A stretch of DNA of 64,000 nucleotides from Janthinobacterium sp. (GTDB lineage Bacteria; Pseudomonadota; Gammaproteobacteria; Burkholderiales; Burkholderiaceae_D). The notes beneath the pieces are model-generated. The model was not told the origin of the DNA. It saw nothing but the letters and a program-made list of their open reading frames with translations, and ran no database searches. Positions 1 to 64,000 of this stretch are shown here, one piece after another. The stretch spans positions 1 to 64,000 of the forward strand of contig PKWL01000068.1 in NCBI GenBank assembly GCA_003133225.1, given 5' to 3'. The position numbers and the translations under genes are program-made. Position 1 is the first letter of the stretch, and every line of letters starts with the position of its first letter.

Positions 1-110
1 ACAAAACGGCATAGAGCCGGCGTTGGCGGCTCAATGAAAAATTAAATGAGATAATATTTCCGGAAGAAATTATTATTTAGCGTGAAAATGCCTAAAAAAG
101 CGCCTTCTAT

Positions 111-124
111 GTTCGGGTCCGAAC
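111..124. promoter_or_regulatory. 14-bp palindrome upstream of the first small gene
   Basis: GTTCGG and CCGAAC flank a GT spacer, a perfect inverted repeat 53 bases before the start of the small gene at 177. The preceding 100 bases are AT-rich and hold a looser dyad around 47-77. The position suits an operator, but no regulator can be named from the sequence. Confidence 0.3.
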
Positions 125-176
125 AGACCTTATCTCGAAATTGAGGCATCCTGTTGTTTTGACTAGGAGAATAAAC

Positions 177-389
177 ATGAGTTTTCTAGATCTCGACATC
201 GACGCTATCGATCAACCGCATGAAGATGCGAACTTCCATTTATCCAGGCTCGACTTGCTAACCGAACAAAATATCGTTCCGCCGAAGGCCAAACTGGACG
301 CTTTGGAAACAGCTGCCTGGCGCGACATGACAGATGCTGCATGGAATCAAATGTCGGTGGCAGAGTTATTTTATGCGATGGCCGAATAA
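177..389 (+). CDS. Small acidic protein of unknown function
   Basis: This 70-residue protein begins MSFLDLDIDAIDQ. The ATG at 177 is chosen because AGGAGA lies about 8 bases upstream, a strong ribosome binding site that the longer reading from 141 lacks. It is rich in Asp and Glu and has no Cys, no signal peptide and no membrane segment. Its end (LFYAMAE) looks helical. I do not recognise the family. The strong ribosome binding site and the palindrome upstream favour a real gene. Its right-hand neighbour is on the opposite strand, so it is probably transcribed alone. Confidence 0.55.
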   Translation: MSFLDLDIDAIDQPHEDANFHLSRLDLLTEQNIVPPKAKLDALETAAWRDMTDAAWNQMSVAELFYAMAE

Positions 390-489
390 GATCGGTTACT
401 CCATCTCAAAGGTCCCAAAAAGGAAGGGGGGAAGCGCACCCTTGCACTCGCCTATAGCCTCATTTCGGCTTTCACCAAACACGAAAGCG

Positions 490-858
490 TTACGGCGACA
501 ACCTTGCGGCTGTTGTCTCGCGGAAAATATCGACCTTGTCTGCTGCGCCATGGCGCAATTGAAGATGGTCGAATTTTGCCGGAACGACTAACTTATTTCC
601 CTCTATCTTGAAATTAAAGACAAGTGCGTGCCCCCCGGCATCGATCGAAAAAACGTCAGGCAGCGGCGCCGAATGCTTCATCTCGATCTGAACATCTTCA
701 CTTTCCCGTTTCACCTCAAGCGGGTAAAGCGCGCTGTGCGGATCTCCCTTTACGATGTAAGAAATGGCGTTACTGGAGCGCACGGCTTTGTCGCATGCGG
801 GCAATAGCGACAGCATGGCAACAAGAATGATCAGTCTGGTGAAATTGGGCAATGCCAT
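490..858 (-). CDS. Lipoprotein resembling the VirB9/TrbG C-terminal domain
   Basis: The 122-residue protein starts with a lipoprotein signal (MALPNFTRLIILVAMLSLLPAC), with lipobox Leu-Pro-Ala-Cys, so the mature form should be acylated at Cys22 and sit in an envelope membrane. The remainder follows the pattern of the C-terminal domain of VirB9, TrbG and CagX, the outer-membrane-complex proteins of type IV secretion and conjugation. Matching features are a YPLEVKRESEDVQIEM strand pair, DVFSIDAGGHALVFNFKI, then LVVPAKFDHLQLRHG. Family VirB9 proteins are about 250-300 residues with an extra N-terminal domain that is absent here. No other type IV secretion gene lies in the window. The domain match was made by eye and is moderate. 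Confidence 0.6.
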   Translation of the reverse strand: MALPNFTRLIILVAMLSLLPACDKAVRSSNAISYIVKGDPHSALYPLEVKRESEDVQIEMKHSAPLPDVFSIDAGGHALVFNFKIEGNKLVVPAKFDHLQLRHGAADKVDIFRETTAARLSP

Positions 859-996
859 TTACTTGTTTTCCCGCGCATGAAAAGTCTCAGTGTAGCGCAA
901 AGACGTGGATCTGGGGCCGGCCCGTTTTGGCAATCCGCGGCCGACCGGTTCTAACGTTAAAACAGCGCCCCGGACCCTTTGCGAGGCGGAGCCAGC

Positions 997-1022
997 GGCC
1001 ATTCCCAGCCTTGGGAATGGCC
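997..1022. repeat. 10-bp perfect stem-loop
   Basis: GGCCATTCCC (997-1006) pairs perfectly with GGGAATGGCC (1013-1022) around a 6-base loop, followed on the plus strand by TCGTTTTC. It resembles an intrinsic terminator pointing right, yet no plus-strand gene ends just upstream. It lies in the gene-poor 859-1416 stretch, where I see no convincing coding sequence. Confidence 0.45.
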
Positions 1023-1247
1023 TCGTTTTCAAGATGAAATTTGTCGTCAAAAGTCTGTCTTGCGATGGCTTGTTGATCGAGTTCATTTGCGATGTATACG
1101 GTCAAAACTCAGTCAATGCTAAAAACGAGAGCACAGGCAAAAAAAATAGTTCGAGCGCCTGATGAATGTTTAAGCAAAATAAGCACATATGCCACATCAG
1201 TTTTAAGCTCCTGCTGGCCGTCGACCAAAGTATGGGGAGTGTGGGCA

Positions 1248-1299
1248 GTGGCCGCACTAGCGCGGCCACGTGCGCCGCCCTGTGGCGCCGGGGCGCCAC
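1248..1299. repeat. Two consecutive GC-rich hairpins before the antiporter gene
   Basis: GTGGCCG (1248-1254) pairs with CGGCCAC (1263-1269). Thirteen bases later GTGGCGCC (1282-1289) pairs with GGCGCCAC (1292-1299). They sit 118-169 bases before the antiporter start. They could be a transcription barrier, a structured 5' leader or a palindromic repeat element. Confidence 0.4.
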
Positions 1300-1416
1300 G
1301 TCACACCGCCAAGGCACCTTCGTTATACAAAAGATTGGCAGGCCCGGCCGGCGCGAAATCAGCCCCACTCTACAGCCTCATGCGTGTGAAGCTTGTCTCA
1401 AGGTAGAATCTGGTCG

Positions 1417-2619
1417 ATGGATATCATTATTACCCGCACTATCGGCCTTTTAGGCGTCGCAATTTTGGTGGCGATCATCGCCCGCCGCCTCCATCTTCCC
1501 TACACCGTCGGACTCGTGATCACTGGCATCGGTCTCGCGGCGGCACGACTCCAAACGGGGACGATGCTCACCCACGACTTCATTTTTGACCTGATATTGC
1601 CCCCGCTCTTATTCGAAGCTGCACTTAGCATGCATTGGAGGCCATTGCGGCGGGACTTGCTGCCCATCCTCACTTTGTCCACCCTCGGCGTTGTCATTTC
1701 CACCGCCTTTGTGGCAACGGGAATGGTGCATTTTCTAAATTGGCCGCTTACCCCGGCGCTGGTTTTCAGCGTGCTAATTGCCGCCACCGACCCGATTGCC
1801 GTGATTGCCATGTTCAAAGATACGGGGGTCAAAGGGCGGCTCCGCCTGCTAGTTGAGAGTGAAAGCCTGTTTAACGATGGCGTGGCGGCGGTGCTGTTCG
1901 CCCTCGTCCTCGCGTGGGGCACCGAGGGCGCCTCAATGACGGCGGCAGCGGCGACGTGCAAATTGGTGTTGATGGCGGGCGGCGGCATCGGCGTCGGCTT
2001 GCTGTGTGGCGGGGCCGCCGTCGCGCTAGCGGGGCGGACCTCCGACTATTTGGTTGAAACCATGGTCACCACCGTCGCTGCTTACGGATCATTTCTTGTA
2101 TCCGAGCACTTTCATTTTTCCGGAGTCTTGGCAACCGTCGCTACCGGGCTGGTGATGGGAAATTTGGGTGTACTAACAGAAACGGAGCTCCTGTCGTCTG
2201 GTGGACGCACTTTTGTCGTCGCCTTTTGGGACTTCGCCGCCTTTATCGCCAATTCACTCGTCTTTTTACTGATCGGGCTAGCGGTCGCTAGCGTCTCGTT
2301 CGAAGGCCTGGGCGCGGCCGCTCTCGTTTGTATGATTGCTCTGGTGCTGGCCGGACGCGCCTTGACCATCTATCCCCTGTGTCTCCTGTTTCGCCATTCG
2401 ACATGGGCCATACCGGCAAACGAACAGCACATCTTGTGGTGGGGTGGCTTAAGGGGAGCGCTGGCCCTGGCGCTGGCCTTGGCGCTGCCACCAAACTTGG
2501 ATCATAGAAACGAAATCCTGATTGCCGCCTTCGGTGTTGTGGTTTTCTCGACTGTCGTGCAAGGACTGACAATGCCTTGGCTCTTACGGCGCTTGAGATT
2601 CTTGCCGCTCGCCGAGTAA
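1417..2619 (+). CDS. CPA1-family Na+/H+ antiporter
   Basis: This 400-residue integral membrane protein should exchange Na+ (or K+) for H+ across the inner membrane. It is almost wholly hydrophobic, with about 11-13 predicted membrane segments. It carries CPA1 (NhaP/NHE) hallmarks: AATDPIAVIAMF, holding the TDP motif of the unwound helix, and SESLFNDGVAAVLF, holding the FND motif with the ion-binding Asp. GGLRGALALALAL near the C-terminus is also typical. There is no long cytoplasmic C-terminal domain. The ATG at 1417 is preferred over 1393 because the protein then begins directly at the first membrane helix (MDIIITRTIGLLGVA). Two GC-rich hairpins precede it. Which ion it carries cannot be read from the sequence. 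It may matter that a possibly Na+-translocating ATPase lies 42 kb away. Confidence 0.88.
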   Translation: MDIIITRTIGLLGVAILVAIIARRLHLPYTVGLVITGIGLAAARLQTGTMLTHDFIFDLILPPLLFEAALSMHWRPLRRDLLPILTLSTLGVVISTAFVATGMVHFLNWPLTPALVFSVLIAATDPIAVIAMFKDTGVKGRLRLLVESESLFNDGVAAVLFALVLAWGTEGASMTAAAATCKLVLMAGGGIGVGLLCGGAAVALAGRTSDYLVETMVTTVAAYGSFLVSEHFHFSGVLATVATGLVMGNLGVLTETELLSSGGRTFVVAFWDFAAFIANSLVFLLIGLAVASVSFEGLGAAALVCMIALVLAGRALTIYPLCLLFRHSTWAIPANEQHILWWGGLRGALALALALALPPNLDHRNEILIAAFGVVVFSTVVQGLTMPWLLRRLRFLPLAE

Positions 2620-2829
2620 TGATTCGACCATAGCGCCGCGGGGCAGAACGTTTTTTAAACCTTTCCAATTTGTAATCTAAGAGTGCCGCTTGGGACAGAC
2701 ATTTTCCGTTATCATCCTGTCTGGCAACCCGCTCCGTCCCGGGCGCGGCGCCCGAATAATGGTCCAGCGCCTAAGAATGTTGTTCGTCTAAAGTCAACCA
2801 TCCAAAAAATTGCATCAATTTGATCGATC

Positions 2830-4071
2830 ATGCTAAATCGTAGCGCACCTACTTTGCCGCCCAAAACGCGACTGATCTTGGCCGGTGCTAGCGTGCTTTT
2901 TGGCGGCGCCCTTCTGGCCTGGCATTTCATGACGGGCGCGCCACCAGCGCCCGCCGTTGAAGCCCCAGCGGCAGGAACATTTCGTCCAACCAAGGGTCAA
3001 CTAGACGCTCTCAAGATCGTCCCGGTGCAGGCGATGACGTTTCGCAGCGAACAAGTCACCGACGGCACCATCGCCAATAACGACGATACCACGACCCCCG
3101 TCTTTTCCCCCTATTCCGGGCAGGTGGCAAAGCTGTATGCCAAGCTAGGCGATGTCGTGCCAAAGGGCGCGCCTTTGATGGCGGTCGAAGCATCGGAGTT
3201 CGTGCAAGGACAAAATGATTTGATGACGGCCGTGTCAAGCCTTAGCACGGCGCGCGCGCAAGTCGCGCTAACCCAGGCGTCAGAACTGCGTCAGCGCGAC
3301 CTGTTTGAGGCCAAGGCGGGGGCTCAAAAGGACTGGCTGCAAAGTCAAGCCGACTTAAGCGCAGCGCAAAACAATGCCCGCAGTACTGAAATTGCGCTGC
3401 GCTCAGCGCGCAATCGTCTGCGCATTCTCGGTAAGTCGGAGGCGGAAATCGTGGCCATAGAGGCCGCACCGAATGACCAGAAAATGAATCCCGAAGCACT
3501 GGTGCGCGCGCCGATCGCCGGTACCGTCATCTTGCGCCAAGTGGGGCTTGGCCAGTATATCCAAAGCGCCTCGGGCGGCGCCGCCAACCCCGTGTACTCG
3601 ATCGGCAATCTATCCAGTGTTTGGCTAATTGCCAACGTGCGCGAGAGCGACGCGCCGCAATTGCGTATTGGACAAGCGCTCGAAGTACAAGTATTGGCTT
3701 GGCCCAAGCGGCTATTTAAGGCAAAAATTGCCTGGATCTCCCCGTCCATAGACCCCAACACCCACCGCTTGCCGGTACGCGCGGAAATGGACAATCGTGA
3801 TGGCGCGTTAAAACCCATGATGTTTGCCCGTTTTCGCATCCTGACCGGCAACGCCGTCACCGCCCCTGGCGTAACCGAGGGCGCAATCGTCTACGATGGA
3901 TCCAACGCCCATGTTTTTGTCGCGCGCGCAGACGGTACTTTGGCCGTGCGCGCGATCCGCACCGGCCGCGTCAGTGGCGACATGGTCGAGGTCACCGCGG
4001 GCTTGACCGCCGGCGAAAAGATCGTCACTAGCGGCGCTTTGTTCATCGATCGTGCAACGGAAGGCAAATAA
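2830..4071 (+). CDS. RND efflux periplasmic adaptor (CzcB/CusB-like membrane fusion protein)
   Basis: The 413-residue adaptor would bridge the inner-membrane permease at 5766 and the outer membrane factor at 4126. It has one N-terminal anchor (residues about 14-33), then a lipoyl-like half (FSPYSGQVAKLYAKLGDVV), a helical hairpin rich in Ala, Gln and Arg (about 135-195), and a second lipoyl half (VRAPIAGTVILRQVGLGQYI). Beta-barrel and membrane-proximal domains follow (VWLIANVRESDA, THRLPVRAEMDN, GLTAGEKIVTSGALFID). This order is that of HlyD/CzcB adaptors of metal RND pumps. No His-rich metal-binding N-terminal extension is visible. It heads a three-gene operon, with 54 bases to the next start. 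The ribosome binding site is weak. Confidence 0.88.
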   Translation: MLNRSAPTLPPKTRLILAGASVLFGGALLAWHFMTGAPPAPAVEAPAAGTFRPTKGQLDALKIVPVQAMTFRSEQVTDGTIANNDDTTTPVFSPYSGQVAKLYAKLGDVVPKGAPLMAVEASEFVQGQNDLMTAVSSLSTARAQVALTQASELRQRDLFEAKAGAQKDWLQSQADLSAAQNNARSTEIALRSARNRLRILGKSEAEIVAIEAAPNDQKMNPEALVRAPIAGTVILRQVGLGQYIQSASGGAANPVYSIGNLSSVWLIANVRESDAPQLRIGQALEVQVLAWPKRLFKAKIAWISPSIDPNTHRLPVRAEMDNRDGALKPMMFARFRILTGNAVTAPGVTEGAIVYDGSNAHVFVARADGTLAVRAIRTGRVSGDMVEVTAGLTAGEKIVTSGALFIDRATEGK

Positions 4072-4125
4072 GATGGATCGTCGCGTCGCATCCACGAAAA
4101 TTTGCTGCGTGGCGGAATCGGCAAG

Positions 4126-5631
4126 ATGAAGGCGTCGATCCAGAAATTTGGTCTGCCCCGTGCAGCAGCGGCGTCCTGCATCTGGTTGCTAGCCGGTTGT
4201 GCTGTCGGTCCCGATTTCGTGCCACCGGCCGCGCCCCGGCAGGCCGGCTACACAGAGCAGCCCTTGGCGGCGCAGACGGCGGCGGCCCCCGTGGCCGGCG
4301 GCGAGGCGCAACGTTTCATGCTCGGCCAAGATATCCCGCAACAGTGGTGGACCTTGTTCCACAGTGCGGCACTTAATGCCTTGATCGAGGATGCCTTAAA
4401 ACACAATCCCAATTTGCAGGCAGCGCAAGCGGCCTTGCGCGTTGCGCAGGAAAACGTCTTGGCCCAGCAAGGGGCTTATTACCCGAGCGTCAATGCCAAT
4501 TTCACCTCGGCGCGGCAGAAAGAGGCCACCGCCAGCGTCGCCTCGTCGGCCGCCTCCGGAGCGTCCTTGTTCAATTTGCACACGGCTCAGGTGACGGTGT
4601 CGTATACGGCCGATGTGTTTGGCGGCAACGGGCGCCAGGTGGAGAGCTTACAGGCCGAATCGGACTCGCAACGTTTCCAATGGGAGGCTGCCAAACTTTC
4701 CTTGACGGCGAACGTGGTGGCCGCAGCGGTGCAGGAGGCGTCGTTGCGGGCACAGATCGCAGCGCTTGGGACGATCGTTTTGAGTTTGCAGCAACAGCTA
4801 TCCTTGCTCCGCCACCAACTTTTCGCGGGCGCGATCGCAGAAGCCAATGTGGTGGGCCAGCAGGCCACCTTAGCGCAGACGAAAGCCTTGTTGCCGCCCC
4901 TGAAAAAACAACTGGCTCAGCAGCGCGACTTGCTGGCGGCGCTAGCGGGGCGTTTCCCGAGCGATGCCGGGGCCGAAAAATTTGACCTGTCAATGCTAAA
5001 TTTGCCGCAAGAGTTGCCTCTCACCTTGCCCTCTAATTTGGTGGCGCAACGCCCGGACGTGCGTGCGGCGGAAGAACAGTTGCACGCGGCCAGTGCCCAG
5101 ATCGGTGTGGCCAAGGCCAACATGTTGCCTCAATTTACCTTAAGTGGCGGCGGCGGCGGCATGGCGACGGAAATAGGCCAAATATTTAATTCCGGCAACG
5201 GATTTTGGAATCTCGCAGCGGGTTTGACGCAACCCGTATTCGCCGGCGGCATGCTGCTGCATCGAAAACGTGCGGCCGAGGCCGCTTATGACGAAGCCGC
5301 CGCGCAATATCGCAGCACCGTCATTTCCGCGTTCCAGAACGTGGCGGATACCTTGGAAGCCTTGCAATATGATGCCGACGCTGTGCAAGAGGCCGTGGCG
5401 GCCGAGCGCGCCATTGCTCTTAGTTTGGCAATTGCAAAGCGCCAAGTGGAATTGGGCGATAGCAGTAATTTGGCCCTGCTGACGGCCGAACAGGCCTATC
5501 AGCAGTCACTCATTATTTTGGTGCAGGCGCAAGCGAGCCGCTACGCTGATACGGCCGCCCTGTTTCAAGCCTTGGGTGGCGGATGGTGGAATCGGGGCGT
5601 GGCGGGCGCAGACGAAAACCGCTCCCATTGA
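4126..5631 (+). CDS. NodT-type RND outer membrane factor lipoprotein
   Basis: This 501-residue protein should form the trimeric TolC-like exit duct of the heavy-metal-type RND pump. A signal peptide ends in lipobox Leu-Leu-Ala-Gly-Cys, putting the acylated residue at Cys25, followed by AVGPDFVPPAAP, the usual NodT start. Two OEP repeats with long amphipathic helices follow (about 85-290 and 300-490). LVAQRPDVRAAEEQLHAASA is the classic start of the second repeat. The end (LFQALGGGWWNRG) is also characteristic. I place the start at ATG 4126 rather than an upstream TTG at 4102, since it gives a normal-length signal peptide. It lies between adaptor and permease. Confidence 0.88.
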   Translation: MKASIQKFGLPRAAAASCIWLLAGCAVGPDFVPPAAPRQAGYTEQPLAAQTAAAPVAGGEAQRFMLGQDIPQQWWTLFHSAALNALIEDALKHNPNLQAAQAALRVAQENVLAQQGAYYPSVNANFTSARQKEATASVASSAASGASLFNLHTAQVTVSYTADVFGGNGRQVESLQAESDSQRFQWEAAKLSLTANVVAAAVQEASLRAQIAALGTIVLSLQQQLSLLRHQLFAGAIAEANVVGQQATLAQTKALLPPLKKQLAQQRDLLAALAGRFPSDAGAEKFDLSMLNLPQELPLTLPSNLVAQRPDVRAAEEQLHAASAQIGVAKANMLPQFTLSGGGGGMATEIGQIFNSGNGFWNLAAGLTQPVFAGGMLLHRKRAAEAAYDEAAAQYRSTVISAFQNVADTLEALQYDADAVQEAVAAERAIALSLAIAKRQVELGDSSNLALLTAEQAYQQSLIILVQAQASRYADTAALFQALGGGWWNRGVAGADENRSH

Positions 5632-5765
5632 AAACCCCGTTGGATAGACGAGACAAGAACGTCGTTGCCTAAATCACCGCCGATTTAAGTAAAACTCAGC
5701 GGCCACGCCGCATGCTTGCAAGATGCAGGGAGTTTTTTGGCACCCATTTTATAAGAAAGTTTCGC

Positions 5766-8700
5766 ATGAATCAGGTGGTCGAATTTGCGCTAAGACAGCG
5801 GCTACTCATGGTGATCTTGCTCATGGCAATGTTCGGCGTGGGAATAGTGAGTTTTATGAAGCTCAATATCGAAGCTTATCCCGACCCCGTGCCGCCGCTA
5901 ATCGATATCGTGACCCAGAGTTCCGGTCAGTCCAGCGAGGAAATCGAGCGTTACATAACCATTCCAATTGAAATCGGGATGGCCGGGATTCCGCACGTCT
6001 CGGTGGTGCGGACCATATCCATGTTCGGGCTGTCTGACGTCAAGGTCCAGTTCACCTACGATTTTACCTACGAAGAAGCGCAGCAGTGGGTCATCAATCG
6101 CTTGTCGCAATTGCCGCCCTTGCCCAATGGGGCGCAGCCGCAGATATCGCCCACCAGTCCGACCGGTGAAATTTACCGTTATCGCGTCGTCGGGCCGCCC
6201 GGCTACGGGGTGACGGATCTGAAAACCCTCGAGGACTGGGTACTTGAACGGCGCTTCAAGGCGGTGCCCGGTGTCATTGATGTGACCGGCTGGGGCGGCA
6301 AGACGAAGACGTATGACATCGAGATCGATCAAAATCGCCTCGCCAGTTATGGCTTGACGCTGCCTCAAGTGTTGCAGGTTGTAAATGCAAGCAATGCCAA
6401 TATCGGTGGCCAAACCATTAATATTGGGGCGCAATCTGCAGTGGTGCGCGGGCTCGGCTTGGTCCAGTCGATGAACGATATCCGCAAAATGGTTCTCGTG
6501 TCGAATCATGGGGTGCCGGTGCTGCTGTCTGACGTTGCCAACGTCAGCGTTGGGCACCAGCCTCGGCTCGGCATTGCCGGGCATGATGACGAAAACGATA
6601 TTGTCGAGGGAATCGTGCTCATGCGGCGCGGTGGCGAGAGCATGCCCACCATCCAGAAGGTGGAAGCGGAGGTGGCGAACATCAACCGTTCCGGCATCTT
6701 GCCGCCCGGTGTGCGCATCGTGCAAATTTACGATCGAAGCGACTTGATCAATGTCACCACCCATACGGTATTGCACAATATGGTGGTGGGAATTATCTTG
6801 ATTTTTTTGTTGCAGTGGGCTTTCCTCGGCAATTTGCGCAGCGCCATCATTGTTGCGCTGACGATTCCTTTCGCATTGGCCTTTGCCATCGGTTTGCTCG
6901 TGCTGCGTGGCGAATCGGCCAACCTGTTGTCGGTGGGCGCGATTGATTTTGGCCTGGTGGTCGACGCCTCCGTCATCATGGTCGAGAATATATTTCGGCA
7001 TCTGGCCGAAAGCTCGGCTTCGCGCAGTTCCGGCAGCCCCTTGCTGCACCGGGTGCGCGCCACGCTCGGCCTGCGCGGTAAATTTTCCGTCATTGCCAAT
7101 GCCGCCACTGAGGTGAACCGTGCCATTTTTTACTCGGCGGCGATCATCATTGCCGGTTTCGTCCCTCTGTTTACGATGAGCGGGATCGAAGGGCATATTT
7201 TCGGCCCGATGGCGAAAACCTATGCGTATGCCATTACCGGTGGTTTGATTGCCACCTTCACCGTCTCGCCAGCCTTGAGTGCGCTATTGCTGCCTGACCA
7301 TTTGAGTGAAGTCGAGACCATTTTCGTGCGCTTGCTGCGACGCCTGTATGAGCCTACGGTCAATTTTGCACTGAGCAACAGAAAACTGACCCTAGCCGGA
7401 CTCGGCGTCCTGCTCTTGTTGGCCGGTTTGGCCATGCACCCCCTCGGACTGGAATTTTTGCCGAAACTGGAAGAGGGCAATTTGTGGATACGCGCGACCA
7501 TGCCGCCCTCGATCTCTCTCGAAGAGAGTAATGCCTATGTGAATCAAATGAGAAAGTTACTGAAGAGCTATCCCGAAGTGGAAACCATCGTGTCCCAGCA
7601 TGGCAGGCCAGATGACGGTACGGACACGTCGGGCTTTTTCAATGCTGAATTTTTCGTCCCCCTCAATTCGTTTGACACCTGGCCTAAAGGAATGGACAAG
7701 GAAAAATTGACGGAGCGGATGACGCGCAGGTTGACTGAGCAATTTCCCGGAGTGGAATTTAATTTTTCACAATATATCGAAGACAATGTCGAAGAGGCCG
7801 CATCGGGAGTCAAGGGTGAGAATTCGATCAAGATTTTTGGCAATGATCTCGCCATGCTGGAAAAGACGGCCGACCAAATCAAACATGTGATGGAAACCGT
7901 GCCGGGAGTCACCGACCTTTCAGTCTTCACGTCGCTTGGTCAGCCGACCGTCAAGATCGACATCGACCGCGATCTTGCGGCCCGCTACGGCCTAGCCTCA
8001 GGCGACATCAACGCATCCATTAAAGCGGCGATCGGCGGCCAAGCTGCCGGCAACCTGTATGAGCCGGGCAGCGATCGCAACTTCCCGATGATCGTGCGCC
8101 TCGCTCCCGAGTACCGCCAAAGTCTAGCCGCGATGGGGCGCATTACCATCGGTGCGCCCAATCCGAACGGCAATGGCATCGTCCAAATTCCATTAAGCGA
8201 TCTCGCCTCCGTGAGCTTGGTGTCGGGTGCGTCTTTTATTTATCGCGAGCAAGAGCAGCGTTACATTCCCCTCAAGTTTAGCGTGCGCGGGCGCGATCTT
8301 GGGTCGGCAATACTGGAAGCGCAGCGCAAAGTAGCGCAACAAGTTAGCATGCCTGGCGGTTACCGCCTCGAGTGGGTCGGCGAATTCGGCAATTTGCAAG
8401 AGGCGATGCAAAGACTCGCCATTGCGGTGCCTCTGAGCATTTTGCTGATCTGCATCCTTTTGTATATGAACTTCGGCTCGATGGTCGATATGCTGCTGGC
8501 CGCGAGCGTCATTCCCATGGCGCTCATCGGGGGCATCTTCGCACTCTACTTGACAGCCACGCCATTTAGCGTTTCCGCAGCGATTGGTTTCGTCGCCCTC
8601 TTCGGCATCGCCGCCATGGATGGCATCCTCGTGCTTTCCTATTACAATCAACATATCGACTATGGGCTGGATCGGGCCAGCGCCATCACGCGCACCTGCC

Positions 8701-8960
8701 AGGTGCAGATGCGACCGGTGATCATGACATGCATCGTGGCGTGCGTGGGACTACTCCCCGCGGCATTTTCGGCCGGTATTGGCTCGCAAGTTCAAAAACC
8801 TTTGGCGCTGGTGGTCGTTGGCGGCATGTTGCTCGCGCCACTACTGATTCTCATCACGCTGCCAGTGTTAATTGCCATGTTTTCAAAACGCCTGCCTAGC
8901 GTTGAAGAGCAGGCCAAGAAGGTGCTTGCTCAAACCAGAGGAGACTGGTTTGAGCAATGA
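5766..8960 (+). CDS. Heavy-metal-efflux-type RND permease (CzcA/CusA family)
   Basis: The 1064-residue inner-membrane pump has the RND layout: one N-terminal helix, a large periplasmic loop, five helices, a second loop and a final helix bundle. TM4 contains GAIDFGLVVDASVIMVEN with Asp394, Asp400 and Glu407. The D-x5-D-x6-E spacing matches the proton-relay residues of CzcA, so the HME subfamily is likely rather than HAE drug pumps. ATG 5766 gives the standard start MNQVVEFALRQRLLMVI; the extra 18 codons from 5712 look untranslated. The gap to the outer membrane factor is 134 bases. The metal (Co/Zn/Cd or Cu/Ag) is not decidable by eye. No metal regulator is adjacent, although a histidine kinase follows the EIIA gene downstream. 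Confidence 0.9.
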   Translation: MNQVVEFALRQRLLMVILLMAMFGVGIVSFMKLNIEAYPDPVPPLIDIVTQSSGQSSEEIERYITIPIEIGMAGIPHVSVVRTISMFGLSDVKVQFTYDFTYEEAQQWVINRLSQLPPLPNGAQPQISPTSPTGEIYRYRVVGPPGYGVTDLKTLEDWVLERRFKAVPGVIDVTGWGGKTKTYDIEIDQNRLASYGLTLPQVLQVVNASNANIGGQTINIGAQSAVVRGLGLVQSMNDIRKMVLVSNHGVPVLLSDVANVSVGHQPRLGIAGHDDENDIVEGIVLMRRGGESMPTIQKVEAEVANINRSGILPPGVRIVQIYDRSDLINVTTHTVLHNMVVGIILIFLLQWAFLGNLRSAIIVALTIPFALAFAIGLLVLRGESANLLSVGAIDFGLVVDASVIMVENIFRHLAESSASRSSGSPLLHRVRATLGLRGKFSVIANAATEVNRAIFYSAAIIIAGFVPLFTMSGIEGHIFGPMAKTYAYAITGGLIATFTVSPALSALLLPDHLSEVETIFVRLLRRLYEPTVNFALSNRKLTLAGLGVLLLLAGLAMHPLGLEFLPKLEEGNLWIRATMPPSISLEESNAYVNQMRKLLKSYPEVETIVSQHGRPDDGTDTSGFFNAEFFVPLNSFDTWPKGMDKEKLTERMTRRLTEQFPGVEFNFSQYIEDNVEEAASGVKGENSIKIFGNDLAMLEKTADQIKHVMETVPGVTDLSVFTSLGQPTVKIDIDRDLAARYGLASGDINASIKAAIGGQAAGNLYEPGSDRNFPMIVRLAPEYRQSLAAMGRITIGAPNPNGNGIVQIPLSDLASVSLVSGASFIYREQEQRYIPLKFSVRGRDLGSAILEAQRKVAQQVSMPGGYRLEWVGEFGNLQEAMQRLAIAVPLSILLICILLYMNFGSMVDMLLAASVIPMALIGGIFALYLTATPFSVSAAIGFVALFGIAAMDGILVLSYYNQHIDYGLDRASAITRTCQVQMRPVIMTCIVACVGLLPAAFSAGIGSQVQKPLALVVVGGMLLAPLLILITLPVLIAMFSKRLPSVEEQAKKVLAQTRGDWFEQ

Positions 8961-9061
8961 GCAGCCGAGCTCTCAGCTAGTATTATTTGGGGAGGGTGCG
9001 AACTGCCGCGCGCCGCTCGCCTTTTTTCACTCTCGGCCACAAGGCCATCGGAGCAGATCTG

Positions 9062-9538
9062 ATGAATTTTGTCGCACAGTTATTCTCGCCTAACGAGGTC
9101 TTGCTCGACTTGGAGGTGCTCGACAAGCACGCCTTATTTGAAGTAGTAGGGCGCCTGTGGCAAGAGCAGCACGGCCTGCCCGCAGTCGAAGTGGCCGCGA
9201 ACCTTTCTGCACGCGAGAAACTAGGTTCGACCGGCCTAGGCCAGGGAGTGGCGATTCCGCACGCGCGCATGCAAGGCTTAACGCTAGCGGTGGCCGCTTT
9301 CGTTCGCCCCAAATTGCCGATCGAGTTTGATGCGCCCGATGGAAATCCGGTGGCGTGTTTTTTTCTGCTGCTGGCTCCGGAGTTGGCGACAGAGCAACAT
9401 CTGCACATCCTGTCCAAGGTGGCAGAGATGCTCTCCAAAGAACAATTTCGCAGCCAGATCGCGCTCGCCACGACTGCGGATGAAATCCATCAATTATTCG
9501 CCGCATGCGAAGGGGCGATGGCCGATGGTAACCGCTAG
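9062..9538 (+). CDS. PTS EIIA-like protein of the nitrogen/fructose type (PtsN-like)
   Basis: The 158-residue single-domain protein matches EIIA-Ntr/EIIA-Fru. The phospho-acceptor is His67 in GQGVAIPHARM, preceded by REKLGSTGLG and followed by FDAPDGNPVACFFLLLAPE and HLHILSKVAEML. Such proteins take phosphate from NPr/HPr and act as regulators, for example of K+ transport and histidine kinases, rather than in sugar uptake. ATG 9062 gives a full domain; extending to 8987 adds only low-complexity residues. It lies 101 bases after the RND permease and 38 bases before a histidine kinase gene. No other PTS component is in the window. EIIA-Ntr is known to bind kinases such as KdpD, so a partnership with the adjacent kinase is a reasonable inference. 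Confidence 0.85.
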   Translation: MNFVAQLFSPNEVLLDLEVLDKHALFEVVGRLWQEQHGLPAVEVAANLSAREKLGSTGLGQGVAIPHARMQGLTLAVAAFVRPKLPIEFDAPDGNPVACFFLLLAPELATEQHLHILSKVAEMLSKEQFRSQIALATTADEIHQLFAACEGAMADGNR

Positions 9539-9576
9539 CGAGCGCGTGGCCAGGTCATCTGACGCCGCGCGAGCCC

Positions 9577-10953
9577 ATGTTTAGGCTGCGGGCATCCATC
9601 GCCACCCGCCTGATGCTAGCTTGCGGTTGCATGGTGGCCGCTTCCTTCATCGTGGTAGCGGCCGTCTTCTACCTTGGAACCGTTGGCGTGCTAGAGCGTA
9701 GTATCGACGGCAAGATTGTGTCAATTTCGAACCGCTTGATGAACACTTTCCGCACCCATTCCATGGCTAGCTTGTCGCGCGAAATTACGCGTGAATTAAC
9801 GGATGGCATCGATAGCGATACGGAAATTTTTCTGCTCGTCTCGCCTGCCGGATCCGTCCTGGTCGGTAATCTTTCGACCATTCCCGAATTGACCACCCCG
9901 CACGAATACTTGGTCACACGAAACGTCATGCGCAGCGGCCGTGCCCATCCAGCGCGCTTACTGATGCGCCCCTTGTCGAATGGCGCCGTCTTAGTCGTCG
10001 GCCGCGATTTGAGTGAGCAAGAATCGATTCAAGCCCTGGTGTGGCGTGCGCTGACGACGGGGGCTGCAATTTCCTTATTATTAGGTGTCATCGCCGCGCT
10101 CATGTTTCGGCATCAAATCGAGGCGCAAATTGGCTATATTCGACGGACGGCGCTAAAAATTGAGGCGGGCGACCTGACCCAGCGTATCCCCATTTCGAGT
10201 GACGACGAATTCGGATTACTCAATCGCGACATCAACCGCATGTTGGACAGAATCGAGCATTTGATGGACGGCATACGCCATGTATCAAATGCGATTGCCC
10301 ATGATCTGAGAACGCCGCTGAGCCGGATTCGCAGCAAGCTAGACGATGCCGTCCAGCACGAAATGACGGTGGAAATCCTGGCTGGAGCTGCCCAGGGGGC
10401 AATTGAAGGGATCGACGAGCTGACCATTATTTTCGAAAAATTATTGCAGATCGCGGAGGCGGAATCGGGAATGCGCGACCAGTTGTTCGAGCCGGTCGAT
10501 CTAAACATCATCGCGCAAGACATGGTCGATTTGTACGATGCGACGGCCGAAGAACAGAAAGTCGTCCTCAAAACCTCATTCAAGACAGCGGTGTCGGTCT
10601 ATGGCGACCGGAATCTTCTCGCCAGCGCCGTGGCCAGCTTGATCGACAATGCCATCAAGTACGCCGGGGCAGGGGCGATAGTTGTCGTTAGCATCTGCGC
10701 CGATGCGCGCACTGCCACTATCGTGGTGCGCGACAACGGTCCCGGAATACCGGTCGAAGAATTGGCAAAAGTAACAGAACGGTTTTACCGGCTGGACCGA
10801 AGCCGTAGTTTGCCTGGAAACGGTCTTGGCCTTTCCATTGTTTGCGCTATTGCGACGCTGCACGGCGGCAAACTGATACTGGAAGATGAGCATGGCCTCA
10901 TTGCCCGCATCGTTCTTAACCGGACCGAGAAAATAGGCAGTGCGCCTGCCTAG
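9577..10953 (+). CDS. Membrane sensor histidine kinase without an adjacent response regulator
   Basis: The 458-residue kinase has TM1 at about 13-35, a periplasmic sensor of about 120 residues, TM2 at about 157-178 and a HAMP linker (about 178-230). The H-box follows, with phospho-acceptor His242 in NAIAHDLRTPLSRIR. The ATPase domain has the N-box Asn358 (LIDNAIKYAG), the G1 box DNGPGIP and the G2 box GNGLGLSIV. All catalytic boxes look intact. The periplasmic domain (DTEIFLLVSPAGSVLVGNL) is not one I recognise. It sits directly after the PtsN-like gene, likely in one transcript. No receiver-domain regulator is found in the window, so it is an orphan locally. The upstream RND pump is a possible target. 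Confidence 0.88.
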   Translation: MFRLRASIATRLMLACGCMVAASFIVVAAVFYLGTVGVLERSIDGKIVSISNRLMNTFRTHSMASLSREITRELTDGIDSDTEIFLLVSPAGSVLVGNLSTIPELTTPHEYLVTRNVMRSGRAHPARLLMRPLSNGAVLVVGRDLSEQESIQALVWRALTTGAAISLLLGVIAALMFRHQIEAQIGYIRRTALKIEAGDLTQRIPISSDDEFGLLNRDINRMLDRIEHLMDGIRHVSNAIAHDLRTPLSRIRSKLDDAVQHEMTVEILAGAAQGAIEGIDELTIIFEKLLQIAEAESGMRDQLFEPVDLNIIAQDMVDLYDATAEEQKVVLKTSFKTAVSVYGDRNLLASAVASLIDNAIKYAGAGAIVVVSICADARTATIVVRDNGPGIPVEELAKVTERFYRLDRSRSLPGNGLGLSIVCAIATLHGGKLILEDEHGLIARIVLNRTEKIGSAPA

Positions 10954-11074
10954 CCCTAGAAGAGTTCCGCGCAACACGGGCCGTGGCGGAGGGCAAGATG
11001 GCGGCCGCGGCTGCGCACAGCTCGTCCGCCCTACACGACACCATCTGAAATCGAGGCCCGCTCGTGCCAAGCGG

Positions 11075-11100
11075 AGTAAAATAAAATAGTAAAATAAAAT
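11075..11100. repeat. Two tandem copies of a 13-bp AT-rich sequence
   Basis: AGTAAAATAAAAT occurs twice back to back (11075-11087 and 11088-11100), an AT-rich island in GC-rich DNA about 145 bases before the glycoamylase start. It may be part of that gene's promoter or a regulator site. The 10954-11244 stretch otherwise shows no gene. An AAGGAGG-like sequence at about 11187 has no suitable start after it. Confidence 0.45.
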
Positions 11101-11244
11101 ATCATACTGAGCTCCCCATTCAGGCCCCAACATGCGCCCCCTGCGACCTATTCGCTTGGCCCACAAGCGCGTGCGGTTTTTTCCAGAAGGAGGGGCGCTG
11201 CCGCCAAGCGGCGCGCGCCACCTAATTAGTTACCCTGCGCGCTC

Positions 11245-12588
11245 ATGAACATACGACCGCCTTGCCCTCCGTCACATCAGATCGCCCGACAAGATGAAGC
11301 GCTGCTCGATCGGCTCGAGCGCGCCGCATTCGATTACTTTTTGCAAGAAGTCAATTTCCAAAACGGATTGGTGGCCGACACTTCGCGCGACAATTCACCC
11401 GTCAGCATCGCGGTGGTTGGGTTTGCGCTGTCGGCCTATCCGGTGGCAGTGGAGCGGGGCTGGCTTAAGCGCGCCGATGCGATCGCCCTGACCCTGGCCG
11501 CGCTGCGTTTCTTTTGCGACAGCGACCAAAGCGGCAGTCCCACGGCAACCGGCTTCAAGGGCTTCTACTTCCATTTTCTTGATCAACGCACTGGCGCCCG
11601 GGTCTGGATCTCCGAACTGTCGATGATCGACACCGCCTTGCTCATTGCCGGAGCGCTGAGCGCGAGCATATTTTTTTCGGCCGCTACAAGCGCCGAAATC
11701 GAACTACGTGAGCGCGTCGAATTTCTGTATCGCCGCATCGACTGGCGCTGGGCCCAGGATGGCTACGATACGATCCGGCAAGGCTGGAAACCTGAATGCG
11801 GCTTTCTGCACTACGGCTGGGAAGGCTATAGCGAAGCTATTTTGCTGTACGTGCTGGCCATGGGGTCGCCCACATACGCGATCCAAGGCGACTGCTACAA
11901 GGCATGGACGGCTACCTACCAGTGGGAAAATCTGTACCACCACGATTATCTATATGCGGGCCCCTTATTTTTGCATCATTTCTCCCACGCATGGATTGAT
12001 TTTCGCGATATTCGCGACAGCTTCATGGGCGAGAAGCGCTCGGATTATTTCGAAAACAGCCGCCGCGCCGTCTACATCCAGCGCGAATATGCGCAGCGCA
12101 ACCCGCACGAGTTCGCCGGCTATGATGAAAAGTGCTGGGGTCTGTCTGCCTGTGACGGCCCGAGCAATGCACATCCGAATGCCCCCTATGAAGCGCGGCG
12201 CCTGTACGGCTATGCCGCGCGCGGCGTTCCCTTCGGACCGGATGACGGCACCATAGCGCCACCGTCCGTCCTCGCGTCCTTGCCTTTTGCGCCCGAGATT
12301 GTCCTTGGCACCGTGCGCAGCATGCTCGAGCGTTATCCGGAGATATTGAGCGCGGATCGCTTAGCTAGCAGTTTCAACCCGACGCTATGCGACGCCGGCG
12401 GCCGTGCCTGGGTTTCCGCCGGGCACTTCGGGCTCGATCAAGGCATCGTCTTGATGATGGTCGAAAACCATCGCACCGAGCGCATCTGGCAGTTGATGCG
12501 CGCCTGCCCCTACATCAGAGACGGTTTGCACCGTGCCGGATTTCGCGGCGGCTGGCTGCCGCACCCACCCGTCCAGGGAGGTGTTTGA
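11245..12588 (+). CDS. Glycoamylase-fold protein (PF10091 type), candidate beta-1,2-glucanase
   Basis: The 447-residue protein has the features of the glycoamylase family, an (alpha/alpha)6 barrel that includes GH144 endo-beta-1,2-glucanases and the middle domain of cyclic beta-1,2-glucan synthases. Visible motifs are LERAAFDYFLQEVN, VADTSRDNSPVSIAVVGFAL, GFKGFYFHFLDQRTG, FLHYGWEGYSEAILLYVLA, GPLFLHHFSHAWIDFRDIRD and the late AGHFGLDQGIVLMMVENHRT. The acidic residues in W-E-G-Y-S-E and FLD are the conserved candidates for catalysis. There is no signal peptide in the chosen reading, so it may be cytoplasmic or the start may be wrong, as the ribosome binding site is weak. Its stop overlaps the next ATG. 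Family assignment is firm; substrate is inferred from the GH94 partner at 34955. Confidence 0.8.
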   Translation: MNIRPPCPPSHQIARQDEALLDRLERAAFDYFLQEVNFQNGLVADTSRDNSPVSIAVVGFALSAYPVAVERGWLKRADAIALTLAALRFFCDSDQSGSPTATGFKGFYFHFLDQRTGARVWISELSMIDTALLIAGALSASIFFSAATSAEIELRERVEFLYRRIDWRWAQDGYDTIRQGWKPECGFLHYGWEGYSEAILLYVLAMGSPTYAIQGDCYKAWTATYQWENLYHHDYLYAGPLFLHHFSHAWIDFRDIRDSFMGEKRSDYFENSRRAVYIQREYAQRNPHEFAGYDEKCWGLSACDGPSNAHPNAPYEARRLYGYAARGVPFGPDDGTIAPPSVLASLPFAPEIVLGTVRSMLERYPEILSADRLASSFNPTLCDAGGRAWVSAGHFGLDQGIVLMMVENHRTERIWQLMRACPYIRDGLHRAGFRGGWLPHPPVQGGV

Positions 12589-14093
12589 TGGCAAAGAACA
12601 ACACTCTTCCCGATGAGGGCGCTGCCACGTGGAAAAACCCCAAACCGGCCGCGCACTACCACCTGGTGATTGTCGGTGCCGGCCCGGCCGGCTTGGCGGC
12701 CGCGCAAATGGCAGCTGCGCTCGGCGCCAAAGTGGCGCTGATTGACCGCAAGTTAATCGGCCGCACGCGTTTGAATTCGGGCTCCGTCATTCCCTCGAAA
12801 ACCATCATCCGCACCTCCAGACTGTATGCCGAAATGCGGGATGCCAAGCGCTATGGCGCGCTAAGTCCGGACGGCATCCGCGTCGATTTTAGCGCCGTTA
12901 TGGAACGCGTGCACCGTCTTTGTACCCATATCAGCGGCGGTGATTTGGTGCGGCGCCTCACCAGCGCCGGCGTCGATATGTTTTTCGGCGAAGTACGCTT
13001 TACCGGGACGGAAACCTTGACCATCGATGGCGAAACGCTGCGCTTTAAAAAAGCCTTGATCGCGACCGGCGCGCGCCCCGATTCCTCCGCCATTACTGGG
13101 CTCGCGGAAGCGGGCTTCCTCACCAACGAGAATGTGTTCGACCTGACGGAACTGCCGCCTCGCCTGCTGGTCATCGGTGGCGGCCCGCTCGGTTGCGAAC
13201 TGGCCCAAGCATTCTGCCGCCTCGGCGCCAAAACGACCATTGTGCAAGATTTGCCCTTGTTTCTTAGAGGCGAGGAACGCGACGCAGCGCAGATTTTGTC
13301 CGATACGTTTGCGCGTGACGGCATCGAGGTGCGCTTAAACACGAGCGCCGTTGCCGTGCGCGTCGAAGGGGGACAGAAACTGGTCGATCTGGTGAGCGAT
13401 GGCGACAAGCAAACGATCGCAGTCGATGCGATCCTGACGGGCGTGGGCCGCTCGCCCAATGTGCAAGGGCTCAACTTGGAGGCGGCCGGAGTCGAGTACG
13501 ATGTTGAAAACGGCATCCACGTCAGCGATTTTCTGCGCACTAGCAACCCGCATATCTACGCTGCCGGGGACGTCTGCTTGCAAGACAAGTACACGCATAC
13601 GGCCACCGCCTCGGCGCGCATCGTGGTAAGGAACGCGCTGTTTAAGAGTTGCGAGCGCTTTAGCGCGCTGGTCATCCCCATGTGCATCTTCACCGACCCG
13701 GAAATCGCCCATGTCGGCATGTTTGTGCGGGAAGCGAACCGGCGCGACATCCCAGTTAAGACCTTTACTATCTTGATGCACGAAGTCGATCGCGCCGTGA
13801 CCGACAGCGAGGAGGTAGGTTTTGTGAAAATTCACGTGAGGGAACGCACGGATCAGATTCTCGGTGCCACCATCGTCGCCAGCCACGCGGGTGACATGAT
13901 CAATGAGATCACTTTGGCGATGGTGGCCGGTGTCGGCCTGCGCACGCTGGCCCGGGTCATTCACGCCTATCCCACCCAGGCCGAGGCGATCAAGAAGGCG
14001 GCGGATGCCTACAACCGCACGCGCTTGACCCCGCGCATCCAAGCAAAGTTGCAGCGCTGGCTCTCATTTACATCTGGGCGGCCGATGCGATAG
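12588..14093 (+). CDS. FAD pyridine-nucleotide oxidoreductase lacking the redox disulfide (transhydrogenase/MerA-like)
   Basis: The 501-residue flavoprotein belongs to the class I disulfide reductase superfamily (dihydrolipoamide dehydrogenase, MerA, SthA). It has an FAD-binding VIVGAGPAGLAAAQMAAALG, an NAD(P)-binding LLVIGGGPLGCELAQAF, the second FAD motif NPHIYAAGDVC, and the C-terminal dimer-interface IHAYPTQAEAIKKAAD with its His-Glu pair. The active-site C-x4-C is replaced by Arg61 and Ser66 (GRTRLNSGSVIPSK), with one extra residue before P-S-K. Disulfide chemistry is therefore impossible at that site. Soluble transhydrogenases also lack this disulfide pair, so NADPH/NADH exchange is a plausible role beside NADPH-producing dehydrogenases. 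GGGAGGTG before ATG 12588 is a strong ribosome binding site, and the TGATG overlap couples it to the glycoamylase gene. Confidence 0.8.
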   Translation: MAKNNTLPDEGAATWKNPKPAAHYHLVIVGAGPAGLAAAQMAAALGAKVALIDRKLIGRTRLNSGSVIPSKTIIRTSRLYAEMRDAKRYGALSPDGIRVDFSAVMERVHRLCTHISGGDLVRRLTSAGVDMFFGEVRFTGTETLTIDGETLRFKKALIATGARPDSSAITGLAEAGFLTNENVFDLTELPPRLLVIGGGPLGCELAQAFCRLGAKTTIVQDLPLFLRGEERDAAQILSDTFARDGIEVRLNTSAVAVRVEGGQKLVDLVSDGDKQTIAVDAILTGVGRSPNVQGLNLEAAGVEYDVENGIHVSDFLRTSNPHIYAAGDVCLQDKYTHTATASARIVVRNALFKSCERFSALVIPMCIFTDPEIAHVGMFVREANRRDIPVKTFTILMHEVDRAVTDSEEVGFVKIHVRERTDQILGATIVASHAGDMINEITLAMVAGVGLRTLARVIHAYPTQAEAIKKAADAYNRTRLTPRIQAKLQRWLSFTSGRPMR

Positions 14094-14115
14094 CATTGGC
14101 GCGTCGCCCGCCGGC

Positions 14116-15093
14116 TCAGTTTACGCGCCCCTCCTTGGTCAAGGCAGAAGTTGGCAAGGATTCGTCGAGGGGGCGCTGGGGACGGACCATCCGTTTGACC
14201 CCTTCGTAGCCGCTCACTAACAAAATGCCAGTAAGTACTAACAGGGCTCCTGAAACAAAGTGCGGTTCAAGTGGTTCCTTTAGCAGCCAAACTCCGAAAG
14301 TGATGCCGAAGAGCGGAGTCATGAACGAGAGCACCCCGAGTCGGGAAGCGAGGTAGTGGCGCAGCAGCCAAAACCAAACGAGGAAACTGGCGAAGGACAC
14401 CAAGACGACTTGGAAAATCAAGCTGCTCCAGACTAGCCGTGTGAGCCTAAATGCAGTTTGATCGAGAAGGCAGGCCGCCAGCATCAATAGCACGAAAGCG
14501 CCCACCAGTTGATACAGCAATATCCGTGTCGCCGAAGCAGTAGCAAGGCATGAGCTGCGAATGACCAACGTGGTCGTGCCCCAGGCCATGCCGGCGGCCA
14601 AGCCGAGAAGGTCTCCCAGCCAAGGTGTTGCGCCGGAACCGATCGGGGCCGGGAGCCGCCCCGTAAAAGCGGTGACAATGCCGGCAAAAGCGATCCCGAT
14701 ACCTATCCATTGCCCCCGCAAAAGACGCTCCGCCGGTAACTTCCACTGCAAGAGCAAAGCGGCAAAGATGGGCGCCGTATACAGAAAAATCACCATGTGG
14801 GAGGCGCTCGTGTAGCGTAATCCTTCGCCCACGAAAAGAAACTCTAGCGCAAATAAGAGCCCGACTAGAATGCCCGGGCGCCACGTGCCGTCGCTCAAGG
14901 ACAAGCGCTCGCCGCGGGCCAGCATCAATAGGCCTACCATCACGGAAGCGGCGCCAGAGCGAAAGGCAACCTGTAAGATGGGGGCAATATCCGGCGCCGC
15001 CGCCTTCATGGCGACCTGTTGCAAGCCCCAAATGGCGCACAGGATGAGCATCAGTCCGCTAGCTCGCTTATCGACCGCGTCACGCTTTCCCAT
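14116..15093 (-). CDS. EamA/DMT-family transporter
   Basis: The 325-residue protein has ten hydrophobic segments arranged as two EamA repeats, as in drug/metabolite exporters (RhaT, RarD, YdcZ relatives). Motifs typical of the family include LCAIWGLQQVAMKAA in TM1, LGDLLGLAAGMAWGTTTLV at the start of the second repeat, and LGVLSFMTPLFGITFGVWLLKEPL near the end. ATG 15093 gives MGKRDAVDKRAS before TM1, while the longer reading from 15201 adds an unlikely leader. It is divergent from the AraC-type regulator at 15229 across 135 bases, the usual sign of an exporter controlled by its neighbour. Its substrate cannot be read from the sequence. Confidence 0.85.
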   Translation of the reverse strand: MGKRDAVDKRASGLMLILCAIWGLQQVAMKAAAPDIAPILQVAFRSGAASVMVGLLMLARGERLSLSDGTWRPGILVGLLFALEFLFVGEGLRYTSASHMVIFLYTAPIFAALLLQWKLPAERLLRGQWIGIGIAFAGIVTAFTGRLPAPIGSGATPWLGDLLGLAAGMAWGTTTLVIRSSCLATASATRILLYQLVGAFVLLMLAACLLDQTAFRLTRLVWSSLIFQVVLVSFASFLVWFWLLRHYLASRLGVLSFMTPLFGITFGVWLLKEPLEPHFVSGALLVLTGILLVSGYEGVKRMVRPQRPLDESLPTSALTKEGRVN

Positions 15094-15228
15094 GGCCCGC
15101 CCTTTCCACTCGATGTGATGAAAGATTATGGCGCTGGCAGTTTTTCTTGATATAGTTCGAATCGGGCAACCCATACCGTTAATCCGCCAAAGGTTGGTCA
15201 CGAGTGGTGCCTAATGTGCGAGCGATGA

Positions 15229-16020
15229 TTGATAAAAACCTCCCAACACCTGCAAATCCCCCCCTTTAGCGAGGCCCTGCCTGCACCCATCGTGTTCCGC
15301 ACGGCCTGCATGCCTGCGGCAGCTAGCTATCCTCGCCATCGCCACGCTTGGGGTGAGTTTGTCTATGCATTTAGCGGCGTCATGGAGATCGCGCTCGCGC
15401 GTCATCACTATCTCGCTCCGCCTCAGTACGGCATCTGGTTGCCGCCAAATGTAGAGCATGTGGGCTTCAACCGTCACGCGGCAACCCATTGTTCACTGTA
15501 TCTAGCGCCCGCACTTTGCTCCGTTTTGCCGAGCATCCCGTGCGCCCTGACGGCGGGACCTTTGCTGCGGGCCATCCTTGACGAGCTGCGCTTGCACCCA
15601 CCCACAGCAACGGTTGAGTATGAAAGGCTGCTGCAGGTCTTGCTCGACCAACTGGCGTGCTCGCCGCACGCGGGCAGCTACCTACCCACCTCGAGCGACC
15701 CACTGTTGGGGCCAGTACTCAGAGCATTGAAAGCCGATCCCGGCGATCCTAGATCGTTGCCGCAGTTGGCGCGCATGGCAAATACCAGTGAGCGCACACT
15801 GGTGCGTCGCTGCCAACGCGATCTGGGAATGTCATTTGTTGAGTGGAGGCAGCGATTGAAGGTAATCGAAGCCCTCGCGCTACTCGAGAAAGGACAAACA
15901 GTGGAAACCATTGCTTTCGATCTTGGCTACAGCAGCGCATCGGCCTTCATCAGTATGTTTCGTAGAATGATGGGCGCGACACCCGTCGAATACCGCAAGG
16001 GCAAGCTAACCAAAAATTAA
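15229..16020 (+). CDS. AraC-family transcriptional regulator with N-terminal cupin
   Basis: The 263-residue regulator has an N-terminal cupin sensor (about 25-110; SYPRHRHAWGEFVYAFSGVM, then GIWLPPNVEHVGFNR). A C-terminal AraC double helix-turn-helix follows (about 160-258; LARMANTSERTLVRRCQRDLG and VETIAFDLGYSSASAFISMF, ending GATPVEYRK). It resembles the YdeC/AraC type that controls small exporters. It is transcribed away from the EamA transporter gene and probably regulates it and itself. The His-rich cupin motif HRHAWGEF retains the residues that could hold a ligand. The ATG at 15229 has little ribosome binding site, so the start is less sure than the frame. Confidence 0.85.
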   Translation: MIKTSQHLQIPPFSEALPAPIVFRTACMPAAASYPRHRHAWGEFVYAFSGVMEIALARHHYLAPPQYGIWLPPNVEHVGFNRHAATHCSLYLAPALCSVLPSIPCALTAGPLLRAILDELRLHPPTATVEYERLLQVLLDQLACSPHAGSYLPTSSDPLLGPVLRALKADPGDPRSLPQLARMANTSERTLVRRCQRDLGMSFVEWRQRLKVIEALALLEKGQTVETIAFDLGYSSASAFISMFRRMMGATPVEYRKGKLTKN

Positions 16021-16632
16021 GATGGATGCCCAACCGTCTCAAAGGCGCTGGCGCCAGCTCAGAAAGAGCGCCAACCGGGGCGCAAGCCAACGTCGCTGGC
16101 GCCGCCTGCCGCTTTGCCGGCTAGGCACCAAGTTCGAAGCCTGAAAATCTTCGCGCAAATCGGGCCCAAGCTGACCGATGAAGAAGCAGGATGTGGCGCG
16201 GCTACTGCCTGCTTCATGCACATAAACATGCGAGGGCGGTATTCGTTTTCGGTGCTGGAGGCCGTGATCAAGAGTGAGCTGCGGCCTTGCGCAATGCGCG
16301 CACGACGAGTAGGCCGACAATCTGGGATTAACCGGGTTTTCCGTTCTTATGGGCATCTTCCAATGACAGCAAGCGCAGCCAAGCTTTAAGGCGATGTGTT
16401 CGAGCAGGTGACGGGAATTCTGCTTGGCGGGCGAGCGCCGTAGCCAGGCCAGCCACGTCAATTGCCGCCGTCCGCGCGCTCGATGCCATTCATGGCGGAC
16501 AGGACAATGGTGTGCCGCTCCCGGTTTTGGACCAGGATGTACGCCAGCACAATACCTTGGTCGCTCTGCAAGGCCAGCTCGCTTGACTGTATGGGCCGCC
16601 ACCCCGGTATCGGACCTGTTTAGGGCGCCCCC
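16021..16632. other. Gene-poor stretch with possible degraded coding sequence
   Basis: No recognisable protein covers this stretch. On the minus strand a short reading near 16460-16590 (GIVLAYILVQNRERHTIVL) and another near 16390-16430 look protein-like but sit in different frames, which would fit a decayed gene. I found no family and no terminal repeats. Confidence 0.2.
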
Positions 16633-17052
16633 CTAGGACTTCGCTTTTTTCGAAGGTTTCGACTTGCCAGAACTGTTGAAGGCGATCGCTTGGAGAACGA
16701 GCGCCTTGAAAGCGGACTCGTCAACTTGTTCTCCTTCGTGGATGTCGATCGCGCGGCGGGTGTTTCCGTCGAGACTAGAATTGAAAAGACGGGCCGGATC
16801 CTTCACAGACGCGCCCTTGGCGAAGGTAAGCTTCACGACACGCTTATATGACTCGCCAGTGCAGATGATGCCGTCGTGCGACCAAATCGGAGTGCCCATC
16901 CACTTCCACTCCTCGACGACGTCCGGGTCTGCTTCCTTGATGAGCTTGCGCATTTTGCTGAGGGTTTCTCCACGCCAGTCCCCAAGCTCGGCGATTTTTT
17001 TCGAGATAAGCTCCGATGCCGACTGGTCTTGACTCGCGTCCGACTTTTTCAT
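16633..17052 (-). CDS. DUF1801 domain protein
   Basis: The 139-residue protein shows the DUF1801 pattern: an N-terminal helical segment (ISKKIAELGDWRGETLSKMRKLIKEADPD), then VVEEWKWMGTPIWSHDGIICTGESYKRVVKLTFAKGA and DPARLFNSSLDGNTRRAIDIHEGE. Proteins of this fold are related to the frataxin-like YdhG group and have no agreed biochemical role. The tail is Lys/Ser-rich (SGKSKPSKKAKS). It is cytoplasmic. It has no close partner: the upstream side is 368 non-coding bases and the downstream side is gene-poor. The family call is good; the function is unknown. Confidence 0.8.
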   Translation of the reverse strand: MKKSDASQDQSASELISKKIAELGDWRGETLSKMRKLIKEADPDVVEEWKWMGTPIWSHDGIICTGESYKRVVKLTFAKGASVKDPARLFNSSLDGNTRRAIDIHEGEQVDESAFKALVLQAIAFNSSGKSKPSKKAKS

Positions 17053-17383
17053 GTTCTCATCCTAGAAGTTCCAGATATATTTCATTTGCAAGACAGCGAC
17101 CATGTCTTTCTATTTTTTTCTGCGGAGATCGTGCGTTGGCCGAATCACCGGCTCCGCACCAGGTCAACCTAGTTTAAGGGCATCAAGGTGCTTCGCAACA
17201 GGTTGCAATACCCCGGACGGATCAGTTAAGGCATGCACCGTCATGTCACCGTCTCGGCTCAAGCTGGAAAAATTGTAGGCCCGGTTGGATCAGACAACAC
17301 GTTCAGAACGGCTGTCGGTTCGGCGTGCACGGCAAATTCTCGCCTAGGTGACCTTCGTTTCGATTTCTTCGAAAGTTAGGAAC

Positions 17384-17411
17384 TAATCAATAACCAAATG
17401 GTTATTGATTA
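17384..17411. promoter_or_regulatory. Perfect 12-bp inverted repeat
   Basis: TAATCAATAACC and GGTTATTGATTA flank AAAT. The repeat is AT-rich, lies 10 bases past the stop of the hydrolase gene and about 330 bases upstream of the DUF1801 start. There is no U-run, so it is more operator-like than terminator-like. The rest of 17053-17420 holds no gene that I can see. Confidence 0.45.
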
Positions 17412-17420
17412 TCAAGGGAC

Positions 17421-18245
17421 TTAGTGTGCTTTATTTTCCATTTTCTGAGACGACGTTATAAAGCGAGCGACCTCATGGCCTAGCGCTTCTGCTTGATCAC
17501 GGTGCGCAGAATGGCCACAGTGCTCTAGTACAACGATCTTTGCGGAAGGAATTTTTCTTTGAATTCCATACACTTGCTCGAGAGTGCCGTACTCATCGTT
17601 ATCGCCTTGAATCGCGAGCACCGGGCAGGCGATGGTGGCAAGTTCATTTTCGATATTCCAGGCCCGAAAGTCAGGGTCAAGCCAGACATCGTTCCAGCCC
17701 CAAAAGGCCGAGTCAGGATCGGCATGATAGCGTGCGAGCTTACTGCGCAAACCCTGGCTCAGATAGAGTTCGCGCGCGCCGCGGATGCTGTCGATGGTTA
17801 AGTCTTCGACGAAGATGTGGGGGGCCGCGGCAACGATCCCGCTCAGCTGCTGGGAAAAACGTGCGCCGTACAGCAGGGCAATCGAGGCCCCATCGCTGTG
17901 CCCGAACAGCCACGGGGATGTGATATCCAAGTGCGCGAACAAGGCGGGCAGTACTTGATGGGCTTGCTCATGCATGAAGCTGGTCGGCCAGCGTTCGCCC
18001 GCCGCTCGCGGGCTCGACTGGCCATAGCCGTGGCGGGAAAATACCAGTCCGGTGAAGCCATGGGCACGGCAAAAAGACTCAGGAAAATTCTTCCAAAGCG
18101 CAATCGAGCCTAGGCCCTCGTGCAAAAACACAATCACCGGGTACTCGGAATGGCTGGTTCCCACCCACTGATATTCCAGCCGTAGGGTCCCATTTCGCCA
18201 TGCGATATCGGCGAATTGGAGCGCGTGATGTCTATCTGGATTCAT
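17421..18245 (-). CDS. Alpha/beta hydrolase
   Basis: The 274-residue enzyme has the alpha/beta-hydrolase core. The oxyanion region is VIVFLHEGLGSIALWKNFP, a strand follows with FSRHGYGQSS, and the nucleophile elbow is GHSDGAS. A late acidic residue lies in LAIQGDNDEYGTLEQ, and the catalytic His in LEHCGHSAHRDQAEAL. No signal peptide is present, so it should be cytoplasmic. The family includes esterases, C-C hydrolases and haloperoxidase-like proteins, so the substrate is open. It lies 94 bases downstream of the HAE1 pump outer membrane factor on the same strand and may be its last co-transcribed gene, which would fit a detoxification role. This last point is inference. Confidence 0.8.
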   Translation of the reverse strand: MNPDRHHALQFADIAWRNGTLRLEYQWVGTSHSEYPVIVFLHEGLGSIALWKNFPESFCRAHGFTGLVFSRHGYGQSSPRAAGERWPTSFMHEQAHQVLPALFAHLDITSPWLFGHSDGASIALLYGARFSQQLSGIVAAAPHIFVEDLTIDSIRGARELYLSQGLRSKLARYHADPDSAFWGWNDVWLDPDFRAWNIENELATIACPVLAIQGDNDEYGTLEQVYGIQRKIPSAKIVVLEHCGHSAHRDQAEALGHEVARFITSSQKMENKAH

Positions 18246-18339
18246 CTAGTCTTCCGGTGGGGGGGCAAACGAAAGCGCAGCCAGCGTCCATTGCAGGCGC
18301 TCGCCTTGGGCGCGCCAACGCGCATGAAACAAGCATAAC

Positions 18340-19773
18340 TCAATTGGAAGCGAGGGCCCCATTTCTGGCCCAGCCGCCGCCCAAGGCCTTGATCAGAAAT
18401 ACCGAGGTCAGCATTTGCTGGCCGCGAATTCCCACTGCCAGGCGCTGATTGGTCAACAGCGTTTGTTGCGCCGTGATGACGTCAAGATAGGTATCAAGCC
18501 CGCCCGTATAGCGATCACTTGCCAGGTCCAGAACGCGCTGCGAGCTGCGCACGCTAGCCGCGGCCTGGCCGCTGGCGCGGGCCAGAACGATCATGCCTTC
18601 GATGCCGTCTTGGACTTCCTGCATGGCGACCAAGACGCTCTGTCGGTAATTTGCCACCGCGGCGCCATACGAGGCTTTGGCAATCTCGACAGTGGCCCGG
18701 GTTTTACCCGCGTCAAACACGGTTTGCGTGACGGCCGCGCCGAGCGACCAGAGAAGGCTGGGTGCGCTAAACAAATTGCTCATTTGATTACTATTCCACC
18801 CGCCGTTGGCTTGCAGCATGACGCTCGGGAAGAAGGCCGCGCGGGCGACGCCCACATTGGCATTGGCAGCGGCCACGGCCCGTTCGGCGGAGGCGACATC
18901 GGGACGCCGCTGCAACACGTCGGACGGCAAGCCGGCCGGCACCGCTGGCGGCAACAGTGCCGTAACGAGCTCTGCCAGCTTGAAACCGGGTGCCGGCGTG
19001 CCGGTCATGGTGGCCAGCGCGTCGACGAATTGAGCGCGCTGGTATTGTAATAATTCAAGCTGGGTCTTGCTGGCGTCGAGCAAGGCCGATTGTTGCGCCA
19101 GATCCAGGCCAGAGGCAATGCCAAGATCGTGGCGCGCCGTCACGAAATCCAAGGCCTTCTCTTGCAGTGCGATCCCTTGGCGCACGACGTCAATTTCGGC
19201 ATCCCGTTCGCGCAGGTTGAAGTAATCGGCGGCCAGATCCGACAGCAGCAGCAGTCGCGCATTTTCAAAATCCGCAGCGGCCTGTTCGGCCGAGGCGCGC
19301 GCACTCTCGACCGTGCTGCGCACGCGACCAAACAAATCAGCTTCATAGTTCACGGCGAAACCGAACTGGTCGTTATTTTGCACGGTCGATTGGTTCGGCA
19401 TGCTGTACGCTGCCAGAGGCCGATTTGCCGAGCTTTTTTGGCGCGCCACGCCCGTTTGCAACGCCACTTGCGGCAACAAACCGGAAGCGCTCACGGTCAC
19501 TTGCGCACGGGCCTGGACCAGATGCGCGGCCGCCACGCGCAGCGTTTGATTTTGGAGGAGGGCCTGTTGTTCCAGCGCATTTAGTTGCGCATCGTCGAAC
19601 AATTCCCACCAGTTGCCTTTGAGTGCGCCGTCATTGGGCACTCCGGCATGAAACAGGGTCGAAAATTGCCAAGCGGGCGGCATGCCAAGCTCGGGCTGCC
19701 GGTAGGGCGGGGCACTAGCGCAGCCTGCCAGCAGCATGGCGCAGCCCATTATCGCCAGCGAGCGCGACGTCAC
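18340..19773 (-). CDS. NodT-type RND outer membrane factor lipoprotein (second pump)
   Basis: The 477-residue lipoprotein has a signal peptide ending Leu-Leu-Ala-Gly-Cys (Cys18), then ASAPPYRQPELGMPPAW and two OEP repeats. VLQRRPDVASAERAVAAANA opens the second repeat and LIKALGGGW closes the protein, as in NodT/OprM-like exit ducts. Its ATG overlaps the stop of the adaptor gene by 4 bases, so the two are translationally coupled. It completes the tripartite pump encoded at 18340-24240. It clearly differs in sequence from the outer membrane factor at 4126, so the two pumps are separate acquisitions rather than a recent duplication. Confidence 0.88.
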   Translation of the reverse strand: MTSRSLAIMGCAMLLAGCASAPPYRQPELGMPPAWQFSTLFHAGVPNDGALKGNWWELFDDAQLNALEQQALLQNQTLRVAAAHLVQARAQVTVSASGLLPQVALQTGVARQKSSANRPLAAYSMPNQSTVQNNDQFGFAVNYEADLFGRVRSTVESARASAEQAAADFENARLLLLSDLAADYFNLRERDAEIDVVRQGIALQEKALDFVTARHDLGIASGLDLAQQSALLDASKTQLELLQYQRAQFVDALATMTGTPAPGFKLAELVTALLPPAVPAGLPSDVLQRRPDVASAERAVAAANANVGVARAAFFPSVMLQANGGWNSNQMSNLFSAPSLLWSLGAAVTQTVFDAGKTRATVEIAKASYGAAVANYRQSVLVAMQEVQDGIEGMIVLARASGQAAASVRSSQRVLDLASDRYTGGLDTYLDVITAQQTLLTNQRLAVGIRGQQMLTSVFLIKALGGGWARNGALASN

Positions 19774-21017
19774 GGGGTAACTTTTTTAGCGCGTTCAGCC
19801 AGCTTTGGCTGAACCAGCGTCACGACATCGTTGTCGTTGAGGGAATCAGCTGGATTGAGCACCAGATTGTCGGTGACGCCGATGCCGCTCAAGATTTCCA
19901 GAGAGTTACCCAGGTCGTGGCCAATTTGCACCGTGTGCAGTTGGATGCGGCCACTGTTGTCGGCCACGGCAATGCGCGTGCCTTCGGGGCGGAACAGGAC
20001 GACGTTGGACGGCACGAGCAGCGCATCGGAGGTGCCGCTTAGGGGCAGCCCCACCTGCACGTAGGCGCCTGCGAGCAGCTTGTTGTCATGGTTGGGAAGA
20101 TTGATTTCCATTTGCATGGTACGGGTGGCGGCATCGATGGCACCAGCCGTGCGCGCCACGGTGCCGTGGAAGATCTGTCCCGCCAATTCGCCTTGCGTGA
20201 TCGCCACCGGATCGCCCACCCGTATCCGCTGGGCATAGGCCTGTGGCACGTAGACATACACCCGCAGCGGATCGACTTGCGCCAGCGTGAACAGGGCGCG
20301 CCCGGCGCCGCCGTTGCCGGCATCGATCAAGTCGCCGACCTCGACGTTGCGGCGCGTCACCACGCCGGCGAATGGGGCGACGACTTTCTTGAAGTTTTCC
20401 AACTTCTGAAGGCGCCGGACATTGGCGTCGGCGGCGGCAAGATTGGCCTGCGCCTGCGTGTAGGCGCTGCTGCGTTCGTTAAATTCCTGCTGCGTTACGG
20501 CATCTTTTTTGCGCAACGCTTCCCAGCGGTCGGCCGAACTCTTGGCCAGATCGAGGCTGGAGGCGGCCTGTTGGCGGGCAGCGACGGCTTGCGACAATTG
20601 CTGGTCCACTTCAGGCGTGTCGATTTCTGCCAGCAATTCGCCTTTGCTCACCTGGCTGCCGATGTCTTTCGTCCAGCGTACGACATAGCCGCTGCTGCGG
20701 GCGTAAATGGGCGATTCAATGATGCCTTGCAAGGTGCCAGGCAAGGTCAGCGGTTCACTGCTTCGAGCCGCTTGGGCCCGGATCGTTGTCACATACAGCC
20801 GGGATTGTTCGCTCGCCGATTTGAGCAGCGCCCGCGCATGCACGGCGCGCAGTGCCAGAGTCACGATGGCACCGAGCAAAAGCAGGGCCAAGAGCGCGGC
20901 GCCGACGAATTTGGCCCGTCTCAATATCGGCCCGCGCTGCGGATGCTGCGGCCGTGGCGAGTCGTCATGCGGCTGCGCGCTATGGATACCAAGAGCGGTA
21001 TGGCGTTGTTCAGACAT
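19770..21017 (-). CDS. RND periplasmic adaptor (second pump)
   Basis: The 415-residue membrane fusion protein has a cytoplasmic start, one anchor (about 37-55; FVGAALLALLLLGAIVTLAL) and a lipoyl half (PIYARSSGYVVRWTKDIGSQVSKGE). A helical hairpin follows (about 115-185; QQLSQAVAARQQAASSLDLA), then the second lipoyl half (VVAPFAGVVTRRNVEVGDLI). Barrel domains come last (LRVYVYVPQAYAQRIRVGD; VLFRPEGTRIAVADNSGRIQL). It sits 13 bases after the HAE1 permease stop and overlaps the outer membrane factor gene. The IYARSSGYV signature is common in adaptors paired with HAE1 permeases of proteobacterial drug pumps. Confidence 0.88.
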   Translation of the reverse strand: MSEQRHTALGIHSAQPHDDSPRPQHPQRGPILRRAKFVGAALLALLLLGAIVTLALRAVHARALLKSASEQSRLYVTTIRAQAARSSEPLTLPGTLQGIIESPIYARSSGYVVRWTKDIGSQVSKGELLAEIDTPEVDQQLSQAVAARQQAASSLDLAKSSADRWEALRKKDAVTQQEFNERSSAYTQAQANLAAADANVRRLQKLENFKKVVAPFAGVVTRRNVEVGDLIDAGNGGAGRALFTLAQVDPLRVYVYVPQAYAQRIRVGDPVAITQGELAGQIFHGTVARTAGAIDAATRTMQMEINLPNHDNKLLAGAYVQVGLPLSGTSDALLVPSNVVLFRPEGTRIAVADNSGRIQLHTVQIGHDLGNSLEILSGIGVTDNLVLNPADSLNDNDVVTLVQPKLAERAKKVTP

Positions 21018-21030
21018 GGCAGAATTTTCC

Positions 21031-24000
21031 TTATTCTAGCGTCGGTAACGCGGGATGTGCTGGCGGCGCCGGACGAACGCGCTGGCGGCGCTCGAAATAG
21101 CGATGAACGCCGGCAAATACGATGGGAACGAACAAGAGGGTCGACACCGTGGCGAACAACAAGCCACCGATCACGGCGCGCCCAAGAGGCGCGTTTTGCT
21201 CGGCCCCTTCGCCGAGGCCGAGCGCCATCGGAATCATGCCGATGATCATGGCCAGCGCCGTCATCAGGACCGGCCTGATGCGCGTCGCGCCCGCTTCCAG
21301 CGCCGCCGACAAGGGCGGCAGTCCGTCATTTAAGCGCTGCCGGGCAAACGACACCATCAAGATGCTATTCGCGGTGGCCACTCCCATCGTCATGATGGCC
21401 CCGGTCAAGGCCGGCACACTGAGCGTCGTCCCCGTCAAAAACAGCATCCAGGCGATCCCTGCCAGAGCGGCGGGCAGTGCCGTGATGATGATGAAGGCAT
21501 CGACCCAGGATTGGAAATTGATGACGATGAGCAGGTAGACGAGCACGATCGCCATCCCCAGGCCAATGCTGAGCCCGACAAATGACGATTTCATCGTCTC
21601 CACCTGACCGCGCACGACGATGCGGGTGCCGCGCGGCAGATTCGGCCGCAAGGCGCCGACCAGTTTTTCAACTTGATCGGAAACGGCGCCCAGATCGCGC
21701 CCTTCCACGCTGGCATACAAATCGATCACCGGCGTTATATTGTAGTGCGACACGTCGGCTAGCTGTTGCGCCGGCCTCACTTTGACCAAACTGCTGAGCA
21801 ACTGCGACGGGCCCGCCCCGTTGCCGGCATTGGCGGCGCTCGAGCTCGATCCGATCGGCGTGCGCAGCAGTGCGTCGAGATCGTGGATCTGGTACTGCGG
21901 AGTTTGCACTGCGATATTGTAGACGACGCCATTGACGGGATTCAGCCAGAACGCGGGGGCCGTCTGGAAGCTGCCCGACAAGGACACCAAAAGGTTCTGC
22001 GCAACGTCTACCGGGTTCAAACCGAGCTGCTTGATTTGGCTGCGGTCCATCTCCAAAGCCAGGGTCGGCAAATCGAGTTTTTGCTGGATATGCACGTCGA
22101 CGGCGCCAGGAATTTGCTTGACCTGCTTCATCAGCTGGCTGGCAAACGCATAGTTGGTGCGCAGATCGGCGCCGGCAATCTGGACGTCGAGCGCTGCCGG
22201 CAAGCCAAAATTGAGAATCTGAGTCACGATGTCGGCGGGCTGGAAGAAAAACTCCACGCCCGGAAAACGACGCGGCAATTCGCGCCGCAACAAGTCAACA
22301 TACAGCGCCGTCGCCCGATGATTGTCGTTGAGCGAAATCTGGATTTCACCATCTAGAGTGCCGATCGTGCCGGCATTGCTATATGAGAGGTTGATGCCGC
22401 TGTAGGGCAAGCCTAGATTGTCGAGCACGGTCCCCAGTTCGTCCCTCGGCACCACCTCGCGGATCACTTTTTCCACCTGATCGGCCAGGCGCGCCGTTTC
22501 TTCGATGCGGGTACCGGTTGGGGCCCGCATGTGCAAACGGATCTGGCCCGAGTCTACGCTGGGGAAAAAGTCGCGCCCAATCGTCAGCACCAAGGCGCAA
22601 GACAACACACAAAACGCGAGGAACAGGCCACCGAACAGTTTGCGCCGCGGCAGCAGGAAAGACAAAATGACGATGTAGCCGCTGCGAAATCTTTCGAAAG
22701 CGGCGTCGAAATTGCGGTACACCCTTTGTAGCAAGCTGGGCTTGGCGGCGGGATCGGCATGGGCCCGATCCATCATCAACATCACCATGGTCGGCACCAG
22801 AGTACGCGACAAGATATACGAGGCCACCATGGCGAAGACGACCGCTTCGGCTAGCGGCACAAAGAGATAACGGGCGACGCCGGCCAGGAAAAACATGGGA
22901 ACAAAGACGATGCAGATACACATGGTTGACACCAGGGCGGGCACGGCGATTTCTCCGGCGCCATCCAAAATTGCCTGGTGCAAATCGGACCCTTGATGCA
23001 AATGGCGTTCGATGTTTTCTATGGTCACTGTCGCATCGTCGACCAAAATGCCCACTGCCAGCGCCAGTCCGCCCAAGGTCATGATGTTAATCGTCTCGCC
23101 CAGACAGTACAGCACAAGAACGGACGCGAGGATCGACAGGGGGATCGACACGGCAATGATGCAGGTGCTGCGCCAATTGCCAAGAAACAGCAAAATTAAG
23201 GCGGCGGTAAGGCCGGCGGCGATCAAAGCTTCGCGGATGACGCCGCTGATCGCCGCCTTGACAAACAGCGATTGATCAAATAGCGGCGTAATCTTCAAGT
23301 CTTTCGGCAAGGTTTGCGACACGGTGGGCAGCAAGGCGCGCAGCGAACTAATAATGTCGAGCGTCGACGAGCCACCGTTCTTCAACACCGACAGCAACAC
23401 CCCGCGCGCGCCGTTTTGGCGCACGATATTCGTTTGCGGCGCGAAACCATCGCGCACCCGCGCCACTTCAGACAGATAAGTTGTCGCCCCATTTTTGACC
23501 AGCACAGGAATATTGTTCAAGCCGGCAATCGAATCGGGGGAACCGTTCATGTTGACGTTAAATTCCGTGTTGCCGATCTTCGCGGTGCCGGACGGCAAGG
23601 CCAGGTTTTGCGCATTCACGGCATTCACCACATCGGTTGGCGTCATGCCTTTAGATAGCAAGGCCTTGGTATCGAGATCGACCGATACCAGGCGCGATTT
23701 ACCGCCATAAGGAAAAGGCACCGCCGCGCCCGGAATGACGATCAGCTGCGGGCGCAAGAAGTTAAGCGCCGCATCGCTCAAGGCTTGTTCCGTCAGGGTC
23801 GGACTAGATAAGCCAAGCTGGATCACGGGGATGCTGGAGGCGGAATATTTGATGATCAAAGGGGGCGTGATGCCAGGCGGGAGTTGGCGTATTTGGGCTT
23901 GCTCGATCGCCACCACTTGGGCGATGGCGGTCTGAATATTCGCGTTAGGTTGAAAGAAAATCTTGATAATGGAAATGCCGGCCAGCGATTGAGATTCGAT

Positions 24001-24240
24001 ATGCTCAATGTCATTGACAGTCGTCGTCAAGCTGCGCTCGTTGGTAGCTGCGATGCGCTGGCCCATGTCTTGCGCTGAGAGCCCGCTGTAGCTCCAGATG
24101 ATGCTAATGACGGGGATATTGATATCGGGCAGGATATCGGTCGCCATTTTGGTCAAAACCAAAGGCGTAGAGAGCAGTATCAGGAGCGCCATCACGATGA
24201 ACGTATACGGGCGCCGCAAGGCAATTTGAACGATCCACAT
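21031..24240 (-). CDS. HAE1-family RND multidrug-type permease
   Basis: The 1069-residue inner-membrane pump starts MWIVQIALRRPYTFIVMALL, with ATG 24240 chosen because it places the start just before TM1. The TM4 proton-relay segment reads GGLALAVGILVDDATVTIENI, with the adjacent Asp-Asp pair of the HAE1 group (AcrB/MdtBC relatives) rather than the D-x5-D-x6-E of metal pumps. Two large periplasmic loops and a final RPVLMTALAMIIGMIPMALG segment complete the fold. It is the first gene of permease-adaptor-outer membrane factor, probably followed by the hydrolase. A 790-base gene-free stretch upstream must hold the promoter. Substrates are unknown. Confidence 0.9.
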   Translation of the reverse strand: MWIVQIALRRPYTFIVMALLILLSTPLVLTKMATDILPDINIPVISIIWSYSGLSAQDMGQRIAATNERSLTTTVNDIEHIESQSLAGISIIKIFFQPNANIQTAIAQVVAIEQAQIRQLPPGITPPLIIKYSASSIPVIQLGLSSPTLTEQALSDAALNFLRPQLIVIPGAAVPFPYGGKSRLVSVDLDTKALLSKGMTPTDVVNAVNAQNLALPSGTAKIGNTEFNVNMNGSPDSIAGLNNIPVLVKNGATTYLSEVARVRDGFAPQTNIVRQNGARGVLLSVLKNGGSSTLDIISSLRALLPTVSQTLPKDLKITPLFDQSLFVKAAISGVIREALIAAGLTAALILLFLGNWRSTCIIAVSIPLSILASVLVLYCLGETINIMTLGGLALAVGILVDDATVTIENIERHLHQGSDLHQAILDGAGEIAVPALVSTMCICIVFVPMFFLAGVARYLFVPLAEAVVFAMVASYILSRTLVPTMVMLMMDRAHADPAAKPSLLQRVYRNFDAAFERFRSGYIVILSFLLPRRKLFGGLFLAFCVLSCALVLTIGRDFFPSVDSGQIRLHMRAPTGTRIEETARLADQVEKVIREVVPRDELGTVLDNLGLPYSGINLSYSNAGTIGTLDGEIQISLNDNHRATALYVDLLRRELPRRFPGVEFFFQPADIVTQILNFGLPAALDVQIAGADLRTNYAFASQLMKQVKQIPGAVDVHIQQKLDLPTLALEMDRSQIKQLGLNPVDVAQNLLVSLSGSFQTAPAFWLNPVNGVVYNIAVQTPQYQIHDLDALLRTPIGSSSSAANAGNGAGPSQLLSSLVKVRPAQQLADVSHYNITPVIDLYASVEGRDLGAVSDQVEKLVGALRPNLPRGTRIVVRGQVETMKSSFVGLSIGLGMAIVLVYLLIVINFQSWVDAFIIITALPAALAGIAWMLFLTGTTLSVPALTGAIMTMGVATANSILMVSFARQRLNDGLPPLSAALEAGATRIRPVLMTALAMIIGMIPMALGLGEGAEQNAPLGRAVIGGLLFATVSTLLFVPIVFAGVHRYFERRQRVRPAPPAHPALPTLE

Positions 24241-25030
24241 CTTAAATAAATTCCCGCAAGTTGGTGATGCGTCCCGAGATTTTAGGCCAAACTGCCATAG
24301 CCAGCTGAAGCTCGCCGACACCGGGTCCGGCCCGGAAAATTGGCAAAGTCAACAGTGACAGGAAAAACTGGCGCTCAGAATTTTCAACGGCCGCTATCGT
24401 ATCGTAATGGCGATGACTGAGCCAACATTCGAAAAAACGCTTGAACCCACCAATCGCTGCCAATTTGCGCTTGGTCGTTTCAACCGCTCGGCACATTATT
24501 TCTCAAGGATGGGAGGCGATTGTACCAAGAACGCGCAATCGCCTCGCCGGCGCCAAGCGCTGCGGCAAGCCAAAAACGGCGAAAATGCGAGGCCAAAAAG
24601 AGCAAGCCGCTCTCGGCAATCAGCGTTCAAGACCAAACGGGCAATTGGAACGCGCGTCAAAGCATGCTGGAAGCGTCCTGCAAGTCTTTGATTTTATTGG
24701 GTTTTATTTCAATTTATGAGGTTGCGCCGCGAATCAGCAGCGCTCTTGCACCTTGACATGTCGCTGCGTGACTGCGCCCGCAACTACAACAATACGTTAC
24801 AAAAAATTAATATGCGCCCCTATGATGGGGCTTCCGACGAGCGGCGCTAAAAGCGCCCATGGCGCGGGCGGCGCCGGCTGGTTTGGGAGCGCTGCCAGCC
24901 GAGGGCCCCAGCGCGATCAGTTTGCGCCGGGCCCGATACTGGCGAGCTGCGCCGAGGAAGCGGGTCACGTCCGCGTTTCGAATCGACTAGCAAAGAACTA
25001 GCAAAGCGGGCCCTGATGGCCCTGACCGGG
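24241..25030. other. Gene-free stretch upstream of the HAE1 pump
   Basis: About 790 bases separate the permease start and the HiPIP stop. I see no protein I can support on either strand and no RNA gene. The pump promoter should lie in its left part. GC-rich inverted segments occur near 24840-24900. Confidence 0.4.
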
Positions 25031-25348
25031 TCAAGCTTTCTTGGACCATACGCTGCACCAGCCCCTAGCTTGGACCTGCTTGCCCGCAAACAGGGGGCAG
25101 GGGCCGCTTACGTCGCCGTACTTGCCTTGATACAAGGCGCATGTGCTGCACTGCTGTCCTGCTGCATAGCGGGGAAACTTCACCTTGTCGGCCCGGCTGC
25201 CATCCGTTTTGTAGCCGACCGCCGACGGCTGAGCATCGCTCTCGGCCACCATGGCACCTTGTGCCAGGGCCCCCTTAGACATGGCAAAACCGGCCAAAGC
25301 GGCACTACCCATGCTAAGTTGAACAAAAAATTCGCGACGATTGGTCAT
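25031..25348 (-). CDS. High-potential iron-sulfur protein (HiPIP), Tat-exported
   Basis: The 105-residue protein has a twin-arginine signal (TNRREFFVQLSMGSAALAG) and a probable cleavage near Ala29-Gln30. Four cysteines, Cys67, Cys70, Cys84 and Cys98, are set in QQCSTCALYQGK, GPCPLF and GWCSVW. This is the HiPIP ligand pattern for one 4Fe-4S cluster that cycles between +3 and +2. HiPIPs are periplasmic electron carriers between the bc1 complex and reaction centres, terminal oxidases or other reductases. It stands alone, with long gene-free flanks, and is divergent from gnd across 563 bases. No redox partner is adjacent. Confidence 0.92.
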   Translation of the reverse strand: MTNRREFFVQLSMGSAALAGFAMSKGALAQGAMVAESDAQPSAVGYKTDGSRADKVKFPRYAAGQQCSTCALYQGKYGDVSGPCPLFAGKQVQARGWCSVWSKKA

Positions 25349-25911
25349 GCAATTTCTCCAGAATGTTTAGGCATTGCGACTTGGATAGGCATAGCGACGG
25401 GCCCGATGGCACTTCAAACCGTCAGTTTTTTAAAACAAGTTATACGGCGGTGGCCATGATTTTTTATTGATGTATATCAAAGTTTTACAAACGAAACTCA
25501 GCTGGTGATTGAGATTCGTCGAAATGCAGCGCCAGTTTCTGTGAATATTTAACTTGCGATATGGCGGAACGCCGGAAAACGATGCCAACGGCGATCACCC
25601 GCCGCAGCGGTGACAGGAACCACTTGCGCTCTGGCTCCCTCTAAACACCAAGGAAGCCCAAGAGGGGCGCTAACGACCTTGGGACGATGCTCAGGAATGC
25701 GCGCGCAAATGGTGAGTGCTGTCACCCAATGAACGGCCAAGGTGTGGCGGTGGCGCTGGGGTGGGCTAAGGTGGTTTGGCCGTCGTGAAGCTGCGCTGCG
25801 CGCCGTTGCCAAGCGCGAGCGTGGCGGGTGGATGCCGGCGCCAAGCGTGGCAAGTTGGCATCGGGGTCAGATCGAGAACGAATCGAGATACCGTGCTCAA
25901 GGAGATTGACG
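25349..25911. other. Divergent intergenic region between HiPIP and gnd
   Basis: The 563 bases hold the promoters of both neighbours but no gene I can support. The left part near 25460-25490 is AT-rich. An AAGGAGA ribosome binding site at about 25899-25905 belongs to gnd. Confidence 0.4.
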
Positions 25912-26934
25912 ATGCAGCTCGGCATGGTCGGACTGGGGCGCATGGGCGCCGACATGGTGCGGCGCTTGGTCAAGGGGGGCCACGAGTGTGTCGCCTTTGA
26001 CAGGCAGGGAGCGGCCGTGACGGCCGTTTTGCAGCCCGGGGTCGTGGCCGCGGCGTCTCTCGACGATTTGGTGGCAGCGCTGGCCAAGCCGCGCACGGTC
26101 TGGCTCATGCTGCCAGCAGCGGCCGTGGACGACGCCTTGGCGCTGCTGCTACCACGGCTCGCCGCCGGCGACGTCATCATCGATGGCGGCAACTCCTACT
26201 ACCGCGACGATATCCGGCGCGCGGCCGCGCTGAAAGCGCAGCAGATCGACTACGTGGACGTCGGTACCAGCGGCGGCGTCGCCGGCTTGGAGCGCGGCTA
26301 TTGCCTGATGGTGGGCGGCGAAAAAGAGGTTGTTATCCGACTCGCTCCACTCTTTGCCACGCTCGCACCGGGTGTCGGCGCGGGCGCGGCAGCCGGCCAG
26401 AGCCCATCCGGGAGCGCACCAGAGGGCTACTTGCACTGCGGTACGCAAGGCGCCGGCCATTTCGTCAAGATGATTCACAACGGCATTGAATACGGCATCA
26501 TGGCAGCGTACGCGGAAGGCTTGACCATTCTTCGCCGCGCCAACTGCGGTAAGCAAGAGGGCGCAATCGATGCCGAAACGACGCCATTACGCGAGCCCCA
26601 ATATTATCAATATGAATTCGATTTGGCGCAGATCGCTGAAGTCTGGCGTCACGGCAGCGTGATCGGCTCGTGGCTGCTCGATCTGACCGCCAGCGCGTTG
26701 CAAAACGACGCGACGCTAGCCCAGTACGCGGGCCGCGTCTCCGACTCGGGCGAAGGGCGGTGGACGATCATGGCCGCCATCGATGAAGCCGTTCCGGTAC
26801 CGGTTCTGAGCGGCGCGCTCTTTGAACGCTTCAGTTCGCGCGGAAACGGGGATTTTACGGACAAGGTCATGTCCGCGATGCGCTACGGATTCGGTGGTCA
26901 TGTGGAAAAAAAACCCCGGCCGGACGGAGATTGA
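25912..26934 (+). CDS. gnd: 6-phosphogluconate dehydrogenase, decarboxylating, short form
   Basis: The enzyme oxidises 6-phosphogluconate to ribulose 5-phosphate and CO2. At 340 residues it is the short form (YqeC/GntZ-like), not the 470-residue enterobacterial type. The Rossmann start is MQLGMVGLGRMGADMVRRL, followed by VIIDGGNSYYRDD, the substrate loop VDVGTSGGVAGLERGY and the catalytic GAGHFVKMIHNGIEYG with its Lys. The short form is often NAD+-preferring, which would matter for redox balance. A stretch of about 20 Gly/Ala/Ser-rich residues (near 145-165) looks like a small insertion. ATG 25912 has AAGGAGA at an ideal distance. It opens the carbon island; the HAD gene follows after 106 bases. 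Confidence 0.9.
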   Translation: MQLGMVGLGRMGADMVRRLVKGGHECVAFDRQGAAVTAVLQPGVVAAASLDDLVAALAKPRTVWLMLPAAAVDDALALLLPRLAAGDVIIDGGNSYYRDDIRRAAALKAQQIDYVDVGTSGGVAGLERGYCLMVGGEKEVVIRLAPLFATLAPGVGAGAAAGQSPSGSAPEGYLHCGTQGAGHFVKMIHNGIEYGIMAAYAEGLTILRRANCGKQEGAIDAETTPLREPQYYQYEFDLAQIAEVWRHGSVIGSWLLDLTASALQNDATLAQYAGRVSDSGEGRWTIMAAIDEAVPVPVLSGALFERFSSRGNGDFTDKVMSAMRYGFGGHVEKKPRPDGD

Positions 26935-27040
26935 AAATGCGATCCCGATGGGAAAAGGTGGCGCCGGAGGAAAATTTTACGCGCCTTGCCAGGCCCAAGC
27001 GGCAACGCGGCGCCCCCGTAGCGGGGCACGAGGCACTAAA

Positions 27041-27787
27041 GTGAGAAGGGAACTTCGGCCCCTCGGTGCGGACTCGCCAGCAACAGGCGATGTGACTGTG
27101 TTCCTGTTTGACTGCGATAACACGCTGCTCGACAACGATCGGGTGCAAGAGGATCTGCAAGCCCACCTGGAACGCGAATTTGGCGCCGCCAACCGGGCTC
27201 GCTACTGGCAAATTTTCGAGGCTTTGCGCCGCCAACTGGGCTACGCGGACTACTTGGGCGCACTGCAGCGCTACCGCCTCGGTGCCGGCAACGATCCCCG
27301 CTTGCTGCAAATGTCCGCATTTCTAGTCGACTACCCGTTCGCCGAGCGCCTGTACCCGGACGCCCTAAACGTCCTGGCCCGGGTTGGCGCGTGGGGCCCC
27401 ACGGTGATCCTGTCGGACGGCGATGTCGTCTTTCAGCCGCGAAAAATTGAACGTTCGGGGCTATGGCGCGCCGTCGAAGGTCGCGTTTTAATTTACATTC
27501 ACAAGGAGAAGATGCTAGCTGACGTCGAACAACGCTACCCGGCCCGCCATTACGTCATGGTCGATGACAAGCTGCGCATCCTGGCGGCGATGAAGACCAT
27601 TCTCAAAGAGAAACTGACGACCGTCTTTCCCCGTCAGGGGCACTACGCCCACGACCCGCACACCATCGCCACTTATCGGCCCGCCGATCTGACGCTCGAT
27701 TGCATTGGCGACTTGATCCATGTCGACTTGCCGTTCCTGCTGCATGCGGCCCGCGCCAGTCACCTTAACCATAGGTCGCCATCATGA
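27041..27787 (+). CDS. HAD-superfamily hydrolase
   Basis: The 248-residue protein has the HAD core. Motif I is FLFDCDNTLLDND with the nucleophile Asp, motif II is ILSDGDVVFQ, a Lys lies in IHKEKMLADVE, and motif IV is YVMVDDKLRI with the Asp-Asp pair. A helical cap lies between motifs I and II (HLEREFGAANRARYWQIFEAL). I chose GTG 27041 because GAGG lies 7 bases before it; GTG 27092 is the alternative. Its stop overlaps the transaldolase ATG (ATGA), so it is part of the gnd-tal-pgi transcript. A sugar-phosphate phosphatase role is inferred from this position only. Confidence 0.75.
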   Translation: MRRELRPLGADSPATGDVTVFLFDCDNTLLDNDRVQEDLQAHLEREFGAANRARYWQIFEALRRQLGYADYLGALQRYRLGAGNDPRLLQMSAFLVDYPFAERLYPDALNVLARVGAWGPTVILSDGDVVFQPRKIERSGLWRAVEGRVLIYIHKEKMLADVEQRYPARHYVMVDDKLRILAAMKTILKEKLTTVFPRQGHYAHDPHTIATYRPADLTLDCIGDLIHVDLPFLLHAARASHLNHRSPS

Positions 27788-28890
27788 ATGCGAATTTACG
27801 TCTGCACGAACTGGGCCAAAGCCTGTGGCTCGACAACATTACGCGCGAGCTGCTGGACTCTGGCACCTTGCGCCGGTACCTTCAAGATTTCGCCGTTACC
27901 GGGCTCACCTCGAATCCGACTATTTTTGACCAAGCTTTGCGCAACACCACGGTGTACGACGCGGCCATTCGCGATAAGGCGGCCCAAGGCAAGGCGGGCG
28001 AGGCCCTGTTTTTCGAGCTGGCCCTGGAAGACTTGCGCCGCGCCGCCGACCTGTTCCGTCCCATTTACGCTAGCAGCGCCGGCATGGATGGCTGGGTCTC
28101 GCTCGAAGTATCGCCGCTGCTAGCGCACGACGCAGCCGGCACGATTCGGGCCGCGGCCCATTTGCATGCACTGGCGCAAAGAGCCAATTTATTCATTAAG
28201 ATCCCCGGCACGCAAGCGGGCCTGGGCGCCATTGAGGAATCGATTTTCGCGGGGGTTCCTGTTAACGTGACGCTGCTATTTTCTCATGAGCAATATCTGG
28301 CAGCGGCGGCGGCGTACATGCGCGGCATTGAACGGCGCCTTGGCGCCGGTCTGGATCCAAGAGTCGGTTCGGTGGCCTCGATTTTCATTTCCCGCTGGGA
28401 TGTGGCCGTCAAGGACCGAGTTCCGGCCGCCCTATCTAATCGGCTCGGGATTGCCGTCGCGCGCCGCGCCTACCGCGCCTACCGCGAATTATTGGACTCC
28501 CCAGCATGGCGCAAATTGGCCGCGGCCGGGGCCATGCAACAACGTCTGCTCTGGGCCAGCACCGGTACCAAAGACCCGCGCGCAGCCGATACGCTGTACG
28601 TGGAGGCGCTCGCCGCACCGCAGACCATCAATACCATGCCGGAAAAAACGCTACAAGCGTTCGCCGATCATGGTGTCGTGAGCACCAGCATGGCCCCCGA
28701 TGGGGGCGATGCGGAACCCATACTGTCCCACTTTGCCCAAGCTGGCATCGACGCTGCGGCCCTAGCGAGCCAGTTGCAGCGTGAGGGCGCCGAATCATTT
28801 AGCAAGTCCTGGAATGATTTGCTGGCCGTCATTGCCAGCAAGAGCATCGCGCTCGCACCGGCTGGCGCCAAAGTGCAGGCACCGTCATGA
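27784..28890 (+). CDS. tal: Transaldolase
   Basis: The 368-residue enzyme transfers a dihydroxyacetone unit between sedoheptulose 7-phosphate and glyceraldehyde 3-phosphate, giving erythrose 4-phosphate and fructose 6-phosphate. The length and sequence match the TalB-distant actinobacterial/cyanobacterial-type group, which often sits beside or is fused to Pgi. Signature segments are [31 protein letters not shown] and the Schiff-base Lys139 in [24 protein letters not shown] and [10 protein letters not shown] are also typical. It overlaps the HAD gene (ATGA) and the pgi gene (ATGA), so the three are translated as a coupled set. Confidence 0.92.
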
Positions 28891-30542
28891 ACGGCGCCCA
28901 CTCGCATGGCCCGGGGCCCGTTGCCGAGCGGCCCGCGTGGCAAGCTTTGGTGGCCCATCACAAATTGATGGGCCACGGCCATTTGCGCGATTTTTTTGCC
29001 GCCGACCCGCAGCGGGGCGAGCGCCTCTGTATTCAAGGCGCTGGACTTTACTTCGATTACTCGAAAAATCGGGTAACTGACGAGACCATCGAGTTGCTGC
29101 TGCAGTTGGCAAAGGAGAGCGGCTTGGCCGCGCGCATCGAGGGCATGTTCGGCGGCCAGAAGATCAACGCCAGCGAGCAACGCGCGGTGCTCCACGTCGC
29201 CTTGCGCGCGCCGGCCGGCGCGCGCATCGAAGTTGAGGGCGTCAACGTAGTGCCCGAAGTGCATGCTGTCCTCGAGCATATGGCCCGTTTTTCCGAAAGC
29301 GTGCGCGATAAAAGCTGGTTAGGCTACACCGGTCGGCCGATTCGCAACGTGGTCAATATCGGCATCGGCGGCTCCGATCTCGGCCCCGTCATGGCCTATG
29401 AAGCCTTGCGCCATTACAGCTTGCGCGACATGACCTTCCGTTTTATCTCGAATGTCGACGGCACGGACTTTGTGGAAGCCACGCGCGATCTCGATCCCGA
29501 AGAGACCTTGTTCATCATCTGTTCGAAGACGTTTATGACGCTCGAAACGCTCACGAATGCGCACACGGCGCGCGCCTGGAGCCTAGCTAAGCTCAAGGAC
29601 GAAAGGGCGGTGCAGCGCCATTTCGTCGCCGTCTCAACGAATGCCGAGGGCGTGGCGAAATTTGGTATCGACACCGCCAACATGTTCATTTTCTGGGACT
29701 GGGTCGGCGGCCGCTATTCGATGGATTCGGCGATCGGCTTGGCCACCATGCTCGCCATCGGGGCTGACAACTTTCGCGCCATGCTGTCCGGTTTTCATGC
29801 CATGGACCGGCATTTTCGCAGTGCGCCGTTGGCGCAAAATCTGCCGGTGATGATGGCTTTGCTAGCCGTGTGGAATAATAATTTCCTCGATGCGCAAAGC
29901 GTGGCGGTGCTGCCGTATGAACACTACCTGAAGCGCTTGCCCGCCTATTTGCAGCAATTGACCATGGAAAGCAACGGCAAGCACGTCACGCAGCAGGGCC
30001 AGCCCGTCGCCGTCGCAACGGGCGCTCTCTACTGGGGTGAGCCAGGTACCAATGGCCAGCATTCCTTCTACCAGCTCATCCACCAAGGAACGCGCCTCGT
30101 GGCCTGCGATTTCATCGGCTTCTGCCAGCCTTTGAACGCCGTGGGCCGCCATCACGACTTGTTGCTAGCGAACTTGTTTGGCCAGACCGAGGCGCTCGCT
30201 TTTGGCAAGACGCGAGAGCAGCTCGAGGCCGAAAAAACACCATCTTGGCTGGTGCCTCATCGCATTTGCGAGGGCAACCGCCCCAGCAATACTATCCTCG
30301 CCGACCGTTTGACCCCGGAAACGCTGGGTCAATTGGTCGCGCTCTACGAACACAGTGTCTTCACGCAAGGGGTGATCTGGTCGATCGACTCGTTCGACCA
30401 GTGGGGCGTCGAACTGGGCAAGGAACTGGCGCAACGCATCATCGCCGAAATTGAAAGCAGGGACGAGCCGGCGCTCGGGCACGACAGTTCGACGAACGCG
30501 TTGATCCGGCGTTATCGGCGCCTACGCCCGCCCCCACCATGA
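28887..30542 (+). CDS. pgi: Glucose-6-phosphate isomerase
   Basis: The 551-residue enzyme interconverts glucose 6-phosphate and fructose 6-phosphate. It carries [56 protein letters not shown] and [12 protein letters not shown]. The second PGI signature is near the C-terminus ([16 protein letters not shown]). Length is normal for the bacterial 550-residue class. The ATG overlaps the transaldolase stop. In this setting it links pentose-phosphate products back to G6P, or G6P from Pgm to F6P for the phosphoketolase. A 141-base gap with a small GC hairpin separates it from the leader ORF of pgm. Confidence 0.94.
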
Positions 30543-30683
30543 CGCTCTTGGAGCGACGGGCAGCACGGACATTTGCCCGAGGCGGGCCGTGTGTGGCATG
30601 ATGGGTATTCGAATGCTCGGGCGTTGCGCCCTCAAGGCAAGAATAAAAAAGGCGCTCCCGGCGCGGCAAAAAAGGAGTGACGC

Positions 30684-30785
30684 ATGCAAGCAGAAAAAAA
30701 GACAGCGCCCGCAGTAGTTGCCATGGCGGCGCCATGGGCGCCTTCGCGCGCCAGTCTGGCGCCGTCTCGGAGCCGGATCGGATGA
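30684..30785 (+). CDS. Small leader ORF coupled to pgm
   Basis: A 33-codon reading frame ([18 protein letters not shown] and on) begins 6 bases after AAAAAAGGAG, the best ribosome binding site in the area. It stops at TGA 30783-30785, which overlaps the pgm ATG 30782 in an ATGA. It may only deliver ribosomes to pgm by translational coupling. No family is recognised. Confidence 0.4.
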
Positions 30786-32440
30786 ACATCAGCCCCCTGG
30801 CCGGCCAACCGGCGCCGCCGGCGATGCTAGTTAATGTGCCTCGACTCGTCACCGCCTATTACACGCAGGTACCGGATTTGGCGGTAGCGGGCCAGCAGGT
30901 GGCCTTTGGCACGTCAGGCCATCGTGGCAGCGCATTCGAGACCAGCTTTAACGAATGGCATGTGCTCGCCATTAGCCAAGCCATTTGCGAGTACCGTGCC
31001 CGGCAAGGCATCACTGGCCCCTTGTTTCTAGGCATCGACACTCATGCGCTGTCGATACCCGCTTGCGCTAGCGCACTCGAAGTGCTGGCAGGAAATGGCG
31101 TGGACGTCATGTTGGCGCAGCGCGACGAATACACGCCGACGCCGGCCATTTCGCTTGCCATACTGACCTACAACCGGGGCCGCAGCACGGGCTTGGCCGA
31201 TGGCATCGTCATTACGCCTTCCCATAATCCGCCCGAGGACGGTGGCTTCAAGTACAACCCGCCCAATGGCGGACCGGCCGATGCTGGCGTGACCGGCTGG
31301 ATCGAAGCGCGCGCCAACACGTTTTTACAAGGTGGCCTCAAGGGCGTCAATAAAATACCTTACGAAAAGGCACTGCGCGCCGCCACGACCCACCGCTACG
31401 ACTATCTGGGCGCTTACGTAAACGAACTCGACCAGATGATCGACATGGCGGCCATTCGCGGCACAAAAATTCATCTCGGCGTCGATCCGCTGGGCGGCGC
31501 CGGCGTTCATTACTGGGCGCGGATCGGCGAACAGTACGATCTGAACCTGACGCTGATCAACGCCGAAGTCGATCCGACATTCCGCTTCATGTCGCTCGAT
31601 TGGGACGGCCGCATTCGCATGGACCCCTCTTCCCCATATGCGATGCAGCGCCTGATTGGACGGCAGAAAGACTACGACATCGCCGTTGCCTGTGACACCG
31701 ACCACGACCGCCACGGGATCGTCACCCCCGATGCCGGATTGTTGCCACCGAATCATTATCTGGCCGTCGCCATCGACTATCTGTTCCAGCACCGCCCAGC
31801 TTGGTCTCAGATGGTGGGCGTGGGAAAAACCGTCGTCAGCAGTCAAATCATCGATCGCGTCTGCGCCAGGTTGGGGCGCAAGATGGTGGAAGTGCCGGTG
31901 GGCTTCAAGTGGTTTGCCGATGGTCTGTACCATGGCACGCTCGGGTTTTGCGGCGAAGAGAGTGCCGGCGCGTCCTTCTTACGCCGCGACGGCACGGTTT
32001 GGACCACGGACAAGGACGGCCTCGCGCCGGCCTTGCTGGCAGCGGAGATCAAGGCGCGCACGGGCCGCGATCCGGGCGAAATCTATCGCGCCCTTGCACA
32101 CGAGTTTGGTGATCCGGTCGCGGACCGGGTCGAGGCGGGCGCCACTCCGGCGCAGAAAAAAATGCTGGCGAACCTGTCGCCACAGCAAGTGCAATCGACC
32201 GAACTGGCCGGCGAAAAAATCCGTAGCGTCCTCACCAAGGCGCCCGGCAACGGTGCCGCGATCGGCGGCTTGAAGGTGATCACGGATGGCGGCTGGTTTG
32301 CGGCCCGCCCGTCCGGCACGGAAGACATCTATAAAATTTATGCGGAGAGTTTTCACGGGGAAGATCATTTGCGCCGCATCGTGCACGAAGCGCAAGCGAT
32401 CGTCGATCTTGCGCTTCATGCCGGTGCAAGCGGCGCCTAG
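30782..32440 (+). CDS. pgm: Phosphoglucomutase, alpha-D-glucose type
   Basis: The 552-residue enzyme interconverts glucose 1-phosphate and glucose 6-phosphate. It follows the E. coli Pgm pattern from the start ([20 protein letters not shown]). The catalytic phospho-Ser is Ser147 in [15 protein letters not shown], the Mg2+-binding loop is [15 protein letters not shown], sugar recognition is [14 protein letters not shown], and the phosphate-binding end is [17 protein letters not shown] 30782 aligns with the usual family start; the longer frame from 30677 would overlap a ribosome binding site. A leader ORF ends across its start. In this island Pgm would carry Glc-1-P from the GH94 protein into G6P, or run the other way for glucan synthesis. 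Confidence 0.94.
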
Positions 32441-32448
32441 GCGGCGCG

Positions 32449-34512
32449 CTATACCTTAAGCAAGGCCAGCGCGCGCCGGCAAACGTTCTCCGGTGTAAAA
32501 CCGAATTCACGCATGACCACCTCGCCGGCGGCCGAGGCGCCGAAATGATCGACACTGAGCACATCGCCGCGCTCGCCTACATAGCGGTGCCAGCCTTGCG
32601 CTACCCCGGCCTCGACCGCGAGCTTGGGTATCGCCGGCGGCAAGACTTCGTCCAAGTAGGACTGCGGCTGGTCGTCGAACAATTCCCAGCTCGGCATGGA
32701 GACGACGCGCGCCTGAATATGTTGCGCCAGCAGTTGTTCGCGCGCGGCCACGACCAGCGCGACTTCCGAGCCGCTGGCAATCAAGACCAGGTCCGGCTTG
32801 CCGTTGGCCGCTTCCACCAGAATGTAGGCGCCGCGGCGCAGCCCGGCGGCCGCGCCAAATGTCGTGCGCTCGAAGGTCGGCACGCTTTGCCGCGTCAGCA
32901 CCAGTGCCACTGGCCGCTCCCCCGTTTCGATGGCAAAGCGCCAGGCCATGGCTGTTTCATTGGCATCGGCGGGGCGAATGACGACCAGGCGCGGCACAGC
33001 ACGCAAGCTGGCCAGCTGCTCTACCGGTTGGTGGGTGGAGCCATCTTCGCCTAACGCAATGCTGTCATGCGTAAAGACATACACGACATGCAGGCCCATC
33101 AATGCAGCAAGGCGGATCGACGGACGCATGTAATCGGAAAAAACCAAGAATGTCGCGCCAAACGGCAGCGCACCGCCGTGAGCGGCCAAGCCGTTGATGA
33201 TCGCCCCCATGGCATGCTCGCGCACGCCAAAGTGCAAGTTGCGCCCGGCATAACTCCAGCCGCCTGCGGCCGAGCCTTGGCGCTCGCCGGCGCCGACGCC
33301 GGGCGCCTGGAAGTCGCCCAATCCCAGAAGCGCGGTAAAGGTGGACGGGTCCAGATCCGCCGAGCCACCGATCAACGCCGGTAGGTGGGCCGCGATGGCG
33401 TTCATGACTTTTCCCGCCGCCGCGCGCGTGGCCATGCCTTTGGCATCCGCCGCAAACTGGGGCATGGCGGCATCCCAGGCAGCGGGCAGGGCGCCTTGGA
33501 TCAGTTGCTGCAATTCGAGTGCGAGTGCGGGAAAATTTTTTTCATACGCAGAAAATCTGTCGCGCCATTGCAATTCGCTCTGTTGGCCGCGCTCGCCCGC
33601 TTCCAGAAAATGCCTGCGTGCCGCTTCCGGGATGAAAAACAGCGGCTGCTCGGGCCAGCCGAGGTTGCGCTTGGTCAGGCGCAGCTCTTCCATGCCGAGC
33701 GGCGATCCATGCGCCTCGAACGTGTCTTGTTTATTGGGCGAACCATAACCGAGATGGGTGCGCACCAAAATGAGCGAGGGGCGTTTGCTTTCGCTACGGG
33801 CGGCCGCCAGCGCCCGCTCGAGCGCCTCCAGGTCGTTGCCGTCGGCCAGCAATTGGGTGTGCCAGCCATACGCATCGAAGCGGCGCGCCCGGTCTTCGCT
33901 TAGGGTCATATCGGTGGCGGCCGACAGCGTCATGTGGTTGTCGTCGTACAAGTAGATCAGTTTGCCCAGTTGCAAATGGCCGGCCAGCGACGCCGCCTCC
34001 GAGGCGACGCCTTCCATCAAGTCGCCGTCGCTCACGATGGCGTAGGTGAAATGATCGATGATGTGGTAGCCGTCGCGGTTGTAGCGCGCGGCCAGGTTCG
34101 CCTCCGCGATCGCCATCCCGACGCCGTTTCCGAAACCTTGGCCGAGTGGTCCCGTCGTCACCTCGACGCCCGCTGTCAAGCCCCGTTCCGGGTGCCCCGG
34201 CGTGCGGCTGCCCCATTGGCGAAAATGCTGCAGTTGCTCGAGCGGCAGGTCGTAGCCGGTCAGGTGGAGCAGGCTGTACAGTAGCGCAGAGCCGTGGCCG
34301 GCCGACAGCACGAAGCGATCGCGGTCGAACCAGTGCGGGTTGGCAGGATGGTGCTTGAGCACGCGGGTCCACAGTGCGTAGGCCATCGGCGCGGCGCCCA
34401 GCGGCAAGCCGGGATGGCCACTCTTGGCTTGCTGGACGCTATCGGCGGATAAAAAGCGCAGCGTGTTGACGCACAACTCGTCGAGTGCGGCGCGGGAAAG
34501 CGGCTCATTCAT
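32449..34512 (-). CDS. tkt: Transketolase
   Basis: The 687-residue thiamine diphosphate enzyme moves two-carbon units between pentose, heptulose and triose phosphates. Motifs include [20 protein letters not shown] and [13 protein letters not shown]. The ThDP/Mg2+ motif reads [20 protein letters not shown], ending in [21 protein letters not shown] contains the catalytic Glu, and [15 protein letters not shown] the phosphate-binding His. ATG 34512 has AGGAG about 9 bases upstream. It is the only gene of the carbon island on the minus strand. It converges on pgm with 8 bases between stops and diverges from the GH94 gene. Confidence 0.94.
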
Positions 34513-34954
34513 GGGTGGCGCTCCTATCATTGAACTGGCACAAAAGTGGCGGCCCGCGCCGCCTGTGACGCCGCGGGCATCGGGCCGCTGTCAAGCCTAG
34601 GGTCTCACAGGCAAAGCGTGCGCGAAATGCGTAATTCGATCTGTTCGGTAACGCACGAAAAAAGACGCTTCGCCGGCGCTCCGCGCCAGCTGCCCGCAGC
34701 GGGCGCAGCATTCACGCCGGCTCGCGCCAAGCTTGGGTCGGCCATCGCCGCAAGCACCGCCACACTAGTGCGCGCCAAGAGTGCCTGACGGCATCTGACA
34801 ATACGTGTGTCAACGCACAGACGGGGGCAATGGATCGTATTATTTTTATGATTCCGGTTGGTTCCGCGCTAAATCCTGGCGCTCGCAGGGTCTCGTCGGG
34901 CGCTTGAAACAAAGACGCGCATTTCACGTTCGTTTTTTGAGTGGGCATCCGTTC
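34513..34954. promoter_or_regulatory. Divergent promoter region between tkt and the GH94 gene
   Basis: These 442 bases carry no gene I can support and must hold the start signals for tkt (leftward) and the GH94 gene (rightward). The GH94 reading frame stays open upstream to 34805, but the 50 extra residues do not look like any GH94 start. Confidence 0.4.
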
Positions 34955-37900
34955 ATGAGTCATACTCGGCAGTCACGCGTTATCAACAATGCGTTCGCCC
35001 CCCTCCCACAGGTCCAGTTGCTCTCGAATGGCCGCTACCACGTCATGCTCACGAGCGCGGGCGGCGGTTACAGCCATTGGAAGAACCTCGCCGTCACCCG
35101 CTGGCGCGAGGATGGCGTCTGTGACAACTGGGGCAGCTTTTGCTACCTGCGCGACGCGGCCAGCGCACAAGTGTGGTCGACGGCGCTGCAGCCGACGCTA
35201 CGGCGCCCGGACTCTTATGAAGCGGTTTTTTCAGCGGGACACGCGCTGTTTCGACGCCGCGACGGGGATTACGAAACGCAAACTGACGTCGTCGTCGCCG
35301 GCGACGATGACGTCGAGGTGCGGCGCACGCGCCTGGTCAACTGTTCTGGCGTGCCCAGGATCATCGATTTGACCAGCTACGCGGAAATCGTGCTGGCCCC
35401 GCCCGCCATGGATTTGGCCCATTTGGCGTTTAGCAAACTGTTTGTCGAAACGGAGATCGTCGGGCAGTACCAGGCGATCTTATGCCGGCGCCGGGCCCGG
35501 GCCCCGGACGAGGCGACGCCGTGGATGTTTCACCTGTTGCGCGCGCATCAAGCGCTAACGGGAGCCGTCTCCTACGAGACAGACCGCATGCAGTTCATTG
35601 GCCGCGCTCGCACCACGGCCGACCCGCAAGCAGTGGAAGGCGAGGCGCCCTTGTCGGGCCGCGCCGGCCCCGTGCTCGATCCGGTGGCAGCGATCCGTTG
35701 TCGTATCGCGCTATCAGCTGGTGCCACGGCAAGCGTCGATCTGGTTAGCGGCGTTTGCGAAACCCGCTCAGCGTGCATGGCAATGCTTGAGAAATACCGG
35801 GCGCGCGACGGCGCCGAGCGTGCCCTCGCCGGCGCGGCGGCGTATCACCAGACGCTGTTGCGCCATCTGCATGCGAGCGCGGCCGAGGCGCGCCTGTATG
35901 CAAGGCTTGCCGCTTCTGTCATCTACGCCAACGCTGCGCTGCGCGCCGACGCTAGCATTCTGGGCAAGAATCGACAAGGCCAGTCCGGCTTATGGCGCTT
36001 TGCCATTTCGGGCGATGTGCCAATCGTGCTGCTGCAAGTGGCAGACGCGGCAAAAAGCGTTTTGGCGCGCCAAATCATCCAGGCCCATTCGTATTGGGGC
36101 CAGCTAGGACTGGCCGCGGACCTGGTCATTGTCAGCGCCCGCCAGGTGGGCGCGAGCGCCTTGCAAGAAGCGCAAGGACGCGCCGGCGCCGCCGATAGCG
36201 TTCAAGCCGGTAAAGTCTTCGTGCTCAGCGCCAGTCAAATTTCGGAAGAGGACGATTATCTTTTGCAATCCGTGGCCCGCATCGTGCTCCATGACGGCCA
36301 CGGCAATTTGGCGCAACAGATCAAGCGGTGCGGGCCAGTGGCGGGCGCGCCGCCGCCAGCGCCGCGCCCGCCGGTGTTGGCGGGCGCGGCCGAACTGGCG
36401 CCGCGCCCTCTGCAGTTTAGCAACGGATTGGGCGGATTTGCTGCCGATGGGCGCGAGTATGTCGTGACCCTCGCGCCGGGCCAGACGACGCCTTTGCCGT
36501 GGGTGAATATCCTGGCCAATCCCACCTTCGGAACCTTGATTTCCGAAAACGGCAGTGCCACCACCTGGAGCGAAAATGCGCATGAATTTCGCCTCACGCC
36601 ATGGTCGAACGATCCGGTCGGCGACGCCGGCGGCGAAGCGTATTACGTGCGCGACGAGGAAAGCGGCCGCTTCTGGTCGGCCACGGGCCTGCCGGCAGGC
36701 GGTGCCACCGCCTATGTCGCGCGGCATGGCTTCGGCTACAGCGTGTTCGAGCATAGCGAGGACGGCATCGACTCCGAACTGAGCGTGTTTGTGGCGATCG
36801 ATGCACCGCTCAAGTTCGCCCTGCTAACGCTGCGCAATCGCTCGGGGCGCCCGCGCCGCCTGTCGTCTACCGGCTACCTCGAGTGGGTCTTGGGCGATGA
36901 ACGCGCGCACACGCACATGCACGTCAATACGTGGCGCGATGGCGACAGCGGCGCCCTTTTTGCGCACAATCCGTACAACACCGATTTTGGCGGGCGGACG
37001 GCGTTCTTCGATGCCGACGGCGCGCGCTGTGTGTGCGCCGATCGCCGCCAGTTCCTGGGGCGCAACGGCACGCTGCGCCAGCCGGCGGCGATGGCGCAGC
37101 CGGAGCTGTCCGGCCTGGTGGGAGCAGCGCTCGATCCGTGCGCGGCAATCCGGGTGGTCATCGACTTAGCTGATGGGCAGGCGCACGAAGTCGTATTTCG
37201 TCTGGGCGCCGCAGCGAGCGCCGACGCTGCCCGCGACCTGTTGCGGCGAACGGGCACGAGCGCGGGCGCCCATGACGCTCTGGCAAAAGTAAAGCAGTAT
37301 TGGCAACACACCTTGGGCGCCGTGCAAGTAAAAACGCCGGACCGGGCGTTTGACATCCTCACTAACGGCTGGCTCGTCTACCAGGTTCTCGCATGCCGCG
37401 TCTGGGCGCGCAACGCATTTTATCAATCAAGCGGCGCCTTCGGCTTTCGCGATCAATTGCAAGACGTCATGGCCTTGGTCCATGCGGTGCCGGGCGTGGT
37501 GCGCGCGCACCTGTTGCTGTGTGCGTCGCGCCAGTTTGCCGAGGGCGATGTCCAACACTGGTGGCATCCGCCCATGGGGCGCGGGGTGCGCACCCATTGT
37601 TCGGACGACTACCTGTGGCTAGCCTTTGCCAGCTGCCGCTACGTGGTGGCCACGGGCGATGCCGGGGTGCTCGGGGAACCCGTTCATTTTCTCACCGGCC
37701 ATGCGCCGAAGGAAGGCGCCGAGTCATGCTACGAGCTGCCCGGGGAAGCGGGCGAAGTGGCCACCTTGTATGAACATTGCGTGCGCGCCATCAAGCGCGG
37801 CCTGCGTTTCGGCGGGCACGGCTTGCCGCTGATGGGCTCGGGCGATTGGAACGATGGCATGAACCTGGTCGGTGCCGGCGGCAAGGGTGAAAGCGTGTGG

Positions 37901-38806
37901 CTGGGCTTTTTCCTATACGCGGTTCTGACCCAGTTTAGCGAACTCGCGCAGCGCCATGGCGACGCCGCCTTCGCCGCCGACTGCGTGAGCCAAGCGGCGC
38001 GGCTGCGCGATGCGATCGAACACAGCAGTTGGGATGGCGAGTGGTATCGCCGCGCCTGGTTTGACGATGGCACCCCGCTGGGCTCGGCCCAGAACACGGA
38101 ATGCCGCATCGATTCGATCGCGCAGAGCTGGTCAGTGCTCTCTGCAGGGGGCAACGCGCATCGCGTTCGCTGCGCCATGGACGCGCTCGAGCGACACTTG
38201 GTTGTCGCCGATAGCGCCTTGATCTTGTTGCTGGCGCCCCCGTTCGACCGGGCCACACCCAACCCTGGCTACATCAAAGGCTATTTGCGCGGCGTACGCG
38301 AGAACGGCGGCCAGTATACCCATGCTGCCGTGTGGGCAGGAATGGCGTTCGCGGCCTTGGGCGACGGCGAACGGGCGTGGAAACTGTGTTCGATGATCAA
38401 TCCCATCAATCACGGCAATTCGGCCGCATCGATTGCGCTCTATCAGACTGAGCCTTACGTCCTCGCCTCGGACGTCTACGCGCTGGCGCCCCACAGCGGG
38501 CGCGGCGGCTGGACCTGGTATACGGGCTCGGCTGGCTGGATGTACCGCTTCGTCCTGGAGTCCTTGTTGGGCCTGCGCCTCACAGGCGAGCAATTGCATT
38601 TTTCTCCGTGCGTGCCGGCGGCCTGGAGCGCATTCGAAATAGCCTATCGATATCGGGAAACGCCGTACCACATTCGCGTGCGGCAAATGGGTGGCGCGCT
38701 CACACTGAGCTTGGATGGCGCGGCGCAGCCAGAGGCCGCAATTTTTTTGATCAATGATCAACAGCAACATTTAGTGGAGCTCCATATTCCGGCGCCACCG
38801 CGTTAG
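34955..38806 (+). CDS. GH94 glycoside phosphorylase matching the C-terminal part of cyclic beta-1,2-glucan synthase
   Basis: The 1283-residue protein begins at the point where the GH94 half of NdvB/Cgs would begin ([20 protein letters not shown]). There is no GT84 transferase and no membrane segment ahead of it. Domains in order are a first beta-sandwich (about 15-330), a helical linker (about 340-480), a second beta-sandwich (about 485-720; [19 protein letters not shown]), and the (alpha/alpha)6 catalytic barrel (about 800-1200). The barrel has [35 protein letters not shown] and [13 protein letters not shown]. By family precedent Asp967 in the last motif is the general acid. Standalone relatives include 1,2-beta-oligoglucan phosphorylase, which yields Glc-1-P, fitting the adjacent pgm. 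A different beta-glucan as substrate cannot be excluded. Confidence 0.85.
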
Positions 38807-38987
38807 GGAAGGATGCGCACAATATGCAATTGGCCATGCTCGGCTTTCGGCCCGCGACAAAGCGCCAGACGCGAGCTGCGCGGCAGGCGCGCGCGGCTTT
38901 GAGCGCCGGACCGGCCCGGACGGGGCGCGAGGGATGGCCGCGTCAGCCTCTTTTTTTCGCCGCCCATGTTTTCCGGAGCCCCATGAA

Positions 38988-40412
38988 ATGAATGAAACCA
39001 CAAGCAAGGCGCCGTCGGATGCACTGGTGCTGTTTGGCGTGACGGGCGACTTGGTCTATAAAAAGATTTTCCCGGCCCTGCATGCGCTGGTGAAGCGGGG
39101 CGTGCTTGACATCCCCATCGTCGGTGTTGCCTCTTCGATTTGGAGCTTGGCGCAACTTCGTCAACGGGCCAAAGACAGCATTAAAACCCATTCGCGGATC
39201 AAGGACGAGCTCGCCCTAGAGCATCTGCTGTCGCTGCTGCACTACGTCCACGGCAACTACAACGATCCGGCCACCTTCCAAAGCTTGAAGGCGACGCTAG
39301 GCAACGCCAAACATCCAGCCCATTATCTCGCCATTCCGCCCGCGCTCTTTGCGACCGTCATCCAAAGTCTAGGCGCGGCGCGCCTGGCCGACAAGGCGCG
39401 CGTCATCGTCGAAAAACCGTTCGGACGCGACCTCGCTTCCGCCCGCAAACTCAACCGAATTGCGCGCGCCGTGTTTCCGGAAGACGCGATCTTTCGCATC
39501 GATCATTTCCTGGCCAAGGAAGCGATCATGAACATCCTTTATTTCCGCTTCGCCAATACGTTCCTCGAGCCCATCTGGAACCGCAACTACGTGGCCAGCG
39601 TTCAAATCACTCTCGCCGAGGAATTCGGCGTCGAGGGTCGGGGCGCGTTCTACGAAACGGCCGGCTGCCTGCGCGACGTCATCGAAAACCATTTGTTTCA
39701 GATCGTGGCGCTGCTTGCCATGGAACCTCCAAGCTACCGCGGCTTTGGCGCCGTCCACGGCGAAACGGCGGATGTCTTTCGTGCCATGCGCCCGCTCAAA
39801 CCGGACGACGTCGTGCGCGGCCAGTACGCCGGCTACCGTAAGGAAGCGGGCGTGGCGAGCGATTCCGACGTTGAGACATTTTGCGCCGTGCGCCTCTTTA
39901 TCGACTCCTGGCGTTGGGGCGGGGTGCCATGGTATCTGCGCTCGGGCAAATGCCTGCCTGAGACGGCCGCCGAAGTAGTCGTCTCGCTCAAGCCGCCGCC
40001 GCAGCACCTGTTCGCCGACGCCGGGTCCGCGGCCAAGGCGTGCAACTACCTTCGTTTCCGCCTGTCTCCCAACTCTGCTGTCGCGCTCGCTGCGCGCGTG
40101 AAGCGGGGCGGCAAGGAGTTCGTCGGTGATCAGCATGAACTGTATCTGGTCGAGCAACGACCGGACGAGGAAGCGCCCTACGAGCGCCTGTTGGAAGACG
40201 CCATGGCCGGCAATGGCGCGCTCTTCATCCGCGAGGACGCGGTGGAGGCAGCTTGGGCCGCGGTCGATCCAATTTTGACCAATCATCACGGGGCGAGCCT
40301 CTACCAGCGCGGCAGCTGGGGGCCAAAGGAAGCGGCCGCCCTGATGGCTGGTGTCGGCCGCTGGTACAACCCAGAGCCGACCCCGATGGAAGTCGATGCC
40401 GGTTCGAACTAG
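38988..40412 (+). CDS. zwf: Glucose-6-phosphate 1-dehydrogenase
   Basis: The 474-residue enzyme oxidises G6P to 6-phosphogluconolactone with NAD(P)+. The coenzyme site is [30 protein letters not shown] follows, and the active-site signature reads [13 protein letters not shown], where most relatives have RIDHYLGKE. Thus two positions in the signature differ but the His and Lys remain. [15 protein letters not shown] and the C-terminal [14 protein letters not shown] are also typical. ATG 38988 has GGAG 9 bases upstream. It is followed after 15 bases by the phosphoketolase gene. No 6-phosphogluconolactonase is in the window; hydrolysis could be spontaneous or done by an enzyme encoded elsewhere. 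Confidence 0.93.
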
Positions 40413-40427
40413 GCTCGGGGAGCCCAC

Positions 40428-42800
40428 ATGAGGCAAGCAAAGACGCTGTCACCGCCACTGCTGCTCAAGATGGATGCGTACTGGCGCGCCGCCAATTATC
40501 TGTCGACGGGCCAGATTTATCTGTGCGACAATCCCTTGCTCAAGCGCCCGCTAAGGCTCGCCGATGTCAAGCACATGTTGCTCGGGCACTGGGGTACGAC
40601 GCCTGGACAGAACTTCATTTACGTCCACTTGAACCGGATCATCAAGCAATACGACCTTGACATGATTTACGTCTGCGGTCCCGGACACGGCGCACCCGCC
40701 GTCGTGGGCAACACCTATCTCGAAGGCAGCTATAGCGAAATCTATCCGGATATCAGCCGCGATGAGGCAGGGCTAAAGAAGCTCTTTCTCCAGTTTTCCT
40801 TTCCTGGCGGGATTCCCAGTCACGCCTCGCCGGAGTGCCCGGGCTCGATCCATGAGGGCGGCGAACTGGGCTATTCGCTCAGCCATGCGTTCGGAGCCGT
40901 GTTTGACAATCCCGGCCTCGTCGTGGCCTGCGTCATCGGCGACGGCGAGGCCGAAACGGGCCCGCTCGCCACGGCCTGGCATTCCAATAAGTTGCTCGAT
41001 CCCGCCACGGATGGCGCCGTGCTGCCCATCTTGCATCTGAACGGCTTCAAGATCTCCAACCCGACGCTGCTAGCGCGCATCAGCCGCCAGGAACTCGAGC
41101 AGTTACTGCGCGGCTACGGCTGGACGCCCCTTTTCGTGGAAGGCCACGAAGCGGCCCCGATGCACGAGGCCATGGCGGCGGCACTCGACCAGGCGGTCTT
41201 GCAAATCCAACAAATTCAGCACAATGCCCGCGCCAAGGGCAGCGCTGCGCGGCCATTCTGGCCCATGATCGTCCTCATTTCGCCCAAGGGCTGGAGCGGG
41301 CCGAAATGGGTCGATGGGCGCCAGATCGAAGGCACCTTCCGCTCGCACCAAGTCCCCATTGCCGTATCGTCCACCACAGCGCCGGCCCACCTCGCCTTGT
41401 TGGAAGACTGGCTGCGCAGCTACCGGCCGCAGGAATTATTCGATGCGCAAGGCCGCCTGCAGGGGGAACTGGCCGATCTGGCGCCCAAGGGCAAGCGCCG
41501 CATGGGCGCCAATCCGCACGCCAACGGTGGCCTGCTGCTGCGCGAACTGCGCCTGCCCGATTTCCGCGCCTACGCGGCCGACGTGGCAGCGCCAGGGGCG
41601 CCCGGCATCGGCGATACGCATGTGCTGGGGCCCTTCTTGCGCGATGTCATCAAGCTAAATGACGCGCAGCGCAATTTTCGCGTATTTGGTCCCGACGAGA
41701 CTTTGTCAAATGGGATGGAGGCCTTGTTTGAAGCGACAGCGCGCCAGTGGGATGGCGCGCTCGTGCCGGGTGACGAATTTCTCGCCCCCAGCGGGCGCGT
41801 CATGGAAATGCTAAGCGAGCACCAATGCGAGGGCTGGCTGGAAGGCTATCTGCTGACCGGGCGCCACGGCTTGTTCAATTGTTACGAAGCCTTCATCCAC
41901 ATCATCGATTCCATGTTCAACCAGCACGCTAAATGGCTCAAGGTTTCCTCCCGGCTGCCGTGGCGGCGCAAGATCGCCTCCCTCAACCTTCTCTTAGCCT
42001 CCCATGTCTGGCGTCAGGATCACAACGGTTTCTCGCACCAGGATCCGGGCTTCATCGACCATGTCGTCAACAAGAAGGCCGAGGTGGTGCGGGTGTACCT
42101 GCCGCCCGACGCCAATTGCCTGCTCTCGGTGATCGACCATTGCCTGCGCAGCCGCCATTACATCAATGTCGTCATCGCCGGCAAGCATCCGGCGCCGCAA
42201 TGGCTGACCATGGATGCCGCCGTCTTGCACTGCGCCAAGGGCATCGGCATCTGGCAGTGGGCCAGCAACGACCAAGGCGGGCCCGACCTTGTCATGGCTT
42301 GTTGCGGCGATGTGCCCACGCTAGAGTCGCTAGCCGCCGTCTCCATTTTGCGCGCCCATCTGCCCGACCTTAAAATCCGCCTGATTAATGTAGTTGACCT
42401 GATGCGGCTGCAGCCGCAAATTGAACATCCGCACGGCTTGGACGATGTCGAGTTCGGTGAACTCTTTACTCTGGACAAACCCATCATCTTCGCCTTTCAT
42501 GGCTACCCCTGGTTGATCCACCGCCTCACCTACCGCCGCGCCAACCATCACCATATTCACGTACGCGGCTACAAGGAAGAGGGCACGGTCACGACGCCGT
42601 TCGACATGACCGTGCTAAACGACCTAGACCGTTTCCATCTCGTGATGGATGCCATCGACCGCTTGCCGCAAGCCGGCGCCAAGGGTGCCTATCTGAAACA
42701 GCAGCTAAAGGACAAACTTATCGCACATAAACAATACATCGGCCAGCATGGCCAGGATATGCCGGAAATTCGCAACTGGAAATGGAGCCACAACTCATGA
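40428..42800 (+). CDS. xfp: Xylulose-5-phosphate/fructose-6-phosphate phosphoketolase
   Basis: The 790-residue ThDP enzyme cleaves Xu5P to glyceraldehyde 3-phosphate and acetyl phosphate, and in many members also F6P to erythrose 4-phosphate and acetyl phosphate. Signatures are [40 protein letters not shown] and the ThDP motif [20 protein letters not shown]. The C-terminal part has [20 protein letters not shown]. Length is normal. It overlaps the aldolase gene by ATGA. The acetyl phosphate made here can be used directly by the acetate kinase at 51200 without a phosphotransacetylase, and none is found in the window. Confidence 0.95.
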
Positions 42801-43831
42801 ATACGCAAAAGTTGATCGAGACGGCCGCGGCGCTGTTCGCTAACGACAAAGGCTTGCTGGCGATAGATGAAAGTATTCCCACCTGCAACAAACGGTTTGC
42901 CCAGTTTGGTATCGCCCAAACCGAGGAGGCGCGCCGCGACTACCGCGAATTGATTGTGACGACGCCCGGACTAGGTGAATCCATTAGCGGCGCCATCCTG
43001 TCTGACGAGACGATCCATCAATATCTGACCAATGGCACGCCCTTCGTGAAGGCGATGCAAGATGCGGGAATCATTTCCGGCATCAAGGTTGACGGCGGTG
43101 CGAAAGACATGGCCGGCCATACGGCAGAGAAAATCACGGAAGGCTTAGACGGATTGCGCGAACGCCTGGCAGCCTATGGTCAAATAGGCGCCCGTTTCGC
43201 CAAGTGGCGTGCCGTGATCGCCATCGGCGATGGCATTCCCAGCCGCAGTTGCATCGAGGCCAACGCGCACGCGCTGGCGCGCTACGCCGCCCTGTGCCAG
43301 GAAGCCGGCTTGGTCCCTGTCGTGGAGCCGGAGGTGTTGATGGATGGCGCCCATACCTTGGCGCGCTGCTTCGAAGTCACCGAGGATGTCTTGCGCACGG
43401 TTTTCGCCCAGCTTTACCGGCACCAAGTGCTGTTGGAGGGCATGGTTTTAAAGCCCAACATGGTCCTGCCCGGATTGACCTGCCCCCAGCAAGAGATGGA
43501 GGATGTCGTCGCCGACGCCACCGTCAAGTGCCTGCTGCGCGCCGTCCCCGGCGCCGTCCCCGGTATTGCGTTTTTGTCGGGCGGGCAAGCCCCGGAACTG
43601 GCTTCGGCCCGTTTGAATGCCATGAACGCGAGATTCAAGTCGCGCGTGCCGTGGGCCTTGGCATTTTCCTTCGCCCGCGCCATCCAGCAACCAGCCTTGC
43701 AGATTTGGCGCGGCGAGCCGGCCAACGTGGCGGCCGCGCAAAAGGCTCTGTATCACCGCGCCCGCTGCAACTTTGCTGCGCGCCGTGGCGAATATGTATT
43801 GACCTCCGACGCGCCCGCGGTCCCGCTCTAA
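42797..43831 (+). CDS. Class I fructose-bisphosphate aldolase
   Basis: The 344-residue Schiff-base aldolase is of the eukaryote-like class I type. It has [65 protein letters not shown] and the Schiff-base Lys219 in [35 protein letters not shown] follows. ATG 42797 lies inside the phosphoketolase stop (ATGA), which is better supported than ATG 42782. It would split F1,6BP (or sedoheptulose bisphosphate) or run in the synthetic direction. No phosphofructokinase or fructose bisphosphatase is in the window, so its direction here is open. Confidence 0.92.
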
Positions 43832-43858
43832 AAAGACACCGCGCCTAGGGTATTGAAT

Positions 43859-43889
43859 TTGCGCAATAAAACTTAAATGCTATTATAAT
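43859..43889 (+). promoter_or_regulatory. Candidate sigma-70 promoter for the N-ATPase operon
   Basis: A perfect TATAAT (43884-43889) lies in an AT-rich island between the aldolase gene and atpD, with TTGCGC (43859-43864) 19 bases before it. Transcription from here would give a leader of about 105 bases to the atpD start at 44003. This suggests the ATPase operon has its own promoter despite the tight packing of the island. Confidence 0.5.
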
Positions 43890-43993
43890 AAACTGGATTA
43901 TTTTGCCATTGCGACGCTTTAAATGGGGCGCCGCTGCCAAGGACCAGCTAGCGCCAAAGAGATAGGGCGCCGGCACCCGCGGCGGCTTCCTGA

Positions 43994-45915
<1,922 letters not shown>

Positions 45916-45923
<8 letters not shown>

Positions 45924-46251
45924 CGAATCAGAAAAAAACATGCAAAAAGAGCCGGACTTCGCGCGCCAGGTCGGCCTGAAGGCGGAGCGCAAGCTCTTGG
46001 CGCGGCGCAACCCCACGCCGGGCGTCTGGTTCGGCCTTGGCATGATGGGGCTGATCGGCTGGTCGGTCGCGGTGCCAACCCTGCTTGGCACCGCGCTCGG
46101 CCTGTGGCTCGACCAGCATTATGCAAGCCGCCATTCATGGACGCTGGCCCTGTTGGTGGCAGGGCTCGCGCTCGGTTGTTTTAACGCCTGGCATTGGGTT
46201 GTCAAGGAAGACAACGCCATGCATGAGAGAGGGCAGAAAAAGGATGAATGA
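45916..46251 (+). CDS. atpQ: N-ATPase accessory protein AtpQ (AtpI-like)
   Basis: The 111-residue protein has an N-terminal charged segment with several Arg/Lys (FARQVGLKAERKLLARRN). Two membrane helices follow (about 37-62, GVWFGLGMMGLIGWSVAVP, and about 75-95, SWTLALLVAGLALGCFNAW). This is the pattern of the AtpI-like second accessory gene of N-ATPase operons, thought to help assembly of the c-ring. The position after atpC and before atpR fixes the assignment more firmly than the sequence alone. It overlaps both neighbours by 8 bases. Confidence 0.85.
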
Positions 46252-46558
46252 AACGCTCATTTTAGCGTTGGCGGGCATTGCCGGAAGCGCGCTTGGCGCC
46301 TTTTTCTTTGTTGGTCTATGGTGGACGGTGCGTCAAGCCATGGCGTCGAGACAGCCGGCGCTGTGGTGCTTTTGCGCCTTAGTGCTGCGCATGAGCGTGG
46401 CCTTGGCCGGATTTTATGTCGTTGCGGGCGGCGCTTGGCAACGCCTTGTGGCATGTCTTTGCGGATTTCTCATCGCGCGCAGCGTCGTGCTAAGGCTGAC
46501 GCGGCCTGATCGCGAAAATCGAACCCAAGCGGTTGTGGAGGCCAGCCGTGCGCCTTAG
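46244..46558 (+). CDS. atpR: N-ATPase accessory membrane protein AtpR
   Basis: The 104-residue hydrophobic protein has three predicted membrane helices (MNETLILALAGIAGSALGAFF; LVLRMSVALAGFYVVAGG; LVACLCGFLIARSVVLRL). AtpR is found only in N-ATPase operons. It is proposed to interact with the c subunit through conserved Arg residues inside the membrane, and Arg49 in CALVLRMSVAL and Arg80 in LIARSVVLR are candidates here. ATG 46244 lies in the atpQ stop region, and the frame upstream is noise. Its stop overlaps atpB by 11 bases. Confidence 0.85.
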   Translation: MNETLILALAGIAGSALGAFFFVGLWWTVRQAMASRQPALWCFCALVLRMSVALAGFYVVAGGAWQRLVACLCGFLIARSVVLRLTRPDRENRTQAVVEASRAP

Positions 46559-47243
46559 CCCCGACGAGATGATCTTCTGGCAATACAGTGTTTTCAAGCT
46601 GAATGGCACCATTGTATTTACGTGGGCCTTGATGTTGGTGCTGACGGTCGGCGCCAAACTCGTCTCCCGCAACCTGGCAACGGGCTGGGAGCGCTCGCGC
46701 TGGCAACACGTCTTGGAGATCGTCGTTAGCGCCATCGAGAACCAAATCGAGGAGGTCGGACTACACGACCCGCGCACCTACCTCGGGTTTTTGGGCACCT
46801 TATTTCTATTCGTTGCCACGGCCAGTCTGGGCACGATCATTCCCGGCTACGAGCCGCCCACAGGCTCACTCTCAACTACGGCGGCACTCGCTTTGTGCGT
46901 GTTTGTTGCCGTGCCCTTGTTTGGCATCAAGGACCAAGGCGTGAAGGGCTATCTCCTGTCCTACATGGAGCCGACCATCATCATGCTGCCGTTTAACGTC
47001 ATCAGTGAAATGTCGCGCACGCTGGCACTGGCAATCCGCCTGTTTGGCAATATGATGAGTGGCGCCATGATCATTGGCATCTTGCTGACCATCACGCCCT
47101 TCATTTTTCCGGTCGCCATGACCGTGCTCGGCCTACTGACGGGCATGGTGCAAGCTTACATCTTCTTCATTTTGGCTGCCGTCTACATCGCCGCCGCCAC
47201 CCGCGTACAAGAGCCCAGACTGGCGCTCTTGTCCAAGACTTAA
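46548..47243 (+). CDS. atpB: N-ATPase subunit a
   Basis: The 231-residue subunit a forms the ion half-channels. The essential arginine is Arg164 in TLALAIRLFGNMMSG. QPEY-type ends of ordinary subunit a are missing, and the C-terminus reads FFILAAVYIAAATRVQEP. The start is GTG 46548 because GGAGG lies 6 bases before it. This gives VRLSPDEMIFWQYSVFKLN, typical of the N-type clade. Five or so helices are predicted. It would work with the c-ring at 47267 and subunit b at 47546. Confidence 0.92.
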   Translation: MRLSPDEMIFWQYSVFKLNGTIVFTWALMLVLTVGAKLVSRNLATGWERSRWQHVLEIVVSAIENQIEEVGLHDPRTYLGFLGTLFLFVATASLGTIIPGYEPPTGSLSTTAALALCVFVAVPLFGIKDQGVKGYLLSYMEPTIIMLPFNVISEMSRTLALAIRLFGNMMSGAMIIGILLTITPFIFPVAMTVLGLLTGMVQAYIFFILAAVYIAAATRVQEPRLALLSKT

Positions 47244-47266
47244 AACACCGCCACCAAGGACCTATC

Positions 47267-47542
47267 ATGGATAGCATGACTATTATCGCGGTCGCATCAA
47301 TTGTCATGGCCGGCATCACGACCGGTTTTGGCACGATGGGACCGGCCTTAGCCGAGGGGCGGGCCGTTGCAACGGCGCTCAATGCGCTGGCGCAGCAGCC
47401 CGACGCGGCCGCCACCATCACCCGCACCTTGTTTGTCGGCTTAGCCATGATCGAGTCGATGGCGATCTACTGTTTCGTGGTCTCGATGATCCTCATTTTC
47501 GCCAACCCGTTCTGGAACCATGTCATCGCGGCCGGAAAGTAG
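47267..47542 (+). CDS. atpE: N-ATPase subunit c (rotor ring)
   Basis: The 91-residue hairpin has helix 1 (about 5-38), a polar loop (QQPDAA) and helix 2 (about 50-80). Helix 1 carries Glu30 (MGPALAEGRAV) where Na+-binding c subunits have Gln or Glu. Helix 2 carries Glu63-Ser64-Met65-Ala66-Ile67-Tyr68 (LAMIESMAIYCFVV). Glu30, Glu63, Ser64 and Tyr68 correspond to the Na+ ligand set known from Ilyobacter and proposed for N-ATPases. Met65 takes the place of the usual Thr. Coupling to Na+ is thus plausible but not certain. The helix-1 GxGxG-like packing (GITTGFGTMGP) is reduced. Confidence 0.93.
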   Translation: MDSMTIIAVASIVMAGITTGFGTMGPALAEGRAVATALNALAQQPDAAATITRTLFVGLAMIESMAIYCFVVSMILIFANPFWNHVIAAGK

Positions 47543-47545
47543 AAG

Positions 47546-48403
47546 ATGCTGATCGATTGGTTCACCGTCGGCGCGCAAACGCTCAACTTTCTCATCCTGG
47601 TGTGGCTAATGAAGCGCTTTCTTTATCAGCCCATCCTGGCGGCCATCGACGCCCGCGAGACGCGCATCGCGGCCGAACTGGCGCACGCCAGCGCACAAAA
47701 GGCCGCCGCCATCAAGGCCCGCGACGAGTGGCAGGGCAAGAACGAACAGTTCGACCTGCAGCGCGATGCCCTCTTGCGCCTAGCATCGGAGCAGGCCGCC
47801 GCCGAACGTGCGCGTCTCTTCGACGAAGCGCATCAGGCCGCCGCCGCTTGGCGCGCCAAAAGCCAGGCAGCGCTGCGACGCGAGCAACAGAACCTCAACG
47901 ACGAAGTCACCCGCAGGACCCGGGACGAGGTGTTTGCCATCGCCCGCCAGATGCTGACCGATCTCGCGGGGCAGACCTTGGAAGAGTGCATAGTCGAGCT
48001 GTTCAAGCGCCGGCTGCGGGACCTCGATGGCGCGGCCAAGGACCGTCTCGGCGCGGCCTTGCAGTCGGCGCCGGCACTCGTGTGCTGCGCCTTCGAGCTC
48101 ATGCCCTTGCAGCGCGACGCGCTCCAGCGCGCGCTGAATGATACTTTCTCGGCCGCTATCCGGGTCCGTTTCGCCGCGGCGCCGGAGCTCATTTGTGGCA
48201 TCGAACTGAGCGTTGGCGGGATCAAGCTCGCTTGGAGCATCGCCCATTATCTAGCCTCGCTGGAAAAAAGCGTCAGCGAGCTGCTCCAACAACAAGGCCG
48301 GCAAGGCGAACCCGAAAGTGCGGCCCAAGCCAAAGGCGCGCCCGCACCCACGCCCGAGCCATCCCCAAAGTTGGGCGCCGGCGTTATCGATCGGATCCCA
48401 TGA
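47546..48403 (+). CDS. atpF: N-ATPase subunit b with delta-like C-terminal region
   Basis: The 285-residue protein is much longer than ordinary b (about 156). It starts with one membrane helix ([22 protein letters not shown]), continues as a long charged coiled coil (about 40-150), then has a compact domain (about 165-245). That domain contains [14 protein letters not shown] and [19 protein letters not shown], which resembles the C-terminal part of the delta subunit. N-type operons lack a delta gene, and long b subunits of this kind are known from them, so fusion of stator functions is likely. The last 35 residues are Pro/Ala-rich. The stop overlaps atpA (ATGA). Confidence 0.9.
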
Positions 48404-49989
48404 CGCCGCCGGCCCACCCTTTATACGAGGCCTTCGAGTGCGCATTCGCCACCTTGAACCAGGCACGCGACGGCTTCGCGGCGCAGTTATCGGCGCGCGA
48501 AGTGGGCACGATCACCAGCGTCGCCACCGGCATCGCCCGGGTTTCCGGCCTTCCCGGCGTGGGTTTTGACGAACTGATCCAATTTCCCGGAGAGGTGTTC
48601 GGCATCGCATTTAACCTCGACGAGGATGAGATCGGTGTCGTGCTGCTGGGCGACTATTGGCATTTGCACGCAGGCGACGAAGTCGAGCGCACGGGGCGGG
48701 TCATGGACGTGGCCGTGGGCCCCGGCTTGCTGGGACGCGTGATCGACCCCCTCGGTCGGCCTCTCGACGGCAATGGGCCCCTGGCCTCGTGCGCGCGCTT
48801 GCCCATCGAGCGCCCGGCGCCGCACATCATGGATCGGGCCCCGGTCACGGTTCCGCTTCAGACCGGCCTCAAAGTCGTCGATGCCCTCATCCCCATCGGA
48901 CGCGGCCAGCGCGAATTGATTTTGGGTGACCGGGGAACGGGCAAAACCGCCATTGCCATCGATACCATCTTGAACCAGCGCGGCCAAGATGTGGTGTGCG
49001 TTTATTGCGCCATTGGCCAGCGTGCTTCGGCGGTGGCGCAGGTCGTGGCCACCTTGCGCGAGAAGGGCGCAATGGAGTATACCGTCGTCGTCGTCTCCGA
49101 GGGCAACGACGCGCCGGGCCTAGCCTACATCGCTCCTTACGCCGCGACCAGCATGGCCGAGTATTTTATGGAAAGCGGGCGCGACGTGTTGATCGTCTAT
49201 GACGACCTGACGCTGCACGCGCGCGCGTATCGCGAGTTATCGCTTCTGCTGCGCCGTCCGCCGGGACGGGAAGCGTTCCCCGGCGACATTTTTTACATTC
49301 ATTCGCGCTTGCTCGAACGCGCCACCCATTTGCGCGAGGAGCAAGGCGGTGGCTCGCTCACGGCCTTGCCCATCATCGAGACGGAAGCGCAGGACATTTC
49401 CGCCTACATTCCGACCAACTTGATTTCCATCACGGATGGCCAAATCTACCTCTCGCCATCGCTCTTCGAATTGGGCGTGCTGCCCGCCGTCGATGTCGGC
49501 AAATCCGTCTCGCGCGTGGGCGGCAAGGCGCAACGCGCGGCCTACCGCGCCGTGGCCGGCGACCTTAAACTGGCCTATGCTCAGTTCGAAGAACTAGAAA
49601 CCTTTGCCCGCTTTGGCGCCCGTCTCGATGAAAATACACGCAATATCATCGAGCACGGGCGCCGGATCCGATTTTGCCTGCAACAGCCAGCATTCGCACC
49701 GGTGCCCGTCGCCGCGCAAATCACGGTGCTGCTGGCGCTCACGGCGGCACTCTTTGACGGCGTTGCGCTCGATCAGATGCAAGACGCCGAGCACGCCGTG
49801 CGCACGGCAGCGGCGGCCATTCCGGATGCCGTGCGCACGCGCTTCGAGTTGGACCAAAAACTGAGCGACGACGACCGCGCAACGGTCATTCAAATCGCCG
49901 CACAGGCGCTATTCGCGTATCAAGCCGGGGCCAGGCCCGAGCCGCTGGCGGCAGCGCCAAGCCAATTTGAGGCGCCCGGAACGCCATGA
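48400..49989 (+). CDS. atpA: N-ATPase alpha subunit
   Basis: The 529-residue non-catalytic subunit has the N-terminal barrel ([20 protein letters not shown]), P-loop [19 protein letters not shown] with Lys182, [19 protein letters not shown] and [41 protein letters not shown] carries the arginine-finger region downstream ([10 protein letters not shown]). ATG 48400 is inside the atpF stop and gives the expected start; the long upstream frame is a shadow of atpF. Its stop overlaps atpG (ATGA). Confidence 0.94.
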
Positions 49990-50879
49990 GCGACGTCCAC
50001 AGCCTGCGCCGAAAAATCGGCAGCGCCGAAGATCTCCATTCCGTGGTGCGCACGATGAAGGCGATGGCCGCCTCTTGCATCGGACAATACGAGAGCGCCG
50101 TGCGCTCCCTCGATGCTTATGACCGGACGGTGCAATTAGGCTTGGTCGCGTCGTTGCGCCAAAATCGCGCACTTGGCATCGAGCCCGACGCCCGCGGCCA
50201 GAAGGTCGCTGCGACGGGCGCGATCGTGTTCGGCTCCGACCAGGGGCTCGTGGGCCAATTTAATGACGTCATGGCCGCGTTCGCCGTCGATGCGCTAGCT
50301 CAGCTGCCCGGTGAAAAGGCGATCTGGGCCGTCGGCGAGCGCATCGGCTCGCGCCTGGCGGAAAGCGGCCTTATTTTTGGGAAAAGCTTCGCTTTGCCCA
50401 ATTCCATTAACGCCATCACGCAGTTCGTGGCAGAGATCTTAATTGAAGTCGAAACGCAGCGAGCGAAGGGCGAAATCGGGCCGGTTTTTTTGTTTCATCA
50501 GCGCCCCAAGGAAGGCGCGATTTACGCCCCCGTGTGTCAGCGCTTGCTGCCCTTAGATCAAGTCTGGCAACGCGATCTGGCCAGCACGCCCTGGCCCACT
50601 GGAAATTTGCCCGAAGTCATGAATGACAAGGAGCAAACGCTGCTCGCGTTGGTACGCGAATATCTGTTTGTCTCGCTGTTTAGGGCATGCGCTGAGTCCC
50701 TGGCCAGCGAAAACGCGAGCCGCCTGGCGGCCATGCAACGCGCCGAAAAAAACATCAACGAACTGTTAGACGATCTGAAGCGGACGTTCCACCGTCTGCG
50801 CCAAGGTAATATCGATGAGGAATTATTCGATGTCATCTCCGGCTTCGCAGCGCTGAGCGAAGCACCCTTCGGCTCTTGA
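49986..50879 (+). CDS. atpG: N-ATPase gamma subunit
   Basis: The 297-residue rotor shaft has the N-terminal coiled-coil helix ([29 protein letters not shown]), a Rossmann-like middle part with [21 protein letters not shown], and the C-terminal helix. That helix is [30 protein letters not shown], the usual ENxxRxxAMxxAxxN signature. It is the last gene of the operon and is followed by a hairpin with a T-run. The order atpD-C-Q-R-B-E-F-A-G is exactly that of N-ATPase operons, which occur in addition to the housekeeping F-ATPase. Confidence 0.92.
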
Positions 50880-50887
50880 ACCTTGCC

Positions 50888-50916
50888 GCTGGCCGCAAAT
50901 GGCAAGGCCAGCTTTT
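50888..50916 (+). terminator. Candidate intrinsic terminator after atpG
   Basis: GCTGGCC (50888-50894) pairs with GGCCAGC (50906-50912), followed by TTTT, 8 bases past the atpG stop. An alternative pairing CCTTGCC/GGCAAGG overlaps it. It would separate the ATPase operon from ackA-ppk2. Confidence 0.5.
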
Positions 50917-50991
50917 GCCGCCGGGTAACTTCCAGTTTAAACGGTGTAGTATAGATCGCAAGGTCACTACATTGAAAAGGGGGGTAGGCAG

Positions 50992-51207
50992 ATGAATGAA
51001 GCAACTGCGTCACTCCAAACCGGCATCGACGGCGAAGGTGCGCTCACAGGGGGGCCGAACGCCGCGGCGGCCTCGCCCATGTATCGGGCGCACCTGCTGA
51101 CGATCGTCGCTTCCCATCGCCAACGCCCCTGGGCGTCTAGCGCCGGCCCGTGGGCGCAGGTCGATCCTGGCAAGCCGCGCACAGCGGCGCTGCCGATTCA
51201 TGCATAG
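50992..51207 (+). CDS. Small ORF coupled to ackA
   Basis: This 71-residue frame begins MNEATASLQTGIDGEGALTG and has GGGGGGTAGGCAG directly before it, while the ackA ATG has no visible ribosome binding site. It ends 8 bases inside ackA, so its translation could feed ribosomes to ackA. No family is recognised. The middle part (MYRAHLLTIVASHRQRPW) is basic. It may be only a leader, or chance. It fills most of the 320-base gap after atpG. Confidence 0.35.
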   Translation: MNEATASLQTGIDGEGALTGGPNAAAASPMYRAHLLTIVASHRQRPWASSAGPWAQVDPGKPRTAALPIHA

Positions 51208-52453
51208 CTCGGCGGCGCTCGACGCGAAGACGGCGCCCTGCCTGCTCGTCATCAATGCTGGCTCGTCCAGCATCAAGTTTTCACTGCTCGCCGGCATCGG
51301 CCAAGCGACGCTGAACGCCTTCGCCCATGGCAAAATTGAAGACATCGGTAGCGCACCCCATTTTTTTGCCGACGACTGCGATGGTCGGCGCCTTGCCGAG
51401 CGCCGCTGGGAGAGGCCCACCTCGCATGAGGATTTGTTGGACCACCTGATCGCCTGGGTCGAAGCGCATCTGGGGCCGAACCGGTTGGCAGGTGCCGGCC
51501 ATCGGGTCGCGCATGGCGGCCTTTTCCGCACCGCACCGCAGCTGATCACGCCAATTGTATTGGCCCATTTGCGCACTCTGATACCGCTCGCGCCCTTGCA
51601 CCAGTTGCATAATCTGGCGCCCATCGAAGCACTTGCGGCGCGCCACCCGGGGCTGCCTCAAGTCGCTTGCTACGATACGGCCTTTCACGCGACAAACCCG
51701 AAGATCTCCCGCCTCTATGGCTTGCCCCGGGCGCTGACCGACGCCGGACTGTGGCGTTTCGGGTTTCATGGTTTATCGTACGAGTATATCGCCGGGGAAT
51801 TGCCGAAGCTAGAGCCAAAAGCCCGCCTCGGGCGCGCAATTGTGGCTCACCTGGGCAGCGGTGCTAGCATGTGTGGCTTGGTCGGCGGCAAAAGCGTCGC
51901 CTCCACGATGGGCTTTAGCGCGCTCGACGGACTGCCGATGGGCACCCGCTGCGGCGCGCTCGATCCGGGCGTCGTGCTGTACCTGTTGAAGGAAAAAGGG
52001 ATGAGTGGCGCGGCACTTGAAACCTTGCTCTATCAACAATCTGGCTTACTCGGCGTGTCGACGATCAGCAGCGACATGCGCACGTTGCTGGCAAGCCGCG
52101 ACACCCGCGCGCAGGAAGCGATCGACCTCTTCGTATACCGCGCCGCGCGCGAAATCGGATCGCTGGCCGCCGCTTGCGGCGGCCTGGACGCTTTGGTATT
52201 TACGGCGGGCATTGGCGAACATGCGCCGCAAATCCGAGCCCGAATCTGCCAACAATCGTCCTGGCTTGGGATCGACTTGGATGTTGACGCCAACTTGGCC
52301 GGCGCACCGCGCATTAGCACCGCTGCTAGTCCCGTCTCCGTGTGGGTAATCCCCACTAACGAGGAGCTGATGGTGGCCCGTCATACCTTTGCCTTGGCCA
52401 TTAATCGACCCCCAGAGCGGCCCATGTGCCTGTCGACGAAAGAATCAAAATGA
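51200..52453 (+). CDS. ackA: Acetate kinase
   Basis: The 417-residue enzyme makes ATP and acetate from acetyl phosphate and ADP, or the reverse. Motifs are [17 protein letters not shown] at the start, [58 protein letters not shown] and the late [17 protein letters not shown]. Length is normal. Together with the phosphoketolase it forms the standard two-enzyme route from sugar phosphate to acetate with substrate-level ATP. It overlaps the PPK2 gene by ATGA. The start may depend on translation of the small ORF upstream. Confidence 0.94.
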
Positions 52454-53334
52454 AAATCAATGCAAGCGACTACCGGGTGCTGGAAGGCGGGCCGGTCAAA
52501 CTTAAGAAATGGCCAACCCGGGTCAATCCCGTCTACCACTCGAAAGAACAATACCAAACGCTGCTAGCAGACCATGTGGCCGAGCTGAGCGGGCTGCAAC
52601 AACTTCACTACGCAGCCAACCGCTACGCCGTTTTGCTGATTTTTCAAGCCATGGACGCGGCCGGAAAGGATGGTGCGATACGACATGTGATGTCGGGCAT
52701 CAATCCCCAGGGCTGCCAAGTGTTCAGTTTCAAGCATCCGAGCGCGACGGAATTGGAACACGATTTTTTGTGGCGTACCACCCAATGTTTGCCGGAGCGC
52801 GGTCGCATCGGCATTTTCAACCGATCCTACTATGAAGAGGTATTGATCGCGCGGGTCCATCCAGAAATTCTCCTCAGCGAGAAAATTCCCGACAGCCGGG
52901 GCGATGACACCATTTGGCAGGAACGCTATCGCTCGATCTTGGACTTGGAAAACCATCTTTACCGTAACGGCACCCGGATCATCAAGTTTTTCCTTCACCT
53001 GTCACCGGACGAGCAACGCAAACGCTTTCTCAATCGCATCGACGAGCCCCAAAAAAACTGGAAATTCAGTCTTGCCGACATCGAAGAGAGAGGATTTTGG
53101 AAGGAATACATGCAAGCCTATGAGGCATGCTTGACCGCAACGAGTACAAAACATTCACCTTGGTATGTGGTGCCTGCCGACGACAAGGCGAATGCGCGAT
53201 TGATTATCTCGCGCATTGTCGTCGATACCTTCAAGGCCCTCAAATTGCGCTACCCTGAAACGGATGCTGAGCGGCGTCAGGAATTGAGCGCGATCCGCCA
53301 ACGTTTGATGGCGGAAGAGCCCATTGGCCGATGA
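52450..53334 (+). CDS. Polyphosphate kinase 2 family protein, class III-like
   Basis: The 294-residue kinase uses inorganic polyphosphate to phosphorylate nucleotides. The P-loop is [20 protein letters not shown], followed by [34 protein letters not shown] and the Walker B segment [14 protein letters not shown] basic lid has [17 protein letters not shown]. The [21 protein letters not shown] pattern is that of the group whose studied members phosphorylate both AMP and ADP, so recharging AMP to ATP is likely but not shown. ATG 52450 overlaps the ackA stop. Its place next to ackA suggests a shared role in nucleotide phosphorylation when respiration is limited. Confidence 0.9.
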
Positions 53335-53635
53335 TCTCCAGGGGAGAACATCAGGAAGCCGTCAGTTTAACGTCAGCGCCAAATTACAGCTTCAAGACTG
53401 ATACCAGGTTGTGGAAGAAGATCGATTCAAAAGCGTCCCGTGCCGTGTTGATGAGCGTTTGACTCCCGGTCGTTTTCGCTGTCGGTGGCAACTGCCTTGT
53501 AGTCGGCAAGGTGCGATTCCATCATGAAACGCAATACGGCAAGGGCGCGCGACTAAATCATAAGCGGTGGTTATGGATCGTCAAGCCGGTGCAACTACCC
53601 GCTGAGTATTGTCCCCTTGCACCAATCGTATCTGC
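53335..53635. other. Convergent gap between the PPK2 gene and the ars operon
   Basis: The 301 bases lie between two gene ends and hold no coding sequence I can support. I see no clear hairpin with a T-run on either strand. Confidence 0.35.
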
Positions 53636-54709
53636 TTAGGCTTGTGATCTCTCATACCATGGTTTTGAAGTATTCACGATGCGCACTACCAACAACATCA
53701 CCGGCACCTCGATTAGCACCCCGACCACGGTGGCGAGCGCCGCCCCCGAGTGGAAGCCGAACAAACTGATGGCGGCGGCCACCGCCAACTCGAAGAAGTT
53801 GGATGCACCAATCAAGGCCGACGGACAGGCGATGTTGTGCTTTTCACCGAAGGCGCGGTTCAGCCAGTAAGCCAAGCCCGAGTTGAAGAACACTTGGATG
53901 AGGATCGGTACGGCCAGCAGGGCGATCACCAAAGGCTGCTTCAAGATGGCTTCACCCTGAAAAGCGAAGAGCAGCACGAGCGTCGCCAGCAAGGCGCTAA
54001 TCGACCACGGTCCGATTCTCGCCATCGCCGCATCGAACGCCGCTTGTCCTGTCCCCAACAGCAGCTTGCGCCACAGCTGGGCCAGGAGCACGGGAATCAC
54101 GATGTAGAGCAGCACCGACGTCATCAATGTCGCCCACGGCACGGTGATGGCCGAAATGCCGAGCAAAAACGCCACCAGCGGCGCGAAGGCCACGATCATG
54201 ATGCCGTCGTTGAGCGCCACCTGCGACAAGGTGAAAAGGGGATCACCGCCGGTCAGTCGGCTCCACACGAACACCATTGCCGTACATGGGGCGGCCGCCA
54301 ACAGGATCAATCCGGCAATATAGCTGTCGAGCTGGTCCGCCGGCAGCAGGGAAGCAAACAGATGGCGGATGAACAGCCAGCCGAGGAAAGCCATTGAGAA
54401 CGGTTTCACGAGCCAGTTCACGAACAACGTGACGCCGATCCCGCGCACATGCTGACGCACCTCGCGCAAAGCGGAAAAATCGACTTTCATCAGCATCGGG
54501 ATGATCATGACCCAAATCAAGAGGCCGACCGGCAAATTAACGTGCGCCACTTCCATGCGGCCGATGGCTTGAAAGAAATTAGGCAGAAGCTGGCCCAGGG
54601 CAATACCGGCGACGATGCAGAGAAACACCCATAAGGTCAAATAGCGCTCGAATGCGCTCATCGGCACGCTTGCGGATTTTTTAATTGCAATTTCACATTG
54701 AGCAGACAC
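53636..54709 (-). CDS. acr3: Arsenite efflux permease, ACR3 family
   Basis: The 357-residue permease has ten predicted membrane helices and exports arsenite. The conserved ACR3 segment LILLAAAPCTAMVFVWSRL contains the essential Cys of TM4, and IGASNFFELAVAAAISLFG holds the conserved Glu late in the protein. I place the start at GTG 54709 because GGAGG lies 8 bases upstream at the end of the preceding arsC. The ATG inside (MSAFERYLTLWVF) would shorten the leader. It is the last gene of arsR-arsC-arsD-arsA-arsC-acr3. Pairing ACR3 rather than ArsB with ArsA and ArsD is known but less common. Confidence 0.92.
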   Translation of the reverse strand: MSAQCEIAIKKSASVPMSAFERYLTLWVFLCIVAGIALGQLLPNFFQAIGRMEVAHVNLPVGLLIWVMIIPMLMKVDFSALREVRQHVRGIGVTLFVNWLVKPFSMAFLGWLFIRHLFASLLPADQLDSYIAGLILLAAAPCTAMVFVWSRLTGGDPLFTLSQVALNDGIMIVAFAPLVAFLLGISAITVPWATLMTSVLLYIVIPVLLAQLWRKLLLGTGQAAFDAAMARIGPWSISALLATLVLLFAFQGEAILKQPLVIALLAVPILIQVFFNSGLAYWLNRAFGEKHNIACPSALIGASNFFELAVAAAISLFGFHSGAALATVVGVLIEVPVMLLVVRIVNTSKPWYERSQA

Positions 54710-54713
54710 AGCA

Positions 54714-55235
54714 TTAACCTCCAGGTGGTTCGTTGCGTAACTGACCCAACCCGCGCAACTTGGTTTGCAGGGAGAGGCGGTCAATCTTGGCGATAGGCAG
54801 ACTCATGAATAAGCGGATGCGGTTGGCGATCTCGAACTGGACAGTAGTGAAAGCTTTAAGCTGCTTCCCGGTCGCCATCGCCGCGGGATTGGCAAAACTC
54901 CAATGCGCGGTGATGGGCTGGCCCGGCCAAACCGGGCAAGTCTCGCCGCCCACCGTGTCGCACACGGTAAAGATGAAATCCATCGACGGCGCCAGGGGCT
55001 CAGCAAATTTGGTCCAACGCTTGCTGCGCACGTTGCACACGTCGTAGCCCTGGCTGCTAAGCACTTCCAGCGTCATCGGATGCACTTCGCCGCGCGGATG
55101 ACTGCCCGCGCTGTAGGCTTGGAAGCGGTCGCGGCCAAGATGGTTCAAGATGACCTCGGCCATGATGCTGCGCGCCGAGTTACCCGTGCACACGAAAAGC
55201 ACGTTATACATTTTGGCGGCCACGGCAATCTTCAT
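54714..55235 (-). CDS. arsC: Arsenate reductase, low-molecular-weight phosphatase type (copy 1)
   Basis: The 173-residue enzyme reduces arsenate to arsenite using thiols. The phosphatase loop is NVLFVCTGNSARSIMAE with nucleophile Cys16. Later parts match the family (SAGSHPRGEVHPMTLEVL; FIFTVCDTVGGETCPVWPG), with candidate resolving cysteines in VCDTVGGETC. ATG 55235 overlaps the arsA stop (ATGA), though the second Met (MYNVLF) would be an equally complete protein. Its loop differs from the second ArsC at 57399 (NSARS against NSCRS), so the copies are diverged. Confidence 0.88.
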   Translation of the reverse strand: MKIAVAAKMYNVLFVCTGNSARSIMAEVILNHLGRDRFQAYSAGSHPRGEVHPMTLEVLSSQGYDVCNVRSKRWTKFAEPLAPSMDFIFTVCDTVGGETCPVWPGQPITAHWSFANPAAMATGKQLKAFTTVQFEIANRIRLFMSLPIAKIDRLSLQTKLRGLGQLRNEPPGG

Positions 55236-56992
55236 GAATGACGCTCAGCTAGTTCGAGCAGACGCTCAATGCCGACCGGCTCCTCTTTCAACAGGGGAAC
55301 GACGGCGTAGCGCCGGGCGTGGTGGGTGGCCACGGCATCAATTTCCCGCAACTCGTTGCGGGCCCGTTGGCGCAGCAAAGGCGAGTGCGGCGCAGCTGCG
55401 GCCACGCTGCTATTGACAATCCAGGCCCATGGCTCGATGCCGGCGCGGCGCAAATCCGCTTGCAAGATGGCGGCCTCCAGCACGGGTGTCGTTTCCGCCA
55501 GGGTCACCAGCAGTACCTTGGTTTGCTGGGGGTCCTGCAGCTGCATCATCGGCGTCAGGAAGTGCCCACCCGTGCGGCCCATCTGGCGCGTCACTTCCCG
55601 GTGGTAGGCCCCGGTCGCATCGAGTAGCAGCAAGGTATGGCCGGTGGGCGCCGTGTCCATCACCACGAACTGCTTGCCGGCCTCGCGGATGACGCGCGAA
55701 AACGCCTGGAATACGGCGATTTCCTCGGTGCAAGGCGAACGCAAATCCTCTTCCAGCAGAGCGCGCCCTTCAACGTCGAGTTGCGCGCCCTTGGTGGCGA
55801 GCACGTGCTGCCGGTAACGTTCGCTCTCTTGGTGCGGGTCGATGCGGCTCACGGTGAGATGAGCGTGCGCGCCATGCAGCGTTGGCGTCAGATGGGCTGC
55901 CGGATCGGATGTGGTGAGGTGGACCGGCAGGCCGCGCTGGGCAAGTTCCACGGCCACCGCGGCGGCGAGCGTGGTCTTGCCAACACCGCCTTTGCCCATC
56001 AACATCACGAGGCCATGTCCGTCGGCCGCGATGCCATCGACCAAGTCCGCGAGGCTGGGCGCGGCGAGGTTGAGCGGCCGCCACTTTTGATCTGGCGATG
56101 GCGCCTCAGTCCCGGACAGCAACTGATGCAAGGCATCTAAGCCCATCAGATTAAAAGGTTTGAGGGGCAACTGATCGCACGGCAAATCCTTGAGTACGTC
56201 GGGAATTGCGGACAAGGCCGCTTGCTCGCGCTCGCAGATCGCCGCGGCCAAGTCATCTTGCGCCGCTTCGCTGCAGGGCAAGACGCCGTTGATGACGAGA
56301 TACTGCTGCGACAGGCCGATGACGGCCAGTTCTTCATGCGTGCGCGCCGCTTCGCGCAAGGTCGCATCTTGCGCGCGCGCGACCAACACTAAGCGCGTGC
56401 GCCGGCCATCGGCCAAGGCGTCGACGGCGCCCTGGTATTGGCTGCGCTGTTTTTCCAAACCGGCCAACGGGCCAAGGCAGGACGCGTCGCCCTTGCCCTC
56501 GTCTAGGAAGCCGCTCCAGGCGCCGGGCAGTTGCAGCATGCGGATGGTGTGCCCGGTCGGCGCCGTGTCGAAAATGATGTGATCATAGTCAAGAGTGAGG
56601 GCCGCGTCGGTCAGAAACGAGGTGAACTCATCAAATGCAGCGATCTCCGTTGTGCAAGCTCCAGACAGCTGTTCCTCGATGCTTTTCACCACAGCATGGG
56701 GCAGCAAGCCGCGCACCGGGCCGACGATGCGCTCACGGTAGGCCTGGGCTGCCGCCTGCGGATCAATTTCCAGCGCAGACAAACGGGGAACGGCGACTAT
56801 GGCGGTGATCCGATTGCCGATGTGGACACCGAATACCTGCCCCACGTTCGAGGCCGGGTCGGTACTAACTAGTAATACTCGCTGACCAGCTTCGGCGAGC
56901 AAAACGGCCGTCGCGCAAGCGATCGACGTTTTTCCGACGCCGCCTTTGCCGGTGAAAAAGAGGAAACGCGGAGCCTGTTCGAGAAATTTCAC
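55232..56992 (-). CDS. arsA: Arsenite-stimulated ATPase ArsA, tandem-domain form
   Basis: The 586-residue soluble ATPase energises arsenite export. It has two homologous halves, each with a P-loop: FFTGKGGVGKTSIACATA at about 13-30 and VMLMGKGGVGKTTLAAAVA at about 325-345. The signature DTAPTGHT appears in both halves. A Cys in each half (SGACTTEIAAFDEF and LRSPCTEEIAVFQAF) corresponds to metalloid-binding cysteines. Length is normal for the duplicated bacterial form. ArsD lies 18 bases upstream and hands arsenite to it. Its membrane partner here would be ACR3. Confidence 0.93.
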   Translation of the reverse strand: MKFLEQAPRFLFFTGKGGVGKTSIACATAVLLAEAGQRVLLVSTDPASNVGQVFGVHIGNRITAIVAVPRLSALEIDPQAAAQAYRERIVGPVRGLLPHAVVKSIEEQLSGACTTEIAAFDEFTSFLTDAALTLDYDHIIFDTAPTGHTIRMLQLPGAWSGFLDEGKGDASCLGPLAGLEKQRSQYQGAVDALADGRRTRLVLVARAQDATLREAARTHEELAVIGLSQQYLVINGVLPCSEAAQDDLAAAICEREQAALSAIPDVLKDLPCDQLPLKPFNLMGLDALHQLLSGTEAPSPDQKWRPLNLAAPSLADLVDGIAADGHGLVMLMGKGGVGKTTLAAAVAVELAQRGLPVHLTTSDPAAHLTPTLHGAHAHLTVSRIDPHQESERYRQHVLATKGAQLDVEGRALLEEDLRSPCTEEIAVFQAFSRVIREAGKQFVVMDTAPTGHTLLLLDATGAYHREVTRQMGRTGGHFLTPMMQLQDPQQTKVLLVTLAETTPVLEAAILQADLRRAGIEPWAWIVNSSVAAAAPHSPLLRQRARNELREIDAVATHHARRYAVVPLLKEEPVGIERLLELAERHS

Positions 56993-57010
56993 GCTGACGC
57001 CCTCCTAAGT

Positions 57011-57367
57011 TTAACAGCAGCGGCTGCCGGAGCAGCAGGCAGATTTCGATTCGGCGGCAGGCTCCGTGATGCCGGCCCAACGGGCCAACTCCACACGACT
57101 GGGATAGCGGCCCGCCAAGGCGACGTCGCCATCGACGAGAATGAGCGGCAGGGCCGCGGCGCCGGAGCGCTCCAGGAAGCTTTTTACAACCGGATTTTCA
57201 GCAAAAGTCATTGGTTGCGTGGCCAGATTGAAACGCTCGATGTGCGCCCCATTTTGTTTGGCCCAGGCCACGTCAGCCGAGAAGGTGACCAAAGCCTGAT
57301 CGACATCGACACCGCACACGCCCGTGCTGCAGCACAGTGAAGGGTCAAACACTAAAATAGCTTTCAT
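57011..57367 (-). CDS. arsD: Arsenite metallochaperone ArsD
   Basis: The 118-residue protein has the thioredoxin-like ArsD fold with Cys12-Cys13 and Cys18 in FDPSLCCSTGVCG, the three thiols that bind arsenite and pass it to ArsA. A C-terminal second cluster (SACCSGSRCC) has four more cysteines, matching the vicinal pairs seen in some ArsD proteins. FNLATQPMTFAENPVVKSFL and LPLILVDGDVALAGRYPSR are the family's usual middle and late parts. It lies between the second arsC and arsA on the same strand. Confidence 0.92.
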   Translation of the reverse strand: MKAILVFDPSLCCSTGVCGVDVDQALVTFSADVAWAKQNGAHIERFNLATQPMTFAENPVVKSFLERSGAAALPLILVDGDVALAGRYPSRVELARWAGITEPAAESKSACCSGSRCC

Positions 57368-57398
57368 TTTGAGGCTCCATCAAACATTAAAATAAAAG

Positions 57399-57878
57399 TC
57401 ACGCCAAAAGCGTGCCGATTCGATCCAGCTCCGTTTTCAAGTGTGCGCGGTTGCTCTGCAGCGCGGCCAGCGGCAATGCGAAAAACGCTTCAATACGCGT
57501 GCGCAAGGCCTCGTAAGCGGCCATGAAAGCGGCCTCGATTTCCTGATCCGTGCCACTGGCGTGGGCCGGATCTGCCACGCCCCAGTGGCTGCGCAGCACC
57601 GGGCCAAGGTAGGCCGGGCAGGCCTCGCCCGCGGCATTGCCGCAAACCGTGATCACGATATCAGGCGTAGCCGGAAGATTTTCCCACGATTTGCTGTGAT
57701 AGCCCTCGGTCGAAATGCCTTCACGGGCCAGCAGAGCCAGTGAACGGGGGTGCACCTGCCCGGTCGGCTGGCTGCCCGCACTCATGGCGCTCCAGCCAGC
57801 GGGGGCGAGGTGGTTGAAGACGGCTTCGGCCAAGATCGAGCGGCAAGAGTTGCCGGTGCAGAGAAAGAGGACGATCAT
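57399..57878 (-). CDS. arsC: Arsenate reductase, low-molecular-weight phosphatase type (copy 2)
   Basis: The 159-residue enzyme has the phosphatase loop VLFLCTGNSCRSILAEAVFN with nucleophile Cys7, the segment SAGSQPTGQVHPRSLALL and IVITVCGNAAGEACPAY with two more cysteines. The NSCRS loop and the GNAAGEACP segment place it in the glutaredoxin-type branch often found beside arsR. It begins 1 base after the arsR stop, so it is the first structural gene of the operon. The two ArsC proteins may use different thiol donors or be partly redundant. Confidence 0.9.
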   Translation of the reverse strand: MIVLFLCTGNSCRSILAEAVFNHLAPAGWSAMSAGSQPTGQVHPRSLALLAREGISTEGYHSKSWENLPATPDIVITVCGNAAGEACPAYLGPVLRSHWGVADPAHASGTDQEIEAAFMAAYEALRTRIEAFFALPLAALQSNRAHLKTELDRIGTLLA

Positions 57879-57879
57879 T

Positions 57880-58251
57880 TCAAGGTTTCACTGGAGTTGG
57901 CGCTAGCGCAGGGAGTACCGCAGCCGAGCACGTGGATGCGGCGCGCAGGCCCGCGCACTCTTCCGGGTGGCCGGAGCAGCACTCCTCAGTGAGGTAGGCG
58001 ATCAAGTCCAGCATCAACGGGATATCGGCCCGATAGCGTTGAAAACGCCCCTCCTGTTGCGCCGTGAGCAAGCGCGCTTGGGTCAGCGCCTTCAGGTGGA
58101 ACGACAGATTGGTGGGGGGCACGTCGAGGGTTGTCGCAATCTCACCGGCGACCATGCCTTGCGGGCCTGTTTTCACCAGTAAGCGGAACACGTCGAGTCG
58201 CGTGCCCGACGAGAGCGCTTCAAAAATGACGGTGGCGGTATTTTTTTCCAT
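57880..58251 (-). CDS. arsR: ArsR-type arsenite-responsive repressor
   Basis: The 123-residue winged-helix repressor has a recognition region PPTNLSFHLKALTQARLLTA. It lacks the classical ELCVCDL metalloid site. Instead a C-terminal cluster Cys91-Cys92-x6-Cys99 (LTEECCSGHPEECAGL) resembles the C-terminal As(III) site described for the Acidithiobacillus ferrooxidans ArsR (Cys95, Cys96, Cys102), with one residue more between the second and third Cys. ATG 58251 is used; the longer frame runs through the promoter. It should repress the whole operon and release DNA when arsenite binds. Confidence 0.92.
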   Translation of the reverse strand: MEKNTATVIFEALSSGTRLDVFRLLVKTGPQGMVAGEIATTLDVPPTNLSFHLKALTQARLLTAQQEGRFQRYRADIPLMLDLIAYLTEECCSGHPEECAGLRAASTCSAAVLPALAPTPVKP

Positions 58252-58257
58252 AGTACT

Positions 58258-58263
58258 ACTATA
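58258..58263 (-). promoter_or_regulatory. Candidate -10 element of the ars operon
   Basis: On the minus strand TATAGT lies only 6 bases before the arsR ATG, with TTG-rich sequence upstream (58270-58300) and no Shine-Dalgarno sequence. If it is the -10 box the arsR mRNA would be leaderless or nearly so. The surrounding short dyad TAGTACTA may be part of the operator. Confidence 0.35.
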
Positions 58264-58638
58264 CAACACATCAACAAATATTAAAACAACAAAGTGGCTA
58301 AAGCGGTGTGGAAGCTTTAGTGTCTTGGTGGCAATTGCCAATGGATCGCGATATACGCCCTGATGCCCGCGCACGGCCATCCCCGGCAAGTCGTTCTGGC
58401 ATCCGGGTCGAGCGCGACTGCGCAACCCGCGCCGAACGCGCCCCCTCAAAAAAAGTCCGCCGGCCTACCTAAATGCTAACTCCAAGGGGAAAAAACTGCG
58501 GCGGCGCCCGTTACAGGAGCCCGCCAGTGGCGTGCGCAGCCTATTTTGGACATGCAGATTCAAGATCTGAGCAAATGTCATTATTTAAAAGGCAGGCGTT
58601 TTTTTAAATAGATATACGTAATAACTATTTCTCATATC

Positions 58639-58746
58639 ATGAATATGAATTTGACTAATATGCGGCGTTGCAGCATTATGCGTATGTCTCCTCTATTCTC
58701 CTCCAAGAAAATAGACTTAGCCCGCTTTAATCAGCGGGCTTTTTTT
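58639..58746 (+). terminator. Leader-like ORF running into an intrinsic terminator
   Basis: AGCCCGC (58719-58725) pairs perfectly with GCGGGCT (58734-58740) around an 8-base loop, followed by a T-run to 58746. A short frame beginning ATG 58639 (MNMNLTNMRRCSIMRMSPLF) reads into the stem and is rich in Met and Arg. It has no clear ribosome binding site. A -10-like AT-rich stretch lies at about 58570-58625. It could be an attenuator leader separated from its operon, or a small RNA with its own terminator. The rest of 58252-59334 shows no gene I can support. Confidence 0.6.
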
Positions 58747-59334
58747 CGTCCAGCCGCAACATTATTGCGCTGTCCTTGCCCAAATAAATGCAAAAAACTC
58801 CATCCAATAAGAACTTGGGACAGACGGGGGGGTAGACAATATGACCCCGACGATTGGCGCGGGCATTTGAGACGGCGCAAGGCCTGTCATGCCTGTGAAA
58901 ATAAGCAAGCATAACAGTTGGCGCTGCTGCTTTTGCAAAGTTACAGTGATCCAAAATGCCAAGCACAGCCGCGCATTGGATGCGCCGCCGCAACCCGATT
59001 CGGCCTGCGCCGGCGCCACTAGCTTGTTTTTTTGATTCCAGAAAATGCCAATTCAGGAACTTAAAAGAGATCGAGCTCTCCAAAAAACATTGCGCGCGCA
59101 AGTAATTTAAGCAAGCTCAATAAACCGATGCTGCTCGCGACGGGCCAAGCCCGGAAAAATCTTGCAATGCATTTAACTGGTGGCTTCATAAGCGAAACAC
59201 CAGTGGTGGTTGTGCTCGGGTCATTGGGTGCCGAAGTTAAAGTCAAGGACGCGACGTCACCTTGGTGTCGGCTGTTAGCGCAAAACTGCAAGGTTCGCCT
59301 CACACACTACAACTCGCAGCGAATGGGAAATGCG

Positions 59335-60318
59335 ATGCATGCCATGGTGTTAAAGGAACTTGGGGCGCCTCTTGAATGGATGGAGCTTGCCGATCGGCAA
59401 CCGGGAGGTGGCGAAATTCGTGTGACGGTGGGAGCCTGTGGCGTTTGCCGCACGGACTTGCATGTCGTCGATGGTGAGTTGCCCGATCCGCAGGTGCCAA
59501 TCATCCCTGGTCACGAGATCGTGGGCCGGATTGAGGCAATCGGGGCCGGTGTCGAGAGACTAAAGATAGGCGAGCGGGTCGGCATCCCATGGCTCGGCCA
59601 CACCTGCGGCATCTGTCCTTATTGCACGGGGCAGCAGGAAAATCTTTGCGACCATCCCCTCTTTACCGGATACACGCGCGATGGTGGCTTCGCGACTGCG
59701 GCCATCGCTGATGCGCGCTATGCTTTTCCGCTTGGCGAGGTCGGCAACGACGTGGCGCTAGCTCCTTTGCTGTGCGCCGGTCTTATCGGCTGGCGCTCTT
59801 TGGTGATCGCAGGCCCTGGCAAAACGCTGGGACTCTACGGCTTTGGCGCTGCAGCCCATATCGTGGCGCAGGTCGCCAGATGGCAACAGCGATCCGTGTT
59901 TGCCTTCACGCGTCCTGGTGATGTTGCTTCGCAGTCTTTTGCCAGACGCCTCGGCGCGACATGGGCGGGCGGTTCAGACGAGGCGGCGCCTGAGGCGCTC
60001 GATGCCGCGATCATTTATGCGCCGTTTGGCGGTCTCGTGCCGCTGGCGCTGAAAGCGGTGCACAAGGGCGGGCGGGTGGTATGCGCCGGTATTCACATGA
60101 GCGCCATTCCGAGCTTCCCTTATCGGCTGCTGTGGGAAGAGCGCCAGATAGTGTCAATTGCCAATCTCAAACGCCAGGATGGAATCGATTTTTTGCGTTT
60201 GGCGGCGGAGGTCGGCATCGTTACCGAAACCACGCGCTACCCACTTCGCGACGCCAATCTAGCCCTCGCCGATCTGCGCGCCGGACGCTTCACGGGAGCG
60301 GCAGTTCTCGTGCCCTGA
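59335..60318 (+). CDS. Zinc-dependent alcohol dehydrogenase family protein
   Basis: The 327-residue MDR-superfamily enzyme has catalytic zinc ligands in GACGVCRTDLHVVDGEL (Cys) and IIPGHEIVGRIEAIG (His-Glu). The structural zinc lobe is HTCGICPYCTGQQENLCDHP, with four cysteines. The Rossmann motif is LGLYGFGAAAHIVAQVA, where the usual GxGxxG reads GFGAAA. It resembles the AdhA-type branch whose members act on primary alcohols or aldehydes. Several Met codons lie close together (59323, 59335, 59344), and I take 59335. The long open frame upstream to 59128 does not look like this family. It stands alone, and the substrate is unknown. Confidence 0.85.
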   Translation: MHAMVLKELGAPLEWMELADRQPGGGEIRVTVGACGVCRTDLHVVDGELPDPQVPIIPGHEIVGRIEAIGAGVERLKIGERVGIPWLGHTCGICPYCTGQQENLCDHPLFTGYTRDGGFATAAIADARYAFPLGEVGNDVALAPLLCAGLIGWRSLVIAGPGKTLGLYGFGAAAHIVAQVARWQQRSVFAFTRPGDVASQSFARRLGATWAGGSDEAAPEALDAAIIYAPFGGLVPLALKAVHKGGRVVCAGIHMSAIPSFPYRLLWEERQIVSIANLKRQDGIDFLRLAAEVGIVTETTRYPLRDANLALADLRAGRFTGAAVLVP

Positions 60319-60628
60319 AGGTCGCGCGGCGTAGGCGGCGGCGTCGATTGGACGCTGTCGGCCGCAAAAGGGCACAAACTCCTGGCAACCGCCCCGATGG
60401 GGCTCCGGCACGCCAGTCGGATTGTAGACCGAATGAGGCTACGCCATTGCCCGCTATTATTCGCGCCCCCTAGCTAGCAAGGAGCACATCGCTACGAGAA
60501 ATGACGTCGCCTCGATTGCGACGCGCGCTGTTTCCAAAACGCAGGCACAACCGGTGACCGGAGTTATCTCAACTGCACCACCAGGGACTGGCTACGGCCT
60601 ACAGTCCAAGTCCGTTGTCTTTAAGCTT
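60319..60628. other. Gene-free gap
   Basis: Between the dehydrogenase and the minus-strand lipoprotein gene I see no coding sequence, hairpin with T-run or RNA gene that I can support. Confidence 0.3.
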
Positions 60629-60841
60629 TTATTTGACTTCATGCCCGATCACGCCGCCAACTGCGGCACCACCGACTGTTCCGGCCGGGCTGCCGCCGGT
60701 CAGAACAGCACCGACGACCGCGCCCGCGCCGGCACCGACTGCCGTATGTTGGTCTCGCCTCGACATATCGGAACAAGCCGACAATCCAAACAACAAGATG
60801 ATAGCGCCCGAATATATGGTTAATTTTTTTGCCGTTTTCAT
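60629..60841 (-). CDS. Glycine-zipper lipoprotein (OsmB-like)
   Basis: The 70-residue protein has a lipoprotein signal ending LLFGLSAC (Cys23), then a short polar stretch (SDMSRRDQHTAVG). A glycine-zipper hairpin follows (AGAGAVVGAVLTGGSPAGTVGGAAVGGVIGHEVK). This is the pattern of small stress-induced envelope lipoproteins such as OsmB and the YMGG/2TM families. It stands alone. The function of the family in envelope stress is poorly known. Confidence 0.85.
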   Translation of the reverse strand: MKTAKKLTIYSGAIILLFGLSACSDMSRRDQHTAVGAGAGAVVGAVLTGGSPAGTVGGAAVGGVIGHEVK

Positions 60842-61636
60842 GAATAAACTCCATTAGTTAATTTAAAAAATAGCAATAGCAGAGGGCAAATACTGCCGTC
60901 GCTGCCCGCAGCAGCGCACGCTTACCTGAACCTTGTTTATCTCTGATGTCACTCACTATGTTTGCGATTGCATCTTCGATCACATCGATCCCTTCGCCAT
61001 TACTATGAAGATAGTGCATACGGCTCTACAGTTCTGTACGGTAGCCAACAGAAAGGCCCGGGACATACGCTTTCCGCTTTGCCTGGTTTCCGACGCCAGA
61101 CTATTCATTATTTCCCCCAGCGCTTTGAAAGCATCGGGCCAGACGCACGATTGGAACGGGGGTTTTGCGCCCTGCGCGGTCACAAACGCGCGCGATAGAA
61201 AAAACGGAATCAAATTGCGCCCGGCATCCTTGACTTGATGCCGCGTCGGCCCACTGAGAACGTCATTTTGACTAGCTTCGTTGCCCACAACGACGCCGAT
61301 ACGCACAGCAGTGCAAGAGCGTCGCATTTGATTTTTGTATCTTGGCTGATGGCCAGCAGGTTCAGACAAGCTGATGCAAATTTTTCGGCGACGATGCCCG
61401 CTTGCGAAGTTGATCCGGCCTTATCCGGCTTCAAATTGTTCAGCATCACCACCAACTCGTCGCTGCCGAAGTTAAGGCCCATCGGCGGCGATGCCTGTTG
61501 GCAGCCATGCGGCCAACCGTACCTGATGACCAATCTATTTTCAGTTTGATGGCGTGGTCCACCACTTGAGTTGCTTGACCAGATTTGGTAGGTCAACCAA
61601 AGCGTGACGGTGGCCTGACCAAGACATTTATCTAAG
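60842..61636. other. Gene-poor stretch
   Basis: A minus-strand frame at 61210-61596 (128 codons) contains a plausible helical stretch, LVVMLNNLKPDKAGSTSQAG, but has no family I recognise and no ribosome binding site. Another minus-strand frame at 60980-61369 overlaps it. At most one of these, or a decayed remnant, is real. I see no RNA gene. Confidence 0.25.
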
Positions 61637-61807
61637 TCACTTACCTCTTTCCGGGTCCGGAATAGGTGCGTTTTTCTGTGCGCCCTCTAATTCTTTGGCC
61701 AGGACCTCTTGCCATTGCGCGTCTGTCAGCCCATGACTGCCGTCACAGTAGTCCCGACGACCACAACCGCATCGACCGATATCTTCTGATTTTTCCCGAA
61801 CGCGCAT
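61637..61807 (-). CDS. Short CDGSH iron-sulfur domain protein
   Basis: The 56-residue protein holds a CDGSH motif: Cys-Gly-Cys-Gly-Arg-Arg-Asp-Tyr-Cys-Asp-Gly-Ser-His, then GLTDAQWQEVLAKEL. The three Cys and one His that bind a 2Fe-2S cluster are present. The loop between the second and third Cys is 5 residues, against about 8 in mitoNEET-like domains, and the usual Ser and Pro in it are missing. ATG 61807 is chosen because sequence upstream in the same frame is not family-like. The protein is cytoplasmic and stands alone. Cluster binding is inferred. Confidence 0.65.
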   Translation of the reverse strand: MRVREKSEDIGRCGCGRRDYCDGSHGLTDAQWQEVLAKELEGAQKNAPIPDPERGK

Positions 61808-62495
61808 TTTGATATCCCAATGAAAAAGCCAGTAATTATGCCTTAACGCGAGCCGTCCAAGCCGGCTACAGCTCATGCGTCGATCGCTATCGACTACTCT
61901 GCGCATCGCGTGCGTGCCGCAGGTCCAGACTAGGTCACCTGGCGCCGGCACAATCCTAGCATATGGCCGCGTAGATGCAGGCGGCCCACGAAAACTCTCT
62001 CCTCCGAGAACTCCTCTAAACGACTCTACCTGATCTTGTCAAACTTAAACTGTACGGAGTGCTCGATTTTCGTTTGCATGCTCGAGAGGCGACGCGCTTT
62101 GCCATGGCAGACATCGGAGCATCTCGCCCATCACGGGCGCCGAGCGTTCTGTCCGGTGGCAGTTAGCACAACCGCATTGGCAATTGGTTTGCGCGCTATC
62201 GGCGGCGAGCGGATTCGTTCCCACGATCCGCCTGCGCAGTGTGTCCATGAGTAACTCGTTGACTGGCGAGTCGATTTGCCCGCATCGTCGACCTGCCAAC
62301 GGGCGGGCATGAGCGGCAACTTGAAAGGCCGCAAGTCCGAGCCAAGCGCGACGAGCGCCCCATGACGGACGACGTACTGAGCCTGGTTCAGGCGGCGACG
62401 CCAGCGCCAGTAATGGCGCGCGACCGGTTTGGCAAGCGCGATTTTCTGAAATGCACCAGCCGGCTCGCCGGAATTTTTTTATAAGAGTCATTTTC
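61808..62495. other. Gene-poor stretch
   Basis: A minus-strand open frame at 62045-62491 contains a Cys-rich run (NCQCGCANCHRTE), but its N-terminal part is Arg/Ala-rich and resembles a GC-rich shadow. I cannot support it as a gene. No hairpin with T-run or RNA gene was recognised. Confidence 0.25.
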
Positions 62496-62750
62496 GTGAA
62501 AAACTATAAGCTACTACTCGCCACATTTTCTTTCTTAACCCTCAGCCCGCTGGCTGAAGCGGACGTGACACAAGCGGCGCATGACGTCAAAGAAACGACA
62601 GTACATGTCGCCAAGAAAACCGGAGAGGTCGCGCGAAACGCGGGTCATGCCACCGCCCATGCTGCCAAGGCGGCAGCCCATGGCGTAGCGAGTACGGCGC
62701 GCAAGGGATATCACGCCAGCAAGCAGGCGGCACATAAGGCGACACGCTAG
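62496..62750 (+). CDS. Exported Ala/His/Lys-rich small protein
   Basis: This 84-residue protein begins at GTG 62496 (VKNYKLLLATFSFLTLSPLAEA), a standard Sec signal peptide cut after Ala-Glu-Ala. The mature part is low-complexity and histone H1-like: VKETTVHVAKKTGEVARNAG, then repeated AHAAKAAAHG and ASKQAAHKATR. Its Ala, Lys and His content and spacing suggest an amphipathic, positively charged helix. It may be related to exported Lys/Ala-rich proteins of Burkholderiales, but no precise family is known to me. It has no co-directional neighbour nearby. Confidence 0.65.
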   Translation: MKNYKLLLATFSFLTLSPLAEADVTQAAHDVKETTVHVAKKTGEVARNAGHATAHAAKAAAHGVASTARKGYHASKQAAHKATR

Positions 62751-62956
62751 GCAAAACCCGGAGCTGACCTGCTGGGCCCGAAACACTGCTTGACCACTGG
62801 TGAAAGTTTGAGGTGCCGCCGGCAATTGGCTTTCACAAGGAGAGTCCGCTTGCCGTCCGAGCGAGCGCCGCCTCCGGCTTGTGAGCGCCGATGAACGCCG
62901 CAAACGTCAGCAAAGGCCCATCGACGTTCATCTATCCGCGCGTTGCGCGCCGGCAA

Positions 62957-62996
62957 TTTTTTCAATTCTCTTTTTTCAATTCTCTTTTTCAATTCC
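62957..62996. repeat. Nearly three tandem copies of a 14-bp T/C-rich unit
   Basis: TTTTTTCAATTCTC occurs at 62957-62970 and 62971-62984 exactly, and a third copy with one T fewer and a changed end follows at 62985-62996. The array is in the 656-base gene-free stretch before the tadE-like gene, about 410 bases from its start. Copy number could vary by slippage. Confidence 0.7.
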
Positions 62997-63217
62997 TTGT
63001 ATGGTCCACCAATATTTCGCCGGCAACATTCGGCGAGTAATGGCAGTTGCCCGGGCGCCAAACACAGGCTTTCGCGCATACCTAATTGACAATAATTTTT
63101 TGATGGAAATCAATGCGCAGAATTTCTGAAGTGAAATACTAAGTTGGTCGGGCAATTAGCGATGAATGGCGGCCTCTTCAAAACGCAGACCAGCGAAATC
63201 AGGATGGGCCATGTAGT

Positions 63218-63227
63218 GGGGGGGGGG
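63218..63227. repeat. Poly-G tract of ten bases
   Basis: Ten consecutive G lie 177 bases before the tadE-like start. Tracts of this length slip readily in replication and are also prone to read-length errors. The flanking sequence shows no gene. Confidence 0.6.
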
Positions 63228-63404
63228 AACAAAGTAATTTGACGGGCAACCTCGAGCGGCCGCGCCCGGCCTTTTTCCGTATCTTGCAACTGATAATGCG
63301 GTCGTGACCGGGGGCGCTTGTGAACGCAACGCGATCCAAAGGTCCCGATCACCTTCTCCACAGCAGTGCATTTTTGCCGCGACCATTTGCAATAAGGCCT
63401 TCTG

Positions 63405-64000
63405 ATGCATACCGAACAGCGTCTAAAAATCAAAAAAAAATCAGCTGGGTCGGCTGCAGTGGAATTTGTCTTAATGATGCCCTTACTGCTGTTGTTGGCG
63501 CTGCCGATTTTTGATCTGACGCGGATCATACAGGCCAACATGATTTTGGTTAATCTCAGCCGGGAAGGGGCCAATTTGGCCTCCCGATCGTCGCAGGATC
63601 CTCAAACAATCATGAATGCGATTGCCCAAACGACGCCACCGTTGACTATGGCCACGAATGGCATGATCTATATCAGTAAAATCATGGGAAATGCTCCTGG
63701 CACGCAGGACGTCATTCTCGCCCAGTACCGCTGGACCCAGGGGGCCAGTCAGGCCAATCAGACCAGCAACGTCTGGAGCGCTTGCGGCTCAAACTGGGCA
63801 AGCGACGGGTCTGGCCAATGCAACAGCATTCCCGCTACAGGCACCCCCATCAATGATGCGATGTCGGGCACGCTGAGCGACGGCGAAGTAATCTACGTGG
63901 TCGAGGTTTTTTACCACGTCGATCTCTTGTTTAGCGCGATGAACCTTGGATTTGGTATAACCACGCCCCAATTTGACCCGGATCTGTACTCTAAAACGAT
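63405..64000 (+). CDS. TadE-like pilus assembly protein, cut off by the window end
   Basis: The frame opens at ATG 63405 (AAGG about 8 bases upstream) and stays open to the last base, giving 198 codons without a stop. It begins MHTEQRLKIKKKSAGSAAVE and continues FVLMMPLLLLLALPIFDLTR. This is the TadE pattern: a short basic leader, an Ala-Val-Glu-Phe entry to one N-terminal membrane helix, then the amphipathic IIQANMILVNLSREGANLAS. The later extracytoplasmic part has two Cys (WSACGSNW and GQCNSIP). Such pseudopilins help assemble Flp/Tad pili. Further tad genes may follow beyond the window. Confidence 0.82.
   Translation, partial: MHTEQRLKIKKKSAGSAAVEFVLMMPLLLLLALPIFDLTRIIQANMILVNLSREGANLASRSSQDPQTIMNAIAQTTPPLTMATNGMIYISKIMGNAPGTQDVILAQYRWTQGASQANQTSNVWSACGSNWASDGSGQCNSIPATGTPINDAMSGTLSDGEVIYVVEVFYHVDLLFSAMNLGFGITTPQFDPDLYSKT

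Follow-up and report, generated by a model that had tools for sequence, protein, structure and literature searches.

A detached GH94 half of cyclic beta-1,2-glucan synthase, encoded among central-carbon genes in Janthinobacterium sp., as a predicted beta-1,2-glucan phosphorylase

The gene at positions 34955-38806 of the window (the whole stretch of 64,000 nucleotides that was analysed) encodes a free-standing protein of the cyclic beta-1,2-glucan synthase (CGS) type, hereafter FS. FS is likely to be a cytosolic beta-1,2-glucan phosphorylase which, with a GH144-type glucanase, would feed Glc-1-P via Pgm into a pentose-phosphate/phosphoketolase route. Domains, residues, phylogeny, the conserved neighbourhood and the co-located glucanase gene were observed; activity, substrate, cell location and flux direction were inferred. 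By descent, FS is a detached half of CGS, conserved and apparently functional.

The FS frame begins with ATG and has no internal stops; its start is uncertain because no stop precedes it as far back as a GTG at 34805 (alternative product, 1333 aa). Both domains that define the GH94 family were present, PF06165 (two stretches, 2e-160) and PF17167 (8e-119; Table 1), along with a GH65 C-terminal domain (3e-5); beyond these there was no Pfam match at E 0.001, PF10091 included. The top phmmer match in the PDB was Cgs of A. tumefaciens (8rf9/8rf0, 993 bits), and the runner-up a chitobiose phosphorylase (273 bits). FS residues 19-1250 aligned to 8rf9 residues 1540-2792, in keeping with the preliminary description of a protein resembling the GH94 half of NdvB/Cgs from near its first residues. 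The alignment included the extra Rossmann-fold-like (RFL) subdomain described for Cgs between the GH94 parts (residues 1847-2012; PMC10901819). The GT84/cyclase half of Cgs and 8wy1 were unmatched by phmmer, and a plain Kyte-Doolittle scan found neither an N-terminal hydrophobic stretch nor an apparent signal peptide (maximum of 1.74 in a 19-residue window, internal to the protein). Pfam, phmmer and hydropathy agreed that GT84, the GH189 cyclase and the N-terminal membrane part are all missing from the 1283 aa, as had been claimed for the GT84 domain and membrane segment. FS shares its GH94 parts, RFL insertion and catalytic Asp with Cgs/NdvB of Agrobacterium (8RF9/8RF0), the closest in sequence, but is detached from the remaining domains and encoded by a separate gene among central-carbon genes.

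Table 1. Features of the window (FS, free-standing CGS-type GH94 protein; residues are those of FS)
Feature	Position	Strand	Remarks
FS	34955..38806	+	1283 aa; predicted beta-1,2-glucan phosphorylase
GH94 beta-supersandwich, best stretch, residues 16-266	35000..35752	+	PF06165; second stretch also in FS
RFL subdomain, ~residues 307-463	35873..36343	+	alignment to Cgs 1847-2012; approximate borders
GH94 catalytic domain, residues 782-1206	37298..38572	+	PF17167
GH144-type endo-beta-1,2-glucanase, predicted partner	11245..12588	+	447 aa; 8xul 6.8e-112; PF10091
FAD-containing pyridine-nucleotide-disulphide oxidoreductase	12387..14093	+	domain matches start at residues 80-91 of this protein
gnd, decarboxylating 6-phosphogluconate dehydrogenase	25828..26934	+	over cut-off: TIGR00872 (NAD type) and NF007161 (named NADP-dependent)
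HAD-family hydrolase, recurring in several FS loci	26822..27787	+	
tal, transaldolase	27784..28890	+	
pgi, glucose-6-phosphate isomerase	28887..30542	+	
pgm, phosphoglucomutase (Glc-1-P to Glc-6-P)	30677..32440	+	TIGR01132
tkt, transketolase, divergent from FS	32449..34530	-	
zwf, glucose-6-phosphate dehydrogenase	38934..40412	+	
xfp, phosphoketolase	40428..42800	+	
fba, class I fructose-bisphosphate aldolase	42782..43831	+	
F1F0 ATPase genes	44003..50879	+	beta alternate type TIGR03305; subunit a, alpha, gamma by Pfam; other ORFs interspersed
ackA, acetate kinase	51200..52453	+	
PPK2-family ADP-polyphosphate phosphotransferase	52426..53334	+	NF042973

The GH94 catalytic Asp (D967, 37853-37855; Cgs D2528) and the phosphate-binding Tyr, His and Thr/Ser (Y1121, H1123, T1190) were kept in FS, with roles taken from PMC5309861 and PMC10901819; the loss of phosphate-binding residues, which would have spoken against phosphorolysis, was not seen. 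FS R832, D833, W965, D967, R1115, E1116, Y1121, H1123, Y1189 and T1190 matched in the alignment the LpSOGP residues contacting G1P, phosphate and subsites +1/+2 (reference set from PMC5309861), and Y1189 and G827/A828 lined up with the Tyr and small residues of subsite +2. Phosphate added to purified Cgs is described as resulting in shorter glucan, an effect attributed to the GH94 domain (PMC10901819). The subsite +2 residues, the two beta-sandwich domains plus barrel and the expected reaction are common to FS and SOGP (LiSOGP, LpSOGP). Membership of FS in SOGP was rejected: FS scored 27.7 bits to LpSOGP (5h3z), and lay outside the SOGP-type rows of the tree (n = 3; one checked, 613 bits to 5h3z). 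Unlike SOGP, FS carries the RFL subdomain.

The free-standing clade FS1 (nine rows, eight genomes, several genera) was single within the CGS radiation (SH-aLRT 100), in quick tree searches with SH-aLRT support only and long branches flagged; its frames were uninterrupted save one truncated by a contig end. The GH94 half probably detached from CGS at least twice, since a second free-standing clade, FS2, was placed apart from FS1 within the CGS radiation. A single common free-standing family, with FS1 and FS2 forced together, was rejected (p-AU 3e-91); forcing all 49 CGS rows together was also rejected (p-AU 2e-47), a test that does not single out FS1. A Syntrophaceae copy fell beside FS1 in one free search and inside CGS (support 83) in another; as it can join FS1 (p-AU 0.75), it was not counted as a separate origin. 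G597 and a group lacking the RFL subdomain were set apart as other lineages, G169 (contig edge) was left out of the FS lists, and L169 (duplicate of L069, same contig) out of the counts.

The search for a GT84 gene elsewhere in the fragmented source genome (158 contigs, 2.69% contamination), proposed in the preliminary description, found a complete CGS on another contig (C132), which ruled out FS as half of the only synthase. The distribution of the FS gene in the genus is sporadic: a CGS-type match was present in 23 of 24 other species, but an intact FS-length gene in none of the 24 (two known only as contig-end pieces). Of the 13 FS carrier genomes, all but G1163 had a full-length CGS or a fragment of one truncated by a contig end. 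It was on a contig separate from FS in most carriers where both were placed and ~6 kb from it in G297.

The placement of FS among G1P/G6P enzymes, made from the letters alone, was confirmed, with pgi, pgm, tkt and zwf among the neighbours. Genes of central carbon metabolism (gnd, zwf, tal, pgi, pgm, tkt, xfp, fba) were found within 10 kb of FS at 13 of 14 loci (12/13 plus the window), and none was found near the FS2 locus of G297. Within 5.4 kb, they were present at 12 of 13 FS loci versus 5 of 20 full-length CGS loci (Fisher p = 1e-4; loci not independent), the control loci having equal 5.4 kb flanks measured beyond the gene; all five CGS loci with such genes belong to one genus. Among CGS-type loci of named genomes, the count was 1 of 77 (41 of these with at least 3 kb on both sides). 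At Syntrophaceae locus L141, the GH144 frame (6-1334) overlaps the FS frame (1325-5245; FS start uncertain), and HAD, ackA, PRC-barrel, xfp, rpiB, fba and pgi come next in the same orientation. Context does not fully separate FS from CGS, because GH144 genes lie near some CGS and, in genus g18, CGS lies near gnd and pgm as well.

A GH144-type gene occurred within 26 kb of FS at 10 of 14 loci, the remaining four being on contigs of 7.8-10.8 kb. For comparison, among 179 family genomes with a CGS-type match, at least 13 had one near CGS. Within 5.4 kb, the counts were 4/13 (FS loci), 0/20 (control CGS) and 1/77 (named CGS loci). In at least 13 genomes (G852, G879 and 11 from genus g18), 9-18 kb separate a GH144 gene from the GH94-encoding part of a full-length CGS; 43 of 291 other family genomes had GH144 genes without FS. 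A free-standing PF10091 gene was not found in the assemblies of G125 and G1142. In the window, 22 kb with efflux and regulator genes lie between the GH144 gene and FS. As GH144 genes are also near some full-length CGS, confidence in FS as a glucan phosphorylase was lowered by a small step and stayed fairly high; confidence in the reserve role considered below was lowered too. A FAD oxidoreductase gene trails the GH144 gene in the window and at three FS2 loci; the true start of the window copy is probably downstream, given where its domain matches begin.

The window GH144-type protein, predicted to perform endo-hydrolysis of beta-1,2-glucan, matched XcSGL (XCC2207, 8xul) best among PDB entries, across the whole barrel, and 5gzh at 1e-34. 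Hydropathy revealed no apparent signal peptide, in contrast to XcSGL, which is listed with one (PMC12102758). Its putative acid E197 and base D129, roles assigned from motifs, lie in motifs conserved in 17 homologues, with one Asp poorly aligned; the 8xul chain, probably an inactivated mutant, has Gln in place of E197.

In the proposed route, the GH144-type enzyme would cut beta-1,2-glucan, either made in the cell by CGS or imported, into oligosaccharides with free non-reducing ends. FS would convert the non-reducing-end glucose and inorganic phosphate to alpha-Glc-1-P with no ATP spent, Pgm would yield Glc-6-P, and Zwf/Gnd/Tal/Tkt with phosphoketolase and acetate kinase would produce NAD(P)H, acetyl phosphate and ATP. 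The central-carbon synteny and the co-located GH144-type gene lent support to the earlier preference for phosphorolysis that feeds Glc-1-P to Pgm. A route in which phosphorolysis releases Glc-1-P from a glucose polymer for use by Pgm would parallel that of glycogen phosphorylase; FS differs from that enzyme (GT35) in belonging to GH94 and in linkage.

A further, tentative reading, more doubtful than probable, is that beta-1,2-glucan replaces glycogen as an intracellular energy reserve and that the repeated detachment of the GH94 half (at least two) was selected for such use. CGS would make cytosolic glucan, GH144 would open it and FS would mobilise it, to be spent by the phosphoketolase/acetate-kinase/alternate-ATPase/polyphosphate region. 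The reserve role is favoured by FS and GH144 proteins without apparent signal peptides and by GH144 near full-length CGS too. Also counted for it were the source genome, where glycogen synthase (GlgA) and phosphorylase (GlgP) were not matched over cut-offs, and a ChvA-type exporter over NCBI's cut-off in 0 of 20 genomes, although the exporter may simply be divergent. Against it, four same-genus genomes without FS also lacked GlgA/GlgP, GlgA was present in FS1 carriers G125 and G1166 and FS2 carriers G1169 and G1142, and GlgP in G1169 and G1154. Glycogen genes were rejected as a discriminator of FS, and so was ChvA, for which carriers and non-carriers alike gave no match over the cut-off.

Scavenging of external beta-1,2-glucan or sophoro-oligosaccharides, as for Listeria SOGP, would fit a pair of endo-glucanase and phosphorylase; L. 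innocua is described as having SOGP without CGS and with an adjoining ABC transporter (PMC3960220). The FS gene has other neighbours than those given for the Listeria gene in that source. Scavenging is unlikely for FS: the FS-region ORFs that were scanned, a subset of the total, included no recognisable sugar importer, FS and the window GH144 protein have no apparent signal peptide, and carriers produce their own glucan by CGS.

Because phosphorolysis is reversible, the FS gene does not settle flux direction. Cytosolic FS might extend beta-1,2-oligosaccharides from plentiful Glc-1-P into linear beta-1,2-glucan that is degraded later; glycoside phosphorylases are generally reversible and SOGP has been used for linear beta-1,2-glucan synthesis (PMC11842490), Glc-1-P could be supplied by pgm plus pgi, and the source genome has no match for the glycogen enzymes. 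Synthesis in this direction was considered quite improbable, as the neighbours are an endo-glucanase and catabolic pentose-phosphate/phosphoketolase genes, and no UDP-glucose or primer gene was recognised among the identified cluster genes. Judged a shade more improbable was control of chain length in trans, in which FS trims glucan while the cell's full-length CGS is making it and plays no part in fuel supply. The presence of CGS in nearly all carriers would allow it, as would retention of the RFL subdomain, described in Cgs as lining a path for glucan and contacting the N-terminal domain (PMC10901819); against it, CGS has a GH94 half of its own, and FS is mostly on another contig, beside sugar catabolism and a glucanase.

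A GH94 phosphorylase of other linkage (cellobiose, laminaribiose, cellobionic acid) is very unlikely, even with the many specificities within GH94. FS did not group with cellobiose-type phosphorylases: it stood apart from the cellobionic-acid-type rows (n = 3; one checked, 1173 bits to 4zle), and its PDB scores, the only measure for other types (laminaribiose-type not being in the tree), were low to cellobiose, chitobiose and cellodextrin enzymes relative to CGS; membership among disaccharide phosphorylases was rejected, and the alignment at subsite +2 also speaks against it. A non-functional remnant of a split synthase is scarcely credible despite descent from CGS and a Glu in place of the catalytic Asp in the Variovorax WDL1 copy, given unbroken frames and catalytic residues across genera in one clade, the conserved gene context and the intact CGS on C132. 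The preliminary description had offered phosphorylase or remnant as alternatives; the phosphorylase stood and the either/or did not, as FS descends from CGS yet is conserved and apparently functional.

Beta-1,2-glucans are known chiefly as polymers of the periplasm, of symbiosis or of virulence. In the part of the open-access literature covered, no description was found of a free-standing CGS GH94 enzyme, of storage beta-1,2-glucan or of such a cluster. A conserved cytosolic glucanase-phosphorylase pair next to central-carbon genes, if true, would mean that Burkholderiales and other bacteria use beta-1,2-glucans as metabolic fuel. It would also be a case of a catabolic enzyme recycled, probably more than once, from one domain of a very large synthase, and it would provide a CGS-type phosphorylase in soluble, single-enzyme form, open to study and usable in beta-1,2-glucan synthesis.

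The source genome held a second free-standing copy on contig C48, and each of its two FS contigs carried its own GH144 gene. Tetranucleotide correlation with C132 was 0.53-0.79 for parts of the window and 0.41 for C48, whose copy is possibly foreign or a contaminant.

The FS gene (Table) encoded an intact GH94 protein of the type found in full-length cyclic beta-1,2-glucan synthases (CGS), and its linkage to central-carbon genes, and also to a gene for a GH144-type glucanase, was conserved. In the PDB comparison its closest solved relative, at 993 bits, was the A. tumefaciens protein Cgs/NdvB (aligned over residues 1540-2792), in agreement with the likeness to the Cgs GH94 half that the preliminary description had judged by eye. 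Chitobiose, cellobiose and cellobionic-acid phosphorylases scored 180-273 bits, cellodextrin phosphorylases about 52 bits and the 1,2-beta-oligoglucan phosphorylase (SOGP) LpSOGP 27.7 bits. The alignment with Cgs covered the Rossmann-like subdomain, described as sitting between the GH94 parts of Cgs (PMC10901819). Neither a GT84 nor a GH189 cyclase domain was found in domain and PDB comparison of all 1283 aa, nor an N-terminal hydrophobic segment by hydropathy, as had been noted earlier for GT84 and membrane segments.

Table. Coordinates of the free-standing GH94 gene, its homologues in the same genome and two genes of the window.
Feature	Location	Strand	Remarks
FS	window 34955-38806	+	1283 aa; two GH94 supersandwich stretches and GH94 catalytic domain
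Second free-standing copy	C48:29275-33132		64% identical to FS; open frame of 1315 aa
CGS-embedded homologue	C132:18692-22549		56% identical to FS; inside a 2902-aa frame
HAD hydrolase	window 26822-27787		also present in L053, L069, L070 and L170, four further FS1 loci
GH144-type gene	window 11245-12588		

The catalytic acid of Cgs, given as D2528 (PMC10901819), corresponded to D967 of FS (2509 in 8rf9 and 2528 in 8rf0, whose numbering is that of 8rf9 plus 19; final step by alignment offset). For LpSOGP (5h3z), R630, D631, W758, D760 and E917 are described as contacting G1P, Y922 and S1005 as touching its phosphate, and R916 and Y1004, among others, as lining subsites +1/+2 (PMC5309861). Across 74 aligned GH94 sequences, FS had R832, D833, W965, D967, E1116, Y1121, T1190, R1115 and Y1189 at the equivalent positions, and these residues were shared by nearly all free-standing and CGS rows. 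Loss of the phosphate-binding residues, which the preliminary description had held incompatible with its reading, was not seen in this alignment, Y1121 and T1190 matching Y922 and S1005. At subsite +2, FS had the small residues G827 and A828, like SOGP and unlike disaccharide phosphorylases, for which a bulky Arg or Gln is described (PMC5309861). The sole exception among free-standing copies at position 967 was that of Variovorax sp. WDL1 (L070), with Glu for the catalytic Asp.

The genome (G000; 5.74 Mb, 158 contigs) held three homologues, on the window, C48 and C132. The C132 frame scored 2008 bits to Cgs and carried PF10091, indicating a complete CGS and answering the earlier suggestion to look elsewhere in the genome for a GT84 gene. 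Contig C48 (also L004, L208) repeated much of the window region (GH94, gnd, zwf, tal, pgi, tkt, xfp, GH144; 51-83% identity per gene); its composition was unlike that of C132, and the second copy may be foreign DNA, a duplication or contamination. Twenty-four further species of the genus were compared: a match occurred in 23, an intact free-standing gene in none, and G001 and G014 showed pieces at contig ends only. In the family (294 genomes, two candidates scored per genome), at least three genomes among the matches listed had a clear free-standing gene: G000 itself, G798 (Glaciimonas sp. KJC.1, a genus of this family; FS contig = L069 contig) and G990. Further carriers were G423, G1166, G1163, G125, Variovorax sp. 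WDL1 and a Syntrophaceae MAG (L141), and the more distant FS2 set comprised G297, G1169, G1142 and G1154. Twelve of the 13 carrier genomes (all but G1163) also had a CGS, either at full length or as a piece cut off by the contig end.

The GH94 trees were quick searches in which long branches were flagged; SOGP-type and cellobionic-acid-type rows served as the root. The nine FS1 rows, from eight genomes, grouped as a single clade (SH-aLRT 100). The sister group of this clade consisted of 29 CGS C-halves, with the Syntrophaceae copy placed in it, and FS1 as a whole lay nested within more divergent CGS. The four FS2 rows formed one clade (SH-aLRT 100) within another CGS group. The Syntrophaceae copy is possibly a member of FS1 (p-AU 0.75). 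A constrained tree uniting FS1 and FS2 was rejected (p-AU 3e-91). Because the full CGS architecture stood on both sides of FS1 and of FS2, the simplest account is that the phosphorylase half became detached at least twice.

Central-carbon neighbours (gnd, zwf, tal, pgi, pgm, tkt, xfp or fba) were counted by tblastn of window genes against each locus. Besides the window, 9/9 FS1/Syntrophaceae loci and 3/4 FS2 loci had one no more than 10 kb from the free-standing gene, and 12/13 loci still did with flanks trimmed to 5.4 kb beyond the gene. With equal flanks, 5/20 control loci of full-length CGS had such a neighbour, all five from genus g18, which has gnd and pgm near CGS (13/14 free-standing vs 5/20 control, Fisher p = 1e-4, the loci being related and hence non-independent). 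For CGS-type loci of named genomes the count was 1/77, many of the 77 having short flanks. The clearest arrangement of the module was L141, with GH144 (6-1334), the FS frame (1325-5245), HAD hydrolase, ackA, PRC-barrel, xfp, rpiB, fba and pgi in this order on a single strand. The window shared most of this set: GH144, GH94, HAD, ackA, xfp, fba and pgi were distributed over 42 kb, along with PPK2, ATPase genes and pgm, zwf, gnd, tal and tkt; pgi, pgm and zwf bear out the earlier placing of FS among G1P/G6P enzymes. Besides the FS1 loci with the HAD gene of the window (Table), the L141 run too included a HAD protein. Window 44003-53334, downstream of phosphoketolase, is an energy-conservation region: besides acetate kinase and a PPK2 polyphosphate phosphotransferase it has ATPase genes, the beta subunit being of the alternate F1F0 type. 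A GH15 gene was present in the L070 cluster.

PF10091 was searched in 20 genomes, and free-standing frames of 439-492 aa occurred on contigs carrying free-standing GH94 genes. The distance to FS was 22 kb in the window, 25 kb on C48, 8 kb in G798, 6 kb in G990, 8 kb in G423, and 10 and 18 kb for the two genes of Variovorax WDL1; in L141 the frames overlapped, and in G297, G1169 and G1154 the GH144-type gene was the divergent neighbour of FS2. It shared the contig with the GH94 gene in 10/14 free-standing loci; the contigs of the remaining four (G125, G1166, G1163, G1142) measure 7.8-10.8 kb. G1166 and G1163 had a free-standing PF10091 gene on a different contig, and this search found none in the assemblies of G125 and G1142. 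Two of seven non-carriers had such a gene (G016, G041), and 46/294 family genomes, three FS carriers included, had a GH144 match at E <= 1e-60. At least 13 genomes, of 179 with a CGS-type match, had GH144 9-18 kb from a full-length CGS, which ties the glucanase to beta-1,2-glucan genes generally, and more often to FS. Loci of this kind were L178, L180, L181, L184 and L185, with other g18 genomes, G852 and G879; gnd and pgm were also nearby in the five g18 loci fetched. These CGS plus GH144 loci are perhaps the unsplit form of the FS module.

XcSGL (8xul, 6.8e-112) was the best PDB match of the window GH144 protein. Putative glucoamylases and CpSGL (5gzh), an endo-beta-1,2-glucanase, came next, and the GH189 structure 8wy1 was absent from the seven matches. 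XcSGL is described as belonging to GH144 and acting specifically on beta-1,2-glucan (PMC12102758). Of 17 aligned GH144-type proteins, all kept the motif Glu (E197), and only one Variovorax copy lacked the motif Asp (D129). Abe et al. reportedly found in 2017 that GH144 enzymes open cyclic glucan too. No signal peptide was apparent by hydropathy in the window protein, nor a clear one by eye at the N-termini of most other copies; the copy of G1166:C86 (L217) had a hydrophobic N-terminal stretch. In window 1393-24321 the GH144 gene was surrounded by genes for a Na+/H+ exchanger, for a sensor kinase with weak similarity to heavy-metal sensors, and for two RND efflux systems, which included outer-membrane and membrane-fusion genes.

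In the proposed role, GH144 would produce oligosaccharides, FS would phosphorolyse them to Glc-1-P, and Pgm with pentose-phosphate and phosphoketolase enzymes would consume the Glc-1-P. Phosphorolysis spares the ATP otherwise used by a kinase. The 22 kb that separate FS from GH144 in the window, the occurrence of GH144 elsewhere without FS or near CGS, the WDL1 Asp-to-Glu substitution, the sporadic distribution of FS in the genus and the fragmented assembly count against this glucanase-phosphorylase reading. The glucan may come from an internal reserve or from uptake. GlgA and GlgP above cut-offs, and a ChvA-type exporter above NCBI's cut-off, were absent from G000; all three were also missing above cut-offs in four same-genus species without FS, and four FS carriers had GlgA (G125, G1166, G1169, G1142). 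The scanned part of the FS-region ORFs contained no recognisable sugar importer.

The phosphorolysis reaction, the GH94 family and GH144 are already known. An external glucan has been proposed as the substrate of Listeria SOGP, whose gene is described as adjoined by a transporter and a GH3 gene (PMC3960220). In titles, abstract openings and passages of the open-access literature, no description was found of a free-standing CGS-type phosphorylase or of such a cluster.

Other GH94 architectures were proteins of about 1830 aa with the GH94 part at the C-terminus only (L065:5525-11020 of G555, L204:2758-8250 of G642, and L203 of G653), 36-38% identical to FS; residues 1-825 of the G555 protein matched no Pfam family. 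L061, L062, L063 and L064 (G757, G742, G483, G600) carried free-standing, CGS-related GH94 frames of 1177-1258 aa, with no match reported to the Rossmann-like part, and F-type ATPase genes lay upstream in two of these four loci.
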